From Deltaproteobacteria bacterium (lineage in GTDB: Bacteria > Desulfobacterota > Desulfobulbia > Desulfobulbales > Desulfurivibrionaceae), in the NCBI GenBank assembly GCA_021802645.1, contig JAJZRO010000022.1, positions 1-33,910 of the forward strand: DNA of 33,910 nt. The letters run 5' to 3'. Under the pieces are notes generated by a model. It did not search any database and had not been told where the DNA came from. It saw only the letters and a program-made list of their open reading frames with translations. How positions within the stretch are numbered: the stretch's first letter is position 1; each line of letters begins with the position of its first letter. Shown here in pieces: positions 1-33,910 of this stretch. The position numbers and the translations under genes were made by a program.

Positions 1-746
1 GCCCGCTGGCCGTCCATGATATCCTTGTCGACCCGCCGCGCCGTCTCGGGATTGGCCATATCCCTGTCGAACTGGGTAAGGTTGAGCTTCAGTCCCTGGG
101 CCAGGGCGTGAATCTTTGCCGGGCTCAGTTCCCGCTGGTTCTGGAAGAGGAGGTCATGCATCTCCCAGAATTTGCCCTGCTTCTGGGCCGCGATGGCTGC
201 GAGTGCCGCCGGCCGGGCATCTTTGTGGAAGGGGAGCGGGAAGTTCTTGAAGGCCACCTTGACGGTCTTGGGGTTGTGCGTTAGCACCTGTTCGAGCAAG
301 GGGCCGACCTGACTGCAATAGGGGCACTCGAAATCGCTGAACACCACGATGGTGACCGGCGCATTGGCCGGGCCGAGAAGCGGGGCGCCAGTCGTATCGA
401 TGGCAACGGCGGAGTTGACCGTCAGCACCTGCACGACCCCGCTCTTGCTGCTGCTGACATAGAGTCTGTCGTCGATACCGGCGCCGGAGAAGCCGATGGC
501 GCTGATGTGGTCCATGGCCGGATCGACCTTAACGGTGTCGGCCAGCGAGCCGTCGGCGCCATAAACCTGGACCCTGCCGCCATCGGTCAGGACATAGAGC
601 CACTGGCCATCGGAGGAGGTGGCCAGGTCGCGGGGCGGATTGTCGGTTTTGATGGTGTGGGTGACCTCCACGTCCATCCGGGCCAGCGCGGCACCGGGCA
701 CGAGCAGGAGCAGCAGGGCGATCAACGCGATGTGACGATGGAACAT
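1..746 (-). CDS. DsbA-like thiol:disulfide protein with N-terminal propeller-like region (partial)
   Basis: The gene runs off the left edge; 248 residues are visible and the C-terminus is missing. The protein starts with a signal peptide (basic MFHRH, a leucine-rich core at residues 7-18, then AALA), so it is exported. Residues about 35-110 look like one or two beta-propeller blades (SSDGQWLYVLTDGG, then DDRLYVSSS). A thioredoxin-fold DsbA-type domain follows, with the active site CPYC at 141-144, preceded by VTIVVFSDFE. The expected role is a periplasmic dithiol oxidant, reductase or isomerase; the direction cannot be told from CPYC alone. The start at 746 is preferred over an in-frame ATG at 758 because GAGGG lies just upstream of it. 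A promoter is visible at 804-831, so it need not depend on the upstream Fe-S gene. Confidence 0.85.
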   Translation of the reverse strand, partial: MFHRHIALIALLLLLVPGAALARMDVEVTHTIKTDNPPRDLATSSDGQWLYVLTDGGRVQVYGADGSLADTVKVDPAMDHISAIGFSGAGIDDRLYVSSSKSGVVQVLTVNSAVAIDTTGAPLLGPANAPVTIVVFSDFECPYCSQVGPLLEQVLTHNPKTVKVAFKNFPLPFHKDARPAALAAIAAQKQGKFWEMHDLLFQNQRELSPAKIHALAQGLKLNLTQFDRDMANPETARRVDKDIMDGQR

Positions 747-803
747 CTTTTCCCTCATGATGGTAGAGTGTCGGGTTTTTTCCGTCGGTGGACGGCTCTT
801 GCC

Positions 804-831
804 ATTATACCTGCTGCCGGGTTTTCCGCAA
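804..831 (-). promoter_or_regulatory. Sigma-70-like promoter for the DsbA-like gene
   Basis: On the minus strand TTGCGG (826-831) is separated by 16 bases from a perfect TATAAT (804-809). The predicted start of transcription is near 797, about 50 bases before the ATG at 746. The -35 box matches only in its first three bases. Confidence 0.55.
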
Positions 832-840
832 GCGTCCAAC

Positions 841-2061
841 TCAGGGCAGCAGGGTGTCGAGCAGCAGGGCGAGATGCATTACCCGGCTCGGGTGTTCCGT
901 CATCGCCAGCCCTTGCTGCCATTGGAGGAGACAGCCGGTGCAGGTGGTGGTGACGGTTTCGGCTCCGGTGGCGGCAAAATCGGCGAGCAGGCGGTCGCGG
1001 ATCTCGGCCGAGAGGGTGGGATGGGCCAGGTGAAAGAGGCCGCCGTGGCCGCAGCATTGCGGGCCGTGAGGCAGCTCGACCAGTTGCAGCTGCGGAAACC
1101 GGCCGAGCAGGGTCCGCGGCGCCTCGGTGATTTTCAGGCGAAAGCGCAGATGGCAGGGGTCGTGGTAGAGGACCCGCTGGCGGGAGGCCGGAGGCTGTGG
1201 CGCTCTGTCCGTCGTCTGGTCGGCCAGGCCGGCGAGCAGCAAGGTGGAAAATTCCCGGAGCCGGGCGACAAAAGCGATGGCCTGATCCCGCCACTCCGGC
1301 TCGTCGGCCAGCAGGGCCGGGTAGCTGGTAAGATGGCTGAGGCAGGAGGCGCAGCTCACGAGGATCGGCGCTTCGGAGCCGGCGAAGGCCTCGAGGTTGC
1401 GGCAGGCGAGTTTCTTGGCGGTGTCGAGATCGCCGGCCGCGTAAGCCGCAAGCCCGCAGCATCCCTGCCCGCGGGCCGCTACCGGCGTTGGCTGCCCGGC
1501 CTTGCGGCAGAGAGAGGCGGTGGCCAGGGCGATCTCCGGCTGGAGATGGGTGGCAAAGCAACCGGCAAAGTAAAGGAGGGGCGTGGCGGGGTCGACCGGC
1601 CCCGGGGTTGGCGGCGCCTTGGCCGTGACGGCGTCGGCGGCCGGCAGGTTGAGCCGCAGCCGCAGGCCGCTTTCCGCCGGGAGCTTCTCGGCCAACCGGA
1701 GCAGCGTGCCGAGTCCCTTGGCCAGTCCCGGATGGGCCAAGGCCTGGCGGGTCAGGAATCGCAGGAAGTTATGCTCTCCGGCCCGGCGGGAGAGCTGCGC
1801 CCGTGCCCTGGCGATCTCGTCGGTGATCTTGAGCCCCCGCGGGCACACCGCCTCGCACGCCCCGCACAGCAGGCAGCGGGAAAGGATCTCGGCATAGGTG
1901 GCCGAAGCGGTGTGCGGATCGAGGCGGGCGAGCAGGTGAAGTTTGCCCCGGCCGCCATGATACTCGCGGCCGGTCACCTGGAAGACCGGGCAGGCCACGG
2001 TGCAGGCCCCGCACTTGGCGCAGAGCCCGCCCGTTGCCGTTACTGTCCGGTGTTGCTCCAC
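841..2061 (-). CDS. GlcF/HdrD-like (Fe-S) protein with two 4Fe-4S clusters and two CCG domains
   Basis: About 406 residues, the usual length of GlcF-type subunits of glycolate/lactate dehydrogenases. Two ferredoxin-type motifs lie near the N-terminus (CAKCGACTVACPVF and CLLCGACEAVCPRGL). Two CCG modules follow (FAGC...GCCGLA and HDPCHL...QCCGHGG), as in heterodisulfide-reductase HdrB/D and LutA/GlcF families. The likely role is passing electrons from a flavin dehydrogenase partner to a quinone or thiol acceptor, but no GlcD-like partner is in the window, so the substrate is unknown. The open frame continues far upstream inside prfB. The best start is a GTG at 2061, overlapping the end of prfB by 22 bases, with AAGG upstream. 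This makes it the last gene of the corC-lnt-prfB unit and probably translationally coupled. Confidence 0.82.
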   Translation of the reverse strand: MEQHRTVTATGGLCAKCGACTVACPVFQVTGREYHGGRGKLHLLARLDPHTASATYAEILSRCLLCGACEAVCPRGLKITDEIARARAQLSRRAGEHNFLRFLTRQALAHPGLAKGLGTLLRLAEKLPAESGLRLRLNLPAADAVTAKAPPTPGPVDPATPLLYFAGCFATHLQPEIALATASLCRKAGQPTPVAARGQGCCGLAAYAAGDLDTAKKLACRNLEAFAGSEAPILVSCASCLSHLTSYPALLADEPEWRDQAIAFVARLREFSTLLLAGLADQTTDRAPQPPASRQRVLYHDPCHLRFRLKITEAPRTLLGRFPQLQLVELPHGPQCCGHGGLFHLAHPTLSAEIRDRLLADFAATGAETVTTTCTGCLLQWQQGLAMTEHPSRVMHLALLLDTLLP

Positions 2062-3150
2062 AGCAGGAACGCCTTGATGAAGCCGTCGAGATCGCCGTCC
2101 AGCACGGCATCCACGTTGCCGACCTCGTAGTTGGTCCGGTGGTCCTTGATCAGGCGATACGGTTGCAGCACGTAGGAACGGATCTGGCTGCCCCAGGCGA
2201 TCTCCTTTTTCTCGCCGGAAAGTTCCTGCTGCTGGGCGGCCTGGGCCTCCTTTCCCCGCTCGTAGAGGCGGGCGCGCAGCATCTTCATCGCCATGTCGCG
2301 GTTGCGGTGCTGGCTGCGTTCGTTCTGGCACTGCACCACGATGCCGGTGGGCAGATGGGTGATGCGGATGGCCGAGCTGGTCTTGTTGACGTGCTGGCCG
2401 CCGGCGCCGCTGGCCCGGAAGGTATCGACCCGCAGGTCCTTCTCGTTGATGTCCACCTCGATGGTGTCGTCGAGTTCCGGAAAGATGAAGACCGAGGCGA
2501 ACGAAGTATGGCGGCGGCCGCCGGCATCGAAGGGCGAGATGCGCACCAGGCGATGGATGCCCATCTCCGAACGCAGGTAGCCGTAGGCATAGCGGCCCGA
2601 GACCAGGACGGTCACGCTCTTGATGCCCGCCTCGTCGCCAGGCAGCTCGTCGAGAATCTCGCTGGTGAAGCCGCGCATCTCCGCCCAACGCAGATACATG
2701 CGCAGCAGGATCTGCGTCCAGTCCTGGGCCTCGGTGCCGCCGGCGCCGGCATGGATGGTGATGAGCGCGTTGTTCGCGTCGTGCTCGCCGGTGAACATGC
2801 ATTCGAGTTCCAGCCCGGCGATCCGCTGCGTGAGCGGCTTCAAGCTCTGCGCCACTTCGCGTTCGGTGGCCTCGTCTTTTTCGGAGACCGCGAGATCGAG
2901 CAGCAGATCGGCCTCTTCCCAGGCGGCATGCGTCTGGTGCCAGGCGTCCACCGCGTTCTGCAGAGTGCCCTGTTCCTTTTGGACCACAGTGGCCCGGTCG
3001 GTGTCGCCCCAGAAATCGGGCAACATCGTCATCTGCTCCAGTTCGTGCAGGCGGGCAAGTTTTTTATCGACCTCAAAGATGGTCTCTAAGGGTGAGCAGG
3101 CGCTTCTTGAGGTCCTGGAGTTTCTCTTTCAGTTCCGGGGCAATGGTCAT
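2040..3150 (-). CDS. prfB: Peptide chain release factor 2 (RF2), expressed by programmed +1 frameshift
   Basis: Cytoplasmic factor that recognises UGA and UAA stop codons and triggers peptide release. The first frame starts with ATG at 3150 and gives 25 residues (MTIAPELKEKL...LRDHL) before an in-frame TGA at 3075-3073. A +1 shift at CTT-TGA joins it to the long second frame (EVDKKLARLHELEQ...), ending at 2040 and giving 369 residues against 365 in E. coli. The anticodon-like SPF motif (RISPFDAGG) and the catalytic GGQ (ASGAGGQHVNK) are present. The ATG overlaps the lnt stop as ATGA, so it is coupled to lnt. A caller that ignores the shift would start the gene at 3032 and lose the N-terminus. 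Confidence 0.96.
3073..3078 (-). promoter_or_regulatory. prfB +1 programmed frameshift site (CTT TGA)
   Basis: The slippery CTT codon followed by TGA matches the autoregulatory RF2 site known in most bacteria: low RF2 slows termination at the TGA, the ribosome shifts +1 and more RF2 is made. The purine-rich Shine-Dalgarno-like stimulator is weak here (AGAGAC where E. coli has AGGGGG), and the base after TGA is G rather than C. Confidence 0.93.
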
Positions 3151-4751
3151 GGTACGGTGCTCCTTCTATGTTTGTTCGTCCTGATTGTAATCACGATTCC
3201 CCAAAGGGCCAAGGCCAAACAGAGGGGACCGAAGAGATAGCCGGCCCGGGTAAAAAGGCTTTCGGTGTTCATGAGCGGCACCCGGGCCGTGCGCTCGGCG
3301 GCGGTGAAAAGCGGGGTCGGTGCGATGATGGTGCCGGTGGGCAGCACGAAGCCGCTGATGCCGGTGTTGGCGGCGCGGATCAGGGTGCGGCGGTTTTCCA
3401 CCGCCCGGAACACCCCCATGGAGAGGTGCTGCCATGGCGCGGTGGAACGGCCGAACCAGGCGTCGTTGGTGAGATTGGCCAGCAGATTGGCGCCGGCGGC
3501 AGTGGATTCGCGGGCGAGCCTCGGGAAGATGCTCTCGAAGCAGATCAGCACCCCGAGCCGGGCCTGGCCGCAGATGAGCGGCGCCCGGGAGGGGCCGGGG
3601 CTGAAATCGCCCAGGGTCTCGACGATCGGGGCGAAGAAAGGCAGGATCTGCCGCAGCGGGATGTACTCGCCAAAGGGCACCAGGTGCTGCTTGTGGTACT
3701 GGCCGATCACCAGGCCGTCGGGCCCGAGGAGGAAGCTGCTGTTGTAATAGCGCAGGGTGCCGTGGTCCGGGTCCGGTTCACGGTGCGGGGCGCCGGTGAG
3801 CAGGCAGGCGCGGTGGGCGCGGGTCAGGTCGGTCAGGCGGAGGAACAGGGGATTCTCCAGGGGGTAGAAGGGCAGGGCGGTTTCCGGCCAGACCACCAGG
3901 CTTTCGGGCTGACGCGCCAACGCCTCCTCGGAGAGGGCGACGTACTCCCGCACCGTGGCCTCCTGGTAGGCCGGCACCCATTTCTGGTCCTGGGGGATGT
4001 TGCCCTGGATTGCCGCCACCGGCAGAGTGGGCTGCCGGGCGAGAGCGGCGTTCACCGCCTCCAGGCGGAGAGAACCATAGCCGCCGGCGAGCAGCAGGAC
4101 CAGGGCGGCGGCAGCGACGGGGAGACGGCCCGGCAAGGGGTGGCGCGTTGGCGCGGTCCGTTGCCGCAGGACCATGGCCAGCAGGGTGTTGGTAAGCACG
4201 ATGACGAAGGTCACTCCATGGTGGCCGAAAAGATCGGCGAGCTGGATGATGGGCAGCACCTGATATTGGCTGTAACCGAGATCCTGCCAGGGAAAGCCGG
4301 TGAAGAGCCAGCCGCGCACCACATCGAGCCCCACCCACAGCGCCGGGGCGAACCAGAGCAGATGGCGGGACGGGGCCGCGCTGTACCAGCGGCTGAAGAG
4401 GGCGAGATAGCTGGCCATATAGAGGGCGAGCAGGAACAGGGCGGTGGCGGCCACCGCCGGATGGACCTGGCCGTAGGTGGCGAGCACGGTGATGATCCAG
4501 GCCAAGAGCGGCAGGTAAAACGCCAGGCCGCAGAGAAGGCCGAGCACGGTGGCCCGGCGAGGGGTGGTATCGCGCAGGACCACCAAGAGAGGGACGAGTC
4601 CGAACCAGGCGAGTCCTGACCAGCCACCGGCGCCGGGGGAGGCGAAATAGAGCAGGAGGCCGGAAAGGACGGCCAGAACGAAGTCGCGCCATGGGCGACC
4701 GGGGCGGCCGGCCAGGGCCGGCGCGCGGTGACAGGAGGAAGGGATAGCCAT
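3147..4751 (-). CDS. lnt: Apolipoprotein N-acyltransferase
   Basis: Inner-membrane enzyme that adds the third acyl chain to the N-terminal cysteine of lipoproteins. It has 534 residues (E. coli 512). The N-terminal half carries several hydrophobic segments (for example FVLAVLSGLLLYFASPG, then a run of helices to about residue 220). The C-terminal half is a nitrilase-type domain. The catalytic triad can be placed: E290 (VVWPETALPF), K354 (YHKQHLVPFGEY) and C404 (VLICFESIFP). The start ATG at 4751 lies one base after the stop of the CBS-domain gene; a longer frame reaching 4826 would overlap that gene and is not needed. The ybeX-lnt order is the same as in E. coli. Confidence 0.96.
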   Translation of the reverse strand: MAIPSSCHRAPALAGRPGRPWRDFVLAVLSGLLLYFASPGAGGWSGLAWFGLVPLLVVLRDTTPRRATVLGLLCGLAFYLPLLAWIITVLATYGQVHPAVAATALFLLALYMASYLALFSRWYSAAPSRHLLWFAPALWVGLDVVRGWLFTGFPWQDLGYSQYQVLPIIQLADLFGHHGVTFVIVLTNTLLAMVLRQRTAPTRHPLPGRLPVAAAALVLLLAGGYGSLRLEAVNAALARQPTLPVAAIQGNIPQDQKWVPAYQEATVREYVALSEEALARQPESLVVWPETALPFYPLENPLFLRLTDLTRAHRACLLTGAPHREPDPDHGTLRYYNSSFLLGPDGLVIGQYHKQHLVPFGEYIPLRQILPFFAPIVETLGDFSPGPSRAPLICGQARLGVLICFESIFPRLARESTAAGANLLANLTNDAWFGRSTAPWQHLSMGVFRAVENRRTLIRAANTGISGFVLPTGTIIAPTPLFTAAERTARVPLMNTESLFTRAGYLFGPLCLALALWGIVITIRTNKHRRSTVP

Positions 4752-4752
4752 G

Positions 4753-5613
4753 TCAGCGTTTCTTCTGAATCTTGACGGTGAGGATGTGGCGCTTGTCCGC
4801 GGCCACCACCTCGAAGACCAGGTCATTGATCACCATGGTGGTGCCGGCGGTCGGCACCCGGTCAAGATGGCGGAGAATGAGGCCGCCTACCGATTCGTAG
4901 GGGCCTTCGGGAAAGGTGACGCCGAAGAATTGCTCCACCTCTTCGAGGTCCACCTTGGCGTCGGTGAGCACGGTGTGGTCGCCCACCACCTTCCAGCGGG
5001 TGATACTCTTGTCGTATTCGTCGCCGATCTCGCCGACGATCTCCTCCACCACGTCCTCCAGGGTGATGAGCCCCCGCACCCCGCCGAACTCGTCGGTGAC
5101 GATGGCCATGTGAATCTTCTGGGTCTGGAAGAACTTGAGCAGATCGACGATTTTACGGTTTTCCTGGACAAAATAGGCGGTCTTGGCCAGCTCGCCGGCG
5201 GTGGCGGCCCGGCGCTCGCCCAGGCAGTAAGGCAGCAGGTCCTTGGCATGGAGGATGCCGATCATCTGCTCCGGGGTTTCGGTGTAGACCGGGATGCGGC
5301 TGAAGCCCTTGTCGATGATCAGGCGGATGAGTTCCGGCACCGGGGTTTGGGCCTCGGCCATCACCATGTCGGAACGCGGGGTCATGATCTCGTGGGCCAG
5401 CGTATCCTTGAACTCCAGGATGCTGGCGATCATCTTGCCCTCTTCCGGCGAGATCAGTCCCTGTTCCTCGCCCTCTTCGAGGATCTCCTGGATTTCCTGT
5501 TCGATCTCCTCGGCGCTTTCGGGCTGCCGGAAGGTGGCGACCCGGCCCAGGAGGCGCTTCCACAGGGGTTCCGGCGTGGCAGGAGGGGGCGATGGGTGGG
5601 CGTCGGTGGCCAT
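4753..5613 (-). CDS. CorC/YbeX-type CBS-domain protein (hemolysin-C family)
   Basis: 286 residues (E. coli YbeX/CorC is 292). The order is a charged N-terminal region (EEIEQEIQEILEEGEEQG, 35-52), two CBS domains at about 75-195 (motifs HEIMTPRSDM, GFSRIPVYTE, TDEFGGVRGLITLEDVVEEI), then a CorC_HlyC domain to the C-terminus. There is no DUF21 membrane part, so it is the soluble type. The family has been linked to magnesium homeostasis and ribosome or RNA quality control; the biochemical role is not settled. It sits directly upstream of lnt as in many proteobacteria. The ATG at 5613 has no good ribosome binding site, but an in-frame TAA lies about 20 codons upstream, so the start cannot be much earlier. 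Confidence 0.9.
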   Translation of the reverse strand: MATDAHPSPPPATPEPLWKRLLGRVATFRQPESAEEIEQEIQEILEEGEEQGLISPEEGKMIASILEFKDTLAHEIMTPRSDMVMAEAQTPVPELIRLIIDKGFSRIPVYTETPEQMIGILHAKDLLPYCLGERRAATAGELAKTAYFVQENRKIVDLLKFFQTQKIHMAIVTDEFGGVRGLITLEDVVEEIVGEIGDEYDKSITRWKVVGDHTVLTDAKVDLEEVEQFFGVTFPEGPYESVGGLILRHLDRVPTAGTTMVINDLVFEVVAADKRHILTVKIQKKR

Positions 5614-6018
5614 GGGGCTGGAGGTTTCGGCGGCTTCGGTTGTTCCGTGCCCGCGAGAGGCGGCCGGAAGTTACCTCATGGATACGATGGCGCCGTGGCT
5701 TTGTCCAGAAAAAAAATTGACGTCTTTTTTGAAACTAGGTATAAGAGCCACGATTTACCAAAGGGGGAAGGTTCGGGCGATCATCGTCCGGGGGTCAGTC
5801 ACAAGCCATAGGCGTATGGTGGTTCATTAAAAAGGGGCGCTGCGTCGGCGTTTGAGCCAGCGGCCATATCCGCGATTTCATCTTTTCATTTACCCGGAAA
5901 CCGAGTACAACGACACAGGGAAAACGCCGTCTGCCGCTGCGTGGGCCGATTTCCCGGTGGTAACGACGCCAACAAGCACGACCGGGGCGCCCCGGCAAAC
6001 ACACACCCGAGGGTTGGT
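5614..6018. other. Divergent intergenic region between corC-like and biotin carboxylase genes
   Basis: 405 bases without a convincing gene. On the plus strand it holds a strong sigma-70-like promoter (5717-5745), then a leader of about 265 bases. The leader contains two small stem-loops, at 5774-5790 (arms CGGGCG/CGTCCG) and 5806-5819 (CCATA/TATGG with a GGCG loop). A 7-base inverted repeat (CGTGGCT at 5694-5700, AGCCACG at 5746-5752) brackets the promoter and could be an operator. I do not recognise a known riboswitch. Confidence 0.5.
5717..5745 (+). promoter_or_regulatory. Sigma-70-like promoter of the carboxylase operon
   Basis: TTGACG (5717-5722), a 17-base spacer and TATAAG (5740-5745). 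Both boxes are near consensus and the spacing is optimal. The predicted transcript starts near 5752 and has a long leader before the TTG at 6019. Confidence 0.7.
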
Positions 6019-7425
6019 TTGAAAGAACGTGTCCTGATTGCAAACCGTGGCGAGATCGCCTTGCGCATCATGAACGCCTGCAAGGATCTCGGCCTTGAAT
6101 ATGTGGTGATCTATACCGCGGCGGATGAAGGGTCGGAACATGTCCGCCGCAACCTCGACAGCCGGAGCAACACCAAGCGGGCCTGGCGGGTATCGAGTTA
6201 CACCGATCCCAACGACCTGCTGGCGGTGGCCGACCACACCCAATGCACGGCGATTCACCCCGGCTACGGTTTCTTTTCCGAGGACTACCGCTTTGCCCGG
6301 CGGGCCACCATCCGCAGCCGGCCGCTGACCTTCATCGGCCCCAAGTGGGAGGTGATCAAGGACCTCGGCGACAAGATCAACACCAAAAAGGTGGCCAACC
6401 GCCTCGGCATTCCCACCATCCCCGGCACCGACGGCCCGATTTACAACGAGATGGAGGCCGAGGGCATTGCCCATCATCTGCTGCTGGAGCAGAACGAGCA
6501 GGGTATCGAGCATCCCTCGGTCCTGGTCAAGGCCGCGGCCGGCGGCGGCGGCATGGGGATCGAGGAGGTATACGAGATCGAGCACTTCCGCCGGGTCTAC
6601 CGCCAGATCCAGAACTATGCCAAGCGTCAGTTCGGCGACCCCGGCGTGCTCATCGAACAGCGGATCCGCGACTTCAACCATCTGGAGGTCCAGCTGGTGT
6701 GCAGCCGCCACGGCGAGCGCGTGCATTTCGGCACCCGCAACTGCACCATCCAGAGCACCGGCCGCCAGAAGCGGCTGGAGGCGGCGCCGGGCTTCGACAA
6801 CTCCTGTTTCCCTTATGAGTTCCACGCCAAGGACACTTTGGACAAGGTGGTGGACTACTCCCTCAAGCTCGCCGCCCACGTGCGCTACGACAACGTCGGC
6901 ACCTGGGAGTGGATCGTGACCCGCGACGGTCGCCCCTACCTGCTGGAGGTCAACACCCGCATCCAGGTGGAAAACGACGTCTCGGCCCGCATCAGTTATC
7001 TGCATGGCCAGCATCCCAACCTGATCCGCGAGCAGATCCGCCTGGGGCTTGGCGACCGCATGGGCTTCACCCAGCGCGATATCGACCTCCGCGGCGCCAG
7101 CATCGAGCTGCGCATCGTGGCCGAAGACCCGTACCGCGGCTTTGCCCCGTGGATCGGCACCATCTCCAGGTTCAGCCATCCCGAGCACGATTGGTCCGTG
7201 GTCTATACCCACGTGCCGTGCGACCGGCCCTACGTGATTCCCAGCGAATACGACCCCAACCTGGCCCTGGCTTTGGTCTGGGGCGACTCCATGGCCGAGG
7301 CCAAGGAGCGGGCCCGCCAGTTCTTGAGCGAGACGGTGATCGAAGGCACCACCGCCAGCGGCGCCCCGATCAACACCAATCTCCAGTATCTCGCCGAGAA
7401 CATGGACCGACTGCTCACCTTCTAA
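6019..7425 (+). CDS. Divergent biotin carboxylase subunit (AccC-like)
   Basis: ATP-grasp enzyme expected to carboxylate biotin on a carrier protein with bicarbonate and ATP, the first half-reaction of a biotin-dependent carboxylase. 468 residues (E. coli AccC 449). It opens with KERVLIANRGEIALRI, and AIHPGYGFFSED is the biotin carboxylase N-domain signature. VLVKAAAGGGGMGIEE is the glycine-rich ATP loop, and EVNTRIQVEN contains the catalytic Glu/Asn/Arg set. The protein is clearly divergent: the usual QVEH reads QVEN, and the segment after HVRR is unlike the typical HVKLADEA. The TTG start at 6019 is chosen because GAGGG lies 5 bases upstream and the family signature begins there; the open frame extends to 5941. 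It is first in an operon with the next three genes. Confidence 0.9.
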   Translation: MKERVLIANRGEIALRIMNACKDLGLEYVVIYTAADEGSEHVRRNLDSRSNTKRAWRVSSYTDPNDLLAVADHTQCTAIHPGYGFFSEDYRFARRATIRSRPLTFIGPKWEVIKDLGDKINTKKVANRLGIPTIPGTDGPIYNEMEAEGIAHHLLLEQNEQGIEHPSVLVKAAAGGGGMGIEEVYEIEHFRRVYRQIQNYAKRQFGDPGVLIEQRIRDFNHLEVQLVCSRHGERVHFGTRNCTIQSTGRQKRLEAAPGFDNSCFPYEFHAKDTLDKVVDYSLKLAAHVRYDNVGTWEWIVTRDGRPYLLEVNTRIQVENDVSARISYLHGQHPNLIREQIRLGLGDRMGFTQRDIDLRGASIELRIVAEDPYRGFAPWIGTISRFSHPEHDWSVVYTHVPCDRPYVIPSEYDPNLALALVWGDSMAEAKERARQFLSETVIEGTTASGAPINTNLQYLAENMDRLLTF

Positions 7426-7443
7426 CGGCAAGGTGTCTTCTTT

Positions 7444-9699
7444 ATGAGTGAAGATCTCCGCAAACGACTGCTCAAGCTCGAAGAGCGCATCAACTACCTC
7501 GGCCAGATCAAGGAGGGCACCGATTGGGGTAACCTGCCTGGCCTGCGGGAGAAGTACGCCCGGCTGCGCGGTTCCTTCTACGACCTCTCCCACGAGGAAC
7601 TGCTCGGCGAGATCACCGAGTTCGAGGACTCGCTGCTCTTTCTCGAAACGCGCTGCCAGGAGACCCTCACCCCGATGGAGCGGGTGCGCATCGTCCGCAG
7701 CCCCTTACGTTTCTCGCTCAAGGACATCCTGGAGAACGTCTACGAGGACTACACCGAACTCGGTGGCGAGGAGGATGCCAACATCGACCCCGCCATCGTT
7801 GCCGCCCGCGCCAGCATCTCCCGCCGGGTGAAGAACAAGGTCATCAGCCAGCAGGTGATGGTCATCGGGCATGAGAAGGGGCACGGCGAGGAGTACCGCA
7901 ACGGCGGCAGCACCAAGCCGTGGGGCAACGAGAAGGCCCTGCGCTACATGCGGGTCGCCGAGACCGAGGGCATTCCCATCCACTTCTTCGTCTTTACCCC
8001 CGGCGCCTTCCCGGTCGAGGATTACCCCGGCGCCGCCCAGCAGATCGCCCGCAACCTTTACGTGATGGCCAAACTTCGGGTGCCGATGATCGCCATTACC
8101 TCCGAGGGCGGCTCCGGTGGCGCCGAAGCGGTGGGAATGGGCGATATCCGTTTGATGTTCTCCCATGGCTACTACTCGGTGATCTCGCCCGAAGGCGCGG
8201 CGGCCATCGAGGGCAAGATTCGCGAAGGGGAGAAGGTGCCCAAGGAACTCATCGAGGAGTGCGCGACGCGACTCCACATCACCGCCACGGAGAACCTCGC
8301 CCTCGGCACCATCGACCGCATCATCCAGGAACCGTTGTTGGGCGCCAAGCGCGACGATTTCGCCTTCTTCCGCGAGATCAAGGACGAGGTGATCCGGGCC
8401 ACCGATGAAGTGGTCTTGAAGACCAAGAGCCTGCGCGCCTTCCGCGCCTACGATTTGAAGGTGAAGAAGGCAGAAGAGAATTCGACCGAGGAACCGCACA
8501 TCGACATCACCTGGGAGCTTGACAACGACGAGGTCAAACGGTTGCTGGCGCTGCGCTCTCGCAAGTACCGGAGCATGGCGAAGCAGGGATACGCCGAGAA
8601 GGAGACGGCCTGCACCCTCTGGTGCCAGCGGGCCCGCAAGAATCTGGCCAAGCTCTACTATTCCTTCCGCTACGACGTCTTGAAGCCCCAGCACAAACAG
8701 GTTCGCAAGGTGATTCAGGATGTCTCCGGCGAGGGCTCCATGCTGATCAAGCAGGTCTCCGCCCCCTTCACCTCGGCTTACGATTTCATCGTCCGCAAGC
8801 CTAGCGCCCGGCCGACCCGGATCGGCGGCTATCTTGCCGGCGTCGAGGAGCGGGTGGAGTTCGGCGAGACCTATACCAGCCCCTTGGCCAACGAGGATCG
8901 CACCATCACCTGCCCCAATGCCGAAAAGATGGGCTGCCGCGACCTCTGGGTGCCAGACCTCTATGGCGAGTTCTGCGGGGTCTGCGAGAACTGCGGCCAC
9001 CATTTCCCGCTGGAGTATGAGTGGTACCTGCGCCATCTCTTCGACCCCGGTTCCATCCGCGAGTTCAACAGCGAGATCGCCGCGGGCAACCCCCTTGGGT
9101 TTCCGGGGCTCGGCAAGAAGGTCCAGGCCGCGGCGGCGAAGACCGGCCGCAAGAGCGCCATGGTCACCTTCGACGCCAAGGTGATGGGCGTCGACATCGT
9201 GGTGGCCATGCTCTACAGCGATTTCCGCAACGGCACCGTCGGCTCGGCCGAGGGCGAAAAGTTTGCCCGCGCCTGCGAGGCTGCCAAGCTCAAGCGGCGT
9301 CCGCTGCTCTCGTACGTGCATACCACCGGCGGCATCCGCATTCACGAAGGCACCCTCGGCGTGGTGCAGATGCCCAAGTGCACGCTGGCGGTGCGCGAGT
9401 ACATCGATTCCGGCGGTCTCTACATCGTGGTCTACGACAACAATTCTTATGCCGGGCCGGTGGCGAGCTTCCTCGGCTGTTCGCCCTACCAGTTCGCCAT
9501 CCGTTCGAGCCGCATCGGCTTTGCCGGCCCGCGGGTCATCCGGGAGACCACCGGTGAGGACATCGCTCCCGACTACCACAACGCCCGCAGCGCCTTGAAG
9601 CGCGGCCACATCCAGGGTATCTGGGACCGCCGCGAGTTCCGCCGCAACCTGCACCGATCGCTGATGACCATGGGCGGCGGCAATCTCTACTACCGTTAA
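7444..9699 (+). CDS. Fused carboxyltransferase, AccA-like then AccD-like (alpha-beta)
   Basis: A single 751-residue chain carrying both halves of a carboxyltransferase that moves the carboxyl group from biotin to an acyl-CoA, most likely acetyl-CoA. Residues about 1-330 resemble AccA: a helical N-terminus, LTPMERVRIVR, then WGNEKALRYMRVAE, SEGGSGGAEAVGMGD and YYSVISPEGAAAI. Residues about 455-740 resemble AccD: cysteines at 490, 498, 511, 514 and 517 form a variant zinc ribbon, followed by a crotonase-type core with IGFAGPRVIRETTGED. The AccD ribbon is normally C-x2-C-x15-C-x2-C, so the spacing here is unusual. Bacterial CT is usually two separate proteins, and single-chain acyl-CoA CTs usually have the order beta then alpha. 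It starts 18 bases after the biotin carboxylase stop. Confidence 0.88.
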   Translation: MSEDLRKRLLKLEERINYLGQIKEGTDWGNLPGLREKYARLRGSFYDLSHEELLGEITEFEDSLLFLETRCQETLTPMERVRIVRSPLRFSLKDILENVYEDYTELGGEEDANIDPAIVAARASISRRVKNKVISQQVMVIGHEKGHGEEYRNGGSTKPWGNEKALRYMRVAETEGIPIHFFVFTPGAFPVEDYPGAAQQIARNLYVMAKLRVPMIAITSEGGSGGAEAVGMGDIRLMFSHGYYSVISPEGAAAIEGKIREGEKVPKELIEECATRLHITATENLALGTIDRIIQEPLLGAKRDDFAFFREIKDEVIRATDEVVLKTKSLRAFRAYDLKVKKAEENSTEEPHIDITWELDNDEVKRLLALRSRKYRSMAKQGYAEKETACTLWCQRARKNLAKLYYSFRYDVLKPQHKQVRKVIQDVSGEGSMLIKQVSAPFTSAYDFIVRKPSARPTRIGGYLAGVEERVEFGETYTSPLANEDRTITCPNAEKMGCRDLWVPDLYGEFCGVCENCGHHFPLEYEWYLRHLFDPGSIREFNSEIAAGNPLGFPGLGKKVQAAAAKTGRKSAMVTFDAKVMGVDIVVAMLYSDFRNGTVGSAEGEKFARACEAAKLKRRPLLSYVHTTGGIRIHEGTLGVVQMPKCTLAVREYIDSGGLYIVVYDNNSYAGPVASFLGCSPYQFAIRSSRIGFAGPRVIRETTGEDIAPDYHNARSALKRGHIQGIWDRREFRRNLHRSLMTMGGGNLYYR

Positions 9700-9715
9700 G
9701 CGCGAGGCCGAGCCG

Positions 9716-10366
9716 ATGATGGAGCCGGATATCGATTTTGATGCGGTCTTGAGCCAGTACCGTTCCGATCCGTACGATTACGTGGATGTCTGCACCTTGC
9801 ACACCGGCCGCCTCCGCTTCAAGGTGCGGAACGGCGCCAAGGTCGAAGGGCCGACCGGCAAGTGGCATCACCTCGCCGGCACCCTGCTCTACGAACTGGA
9901 GCGGGAGCGCAACCCCAAGAAGATCACCTGCGTCACCAACGGCGAGATCGCCGAGCTGCGGGACGAACTGGAGGGGGAGTTCGTCGAGGCGGGCGAGAAG
10001 GTCATGACCATCAAGCATCCGCTCAAGAAGCGGGAGATCATCGAGTCGATCCTGCGTCGGGTGCTCACCCCCTTCGTGGCGCCGGAAAAGGCCAAGTACT
10101 TCTTCTCTCTCGACTTGCAGGCCAAGATCGACAAGTACGGCCAGCGCGAGGTGGCGATCCGCCCCGGCGACGAGATTCTCACCATGAGCCTGATGAAGCG
10201 CGACACCCCGGTCTACTACCAGGGCGATCCGGGCATCATCCACTCGGTCTATTTCAAGCCCGGCGTGAGCGTCGAACAGGGCGAGCCCTTGATCGGCATC
10301 TGCCCCGAGGAGAAGCTCGCCTACATCCAGAAGATCATCACCCGCGTTAAGGCGGAGTGGGAATAA
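9716..10366 (+). CDS. Candidate biotin carrier protein of the carboxylase, non-canonical
   Basis: 216 residues. No close named family is recognised, but two stretches look like biotinyl/lipoyl half-folds. Residues 75-100 contain GEFVEAGEKVMTIKH. Residues 153-195 contain EILTMSLMKR, then GDPGIIHSVYFKPGVSVEQG and EPLIGI. The second stretch lines up with the part of BCCP around the modified lysine (EAMKM...GTV..I.V..GQ.V....PL..I), which makes K161 in SLMKR the best candidate for biotinylation; the normal EAMKM is absent. Its place between the carboxyltransferase and a biotin ligase gene supports a carrier role. It could instead be a structural subunit with the true BCCP elsewhere. Two adjacent ATG codons (9716, 9719) follow a GAGG. 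Confidence 0.68.
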   Translation: MMEPDIDFDAVLSQYRSDPYDYVDVCTLHTGRLRFKVRNGAKVEGPTGKWHHLAGTLLYELERERNPKKITCVTNGEIAELRDELEGEFVEAGEKVMTIKHPLKKREIIESILRRVLTPFVAPEKAKYFFSLDLQAKIDKYGQREVAIRPGDEILTMSLMKRDTPVYYQGDPGIIHSVYFKPGVSVEQGEPLIGICPEEKLAYIQKIITRVKAEWE

Positions 10367-10370
10367 GTCC

Positions 10371-11273
10371 ATGAACCCCGCCCAGCTGCGCCCCCTCTTC
10401 GAGGCCGAGGCGGCAGGGCGGGTTCCTTCCTTTTCCCCAGAGATTGCCTCCCGCATCATCCGCTACGGCAGCGTGGTCGGCAGCCGGATCGAGCGTTTCG
10501 ACCGCCGCGGCCGCTGCATGGACCATGGCCGCGACCTCATCCGCCAGTACGAGGAGGAGGGCCGTTCCTTCCCCTCCGGCATGGTGCTCATGGCGACCGA
10601 ACTCACCGCCGGCAAGGGCCGCTTCGCTCGCTCTTGGCATGCCCCCGAAGGCGGCCTCTGGCTCACCCTCATGCTGGTCAACACCCTGCTGCCCGAACAT
10701 GCCCGGTTCCTGTCGCTGGCCGTGGGCGTGGCCTGCTGCGAGGCAGCGCGCCACTTTGGCGTCGATGCCCACCTCAAGTGGGTGAACGACGTGCAGGTGG
10801 ACAACCGCAAGCTCTCCGGGGTGCTCATCGAAACCGAGCGCGGCCCGCGTTTCGGCGAGGAGTATCTCCTCATCGGCATCGGCCTCAACGTGAACAACGA
10901 GGCCTTCCCGCCGGAATTGCGCGACACCGCAATCTCGCTACGGCAACTCCTGGGGCGGAAACTCGATCTGGACGAGGTGGCCGGCCAATTGCTGGCCAAG
11001 CTCGCCTGGAACCTCGGCCTCTTGCACTATGCCGAGGCCGAGGCCCTGCACGCCGTCGGGGAGATGGCGGCGCCCCATCCCATTTTGGCCCGCTGGCTGG
11101 AATTGAGCGACACCGTCGGCCGCCGGGTTCTCTTTGGCTTCGACGTGCAGCAGGCCCCACAGTATGAGGCGGTGGTCGAAGGGCTCGATCCGGCCGGCGG
11201 CCTGATCCTCCGATTGTGCGAAGACCACACCACCGTGGTCGAGCACGCCGGCGAGATTCTCTACCTCGACTGA
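10371..11273 (+). CDS. Biotin-[acetyl-CoA-carboxylase] ligase (BirA catalytic type)
   Basis: 300 residues. The enzyme activates biotin as biotinyl-AMP and attaches it to the carrier lysine. The ligase core is seen in ELTAGKGRFARSWHAPEGG (the family's TAGRGR...W motif) and LKWVNDVQVDNRKLSGVLIE (KWPND and the RK-GIL lysine), followed by GIGLNVNN. A C-terminal SH3-like region reaches the end (VVEGLDPAGGLILRL, then EHAGEILYLD). There is no N-terminal helix-turn-helix, so it should not act as the biotin repressor. The N-terminal ~75 residues are unlike typical ligases and may fit a divergent carrier. It begins 4 bases after the carrier gene stop, so the two are very likely co-translated. Confidence 0.9.
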   Translation: MNPAQLRPLFEAEAAGRVPSFSPEIASRIIRYGSVVGSRIERFDRRGRCMDHGRDLIRQYEEEGRSFPSGMVLMATELTAGKGRFARSWHAPEGGLWLTLMLVNTLLPEHARFLSLAVGVACCEAARHFGVDAHLKWVNDVQVDNRKLSGVLIETERGPRFGEEYLLIGIGLNVNNEAFPPELRDTAISLRQLLGRKLDLDEVAGQLLAKLAWNLGLLHYAEAEALHAVGEMAAPHPILARWLELSDTVGRRVLFGFDVQQAPQYEAVVEGLDPAGGLILRLCEDHTTVVEHAGEILYLD

Positions 11274-11365
11274 GCCATCCTCCCTGTCTCTTCCCCACCG
11301 GCTGGCGCATTGCCACCTGTCTCCGTTTTTCCGCGCTATCACAGCGTGGTGGCTGGAAAATTTCT

Positions 11366-11395
11366 TTGAATAGCCGTTCATTTTTTTGATAGCAT
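11366..11395 (+). promoter_or_regulatory. Sigma-70-like promoter of the first MCP gene
   Basis: TTGAAT (11366-11371), an 18-base spacer ending in a T7 run, and TAGCAT (11390-11395). The leader to the ATG at 11510 is about 108 bases. No FliA-type sequence was seen. Confidence 0.5.
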
Positions 11396-11509
11396 GAAGG
11401 TATCCGCACGTCCCGTGGAGGGGGCGGTCAGCGGGACTGGTGTGGGGCTCTTGATTGTGTTCATGCGCAGGGATGCCGGCGATTCCTGTCACAACGCGGA
11501 GAGGTTCCT

Positions 11510-14500
11510 ATGCTATTGCAGAATCTGAACATCGGTAAAAGGCTGAATGTGGGCTTTGGCGTGGTGCTGGCCTTGCTGGCGCTGGTGGTGGCCATCGCCT
11601 TCGTGAACGTGAACCGGCTGGACGACCTCATCATGACCACCGTTCACGACAAGTTCCAGAAGGTCGAGTTGCTGGCCGGTGTCCACGAGGAGACCAATAT
11701 CGTGGCGCGTGCCCTGCGCAACATGGTCATTCAGCCGGACCCCGAGACCATCCGCAAGGAAAACGCCCGCATCGCCGAGGCTGAAGAGAAGATCGCCAGG
11801 GATCTGGAGCAGCTCCAGACCGTGGTCCGGTCCCAGGAGGGCATGCGCCACCTGACCGCAGTGACCGAAGCCCGCAAGAGTTACCTGGACCGGGTGGCAA
11901 CCCTGCAAGAGATGATTCGCCAGGGTCGTGCCAAAGAGGCTTCGGCTGAGCTCTTTGGCAGGTTCCGCGAGGTGCAGACCGCCTACTTCAAGGCCCTGGA
12001 CGAGATGACGCACTACCAGGTCGGCGAGGTGGAGCGGGTCGGTCAGGATGCCGACCAGCTGGCCGGGAGCGCCAAGCTTCTCATCGTGGTGCTGGGATTC
12101 GCCGCCCTGCTGCTTGGTGGATGGCTTGCCTGGTATATCGCCCGCTCCATTACCCGTCCCATCGATGGCTGCGTGAAGGCAGCCAACGCCCTGGCTGCTG
12201 GCCAGACCGACCTGGACCTCGATACCAGCGCCAAGGATGAGACCGGCACTCTACAGACCGCCATGGTGAAGATGGCGGAGGCGATCAACGACATGATCGC
12301 CGATGTCTCCACGCTGGCGGGCGCAGCGGTGGCAGGCAAGCTTACGGCCCGGGCCGATGCGACCAAACATCAGGGCGATTTCAAGCGGATCGTTGAGGGG
12401 GTCAACAACATCATGGCGCGGCTGGTGGGGCTGCTCGACACCATGCCGGCGCCGGCCATGATCATCGACAACGATTTCACCGTGCAGTACATCAACGAAC
12501 TGGGGGCCAAGGCGGGCGGCAGGACGCCGGCCCAGCTCATCGGCTCCAAGTGCTACGATCACTTCAAGACCGCGGATTGCGGCACCGACAAGTGCGCCTG
12601 CGGCCGGGCGATGCGCGACGGACGGAACGCCAACAGCGAGACCGACGCCCATCCGGCGCCGGGGGTTGATCTGGACATCGCTTACAGCGGCACCCCGCTT
12701 CGCGACGAGCAGGGCCGTATCATCGGCGCTTTCGAGGTGGTGAGCGACCAGACCGCCGTCAAAAAGGCGGCCCGGCTGGCCGAAAAGGTGGCGGCCTACC
12801 AGAAGGCCGAGACGGAAAAGCTGGTCGCCTGCATCGCCAAACTGGCCCAGGGTGATACCCAGTGCACCGTGATCCCGGCAACCGGGGATGCCGATACCGC
12901 CGAGGTCCGGCAGGTCTTTGAGACCATTGCCGAATCCTTCGGCAGCTGTCTCAAGACGGTCAGCGCCCTGGTGGCCGATGTGAATCTGCTGGCCAAGGCA
13001 GCGGTGGAGGGGCGGCTCACGGCCCGGGCCGATGCCGCCAAGCATGAGGGCGATTTCAAGCGGATCGTTGAGGGGGTCAACAACATCATGGCGCGGCTGG
13101 TGGGGCTGCTCGACACCATGCCGGCGCCGGCCATGATCATCGACAACGATTTCACCGTGCAGTACATCAACGAACTGGGGGCCAAGGCGGGCGGCAGGAC
13201 GCCGGCCCAGCTCATCGGCTCCAAGTGCTACGATCACTTCAAGACCGCGGATTGCGGCACCGACAAGTGCGCCTGCGGCCGGGCGATGCGCGACGGACGG
13301 AACGCCAACAGCGAGACCGATGCCCATCCGGCGCCGGGGGTTGATCTGGACATCGCTTACAGCGGCACCCCGTTGCGCGACGAGCAGGGCCGTATCATCG
13401 GCGCTTTCGAGGTGGTGAGCGACCTCACCGCCATCAAGCAGGCCGGCCGGGTAGCGCAGAAGGTGGCGGATTACCAGAATGCCGAAACGCGCAAGTTGGT
13501 GGGCTGGCTCAATCTGCTGGCCCAGGGCGACACTGCCTTTACCATCGCCGCCGAGCGGGCGGATGCCGACACCGAGCCGGTGCAGCGGGTCTTCGAGGAG
13601 ATCGGCTCGGCGCTCAAAACCCTCACCGAGGCCCTCAACACCATCACCGCTGCGGCGAGCGAGATTGCCGGCGGCAATCTGCTGGTGGAACTGAACCAGC
13701 GCAGCGAGCAGGACGCCCTCATGCAGGCCCTGCAGGAGATGGTGCAGAAGCTCAAGGCGGTGATCCGCGATGCCCAGTCCGCGGCCGAGCACGTGGCGGC
13801 CGGCAGCGTCCAGCTTTCTTCCACCGCCCAGGGCATGTCCCAGGGCGCCACCGAGCAGGCAGCCAGCGCCGAGGAGGTCTCCGCCTCCATGGAGGAGATG
13901 AGCTCCAGCATCCGTCAGAACGCCGACAACGCCAACCAGACCGAGAAGATCGCCATGCAGTCGGCCAACGACGCCAGCGAGGGCGGCAAGGCGGTGGCCG
14001 AGACGGTGGGCGCCATGAAGGAGATCGCCACCAAGATCAACATCATCGAGGAGATCGCGCGGCAGACCAACCTGCTGGCGCTCAATGCCGCCATCGAGGC
14101 GGCCCGGGCCGGCGAGCACGGCAAGGGTTTCGCGGTGGTGGCCTCCGAGGTGCGTAAGCTCGCGGAACGAAGCCAGTCCGCAGCCAACGAGATCAGCCGG
14201 CTTTCCACCCGCAGCGTCGCCATTGCCGATGCGGCGGGCGAGAAGCTGGGCAGAATGGTGCCGGACATCCAGAAGACCGCCACCCTGGTTCAGGAGATCA
14301 GCGCCTCCTGCCGGGAGCAGGACGCGGGTACCGAGCAGATCAGCAACGCCATCCAGCAGCTCGACCAGGTCATCCAGCAGAACGCTTCGGCAGCCGAGGA
14401 GATGGCCGCCACCGCCGAGGAGCTTTCCGGCCAGGCTGCCCAGTTGCAGGAGGCCATTGCCTACTTCCGCATGGAGGAAGGCTCGGGCCGCATCACCGCC

Positions 14501-14656
14501 GCCCTGCATGCGCCGGCAGGCAAACCGGCTCCCCGGCTGGCGGCGCCGCCAGCGCCCAAACCTTTGGCAAAACCGCCGCGGGCGGCGAAGGCGGGCGGCC
14601 ATGTTCTTGATCTGGGGGAGAAGGGGCACCTCGACGAGGAATTCGAGCGTTACTAG
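11510..14656 (+). CDS. Methyl-accepting chemotaxis protein with two near-identical Cys-rich PAS domains
   Basis: 1048-residue inner-membrane chemoreceptor. TM1 is at about 12-34 and TM2 at about 188-210, with a helical periplasmic sensor between them. HAMP-like segments follow, then two cytoplasmic PAS domains (residues about 289-414 and 514-639). Each PAS carries C-x8-C-x4-C-x-C (C348/357/362/364 and C573/582/587/589), which may bind a metal, heme or Fe-S cluster or act as a redox switch. The signalling hairpin is canonical ([40 protein letters not shown]). The C-terminal tail ends in EEFERY, fitting the CheR/CheB tether pattern of two aromatic residues separated by two. It has its own promoter and a strong terminator, so it is transcribed alone. 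GAGAGG lies upstream of the ATG. Confidence 0.95.
12374..12749 (+). repeat. PAS-coding repeat, copy 1
   Basis: A 376-base segment repeated at 13049-13424 (offset 675 bases, 225 codons). I counted three mismatches, all synonymous, so the two PAS domains are identical at protein level here. The flanking linker sequences have diverged much more. Confidence 0.95.
13049..13424 (+). repeat. PAS-coding repeat, copy 2
   Basis: Second copy of the 376-base PAS segment, in the same frame and orientation as copy 1. The differences from copy 1 are GAT for GAC and TTG for CTT. Sequence just upstream (HAMP-like, [12 protein letters not shown] against [12 protein letters not shown]) is similar but not identical. 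Confidence 0.95.
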
Positions 14657-14681
14657 CCTCCTCCCGCGGATGAACAGGGGT

Positions 14682-14721
14682 CAGGGGCCGCTGCCTTATG
14701 GGGCTCGGCCCCTGTTTTTTT
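14682..14721 (+). terminator. Rho-independent terminator after the first MCP
   Basis: A perfect 9-base stem (CAGGGGCCG at 14682-14690, CGGCCCCTG at 14706-14714) with a 15-base loop, followed at once by seven T residues. Confidence 0.92.
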
Positions 14722-14747
14722 ACAGGCCGCATTTCCCGATTTGACGT

Positions 14748-14777
14748 TTGACTTCTTTTTTCCCACTCACCTATACT
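14748..14777 (+). promoter_or_regulatory. Promoter of the second MCP gene
   Basis: TTGACT (14748-14753), an 18-base pyrimidine-rich spacer containing a T run, and TATACT (14772-14777). The same layout and boxes appear before the third MCP gene. Confidence 0.68.
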
Positions 14778-14959
14778 TGGAATATCCGCCTAACATTTTC
14801 GGAAGATTCGGGGGAAAACTTCCGGCCGTTTCACGCAGTAGCTTGCCGGCGGGGGAGTCTTTCTTTGCGTTTGGTATTGGCTTGTTCTGGTTGCAAGCCA
14901 CATGGGGTGATGTCCGTAGAGGACTTGACTGAATGGTATCTTTGTCTGGAGAGACTGCT

Positions 14960-17422
14960 ATGATGCTCAAAAACATGAAGATTAAAGTGAAGTTGGTCAG
15001 CAGTTTTTTATTGGTCGCGGCGTTGGTGGCGGTGGTCGGTGCCTTTGGTAGCCTCAAGGTGCACCAGGGTAGTGATACCGATATCTTCCTCTACGAGAAG
15101 TGTACCATTCCGCTGGGTTTGCTCATCAATGTGGAAACGGGTTTCGAACGTTCCGCCGCCAACATCGCCTCCATGGTCTATCAGCGGAACGCCGGCCAGA
15201 TGAAGGCCGTCGAGGAATCCATGGATGCCGCGGACCTGGCTCTGCGAGATTACAAGAAGACCCTGATCGATGCCGAGGCTGAGAAGGACTACAACCAGGC
15301 CTTGGTCCAGTGGGCCGCCTGGAGCAAGTTCATCGATCAGGAAAAAGAGTTGCTGCAGGCCGAGCGGTACGATGCCGCCCTAACGTTGCAGAATGGGGAA
15401 GGCCGACAACTCGGCAAGGCGACGAGGAGCCTCTTCGAAAAGATCGAGGCCCGCAACATCGACGCGGCAAAGAAGATATCTGACAACAACATTGCCATGG
15501 CCAACAGCACCACGAGGTGGATCTATTTTGCCATCGGCGTGGGGGTACTTGTTGCCGTTGGCATGGGGCTTCTGGTGACCAAGGCCATCACCCAGCCGCT
15601 CCAGGCCTGTGTGGATGCGGCCAAGGCTATTGCCATCGGCAATACCGAAGTGCATCTGGATACCAGCGCCACCGATGAGATCGGCATGTTGCAGACCGCC
15701 ATGGCCCAGATGGTGGAAGCGATCAACGCCATGATCGAGGAGGTGGACCTGCTGGTGACCGCCGTCTGGCAGGGAAGGATCACCACCCGTGCCCAAGCGG
15801 ACAGGCACCAGGGCGATTACCGGAGAATCGTCGCCGGGATCAACAGCGTCATGGACCGATTGGTGGGGATGCTCGATACCATGCCTTCGCCGGCCATGAT
15901 CATCGATAACGATTTTACCGTCCGGTATATGAACGAACTCGGAGCCAAGGTGGGCGGCAGGAGTCAGGCCCAGGTGATCGGCACCAAGTGCTACGATCAC
16001 TTTAAGACCAGCGACTGCAAGACCGAGCGATGCGCCTGTGGCCGCGCGATGCGCAATGGCCAGGAGGCCAGTTCCGAGACGGACGCCCATCCTTCCGTGA
16101 GCCTTGACCTGGACATCGCGTACAGCGCCACCCCCCTTAAAGATGAACAGGGCAGGATCATCGGCGCCGCCGAGTGGGTCACCGACCAGACTGCCATCAG
16201 GCAGGCGGCCAGGGTGGCGGCCAAGGTCGCCACCTACCAGGAGAACGAGACCCAGAAATTGATGGAACTCCTGAACAGCCTTGCCAAGGGTGAATTGGAC
16301 CTCGCCGTTGCAACCGCCCCGGCCGACAGCGATACCCAGGCGGTCAAGCAGGTTTTTGACGGCATCGGCACGGCGGTGGCGGCGTTGGTCAAGGCGTTGA
16401 AGGAGGTCAGCTACACGGCTGGTGAGATTGCCGGCGGTAATTTGCAGGTCCAGTTGCGGAAGAGGAGCGACCAGGATGTGCTGATCCAGGCATTGCAAGA
16501 CATGGTAACCAAGCTGAAAGAGGTGATCACTGACGTGCGTGCCGCCGCCGATCAGGTGGCGGCCGGGAGCCAGCAGTTGAGCGGCAGCTCCCAGGAGGTC
16601 TCCCAGGGCGCGAGTGAGCAGGCCGCCTCGGTGGAGGAAATCTCGACCTCTATGGAGGAGCTGGCCTCCACCGTGGCGCAGAGCGCTGACAATGCGCGGC
16701 AGACGGCGACTATTGCGGGGAAGGCGTCGGAGGATGCGGCAGCGGGCGGTAAGGCGATGGGAGAAACGGTGGCGGCCATGCAGCACATCGCCGAAAAGGT
16801 GGCGCTGATCGAGGAGATCGCGCGGCAGACCAACCTGCTGGCCTTGAACGCCGCCATTGAGGCGGCCCGGGCCGGCGAGCACGGTAAGGGTTTCGCGGTG
16901 GTGGCTTCGGAGGTGAGGAAACTGGCGGAACGGAGCCAGGTTTCGGCGCAAGAGATCAAGACAGTTGCGGCGGAGAGCGTCCAGACGGCGGCCAATGCCG
17001 GGAAATTGATCAACGACATCGTGCCGCAGATCCAGAAGACCGCCGAACTGGTGCAGGAGATCGACGCCGCCGCCAATGAGCAGGCGCGCGGCATCGAGGA
17101 AAACACCAAGGCGGTCCAGCAGTTCGATCAGGTGATCCAGGCCAACAGTGCGGCCGCGGAGGAGATGGCCTCCACCAGCGAGGAGCTGACCGCCCAGGCG
17201 GAACACCTGCAGGATATCATCGCTTTTTTCAGGATGGGAGAGATGGCGGTCGGTGGAAATCCCTCGGAAAGGATACTGGTTGGGCAGAAGAGGTTGTCGA
17301 GAGCGGCAGCGCCGCCCATTGCAGCGGTTCCGCGTTCCTCCGCACGTCCAACGATTGAGAGATGCCAAGGGGCACAGTTGGTGCTGCAAGACAAACCGGA
17401 ATTCGATTTCGAACGGTATTAG
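14960..17422 (+). CDS. Methyl-accepting chemotaxis protein with one Cys-rich PAS domain
   Basis: 820 residues. TM1 is at about 12-31, followed by a periplasmic four-helix-type sensor, then TM2 at about 188-208, HAMP, one PAS (about 290-420), a second linker and the MCP signalling domain ([20 protein letters not shown]). The PAS has the same C-x8-C-x4-C-x-C set as the first receptor (C344, C353, C358, C360). The protein ends in FDFERY, a likely CheR/CheB docking tail after a flexible linker. The start at 14960 is chosen because GGAGAG lies 6 bases upstream; the open frame extends to 14933. Its signalling domain is closer to that of the third receptor than to the first, and a 112-base stretch is identical between the two. 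It has its own promoter. Confidence 0.95.
17038..17149 (+). repeat. 112-base exact repeat in MCP signalling domain, copy 1
   Basis: Identical to 18851-18962 in the third MCP gene. It encodes the segment around [20 protein letters not shown]. Third-position identity over the whole length suggests recent duplication or gene conversion rather than protein constraint alone. Confidence 0.9.
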
Positions 17423-17426
17423 GCTA

Positions 17427-17478
17427 CCCCCCGAGATGGCGACGATATTGTTGGTCGCGGGGAGTGAGTCAATTTTTT
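17427..17478 (+). terminator. Possible weak terminator after the second MCP
   Basis: A bulged stem (CCCC plus GCGAC on the left, GTCGCGGGG on the right, 17427-17462) is followed by AATTTTTT at 17471-17478. The bulge and the gap before the T run make it less certain than the other terminators. Confidence 0.45.
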
Positions 17479-17481
17479 GAT

Positions 17482-17511
17482 TTGACTTCCTTTTTTTACC
17501 CCATCTATACT
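17482..17511 (+). promoter_or_regulatory. Promoter of the mcp3-che operon
   Basis: TTGACT (17482-17487), an 18-base spacer with a T7 run and TATACT (17506-17511). It is almost the same as the promoter at 14748-14777, so the second receptor and the che operon are probably expressed together. Confidence 0.68.
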
Positions 17512-17550
17512 TTTTGAGGAAGTGATTCTGGGAGGGGAGAATATCAACTG

Positions 17551-17571
17551 ATGGGAGAGCTCGGTTTATGA
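17551..17571 (+). CDS. Possible 6-residue leader ORF overlapping the third MCP start
   Basis: ATG at 17551 reads MGELGL and stops at TGA 17569-17571, which overlaps the MCP ATG at 17568 as ATGA. The mini-ORF contains the GGGAGAG that serves the MCP start and has a purine-rich GGAGGGGAG about 12 bases upstream. Translational coupling is possible, but such a short frame can arise by chance. Confidence 0.25.
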
Positions 17572-19238
17572 AGAAGAATATCCGCAACAAGATGCTCCTT
17601 GCCTTTGGCGGAGTCTGCGTGGTGCTGGTGATCCAGCTCCTGGTGAACGGCTTTTTCCAGAGCCGGGTGGTCAGCAGCGTGGAAACCGCGCGGGACAAGG
17701 GGTACGGCGCGAACGATCACGCCCAGAATATCGAAATCGAGGCACTGAAGGTGCGGGAACTCCTCACCGACGCGAGTGTGGTCCGCACGGCCGAGGCCCT
17801 GACCAGTGCGGTCAAGACGGCTGAGGAACATAGCATAAAGCTACGGGAAAGCAGCGAGGCGCTCAAGACGCTCCACCCGGAAAAACGACGCGAGATAGAG
17901 GAAATAGAGAAACTTTTCGGCGAGATGTCGGAAAAGGGCAAACACGCGGCCGAGTTGTACGCCAAGGGGGATTTGGCAACCGGTACCAAGATTTCGGGCG
18001 AATTCGATGCCGCAGCCGAAAATTTGAGCAATCGGTTGGATCAACTGGAAGAGGAGATGGTCACGCAAGCACACGGTGATATCGCCGCGGCGGTTTCCAC
18101 CATCAGGCTTTCCGGCATCATCAGCATCGTGCTGGCTCTGGCCATTATCGTCTTTACCGTAATCCTGGCCTTTGTCTTCTCGGGCCGCATCGCCGGCGCG
18201 CTCCAGAAGATGGTGGTGCTCGCCGAGTCGATCGCCGACGGCGATCTGACCAAGGAGCATGCGGTGATGAACGAGGAGGACGAAATCGGCCAGCTCTCCC
18301 GGTCGCTCGCCCGCATGGAAACCAAGCTCAAACAGATCATCAACGACGTGCGGGCCGCGGCCGATCAGGTGGCCGCCGGCAGCCAGGAGTTGAGCAGCAG
18401 CTCCCAGGAGGTTTCCCAGGGGGCGAGCGAGCAGGCCGCCTCGGTGGAGGAGATTTCCGCCTCCATGGAAGAACTGGCGAGCACCGTGGCGCAGAGCGCC
18501 GACAATGCGCGGCAGACCGCGACCATCGCCAAGAAGGCCTCGGAGGACGCAGCGGCCGGTGGCAAGGCCATGCAGGAGACGGTGGCGGCCATGCAGCATA
18601 TTGCCCAGAAGATCGAGGTGATCGAGGAGATCGCGCGGCAGACCAACCTGCTGGCCTTGAACGCCGCCATCGAGGCGGCGCGGGCCGGCGAGCACGGCAA
18701 GGGTTTCGCGGTGGTGGCTTCCGAGGTGCGCAAGCTCGCCGAACGCAGCCAGGTTTCTGCCCAGGAGATCCGGGGCGTGGCGGCATCGAGCGTGGAAACC
18801 TCGACCCATGCCGGCAGGCTCATCGAGGATATCGTGCCGCAGATTCAGCGGACCGCCGAACTGGTGCAGGAGATCGACGCCGCCGCCAATGAGCAGGCGC
18901 GCGGCATCGAGGAAAACACCAAGGCGGTCCAGCAGTTCGATCAGGTGATCCAGGCCAACAGTTCGGCCGCCGAGGAGATGGCCGCCACCAGCGAGGAATT
19001 GACCGCGCAGGCCGGACAGTTGCAGGATACCATCGGGTTCTTCCGGGTGAGCGCCCTGCCTGGTGTCGGGGCTGAGCGAAAGACGGTGGCGCTGCACCGG
19101 GCGCTACCCCAGCCAAGCCGTCAGCCGGCAGCCAGCCGGTTCTTGCCCAAAACGGCCCCGCCAGCTCACCACGCCGAGGGACAGGGGGTCAAGCTGGAGT
19201 TGAAGGAAACCCACGACCCTGAATTCGAGAGATATTAA
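17568..19238 (+). CDS. Methyl-accepting chemotaxis protein (short, no PAS)
   Basis: 556 residues. TM1 is at about 8-30 and TM2 at about 180-205, bracketing a helical periplasmic domain rich in charged residues. HAMP (about 205-260) and the MCP signalling domain follow, with the hairpin tip [20 protein letters not shown]. The linker after the signalling domain is rich in Pro and Ala and ends in DPEFERY, the same tail type as in the other two receptors. It is the first gene of the che operon: cheA begins 18 bases after its stop. GGGAGAG precedes the ATG. Confidence 0.95.
18851..18962 (+). repeat. 112-base exact repeat in MCP signalling domain, copy 2
   Basis: Matches 17038-17149 base for base (offset 1813). 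Similarity continues on both sides with scattered silent changes. Confidence 0.9.
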
Positions 19239-19256
19239 TCGCGGTCAAGGTGCGTT

Positions 19257-21395
19257 ATGAGTGAATCAGAGTATGGCGAGGTGTTTCGCGAAGAGGCGAC
19301 GGAGCTGCTGGAAGAGTTGGAAAGCGCCCTGCTGGAGCTGGAAAAGAACCCGACCGACCTCAAGATCGTCGGCCGGGTTTTTCGGGCCATGCATACCATC
19401 AAGGGGTCGGGCGCCATGTTCGGTTTTGACGACATCGCCAAGTTCACGCACCATGTCGAGACCGTGCTCGACAAGGTACGCGACGGTGCGGTGCCGGTGA
19501 CCAAGGAACTGATCGACCTCACCCTCGCCTCCCGCGACCATATCACCGCCCTGCTGGATGCCGCCACCGGCACGGGGGCGGCCGATCCGGCCAGGGGCGA
19601 GGAAATCATCGCCGGGATGCAGACACTGGTGGCTGCCGCAACCGGCGACGCGGCCCCGGCCCCGGCCCCGGCGGCCAAGCAACCCGAAGCGGCGCCGGTC
19701 GAAAGCGAAGCGCCCCAAGACAAGACCGTGGGGCAGCTTACCCATTATCGCATCCACCTGAAGCCCACGGCGGAATTCTTTGCCGCGGGCGGTGGTGTGG
19801 AGCCGCTGCTCGACGAGCTGCGAAAACTCGGGGAATGCACGGTCTTCCTGCACGAACCTCAGGCCAGGGAGGCCGGCGACTATGGCTTGTGGGAGGCCTT
19901 GCTCACCACGAAGCAGGGCATCAACGCGGTGAGGGATGTCTTTGTCTTTGCCGAGTCGAGCTGTCTGGTCAAGGTGGTGCCGCTGGCCACCGAGGGCGAC
20001 GAGGAGTTCAGCGAACACAAGCGGCTGGGCGAGATTCTGGTGGAGCGCGGCGAGATCGCGCCGGAAGCGCTGAAAGAGATTCTCGACCAGCAGAAGCCGC
20101 TCGGGGAACTGCTGGTGGAGGCCAAGCTGGTAACCCGCACCAAGGTGGAATCCGCCCTGGCCGAGCAGGAGATGCGGAAATCCCAGAAGCTGGCCGCGCA
20201 GAAAGCCAAAGCGGCAGACTCCATCCGGGTCGGAGCCGACAAACTCGACCGCCTCATCAATCTGGTGGGCGAGCTGGTGGTGACCCAGGCGCAACTGACC
20301 CAGGTCGCCTCGCAGCTCGGCGAGTCCGATCTGGTGGAGCCGGTGGAACAGATCGAGCGGCTCACCGCCGAGATGCGCGACTGCGTGCTGGGTATCCGCA
20401 TGCTGCCCATCGGCACCACCTTTGCCCGCTTCAAGCGCCTGGTGCGCGACCTTTCCACCGAACTGGGCAAGGATGTGGTGATGCAGACCGACGGCGCCGA
20501 GACCGAACTGGACAAGAACGTCATCGACCAGCTCGGCGACCCGCTGGTGCACCTCATCCGCAACAGCATCGACCATGGCATCGAAGCGCCGGATGCGCGC
20601 GAGGCCGCCGGCAAGCCACGCCGGGGCGCCATCCACCTCTCGGCCACCCACGCCGGGGCCAACGTGCTGATCACCGTTTCCGACGACGGCCGCGGCCTCG
20701 ACCGGGAAAAGATTCGTGAGAAGGCCATCGCCAAAGGACTCATCAAGCCGGAGGCCGAGGTGGATGACGCCGCGATCTTCAATACCATTTTCGCCCCAGG
20801 CCTCTCTACCGCCGGCACCGTCACCAGCGTTTCGGGCCGCGGCGTCGGCATGGACGTGGTGAAGAGCACGGTGGAGGGGTTGAAGGGCTCGGTTTCGGTG
20901 CACAGCAGCGGGAAGGGCAAAGGCACCACCATCGCCATCTCCCTGCCGCTGACCCTGGCCATTATCGACGGCCTGCTGGTGCAGGTGGAGGACACCCATT
21001 TTGTGTTACCGCTCTCTCAGGTGTTGGAGTGCGTGGAGCTGACCAAGGAGGACATCGCCCGATTCCACGAGCGGCGGGTGTTGCCGGTGCGGGATCAACT
21101 GGTGCCCTACGTGCGGCTGCGGGATTTTTTCGCCATTCCCGGGCAGCGGCCCGACCTGGAACAATTGGTGATCGTGGAGATCAACGACGAACGCTTCGGC
21201 GTGGTGCTCGACGACGTGATCGGCGAACATCAGACCGTCCTGAAGTCGCTGGGCTGGGTCTACCGGAACGCCATCGGCGTTTCCGGTTCCACCATTTTGG
21301 GCAATGGCAAGGTGGCGCTGATCCTTGACATGCCGAATGTGTTGAAACATGCGCGCCTTGAGGAACAGGGCGCGATTCGGAATATCGTTCATTAA
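19257..21395 (+). CDS. cheA: Chemotaxis histidine kinase CheA
   Basis: 712 residues. It autophosphorylates and passes phosphate to response regulators and CheB at receptor arrays. The domains in order are: HPt (1-105) with phosphoacceptor H46 in AMHTIKGSGAMFGF; an Ala/Pro linker; a P2-like region at about 160-245; an insert at about 253-308 with two LGE-type repeats (LGEILVERGEIAPEALKEIL and LGELLVEAKLVTRTKVESAL) that resemble the N-terminal domain of GspE/MshE ATPases; a dimerisation domain (GADKLDRLINLVGELVVTQA); a HATPase (HLIRNSIDHGIEAP, SDDGRGLD, SGRGVGMDVV); and a C-terminal CheW-like domain. The insert is not in E. coli CheA and may bind a nucleotide or partner. Confidence 0.97.
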   Translation: MSESEYGEVFREEATELLEELESALLELEKNPTDLKIVGRVFRAMHTIKGSGAMFGFDDIAKFTHHVETVLDKVRDGAVPVTKELIDLTLASRDHITALLDAATGTGAADPARGEEIIAGMQTLVAAATGDAAPAPAPAAKQPEAAPVESEAPQDKTVGQLTHYRIHLKPTAEFFAAGGGVEPLLDELRKLGECTVFLHEPQAREAGDYGLWEALLTTKQGINAVRDVFVFAESSCLVKVVPLATEGDEEFSEHKRLGEILVERGEIAPEALKEILDQQKPLGELLVEAKLVTRTKVESALAEQEMRKSQKLAAQKAKAADSIRVGADKLDRLINLVGELVVTQAQLTQVASQLGESDLVEPVEQIERLTAEMRDCVLGIRMLPIGTTFARFKRLVRDLSTELGKDVVMQTDGAETELDKNVIDQLGDPLVHLIRNSIDHGIEAPDAREAAGKPRRGAIHLSATHAGANVLITVSDDGRGLDREKIREKAIAKGLIKPEAEVDDAAIFNTIFAPGLSTAGTVTSVSGRGVGMDVVKSTVEGLKGSVSVHSSGKGKGTTIAISLPLTLAIIDGLLVQVEDTHFVLPLSQVLECVELTKEDIARFHERRVLPVRDQLVPYVRLRDFFAIPGQRPDLEQLVIVEINDERFGVVLDDVIGEHQTVLKSLGWVYRNAIGVSGSTILGNGKVALILDMPNVLKHARLEEQGAIRNIVH

Positions 21396-21431
21396 CGCCG
21401 AACAGGCGGAATAGACGCGGAGGAAGGCATC

Positions 21432-21980
21432 ATGGCGACCAATACCGAAGGCGTTGAGCAGCAGGCCACCCAATATCTGACCTTTGTGCTGCGTGACGAG
21501 GGCTTTGCCATCGAGATCGGCAAGGTGCGGGAGGTGCTCGACGTCACCACCCTCACCCGGATTCCCCGCATGCCCGACTACCTGAGCGGCGTCATCAATC
21601 TGCGCGGCAGCGTGGTGCCGGTGATGGACCTGGGCCAGAAGCTCGGCATGGGGCCGATCAGCCACACCAAGAATACCTGCATCATGATCGTGGAACTGGA
21701 GGTGGAAGGCGCCATGGTGGAGATGGGGGTGCTCACCGACTCCGTCCAGATGGTGCTCGACCTCCAGGCCGAGGAGATTGAGGCGGTGCCGCGCATGGGC
21801 ACCAACCTCAACACCGAGTTCATCAAGGGCATGGGCCGGCAGGGTGAGGACAAGTTTTTGATCATCCTCGACATCGACCGGGTCCTGGCCAGCGAGGGCG
21901 AGGCCGCCTTGCGCGGCGAGATGGTACCCTCTGTCACTGAAACGCAGGAAGCGGCAAGGGCTGACGCCGGCGCGGCGTGA
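21432..21980 (+). CDS. cheW: Chemotaxis coupling protein CheW
   Basis: 182 residues, a typical CheW length. It links receptors to CheA. Family signatures include YLTFVLRDEGFAIEIGKVREVL near the start, then TRIPRMPDYLSGVINLRG, VVPVMDLGQKLG and the later GTNLNTEFIKGMGRQGED with FLIILDIDRVL. Near position 21424 GAGGAAGG precedes the ATG. The last ~20 residues form an Ala-rich extension. Confidence 0.96.
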   Translation: MATNTEGVEQQATQYLTFVLRDEGFAIEIGKVREVLDVTTLTRIPRMPDYLSGVINLRGSVVPVMDLGQKLGMGPISHTKNTCIMIVELEVEGAMVEMGVLTDSVQMVLDLQAEEIEAVPRMGTNLNTEFIKGMGRQGEDKFLIILDIDRVLASEGEAALRGEMVPSVTETQEAARADAGAA

Positions 21981-22039
21981 GCCTGGCTGCGTCAAGGGAC
22001 TGAACGCCTGAGTTTGAGCAACGAGTGTTAGCGAGTGTT

Positions 22040-22927
22040 ATGGATTCAACCCCTGGCTTACGAGTTTCCGACGGGGAAAGCCCGGCCCCACCCATGCTGA
22101 GCGACCGGGACTTCAACAAGTTCAGCTCCTTCATTTACGAAGTCTGCGGCATCAAGTTGCCGCCGATCAAGAAGACCATGCTCTCCGCCCGCCTCCAGAA
22201 ACGGTTGCGGCGGCTGAACATGGCCTCGTACAGCGCCTACTTCGAGTATGTGCAGAGTCCGGAAGGGCAGGTCAACGAACTCTTCCACATGATCGATGCG
22301 GTGAGCACCAACAAGACCGATTTCTTCCGCGAGCCCCAGCACTTCGAGGTGATGAACCAGAAGGTGCTGCCGGAATTCCTGGCCCGGCACCACAAGTATC
22401 CGCAAGCCCGCCCGCTGCATGTGTGGAGCGCCGGTTGCTCCACCGGTCAGGAACCCTATACCCTGGCCATGGTGCTCCAGGAGTTCTGTGAAAAGAATCC
22501 CCAACTCGATTACGAGATCCTGGCCACCGATATCTGCACTCAGGCCCTGGAGGCCGCCGCCGAGGCGATTTATGCCGATGAGGTGGTCGCGCCGGTGCCG
22601 GCTCATCTGCGGCACAAGTACCTGATGAAGGGCAAGGGTCGCCACAGCGGTTTCCATCGCGTGGTGCCGGAGTTGCGCAACAAGGTGCGCCTTGAGCGGC
22701 TCAATTTCATGGATCGGGATTTCAGGATCAACAAGAAGATGGACATCATCTTCTGCCGGAACGTCATCATCTATTTCGACCGGCCGACCCAGCAGACCCT
22801 GTTTGAGAAATTCTACCGGCAGTTTGCCCCGGGCGGCTTCCTTTTCACCGGCCATTCCGAGTCGCTGGAGGGGATTACCGACCGAATGGAACGCATCGAC
22901 TCGGCGGTGTATAAATGTCTCAAGTAG
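22040..22927 (+). CDS. cheR: Chemotaxis protein methyltransferase CheR
   Basis: About 295 residues. It methylates glutamates of receptors using S-adenosylmethionine. The N-terminal CheR domain begins at LSDRDFNKFSSFIYE. The methyltransferase core shows NKTDFFREPQHFE, VWSAGCSTGQEPYTLAM (AdoMet loop), ILATDICTQAL and IFCRNVIIYFD, ending with FLFTGHSESL. The start is uncertain: ATG 22040 is used here, but GTG 22025 and ATG 22094 are in frame and none has a good ribosome binding site. A 10-base near-tandem repeat (CGAGTGTTAG/CGAGTGTTAT) lies at the start. Its beta-subdomain would dock to the FERY tails of the receptors. Confidence 0.94.
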   Translation: MDSTPGLRVSDGESPAPPMLSDRDFNKFSSFIYEVCGIKLPPIKKTMLSARLQKRLRRLNMASYSAYFEYVQSPEGQVNELFHMIDAVSTNKTDFFREPQHFEVMNQKVLPEFLARHHKYPQARPLHVWSAGCSTGQEPYTLAMVLQEFCEKNPQLDYEILATDICTQALEAAAEAIYADEVVAPVPAHLRHKYLMKGKGRHSGFHRVVPELRNKVRLERLNFMDRDFRINKKMDIIFCRNVIIYFDRPTQQTLFEKFYRQFAPGGFLFTGHSESLEGITDRMERIDSAVYKCLK

Positions 22928-23424
22928 ACCCACTGCAGAGCGAGTTGCCGGTGGTGACTCTCCACCCGGGCGAGTTGTTCGTGGCAACGGAACCGACCCT
23001 CATTACCACCCTTCTTGGCTCCTGCGTCTCGGTCTGCCTCTATTGCCGGGCGAGCAGGGCCGGCGCCATGTGCCACGGAGTCATGCCGGGGCAGGGAGGG
23101 CACCAGGAAGAGAGTTTCCGGTTCGTTGACACCTCGGTTTCCTATATGGTCGAGGTGATGGCCCGGCAACGGGGATTTTCCTGCGCCAGACTTGAGGCAA
23201 AACTCTTCGGCGGCGCCGACCTCTTCAGCCTGAAGCCGAGCCCGGCCAGGCAGACGTCCAGCATCGGCACCCAGAATATCCAGGCGGCCAGGGCGGTACT
23301 CCAGAAACACGGGGTACCCGTTGTCACCGAGCAGGTGGGCGGCGATCGGGGCTGCAAGCTCTTTTTCTACACCCATACCGGCGAGGTGTATCTGAAGCAC
23401 CTCCAACGGACAACAGGCGAGTGA
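22915..23424 (+). CDS. cheD: Chemoreceptor glutamine deamidase CheD
   Basis: 169 residues. It deamidates receptor glutamines and in some systems works with CheC. The catalytic cysteine is C37 in [13 protein letters not shown] and the histidine is H54 in GAMCHGVMP; the later [11 protein letters not shown] and [13 protein letters not shown] fit the family. The gene overlaps the end of cheR by 13 bases, so the two are coupled. No CheC or CheX partner is in the window. Confidence 0.95.
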
Positions 23425-23426
23425 AC

Positions 23427-24497
23427 ATGGCCGGCAAACTGAGGGTACTCATAGTCGATGACTCCGCGGTGGTCCGCCAGACGCTGCACGATATCCTGGA
23501 GTCGGACCCGCAGATCGAGGTGATGGGCGCGGCGCGCGATCCCTTCGTGGCCGCCGATTATATCGCCAAGGAGGTGCCGGACGTCATCGTGCTCGATGTC
23601 GAGATGCCGCGGATGGACGGCATCACCTTCCTGCACAAGATCATGACCCAGCATCCCATTCCGGTGGTGATCTGTTCGACCCTCACCGAAGGGGGGGCCG
23701 CGACCACGATCAAGGCCCTGGAATACGGGGCGGTGGATATCATCACCAAACCCAAGCTCGGCACCAAGCAGTTCATCGAGGAGTCACGCATCCGCATCTG
23801 CGATGCGGTCAAGGCCGCCGCCAAGGTGCGGGTCAAGTCGGTCTCCGCTCCCGTTGTCCGGCCGGTGGAGAGAAAGCTCACCGCCGACGTCATGCTGCCG
23901 CCGCCGGCCAAGGCCATGGTGCAGACCACCGAGCGGGTGGTGGCGGTGGGGGCCTCCACCGGCGGCACCGAGGCGCTGCGGGTCTTTCTGGAGGCGTTGC
24001 CCGGCGATTGTTCCGGGATCGTCATTGTGCAGCACATGCCGGAAGGATTCACCCGCGCCTTTGCCGAGCGCCTCAATGGCATCTGCCGCATCCGGATCAA
24101 GGAGGCGGAGGATGGCGACACGGTGTTGCGCGGTCAGGCCCTGATCGCGCCCGGCAACCGCCACACCCTGCTGAAGCGCAGCGGCGCCCGTTATTACGTG
24201 GAGGTCAAGGATGGTCCGCTGGTTTGCCGCCACCGTCCCTCGGTGGATGTGCTCTTCCGCTCCACCGCCCGCTATGCCGGCAAGAACGCCATCGGCGTCA
24301 TCATGACCGGCATGGGCGACGACGGCGCGCGCGGCATGCTGGAGATGAAGGAGGCCGGCGCGTACACCATTGCCCAGGACGAGAAGTCCTGCGTGGTGTT
24401 CGGTATGCCCAAGGAGGCGATCGCCTTGGGCGGGGTGGACAAGGTGCTGCCGCTGGAGCGGATCGCCCCGGAAGTATTGCGTATGCAAACTATTTGA
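23427..24497 (+). CDS. cheB: Chemotaxis response regulator methylesterase CheB
   Basis: 356 residues. The N-terminal receiver has the phosphoacceptor D57 in [11 protein letters not shown]. The C-terminal methylesterase/deamidase has S177 ([10 protein letters not shown]), H203 (VQHMPEGF) and D299 ([10 protein letters not shown]) as the expected triad. It removes methyl groups from receptors when phosphorylated by CheA, opposing CheR. ATG 23427 is preferred because AGGCGAG lies 5 bases upstream; a GTG at 23421 overlapping the cheD stop is the alternative. Confidence 0.96.
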
Positions 24498-24522
24498 TTC
24501 TCGCGTTGGCAATCAGTACAAT
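24494..24522 (+). promoter_or_regulatory. Promoter-like sequence before the HEAT-receiver gene
   Basis: TTGATT (24494-24499), a 17-base spacer and TACAAT (24517-24522). The -35 box overlaps the cheB stop codon. It would let the next gene be expressed apart from the che operon. Confidence 0.5.
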
Positions 24523-24600
24523 GAAGTGCATCCGACGCCGCGGGCGGATTGGGCAAGGGTTCCGGGCGGTTTCGGATGGAAATTCACGCATGGGAAGAAT

Positions 24601-26193
24601 ATGGACAGCCTCAAGGACTTTCGCGCCAAAGACATGATCGAGCAGATCACCTTGCTCGACCAGATACGGGAAGCGGGCGAGACCGCTGCGATTCCTGCCC
24701 TCTTCGATCTCTACGCCAACCCCATCGGGGATCAGGCGGTGGACGAGATGATCTATCATGCCCTTTTTGGTCTGCTGGCCGGGCAACATGCCCGCATCGA
24801 GGAGGGGTTGGCCCATGGCTCGCCGGCCGTGCAATTGCTCTGTGTCCGCCGTGCCGGCGAAGAAAAGGCCGAGGCGCTCAAGGACCCCCTGGTGGCGCTG
24901 CTCGGCAAGACCGCCAGCGTCGAACTTGCCGGGGAGATTCTCCGGGCGCTGGCCCAGTACAAGGATGCTTCCCTGATCGACACCCTGCTGCCCTTTTTGC
25001 GCCACGACGACTACACCGTGGTGGCCTGGGCCTTGCGGGCGCTGACCAATATCCACACCCCCGCGGTGCGCGACCTCCTGATCGAGCGCATCGACAACAG
25101 CGCCGAGGTGAAGGGCGCGGCCATGGGCTGCGACCTGCGTACCGCCCTGATGGTGGAAGGGGTGGCGGGGTTCACCGACAGCGCCACGGTGGATTATCTC
25201 ATCGGTCACATCCACCATGGCAATCCCTCGTTCCGCCGCGTGGTGCTTGCGGCCCTAGGCTCGATGGGGGAGGTGGCGCTGCCCGCCCTGGAGAAGACGC
25301 TGGAGGCGGGCGACAAGGATGAAAAGATCATGGCCGCCAATATTCTCGGGCTCACCGGCCACAAAAAGGCGGCGGACATTCTGGTGGCGCATCTGGAGGC
25401 CGCGACCGAACCGAACCTCCGTTTTGCCATGTATGAGGCCCTGGGGCGGATCAACTCGCTTCGCAGCATCATCGGCCTGGCGGACGGGCTTGCCGAACCG
25501 GAGGAGTTGGTTCTCATCGCAGTGGTGACCGCGCTGGACCACCTGGTCAATCCGGGGGTCATCAAGGCGGTGAACGAGGCGCTGGACAAGGGCGGCAGCC
25601 AGGCGGAGCATATCGCCAAGGCGATTGCCACCTCCCGGGCGAAAAATCTCTTTGCCGCCCTCTATGGCGACGGCACTTACCGGGCGCTGGTGATGCAGGC
25701 GATCCACTCCTCGGCCGATGCCGAAATCAAGCGGATCTTCAAGGCGCTGCTCGACAAGGTCGGCAGCGACGAAGCCAAGGCGGATGCCGCCAAACTGGAT
25801 GCCGCTGCGGCGGGGGCGCCGGCGGCGGGCAAACGGTTGCTGGCGGCCGACGACTCCAAGGCCATGCTCTTTTTCTACAAAGGGGTGGCGGCGGACCTCG
25901 GCATGGAGATGGTCACGGTCGCCGATGGCAAGCAGGCCCACGATCATCTGCAGATCGACAGCGATTTTGTGCTGGTGATCACCGACATGAACATGCCGAA
26001 CATGGACGGCATCGAGTTGACCAGGGCGATCCGCGCCAACGCGGCCCTGGCCGGGCTGCCTATCCTGATGGCCACCACCGAATCGGAAAAATCCCAGGCC
26101 GACCTGGCGCGGACCGCGGGAGTCACCGACTTCATCACCAAGCCCTTTGGCAAGGAGGATTTCAAGGCCAAGGTAACGGCAATGCTCAAGTAG
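24601..26193 (+). CDS. HEAT-repeat protein with C-terminal receiver (CheY-like) domain
   Basis: 530 residues. Residues about 1-395 are helical HEAT/PBS-type repeats; examples are VVAWALRALTNIHTPAVRDL, FRRVVLAALGSMGEVALPAL and EKIMAANILGLTGHKKAADI. A short Ala-rich linker leads to a receiver at 410-530 with the acidic pair (AADDSKAM), phosphoacceptor D462 (VITDMNMPNMDG), a threonine in MATTES and the lysine in ITKPFG. Receivers of this type are phosphorylated by CheA. HEAT repeats usually bind proteins, so the protein may be a signal output, an adaptor or a phosphate sink. It follows cheB by 103 bases and has its own promoter-like sequence. The ATG at 24601 is chosen for GGGAAG upstream; the frame is open to 24370 but overlaps cheB there. 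Confidence 0.9.
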   Translation: MDSLKDFRAKDMIEQITLLDQIREAGETAAIPALFDLYANPIGDQAVDEMIYHALFGLLAGQHARIEEGLAHGSPAVQLLCVRRAGEEKAEALKDPLVALLGKTASVELAGEILRALAQYKDASLIDTLLPFLRHDDYTVVAWALRALTNIHTPAVRDLLIERIDNSAEVKGAAMGCDLRTALMVEGVAGFTDSATVDYLIGHIHHGNPSFRRVVLAALGSMGEVALPALEKTLEAGDKDEKIMAANILGLTGHKKAADILVAHLEAATEPNLRFAMYEALGRINSLRSIIGLADGLAEPEELVLIAVVTALDHLVNPGVIKAVNEALDKGGSQAEHIAKAIATSRAKNLFAALYGDGTYRALVMQAIHSSADAEIKRIFKALLDKVGSDEAKADAAKLDAAAAGAPAAGKRLLAADDSKAMLFFYKGVAADLGMEMVTVADGKQAHDHLQIDSDFVLVITDMNMPNMDGIELTRAIRANAALAGLPILMATTESEKSQADLARTAGVTDFITKPFGKEDFKAKVTAMLK

Positions 26194-26656
26194 TGCCCAT
26201 CCGCAAACGGCCCTTTCGTCCGATCGGAGTCTCCCGCTGGTCGCTTACCTGCTGCGTTGTTCGGTCGCCGAAAAATGCTCACGTACCTTACGTACGCTCC
26301 GCTTTTTGTCTTCCTCGCGCCTTGCCCTCGAACGAAATTGCTCGTTTTCAGACGGACACTAGGTAACCGGAGGATCGAAGGCCTTTGTTACCGCAAGTCC
26401 CCCAGTCGTAAAAAGTTCACAAGGCGCCGAGCAGAAAGAAGAACACGGCCAGGCGCCTGCCGATGGTGCGCGGCGCGGCACCTGGAAAAGCGGTGGCAAG
26501 GCGCGGTCCCGGAGTGCGCACCGCCAGTTCCGTTGTCTATCCCCGCCTCCATATCCCGTCTTCCACGGCGGGTCGCCGCATGATTGCCTGTTGACCCTGC
26601 CCCGCTTCTTGCGTAGTATGTGGGGGCACAGCCATCCACCGGAGGAAAGAACGAGC
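26194..26656. other. 463-base spacer with repeat-like sequence and the fbp promoter
   Basis: No convincing gene. The left part (about 26205-26365) has imperfect self-complementarity: an AAAAATGCTCACGTA segment is answered by ACGTACGCTCCGCTTTTT, centred near 26288, with GTCCG/CGGAC further out. It looks like a dispersed intergenic repeat. On the minus strand a 34-codon frame (26521-26417) ends in a hydrophobic FFFLLGAL and could be a gene remnant. The fbp promoter is at 26591-26619. Confidence 0.45.
26591..26619 (+). promoter_or_regulatory. Sigma-70-like promoter of fbp
   Basis: TTGACC (26591-26596), a 17-base spacer and TAGTAT (26614-26619). The predicted transcript begins near 26626, giving a leader of about 30 bases before the ATG at 26657. 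Confidence 0.68.
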
Positions 26657-27691
26657 ATGACGAGGGCACCTATGAACAGACCGCTTGGGGTGACGGTAAG
26701 CCGGCATATCATCGACAGCCAGCGGCTCCATCCGGAGGCGACCGGCGAACTGTCGGGCCTTTTGAGCGAGCTTATCGTGGCGGCGAAGACCATCTCCGCC
26801 GAGGTGAACATGGCGGGCCTCGCCGATATCCTCGGCATGAGCGGCAAGACCAACATCCAGGGCGAGCACGTGCAGAAGCTCGACGAGTTCGCCAACAACA
26901 CTATCAAGCGCCGGATGGCCTGCTGCGATTACATCTGTGTCATGACCTCCGAGGAGGATGCCGATGCCATTCCGGTGGTGGAGGGGTGCGAGGGCAAGTA
27001 CACCCTGGCCTTCGACCCGCTGGACGGCTCGTCGAACATCGACGTGAACGTCAGCATCGGCACCATCTTCTCCATCCACCGCCGCCGCACCCCGGACGGC
27101 GGCCCGGGCGACGACAGTGATCTGCTGCAACCGGGGCGCAAGCAGGTGGCGGCCGGCTACATCATCTACGGCTCCAGCACCATGCTGGTCTTTTCCACCG
27201 GCGACGGGGTGCACGGTTTTACCCTGGACCCCAGCGTCGGCGAATTCTACCTCTCCCACCCCAACATCCGCATCCCCTCGCGCAGCAAGTATTTCAGCAT
27301 CAACGAGGGCAATCACGCTTACTGGGATGAGCCGGTGCGCCGTTATCTCGACCACCTCAAGGCGGTGGACAAGGCGAGTGGCCGGCCTTACAGCGCCCGG
27401 TACATCGGTTCGCTGGTGGCGGATTTCCACCGCAACCTCATTGCCGGCGGCATCTTCCTCTACCCCCGCGACCACAGGAATCCGGCCAAGCCCCACGGCA
27501 AGCTGCGCCTCTTGTACGAAGCCGCGCCGCTCGCCTTCCTGGCCGAGCAGGCCGGCGGCCGCGCCATCACCGACGACGGCCGCGCCATCCTCGACCTCGA
27601 GCCGGAGGAGTTGCACCAGCGGGTGCCGCTTGTCATCGGCAGTACGCATGACGTGGAGCTGTTCGAGGAGTTTGTGGCCGGCAAGCGGTAG
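26657..27691 (+). CDS. fbp: Fructose-1,6-bisphosphatase, class I
   Basis: 344 residues, close to the class I norm of about 335. It hydrolyses fructose 1,6-bisphosphate to fructose 6-phosphate in gluconeogenesis. The metal-binding signature FDPLDGSSNIDVNVSIGTIF is intact. Other family segments are SGKTNIQGEHVQKLDEFAN near the N-terminus, YIIYGSSTMLV, then SKYFSINEGN, RYIGSLVADFHRNL and the C-terminal KLRLLYEAAPLAFLAEQAGG. ATG 26657 has GGAGG 11 bases upstream; ATG 26672, with GAGGG upstream, is also possible. The gene is monocistronic, between its own promoter and the terminator at 27717-27768. Confidence 0.96.
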   Translation: MTRAPMNRPLGVTVSRHIIDSQRLHPEATGELSGLLSELIVAAKTISAEVNMAGLADILGMSGKTNIQGEHVQKLDEFANNTIKRRMACCDYICVMTSEEDADAIPVVEGCEGKYTLAFDPLDGSSNIDVNVSIGTIFSIHRRRTPDGGPGDDSDLLQPGRKQVAAGYIIYGSSTMLVFSTGDGVHGFTLDPSVGEFYLSHPNIRIPSRSKYFSINEGNHAYWDEPVRRYLDHLKAVDKASGRPYSARYIGSLVADFHRNLIAGGIFLYPRDHRNPAKPHGKLRLLYEAAPLAFLAEQAGGRAITDDGRAILDLEPEELHQRVPLVIGSTHDVELFEEFVAGKR

Positions 27692-27716
27692 GGGCGAACG
27701 GCAAGGCAAAGGGCAA

Positions 27717-27768
27717 AAGGCAAAAGGCAAAAAGAATGGATTGTTCCGCTCTTTTTGCCTTTTGCCTT
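27717..27768. terminator. Bidirectional terminator between convergent fbp and glnS
   Basis: A perfect 18-base inverted repeat (27717-27734 and 27751-27768) with a 16-base loop. The left arm is part of a short tandem array of GGCAAAA units. A-rich left and T-rich right arms allow termination of both fbp and glnS transcripts. Confidence 0.85.
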
Positions 27769-27769
27769 C

Positions 27770-29455
<1,686 letters not shown>

Positions 29456-29486
29456 GATGGCTCTCGATTAGGGAGAAAGATTTTTC

Positions 29487-29544
29487 GCCACGAAATCCAC
29501 GAAAGAACACTAAAATTTTTCGTGTCTTTGGTGGATTTCGTGGC
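29487..29544. repeat. Inverted repeat between gltX and glnS
   Basis: The arms 29487-29510 and 29522-29544 pair over about 23 bases (14 perfect from GCCACGAAATCCAC, then one mismatch and one bulge) around an AT-rich loop of 11 bases. No T run follows on either strand, so it is not a simple terminator. It resembles the dispersed CCACGAAA-type intergenic repeats of proteobacteria (from memory). Confidence 0.75.
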
Positions 29545-29561
29545 CATTCTGGCTGTGCGGT

Positions 29562-31040
29562 TCAGTTGAAGTATTGTGCCACGCGGCGCAGCCGTTTGAC
29601 AACCCGTTCCTTGCCGAGGTGCTCGAAGAGTTCAAACATGCTCGGCCCCTTGATCTGGCCGGTGATGAGCGCCCGGGCGGCGTTGATCGGCAAGCCCGGC
29701 TTGACACCCTTGGCCTCGGCAAACTCACGGGCCACCCGCTCCGCCTCGGCGGCGGTGAGTTCCGGCAGGGCCGCGAACTGGTCGGCCAGCTCGGGCAGCA
29801 GTTCCTTGAGTTCCGGGTGCTTGAGCACGTTCTTGGTGAGCGCCTGCTCGTCGATGGGGAAATCGTCGGCAAAGTAGGCGCGGCCCAAGGTGGCGAAGTC
29901 GGTGAGGGTGTGGAAGCGCTCGCGGATCAGCGTGAGAGTCTGGAGGAACCACGCCTTCTGCTCGCCCGCGTAGGCAGCGTCCCAGAGGCCGGCCTTCTCC
30001 AGCTCCTTCTGCACCAGCGGCGCGATCTCCTCGATGGGCAGGCTCCGCAGGTAGTGGGCATTGATATTCAAGGCCTTGGGGTCGGTGAAGAACTTGGGGT
30101 CATCCTTGCGGTAGTTGAAGATCGAGTTGGAGCGGGTGATGCCACTGAGCGAAAAGGCCTCGATGAGCTCCTCGCGGGAGAAGATCTCGCGGTCGTCGCC
30201 CGGCGACCAGCCCAGCAGTACCAGGAAGTTGGCGAGCGCCCAGGGCAAAAAGCCGTGGTCGCGGTAGAACTGCACCGCCACGATCTCGCCGTGGGAGCGC
30301 TTCGAGATCTTGGCCTTGTTGAGGTCGAGGGTCAGCGGCATGTGGGCAAAGGTCGGCAGCGTGGCGCCCAGGGCCTGGTAGATCAGGATCTGGCGCGGGG
30401 TGTTGACCAGGCCGTCCTGGCCGCGGATGACGTGGGTGATGCGGTCGCGGATGTCGTCCACCACGTTGCAGAGCAGATAGAGCGGCAGGCCGTTGGAGCG
30501 GACCACCACGAAGTCCTCGATGTCCGCATAGGCGCGCTCGACTCGGCCATAGACCGCGTCGTCAAAGCCCACCTTGCCCTCGATGCGCGGCACCTTGAAA
30601 CGGATCACCGCCGGCAAGCCCTGGGCCTCCTTGGCCGCGACCTCTTCCGGGGTGAGATTCCGGCAGGTGCCGTCGTACTTGTAGTCTTCCTTGTTGGCCT
30701 GGGCCTTTTCGCGCTTGGCGTCCAGCTCCTCCTTGGTGCAGAAGCACTTGTAGGCGTGGCCCGAGGCGAGCAGCTGGTTGGCCGCGGCCACGTGCTCGGC
30801 CGCATGTTCGGACTGGAAGTAGGGGCCCTCGTCCCAGGTGATGCCGAGCCAGTTGAGGCCGTCGATGATGCCCTGGATCGACTCCTGGGTGGAGCGCTCG
30901 GCATCGGTGTCCTCGATGCGCAGCACCAGCTTGCCGCCGTGCTTCTTGGCAAAGAGCCAGTTGTAGAGGGCGGTGCGGGCGCCGCCGATGTGCAGGTACC
31001 CCGTGGGGCTGGGTGGGAAACGGACCCTGACTTCCGACAT
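29562..31040 (-). CDS. gltX: Glutamyl-tRNA synthetase
   Basis: 492 residues. It charges tRNA-Glu with glutamate. The HIGH region is RFPPSPTGYLHIGGARTALYNW, followed by VLRIEDTDAERST, a Cys-containing insert (YKCFCTKEEL, later GTCRNL) and the KMSKS-like loop in KAKISKRSHGEI. The long helical anticodon domain fills the C-terminus. The start at 31040 is fixed by AAGGAG upstream; a longer open frame to 31133 lies in the leader and is rejected. A stem-loop (31060-31078) sits just upstream of the ribosome binding site. Confidence 0.96.
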   Translation of the reverse strand: MSEVRVRFPPSPTGYLHIGGARTALYNWLFAKKHGGKLVLRIEDTDAERSTQESIQGIIDGLNWLGITWDEGPYFQSEHAAEHVAAANQLLASGHAYKCFCTKEELDAKREKAQANKEDYKYDGTCRNLTPEEVAAKEAQGLPAVIRFKVPRIEGKVGFDDAVYGRVERAYADIEDFVVVRSNGLPLYLLCNVVDDIRDRITHVIRGQDGLVNTPRQILIYQALGATLPTFAHMPLTLDLNKAKISKRSHGEIVAVQFYRDHGFLPWALANFLVLLGWSPGDDREIFSREELIEAFSLSGITRSNSIFNYRKDDPKFFTDPKALNINAHYLRSLPIEEIAPLVQKELEKAGLWDAAYAGEQKAWFLQTLTLIRERFHTLTDFATLGRAYFADDFPIDEQALTKNVLKHPELKELLPELADQFAALPELTAAEAERVAREFAEAKGVKPGLPINAARALITGQIKGPSMFELFEHLGKERVVKRLRRVAQYFN

Positions 31041-31059
31041 ATGCGTATCTCCTTCTTTT

Positions 31060-31078
31060 CGCGGGGTTCTTCCCCGCG
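31060..31078 (-). promoter_or_regulatory. Stem-loop in the gltX leader
   Basis: A perfect hairpin with arms CGCGGGG and CCCCGCG and a 5-base loop, ending about 10 bases before AAGGAG. It has no T run. It may influence translation start or transcript stability. Confidence 0.5.
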
Positions 31079-31104
31079 CGGAACGGCATCTCAAGTAAAG
31101 CGTG

Positions 31105-31133
31105 GTTATAGCGTTTTTGCGCGGAATATTCAA
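31105..31133 (-). promoter_or_regulatory. Sigma-70-like promoter of gltX-glnS
   Basis: On the minus strand TTGAAT (31128-31133), a 17-base spacer and TATAAC (31105-31110). The predicted start near 31098 leaves a leader of about 58 bases that includes the stem-loop. Confidence 0.68.
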
Positions 31134-31203
31134 GGGTGGCGAAGGAAAAGGGGAGCAGTGGGGGAGCCCTTTCGTTTTGTGTGTGGGGAATGTTTTTCTT
31201 TTT

Positions 31204-31323
31204 AGCCTATCAATAAAAAATAGTATATTGACTTTGGTCGTCTGGTGGCGCCAAGTTTGGGTAGAATTCGCTTTGGGGGAAGCAAGCGCTTGCCGTTGAT
31301 AGGCTCTGCCTCATGTCATGAGG
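31204..31323. repeat. Nested palindromes upstream of the rhomboid gene
   Basis: A 10-base inverted repeat (AGCCTATCAA at 31204-31213, TTGATAGGCT at 31296-31305) encloses a perfect 12-base palindrome GCAAGCGCTTGC (31282-31293). A 15-base palindrome CCTCATG-T-CATGAGG follows at 31309-31323. These may be operator sites or leader RNA structure; I do not recognise the regulator. Confidence 0.6.
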
Positions 31324-31374
31324 AATCAAGGGAAGCTGTCTGCGCTATGAGGGGAAGGACAAAAGGAGGGGATG

Positions 31375-33078
31375 ATGCGTGAGATTATGGAGCAGGCAGC
31401 TTCTGCCGAACGGATCAAAGTAATCTGCCCGGGATGCGGGTACAGCAAGATGATCCCGGCCAAGGCCGTCCCGGCGGCAGGGGCCAGGGCCACCTGTCCA
31501 AATTGTGCCGTCGAGATTTTCATCGCCTCGCCGCAAGCGGTGCGGCAACCGGTTGCCCTAACACCTCCCCCTGCGCCGGCACAAGAAATCTCCCCGGCCA
31601 AGGAGGCCCAAGAAAGCGTCCTGCTCTCCGCCCCGGTGAAGTTCCAGACCTTCTCCACCTACGACAATCGCTTCAAGGGCAAGGGGATGGTGATGATCGA
31701 TGGGGATGCCATTCAGGTCACCGCTCGGCGGCGGCATCTCTTTTCCTTTGGCCGGAAAACGGAACGATATCCTCTCTCCTCCCTCCGCAACCTCACTCGC
31801 AAAGGCAAGATCATCCGCTTCGCCCTTCCTGTCGGCAAAAAGCCGTGGCAGGCCGTGCTGGTCTGTGAGGACGAAAAGACGGCGGTGGCCATGGCGGCTC
31901 GACTCCCTGCCGTCGTGGACACCAGCCTCTACACCGTGCAGCAGGCTGGTCAGGAACTGAAAGAACAGTTGGCCTCATTGCCCAGTGGGACGCCGGTTAC
32001 CTGGCTGCTGTTGGCCATGAATTTCCTGGCCTATGGCGCCATTGCCGTTGCGGCGAAGGATTGGTTGCATTTCGATGCCGCATACCTTTCGGCGGTGGGC
32101 GGCAATTTCTCGCCGCTCACCACCTCCGGCCAGTGGTGGCGGTTGCTCACCGCGGTCTTCCTCCATCTCAACATTGTCCATCTGCTTGTCAACATGTATG
32201 CCCTTTACGCCCTGGGCCACCTCGCGGAACGACTCTATGGCGCCAGAGCCTATCTGGGGACCTATCTGCTTGCCGGCATTGCTGGCTCCTGCGGCACCCT
32301 GTTGTTCTCGCCGCAGGCGGTTAGCGTCGGTGCTTCCGGCGCCATCTTCGGCCTCATGGGGGTCTTGGGCGTGTTCCTGGCCACGGATCACGAGTTTCTC
32401 AGTGCCGGGGCGCGCAAGAAGCTGTTCACCAACTTTGCTGCCTATGGCATTTATTCGCTCATGCAGGGGTTCGGCAGGGCGGGAATTGACAATGCCGCCC
32501 ATGTCGGCGGATTGCTTGCTGGCATCATCATGGCTTGGGCCATCGGTACTCCACTGCGGCTCAAGAAGGAGACAACGGCATCGTGGTTCGCCGGGCGGGT
32601 GGCCGTCGGCACCTGCGTGGTTGTGCTCTGCGCCGGCATAGTCCTGGCTGCTGCCCCCAAGCAGGGCGATGAGTACAAGATTCATGTCGCGCTGAATGAC
32701 TTGCTCAAGGAGTTGGGCGCCAAGGAGGTTGTCTTGACGCAGGAGGCAAAGAAGTTGAACGTCCGCTTGACCGAGCTGGGGCAGGATGACCACTCCGAAG
32801 AGGCCCAGGAGGCGGGCAGGGAATTGATCCGTATCTGGAGAAACACCTATGAAGGCTACCCGGAACGGGTGGCAGCCTTTCAGCCGAAAACAGAGGGGGT
32901 GAAGAGACGGCAGGAAGTTTTGCTTTCCTACCTTCGACTCAAGCAGGAGGGCGGGGAACTTATGGCCGCAGCCATTGCCCAGGATGGTGACCAACGGCTT
33001 ATTGAAGAAAGTCGCCGCAGAATGGCCGATGCGGGCAGGCTTGTCGAGGAATTAAAGAAGCCGGTGCGGTGGTATTGA
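31375..33078 (+). CDS. Rhomboid intramembrane serine protease with N-terminal zinc ribbon
   Basis: 567 residues. An N-terminal zinc ribbon (C18, C21, C41, C44) is followed by a Pro-rich linker and a compact region (about 80-180) with a PH/GRAM-like feel (FKGKGMVMIDGDAIQVTARR). The six-helix rhomboid domain starts near residue 205. Catalytic S321 lies in VGASGAIFG and H376 in NAAHVGGLLAG; HLNIVHLLVNMYALYALG is the loop and helix before them. One more hydrophobic segment (TCVVVLCAGIVLAAAP) leads to a charged helical tail of about 130 residues. It cleaves membrane-protein segments; substrates are unknown. ATG 31375 is preferred to ATG 31372 because AGGAGG lies 5 bases upstream. Confidence 0.9.
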   Translation: MREIMEQAASAERIKVICPGCGYSKMIPAKAVPAAGARATCPNCAVEIFIASPQAVRQPVALTPPPAPAQEISPAKEAQESVLLSAPVKFQTFSTYDNRFKGKGMVMIDGDAIQVTARRRHLFSFGRKTERYPLSSLRNLTRKGKIIRFALPVGKKPWQAVLVCEDEKTAVAMAARLPAVVDTSLYTVQQAGQELKEQLASLPSGTPVTWLLLAMNFLAYGAIAVAAKDWLHFDAAYLSAVGGNFSPLTTSGQWWRLLTAVFLHLNIVHLLVNMYALYALGHLAERLYGARAYLGTYLLAGIAGSCGTLLFSPQAVSVGASGAIFGLMGVLGVFLATDHEFLSAGARKKLFTNFAAYGIYSLMQGFGRAGIDNAAHVGGLLAGIIMAWAIGTPLRLKKETTASWFAGRVAVGTCVVVLCAGIVLAAAPKQGDEYKIHVALNDLLKELGAKEVVLTQEAKKLNVRLTELGQDDHSEEAQEAGRELIRIWRNTYEGYPERVAAFQPKTEGVKRRQEVLLSYLRLKQEGGELMAAAIAQDGDQRLIEESRRRMADAGRLVEELKKPVRWY

Positions 33079-33126
33079 GGTGGCGTCTGCGTAATATAAA
33101 ATTAACATGTAGTTGTGGAGTTCATC

Positions 33127-33456
33127 GTGGAGAATTGTAAAAAAATAACTATAAATATATCGTTAAGGATTATGTCAATTATCATTTCTGCAATTATAAG
33201 TTTTTGTTTTATTTTTTTATCTGCTGTTGCTTCTGGTTATTATTACGATATGTCACATAATATAACAAATCCTGTAGAGAGAGGAGATGATCTTGGTGCA
33301 GGTCTTTTTGTTGTACATTGGGCTACAGTGGCTTTCTTGTGGTCTATTCCGTTATTCTTTTTTCTCTATAAAATTATATTGAAAAAAATTATTAGAAAAT
33401 TTGGGTGGTTATGTGTTTTGTGGTGGAAGTTTTTGATTTTCTGGCCAGATTGTTAA
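33127..33456 (+). CDS. Small AT-rich integral membrane protein, unknown function
   Basis: About 109 residues, no family recognised. There are two strongly hydrophobic segments, about residues 15-37 (IMSIIISAIISFCFIFLSAV) and 60-82 (GLFVVHWATVAFLWSIPLFF). Between them is a short polar stretch (DMSHNITNPVERGDDLG), and a basic stretch (KIILKKIIRK) follows the second helix. The gene is far more AT-rich than its neighbours (two counted 60-base lines are 23-25% GC) and uses codons such as ATA and AAA that are rare around it, so recent acquisition is likely. GTG 33127 is chosen because GGAG lies 6 bases upstream; GTG 33115 is also in frame. Confidence 0.6.
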   Translation: MENCKKITINISLRIMSIIISAIISFCFIFLSAVASGYYYDMSHNITNPVERGDDLGAGLFVVHWATVAFLWSIPLFFFLYKIILKKIIRKFGWLCVLWWKFLIFWPDC

Positions 33457-33541
33457 TGGTATAATTATAAAAGATAATATAAGCGATGCTAAATAATTTC
33501 AATATACTCATAAACTCAGGGGTGTGGTTACGCAATTTCTG

Positions 33542-33550
33542 TGGTACAAT
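33542..33550 (+). promoter_or_regulatory. Extended -10 promoter for the amylase gene
   Basis: TGG-TACAAT (33542-33550) fits an extended -10 element; no good -35 box is visible. The leader to 33691 holds a hairpin at 33568-33583 (TCCCGC/GCGGGA) and a two-part stem at 33638-33672 (outer TGGAT/ATCCA, inner ACTCTC/GAGAGT). Confidence 0.4.
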
Positions 33551-33690
33551 AGAAACGTTATTTTCGTTCCCGCCACTGCGGGAGCACTCACCCTCTTCAC
33601 CGAGAAAAACGTACGGGTTCGCAACAGCGTAAACGGTTGGATTTTCCTCAACTCTCTTTGGAGAGTCATCCAGAATAAGGGGGGACCGTT

Positions 33691-33910
33691 ATGAGACTGA
33701 TGCAAGCCTTCTATTGGGATTGCCCGCCGGCCGAAGGCAAGGCGGGTGCGTGGTGGAATCATGTGGCCACCAAGCTGCCGGCCCTGGCCACCATCGGCAT
33801 CACCGGCCTGTGGCTGCCGCCCTCGGCCAAGTCCAGCCACATCGACAGCATGGGGTATGCGCCCTACGATTACTACGACCACGGCGAGTTCGACCAGAAG
33901 GGCGGGGTCA
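33691..33910 (+). CDS. Alpha-amylase, GH13 family (partial, N-terminus only)
   Basis: 73 residues are visible before the right edge. MRLMQAFYWDCP opens the chain without a signal peptide, then WWNHVATKLPALATIGITGLWLPPSAK, SMGYAPYDYYDHGEFDQKG. This matches the first strand and the GYxPYDxYDxGEFxQKG segment of cytoplasmic bacterial alpha-amylases (liquefying type). The likely role is breakdown of internal alpha-glucan such as glycogen. AAGGGGGG lies just upstream of the ATG. Confidence 0.88.
   Translation, partial: MRLMQAFYWDCPPAEGKAGAWWNHVATKLPALATIGITGLWLPPSAKSSHIDSMGYAPYDYYDHGEFDQKGGV

Follow-up and report, generated by a model that had tools for sequence, protein, structure and literature searches.

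Four consecutive genes of a Desulfurivibrionaceae-like bacterium probably encode a divergent housekeeping acetyl-CoA carboxylase together with a linked biotin ligase (BPL) that works mainly for the carrier of this enzyme, a second, generic BPL being left for pyruvate carboxylase. According to this proposal, the module would be the housekeeping acetyl-CoA carboxylase, of divergent architecture, in a large part of the Desulfobacterota. Its biotin carboxylase (BC) would carboxylate biotin borne on Lys161 of a two-domain carrier, and the main job of the linked ligase, a class I BPL with no HTH, would be the biotinylation of this carrier, which has an MKR motif; the carrier of pyruvate carboxylase would be served by the generic BPL.

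The window considered here is the whole stretch of 33,910 nt, contig C14 of a draft genome of 2.55 Mb in 38 contigs that is 99.4% complete; the closest named loci belong to Desulfobulbales and Desulfurivibrionaceae assemblies. The genes for the BC, a fused carboxyltransferase (CT), the carrier and the BPL are four tightly packed ORFs on the + strand, with intergenic gaps of 18, 16 and 4 nt (Table 1). A previous reading of this DNA, made from the sequence only, had placed four consecutive carboxylase and ligase genes at positions 6019-11273 and had called the carboxylase complete. ORFs and Pfam domains agree with the first statement, and the second is right for the enzyme parts, as BC, carrier, AccA part and AccD part are all present. 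Upstream of the operon, genes for a CorC-like CBS protein and an apolipoprotein N-acyltransferase run in the opposite direction. Immediately downstream lies a chemotaxis cluster (window 11510-22924) that encodes CheA, CheR and three MCPs. In the MCP gene close behind the operon, a PAS-containing segment of 300 nt occurs twice (12279-12578 and 12954-13253), the two copies being 91% identical and 675 nt apart; this repeat reflects a sensor module duplicated recently within the gene.

Table 1. Features of the carboxylase and ligase genes, in window positions
Feature	Position	Strand	Remarks
BC	6019..7425	+	468 aa, TTG start; Pfam Biotin_carb_N, CPSase_L_D2 and Biotin_carb_C above cut-offs
Asn319 codon, QVEN signature	6973..6975	+	equivalent to His297 of E. 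coli AccC
Fused CT, AccA part then AccD part	7444..9699	+	single ORF, 751 aa
AccA-like (alpha) part, ACCA domain	7588..8418	+	EGGSGGA oxyanion motif kept
Presumed zinc ribbon of AccD part	8911..8994	+	invariant Cys490, Cys498, Cys514, Cys517
AccD-like (beta) part	8974..9663	+	TTGGIRIHEG motif kept
Biotin carrier, two barrel domains	9716..10366	+	216 aa
Carrier N-terminal barrel, aa 20-102	9773..10021	+	biotinyl-domain fold, RERN at hairpin tip, without lysine
Carrier C-terminal biotinyl domain, aa 118-197	10067..10306	+	Biotin_lipoyl in 50/50 members
Lys161 codon, predicted biotin attachment site (SLM-K-RD)	10196..10198	+	invariant in alignment
Special BPL	10371..11273	+	300 aa, no HTH; GKGRFARSW and KWVND motifs; BPL_LplA_LipB (Pfam)

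The first enzyme of the module has the ATP-grasp BC domains and the catalytic residues of E. coli AccC, and thus belongs to the biotin carboxylase superfamily. When mapped on E. coli AccC, it retains K119, K171, the glycine-rich loop, H221, Q245, K251, E297, E310, N312, R314, Q316, V317, E318 and R365 (K116...R338 in E. coli numbering), the exceptions being His236 and His297, both replaced. The latter replacement gives the QVEN, instead of QVEH, pointed out in the sequence-only reading, and it is invariant in 79 nearest-relative sequences. In a wider sample the position is N in 11 of 12 BCs of this special type and S in the remaining one, while QVEH is found in 30/30 non-module BCs of the phylum. 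A tree of BCs places the special ones in a single separate clade with a long stem and support 1.0, and on the sequences compared QVEN is a signature of that clade. Since the checked catalytic residues are kept, the change from H to N is not evidence for a different chemistry; that QVEN might abolish catalysis was considered and rejected on the same residue mapping.

Concerning the CT, the order of fusion, AccA and then AccD, is the one claimed before: the Pfam ACCA family matches residues 49-325 with 195 bits, and the AccD model TIGR00515 matches residues 511-740. Alpha and beta parts, glycine oxyanion motifs and cysteines make it a carboxyltransferase of the AccA/AccD type, with zinc itself predicted and with both parts in one ORF of 751 aa, not in separate subunits. 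In the presumed zinc ribbon, aligned to E. coli AccD, the first cysteine pair is C-x7-C against C-x2-C. The PccB/XCC type, with a beta subunit of ~520 aa matching Carboxyl_trans end to end and a fusion of BC and carrier, does not describe it. PF01039 gives mere fragments of 20-35 bits on the fused CT against ~650 bits for a true PccB, and the carrier is separate from the BC, unlike the PccB/XCC-type layout. The AlphaFold2 (AF2) model of the fusion, built from 21 close sequences, has a pLDDT of 46, too low for a fold comparison, and the structural assignment of the CT therefore rests on its sequence.

The carrier lacks EAMKM, as had been stated before, and SLMKRD stands in its place. Pfam Biotin_lipoyl matches residues 148-194, and an alignment by hhalign with E. 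coli AccB puts SLMK in register with EAMK; the register of the N-terminal barrel was also set against AccB. Lys161 and the Arg of MKR are invariant in 50/50 aligned carriers, and the same motif is present in a wider carrier set. A biotin carboxyl carrier is characterized by a biotinyl domain whose beta4-beta5 hairpin bears a lysine, and we find both, so that Lys161 is the predicted site of biotinylation; an (A/V)MKM motif in a single barrel is not found, the carrier having SxMKR and two barrels. Its AF2 model, from 50 sequences, has a mean pLDDT of 86. In a fold search the N-terminal barrel matches the biotinyl domain of P. horikoshii BCCP with Z 11.6 and rmsd 1.4 over 70 residues; with the entire carrier as query the matches are mostly confined to residues 19-102, so that the lack of two-barrel entries among them carries no weight, and the second barrel is assigned from sequence. 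Aligned with each other by hhalign, the two barrels gave no more than a faint match (E 0.01 for one template, probability 4%). The protein appears to consist of two biotinyl barrels, the first of them degenerate and the second active.

The sequence-only reading had also claimed that every part of this system deviates. By score this is correct for three parts, all far under the NCBIfam cut-offs: the BC reaches 313.5 bits with the accC model TIGR00514 (cut-off 626.5), the AccA part 154.7 bits with TIGR00513 (cut-off 319.3) and the AccD part 158.9 bits with TIGR00515 (cut-off 317.45). The ligase does not fit the claim, since with 106 bits it clears the general BPL cut-off of TIGR00121 (83 bits).

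To what extent the operon is an isolated case was evaluated in 247 sampled genomes of the phylum Desulfobacterota. The fused CT is present in 44 of them, distributed over about 17 families, and the rest carry separate accA and accD or neither. It is a single ORF in 42 of the 44 genomes, and in the remaining two its parts lie on different contigs. Each of the 44 also has the odd carrier, its gene following that of the CT at a distance of up to about 400 nt, and a test of 34 genomes that lack the fused CT found the carrier in none (0/34), from which it follows that BC, CT and carrier behave as one module. The hosts are mostly sulfur-cycling bacteria and make up a large part of the Desulfobacterota; this is not a single odd operon. 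One genome (G037) has two fused CT genes and two BCs of the special type, yet one carrier and one BPL.

The substrate was approached through gene content. In the host genome, the only ACCA and Carboxyl_trans matches are those of the fused CT gene, and the one other BC adjoins a carboxyltransferase bearing an EAMKM carrier domain; this second BC and its carrier are a two-subunit pyruvate carboxylase. The sequence-only reading had named a complete canonical accABCD set elsewhere in the genome, together with a published characterisation of this type of cluster, as a reason to abandon it, and our search for separate accA and accD found none. With PF01039, the fused CT is the sole match in 43 of the 44 module genomes, the exception being G126, which has an additional Carboxyl_trans gene. 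As there is no other CoA carboxyltransferase, the fused CT is the only recognisable source of malonyl-CoA in almost all hosts, and for the same reason acetyl-CoA is by far the likeliest substrate. The earlier caution that the substrate is not proven still applies; judging from gene content only, the module is very probably the acetyl-CoA carboxylase of the cell.

An enzyme acting on another acyl-CoA, for example propionyl-CoA, with malonyl-CoA made in some other way, would be in line with carboxylase parts so far under the curated accA, accC and accD cut-offs. This is however very unlikely, because in the PDB the CT parts come closest to the AccA and AccD proteins of known acetyl-CoA carboxylases and not to PccB, and because no known source of malonyl-CoA would then remain in a genome with no other CoA carboxyltransferase. 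Even less credible is a secondary carboxylase working beside a conventional acetyl-CoA carboxylase that escaped detection. The draft state of the genome, in 38 contigs, leaves some room for such an enzyme, but the assembly is nearly complete and the sole-CT result is repeated in module genomes consisting of a single contig (G168, G025, G089, G177 and G236); for closed genomes this explanation is refuted unless a non-homologous CT exists. Relatives that are free of the module and have no separate accA and accD possess full-length CTs of the PccB type. Such is the case in family f2 of the same order (e.g. G011 and G078), which has neither fused nor separate AccA and AccD, and one type of acetyl-CoA carboxylase seems to have given way to another inside a single order.

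Assuming that the carboxylase is the housekeeping enzyme, the role of its ligase can be considered. The ligase of the operon, called here the special BPL, has the catalytic domain of a class I BPL, and Pfam finds no HTH family in it. A profile of the special BPL matches 32 of the 44 module genomes, at 163-484 bits, and in each of these 32 a second, generic BPL accompanies it, with 35-134 bits on the same profile. The profile search found the special BPL in none of 31 module-free genomes (0/31; nothing above 114 bits), of which 30 have one BPL locus and one has none. Within the 32 genomes, it lies at most 2.4 kb from the carrier in 23, directly adjoining it in 21, and elsewhere in 9. In G062, G178, G217 and G237 the generic BPL is beside the pyruvate carboxylase genes and the special BPL elsewhere. 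Genome G236 has the module and both BPLs but is without a second biotin carboxylase, so that its generic BPL is without an obvious pyruvate carboxylase client.

Loci of the Desulfocapsa, Desulfopila and Desulfosediminicola type keep BC and CT together, with no carrier in the fetched flanks. In 17 such split-operon genomes the carrier was searched for, and it was found elsewhere in all 17. The special BPL adjoins the separated carrier in 16 of the 16 that are testable, the contig of the 17th ending right after the carrier; these 16 cases come from one related group and may reflect few independent events. That carrier and special BPL are still together after leaving the operon speaks more strongly for a functional pair than would their presence in one operon by itself.

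A single BPL was found in the remaining 12 of the 44 module genomes, ten of family f39 and two of family f28, and the MKR-type carrier is present there. By coordinates, this lone BPL adjoins the pyruvate carboxylase genes in 10/10 f39 genomes and in 1/2 f28 genomes. In these two families one ligase presumably serves both carriers, and the MKR carrier type can do without a dedicated ligase, since 12 module genomes have one generic BPL. The idea of a dedicated ligase, put forward from the sequence alone, is thus strengthened in one respect, the pairing outlasting the break-up of the operon and the special BPL occurring only with the module, and weakened in another, the ligase not being obligatory. 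A dedicated pair of ligase and carrier is likely, though not universal; the co-evolution of the two that the same reading suggested would, if taken strictly as matched substitutions, be a further claim.

These data have also to be weighed against the hypothesis that the carboxylase is housekeeping while its ligase has no dedicated role, both BPLs being redundant and the special one carried along by linkage. We consider this rather unlikely, but it deserves attention, given that the one-BPL genomes manage with a generic ligase, MKR being kept where carriers were read, and that the special BPL is unlinked in nine genomes. Against it stand the absence of the special BPL wherever the carrier is absent (0/31) and the persistence of the pair after the operon has split. 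The BCCP of Sulfolobus tokodaii, an archaeon, offers an analogy; it consists of a single barrel. As cited in PMC3048393, this carrier has AMKS and is not modified by E. coli BirA, so the residue following the lysine can matter, and a specificity problem is plausible for the MKR carrier too. Both carriers have a non-canonical residue after the biotinylated lysine, which is Ser in the archaeal protein and Arg in the module. Going beyond the preferred reading, in which the special BPL works mainly for the MKR carrier, one could imagine two insulated channels, special BPL to MKR carrier only and generic BPL to pyruvate carboxylase carrier only, with the degenerate first barrel serving for the docking of either the special ligase, the BC or the CT; this stricter version is possible but we hold it only tentatively.

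Public annotation of such fused proteins as 'carboxyltransferase subunit alpha/beta' presumably exists. With the canonical AccABCD of E. coli and S. aureus the module shares BC, carrier, CT parts of the AccA and AccD type and catalytic motifs. It differs in the alpha-beta fusion with a long linker, in a carrier with two barrels and MKR, in a BC of a separate clade with QVEN, and in BC and CT parts under the equivalog cut-offs. Fusions are known in other bacteria. AccS of Shewanella, a single-chain acetyl-CoA carboxylase according to PMC11602165, replaces separate subunits, as the fused CT does. The single-chain AccADCB (PDB 9kkm and 9w4a) also has alpha before beta, an order taken from the PDB name, but there all four parts are in one chain (1517 aa in 9kkm), whereas the module keeps BC and carrier separate; its sequence match to the module amounts to just 50 bits and falls on the AccD part. 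PDB 9kkm is presumably the Shewanella protein. The acetyl-CoA carboxylase of Chloroflexus aurantiacus (PMC11077971) is another bacterial enzyme with an unusual fusion, in this case of BC and BCCP, with separate CT subunits and an EXMKM motif. Two BPLs per genome are found also in Francisella and Lactococcus, where the second one is treated in connection with regulation and with biotin metabolism, without being assigned to any one carrier (PMC4861984). In the passages found, a large evolutionary survey lists Deltaproteobacteria with BC, CT-alpha and CT-beta of acetyl-CoA carboxylase and does not mention the fused type. In the open-access literature we found no paper on a fused alpha-beta acetyl-CoA carboxylase in Desulfobacterota or Desulfovibrio and no characterisation of a module made of BC, fused CT, carrier and BPL. 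Fusion of acetyl-CoA carboxylase parts in bacteria is therefore already known in other forms, and the module is a divergent architecture for which no characterisation was found.

Nearly all bacteria cannot live without acetyl-CoA carboxylase, which is an antibacterial target. The carrier and its ligase suggest themselves as a candidate orthogonal biotinylation tag, and the 12 genomes with one ligase provide a built-in comparison for the contribution of the second. A block of Desulfobacterota families appears to use an acetyl-CoA carboxylase that the NCBIfam cut-offs for accA, accC and accD leave unnamed and, as these models miss the module, annotated pathways of these bacteria may show the enzyme as absent or give a wrong one.

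Follow-up and report, generated by a model that had tools for sequence, protein, structure and literature searches.

In Myxococcus xanthus, a bacterium without flagella, phosphorylation and the alpha4-beta5-alpha5 face are said by Darnell et al. 2014 to govern the binding of CheY7 to Cpc7. The accessible parts of two reports describe Cpc7 as a HEAT protein that interacts with CheY7, in a system that affects aggregation and sporulation (PMC11514114, PMC9040617), and the tables in PMC3945109 place an MCP, CheW, CheA, CheR and CheB of this Che7 system in one cluster. In Halobacterium, motor switching requires the HEAT protein OE2401F (HEAT_PBS), whose interaction partners are CheD and a DUF439 (CheF) protein, according to the available sections of its description (PMC2666748). 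Geobacter has che clusters of an 'E. coli-like type 2', with cheD, ORFs of unknown function and several MCPs that end in an xF/YxxF/Y tail; HEAT occurs nowhere in the main text that describes them (PMC2577667). In the open-licence literature, we recognised no paper on a single-chain HEAT-receiver protein standing in for CheY in a che cluster.

We analysed a stretch of 33,910 nucleotides from a deltaproteobacterium (hereafter, the window), in which a che cluster includes a gene for a HEAT-repeat protein with a C-terminal receiver. As in the M. xanthus Che7 system, a HEAT protein is encoded with a cheA operon and is tied to a CheY-type receiver, the likeness to Cpc7 being one of description. Unlike Che7, which has a free 125-aa CheY7 and an output in aggregation and sporulation, the window joins the HEAT and receiver parts in one chain, and its cluster has no free cheY. 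OE2401F of Halobacterium salinarum is likewise a HEAT protein of a chemotaxis region, and the available account has it acting between the Che system and the motor; however, as described there, it is HEAT only, serves an archaeal motor and is paired with CheF, whereas the window protein has a receiver. The Geobacter clusters resemble the present one in their several MCPs with this type of tail and in cheD. Compared with CheY, the window protein shares the receiver fold and the active site, but it is a chain of 530 aa with a solenoid instead of a single domain, and has F511 in place of Tyr106. Like CheV, it bears a C-terminal receiver on a larger chemotaxis protein, but with a HEAT solenoid where CheV has its CheW domain (Pfam gave no CheW match in the protein).

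By analogy, we judge this protein to be probably a new, fused variant of the CheY7-Cpc7 kind. Its parts are ordinary; their arrangement is uncommon, and is conserved across many related flagellated bacteria. The question addressed is how cells with several chemosensory systems separate their outputs. One gene suggests an answer open to testing, in which an array that has a receptor class to itself would also have an output protein of distinct structure to itself. The single studied bacterial HEAT-CheY pair would then be no Myxococcus peculiarity but one case of a widespread principle, whose fused, separate and cheX-paired forms can be compared.

Architecture of the HEAT-receiver protein and its che cluster

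The initial annotation had described a HEAT-repeat protein with a C-terminal receiver and a phospho-acceptor, D462, at 24601-26193, and its coordinates, frame and length proved correct. The features of the protein are as follows.

24601..26193, + strand: HEAT-receiver protein, 530 aa (translation; Pfam HEAT_2 and Response_reg; AlphaFold2)
24601..25809, + strand: HEAT solenoid, residues 1-403, 26 helices in the model (Pfam, AlphaFold2, profile match to the PDB)
25831..26190, + strand: receiver domain with CheY fold, residues 411-530 (Pfam, alignment, AlphaFold2, structure superposition)
25984-25986, + strand: codon of the phospho-acceptor D462 (alignment)

Pfam detected HEAT_2 in three stretches (E 1.3e-26) and Response_reg at residues 414-525 (E 1.3e-20). 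The AlphaFold2 model, made with an alignment of 44 sequences (mean pLDDT 91.7, pTM 0.84), has its helices up to residue 403, followed by a short low-confidence linker at about 401-410 and then by a complete alternating receiver fold, which superposed on 4hnr (CheY4 of Vibrio cholerae; best chain) with a Z of 22.6 and an rmsd of 1.2 over 120 residues. The profile of the HEAT part gave sequence matches in the PDB to alphaRep designs and phycocyanobilin lyase HEAT folds, which indicate the repeat type only, and the fold-library list for the whole protein consisted entirely of receiver matches (residues 408-530), uninformative on the solenoid. By score, the closest curated family was CheY, at 71.7 of 189 bits and far below the cut-off. 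A longer start at TTG 24370 was rejected, as most aligned relatives begin at a Met aligned with 24601, and chance or misannotation of the ORF was ruled out by its conservation over many genera. A promoter-like match was found at 24494-24522, at the end of cheB (two such matches against 0.5 expected), so the gene may own a promoter besides that of the operon.

Nine other ORFs of the window were assigned by Pfam, namely, a rhomboid protein and the three MCPs, CheA, CheW, CheR, CheD and CheB listed here.

11510..14656, + strand: MCP 1, with 4HB, HAMP and two PAS_4 copies, tail EFERY (Pfam, tail inspection)
14933..17422, + strand: MCP 2, with 4HB, HAMP and PAS_4, tail DFERY (Pfam, tail inspection)
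17568..19238, + strand: MCP 3, with HAMP, tail EFERY (Pfam, tail inspection)
19257..21395, + strand: CheA, with Hpt, dimerisation, ATPase and CheW-like domains and without a receiver (Pfam)
21432..21980, + strand: CheW (Pfam)
22025..22927, + strand: CheR (Pfam)
22915..23424, + strand: CheD (Pfam)
23421..24497, + strand: CheB, with a receiver at 23445-23753 (Pfam, Response_reg scan)

A Response_reg scan of the genome located two receivers on the contig of the window, that of CheB and that of the HEAT-receiver protein (25840-26175), in agreement with the earlier statements that the latter is the only receiver besides CheB's and that the window holds no free cheY. The reported absence of cheX from the window was likewise confirmed, the four CheX matches of the genome lying on contigs C37, C32, C11 and C35, and the translations of the window, read without dedicated models, included no ORF resembling cheC, cheZ or cheV. 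Rfam gave no match at the gathering score over the window. In CheA, no P2 domain was detected by Pfam at E values up to 5. Two LGE-LV...Q-like repeats lie between its Hpt and dimerisation domains (about 20013-20195), a region with a weak DUF4388 match only in Pfam; these repeats presumably resemble MshEN/T2SSE_N modules.

The three receptors of the window have EEIARQTN tips and xFERY tails, whereas the other five MCPs of the genome (eight in total) have IAFQTN tips and no xFERY tails, two of them ending in EFTDF and EFQDF. We take the tip motif of the window receptors to be consistent with class 34H. In the accessible part of the Geobacter survey, class 34H receptors with a tether have the xF/YxxF/Y motif (PMC2577667), which fits all three window tails (EFERY, DFERY, EFERY), and also EFTDF and EFQDF elsewhere in the genome. 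Among 22 receptor ORFs at the loci of relatives, 21 have an EEI(A/S)RQTN tip and 19 an xFERY-like tail. These motifs suggest that the receptor signatures of the window mark an array insulated from the other chemoreceptors of the genome.

Within MCP 1 (11510-14656), an exact repeat of about 125 residues, with starts at 289 and 514 (225 residues apart), is a recent internal duplication of the PAS region. The PAS regions of MCP 1 and MCP 2 (14933-17422) also carry a cysteine cluster, CYDHFKT(A/S)DC..CAC, which was found in none of the 22 receptor ORFs of the relatives' loci and is a possible redox or metal sensor.

Gene order and receiver chemistry in the relatives

Using the HEAT part as the query, we found matches at E 1e-20 in 44 of the 146 genomes of the order, 31 of them close (E 5.9e-76 or better). 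A survey of the architecture in other che clusters had been proposed along with the initial annotation; the gene order was inspected in 21 of the 31 close loci. The typical order is mcp-cheA-cheW-cheR-cheD-cheB-HEAT-receiver: in 19 of the 21 loci, cheB precedes the HEAT-receiver gene on the same strand, being its direct neighbour in 18, and cheA is present in 17 (L057 ends at a contig end). A gene for a 779-aa hybrid kinase lies between cheB and the HEAT-receiver gene in L048, cheB is split into two ORFs in L064, and no che gene was found at L060 and L067. A free CheY between cheA and the HEAT-receiver gene was found in none of the 21. In L049, a receiver ORF of 165 aa that precedes the MCP genes was considered as a free CheY and rejected, being the end of a 1174-aa hybrid kinase. 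Within the family of the window, CheA matches number 1-5 in 17 carriers (median 3) against 0-4 in 10 non-carriers (median 1), as is expected if the whole system is gained or lost as a unit.

From a scan of named genomes, 80 of 162 relatives were kept, comprising 26 close relatives (L088-L113; 40-61% identity), three intermediates and 51 distant ones (L117-L167). Many of the close relatives are the same loci as in the order-level set, and their hosts are mostly Desulfobulbaceae, Desulfurivibrio and other deltaproteobacterial metagenome assemblies. At 17 of the 51 distant loci, cheA, cheB or cheR was present in the flanks examined, in most of the 17 with a CheA bearing a receiver of its own; none of the three genes was found in the flanks examined at the remaining 34, so that many distant relatives are orphan. 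In a phylum-wide sample, 18 of 395 genomes were carriers at E 1e-28. Fifteen loci were obtained from 14 carriers outside the order, and at seven of these, in three families (L186, L187, L195-L198 and L200), cheX directly adjoins the HEAT-receiver gene. In L068 (the same locus as L115), the HEAT-receiver protein carries an additional, N-terminally fused Hpt domain. Two cheX copies stand near each other upstream of the HEAT-receiver gene in L195 (7697-9500) and in L196-L198.

These loci bear on the view that the HEAT part binds CheD, receptors or CheA and that the receiver feeds back on adaptation, all within the array and without a downstream output. The gene comes after cheD-cheB in many loci, as such a role would have it, but some orphan copies lie beside cheX only, far from receptors, and cheD was not found in several gene-bearing loci (for example, L055, L056, L059 and L061); we regard an array-internal role as very improbable.

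D462 aligns with the phospho-acceptor and is invariant in 20 aligned close sequences, including that of the window, and the residues of a phosphorylatable regulator are all present (D417, D418, D462, T492 and K514). We then compared 56 HEAT-receiver sequences, a set that took in 9 of the 51 loci L117-L167 and 9 further distant sequences, and whose tree left out six HEAT-only ORFs (L069, L070, L078-L081) and the truncated L191. D417 and K514 are conserved in 56/56, and D418, D462 and T493 in 55/56, while position 492 is T in 51 and S in 5. The sequence that deviates at both D418 and D462 is L067 (D418E, D462E and N464V), and L067 is also among the close loci, two in number, where no che gene was detected nearby; judged from these residues, the receiver encoded by its gene (9173-10777, - strand) appears unphosphorylatable.

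Position 511, the equivalent of Tyr106 in CheY, is F in 37 of the 56 sequences (the window protein among them), I in 14, V in 4 and L in 1. It is never Y, which counts against a direct, CheY-like contact with FliM. At CheY positions 90, 95, 106 and 108, which we take to be the FliM-contact positions of E. coli CheY, the window protein has Ser, Ala, Phe and Thr, and the contact residues are thus not kept. Over the 56 sequences, distances in the HEAT part and in the receiver part are correlated (0.92), as expected from joint descent, a correlation that does not by itself imply contact. In L048-L053, the receiver is 73-78% conserved compared with 56-61% for the solenoid, suggesting constrained partners.

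CheY proteins, flagellar genes and the output of the system

The genome of the window (2.55 Mb, 99.4% complete) gave 88 Response_reg matches, several of which are free CheY-like proteins. The search for a cheY elsewhere, also proposed at the outset, therefore had a positive outcome, with two such proteins on the flagellar contig C11, and a genome with no CheY is refuted. On C11, a 127-aa CheY is encoded at 81.2 kb among flagellar genes, outside either che cluster, with FliM at 91.0 kb; a separate set of CheA, CheR, CheD, HDOD, a 146-aa CheY, CheX and CheB is found at 112-118 kb. FliG and a third CheA are on C35. At positions 90, 95, 106 and 108, taken above as the FliM contacts of E. coli CheY, this 127-aa protein has kept Ala, Ile, Tyr and Val.

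The initial annotation had proposed that CheA phosphate is passed to the HEAT-receiver protein instead of to a CheY. The acceptor part of this proposal stood, and the receiver is, from comparison of sequences and loci, very probably a substrate of the window CheA: the conserved pairing with cheA...cheB in clusters lacking cheY, over many genera, the receptor signatures, the site kept in 55 of 56 sequences, the cheX neighbours and the Hpt fusion all support it as the cognate phosphate acceptor. The word 'instead' did not stand, since a CheY is encoded elsewhere in the genome and such a replacement could be claimed only on biochemical grounds.

Indeed, with a CheY that has the canonical FliM-contact residues at the flagellar locus, the window CheA may serve that CheY. 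It would then signal mainly to this free CheY, with the HEAT-receiver protein an auxiliary: it would drain phosphate as a sink does, or tune or localise the array as an adaptor, in a role like that of CheV or of sink CheYs. Such an arrangement accords with the place of the 127-aa CheY gene, among flagellar genes and inside neither che cluster, and with loci, from two more distant lineages, in which a free CheY and a HEAT-receiver protein share a cluster. At one of these (L116/L199, one locus), a 121-aa CheY precedes cheA; in L189 (8483-15429, - strand), and also in L191, the cluster encodes a separate 355-aa HEAT protein, a free 118-aa CheY and, as a third component, the fused HEAT-receiver protein, which lets the joined and the separate forms be compared within a single cluster. 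The HEAT-receiver protein therefore need not replace CheY. However, the tips and tails of the window receptors are unlike those in the rest of the genome, a phosphate sink would presumably need no conserved solenoid of 400 residues, and the conservation of the receiver above that of the solenoid is suggestive of constrained partners; taken together, we consider the auxiliary role unlikely.

Flagellar switch genes (FliM or FliG) were detected in 58/58 carriers examined. Within the order, FliM is present in 42/44 carriers compared with 66/102 non-carriers, and both FliM-less carriers (86% and 78% complete) have FliG; outside the order, it is present in 14/14. Among CheA-bearing genomes, the counts are 42/44 for carriers against 59/82 (Fisher p 0.0018, kinship ignored), or 29/31 against 72/95 when only close carriers are counted (p 0.037, kinship ignored); this co-occurrence test is confounded by kinship, and flagella are widespread in the phylum. 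The 25 FliM-less, CheA-bearing genomes of the order include just two carriers, the same incomplete pair with FliG. In the samples used here, every genome with a member of the family thus also has flagellar switch genes, an observation that argues against a flagella-independent role and leaves a flagellar one unproven. That the output is linked to flagella has, in our estimate, an even chance.

The earlier suggestion of an output other than the flagellar motor finds no support in these data. In its fuller form, modelled on M. xanthus Che7, the HEAT part would steer gene expression, development, or surface or pilus behaviour. CheY7-Cpc7, the one bacterial pair of HEAT and receiver proteins of which we found a description, does act on aggregation and sporulation in the accessible parts of the reports (PMC11514114, PMC9040617), the HEAT-receiver protein does not keep the FliM-contact residues, and the flagellar contig has its separate CheA/CheY/CheX set. 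Set against the switch genes in all 58 carriers, and against FliM-less genomes whose two carriers are both FliG-positive, a non-motile output seems quite improbable.

On balance, we lean towards a reading in which a second chemosensory system is insulated and has the HEAT-receiver protein as its dedicated response regulator for output. By analogy, the likeliest form of it in these flagellated bacteria is a fused CheY7-Cpc7-type switch that would give an insulated second array its own output and be reset by CheX. The CheA of the cluster would be driven by the three receptors and CheW, as the conserved gene order and the receptor signatures suggest, and, once phosphorylated, it would pass its phosphate to D462 of the receiver, as to CheB. 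A CheX-type phosphatase, encoded elsewhere in this genome, would reset the receiver, a step suggested by the gene pairs in relatives. The phosphorylated receiver would alter its contact in cis with the HEAT solenoid, opening or closing the partner-binding surface of the latter, after the model of M. xanthus CheY7-Cpc7; for such a cis switch, we see the case as evenly balanced. In the last and weakest step, the partner would belong to flagellar motility or modulate it, via the solenoid rather than via a CheY-FliM peptide contact.

A stronger form of this proposal, which we hold to be rather doubtful, would make the HEAT-receiver proteins a CheY class of their own, acting as motor adaptors in one piece. 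Phosphorylation would flip the receiver on the helical solenoid, and the flagellar motor would be reached through the solenoid instead of through a FliM-peptide contact. If true, a one-piece adaptor would let a second receptor array act on the same motor by another route, and haloarchaea would have the same design in the form of separate proteins.

HEAT-only proteins among the relatives

Six loci hold ORFs of 220-238 aa that encode HEAT repeats alone and show 33-40% identity to the N-terminal half of the solenoid.

L078, 9842-10528: HEAT-only ORF
L079, 305-1021: HEAT-only ORF
L080, 9843-10523: HEAT-only ORF
L081, 9655-10317: HEAT-only ORF
L069, 5190-5861: HEAT-only ORF
L070, 7426-8109: HEAT-only ORF

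At three of these loci (L078, L080 and L081), an HDOD-type ORF of about 495 aa is located about 1.3 kb from the HEAT-only ORF.
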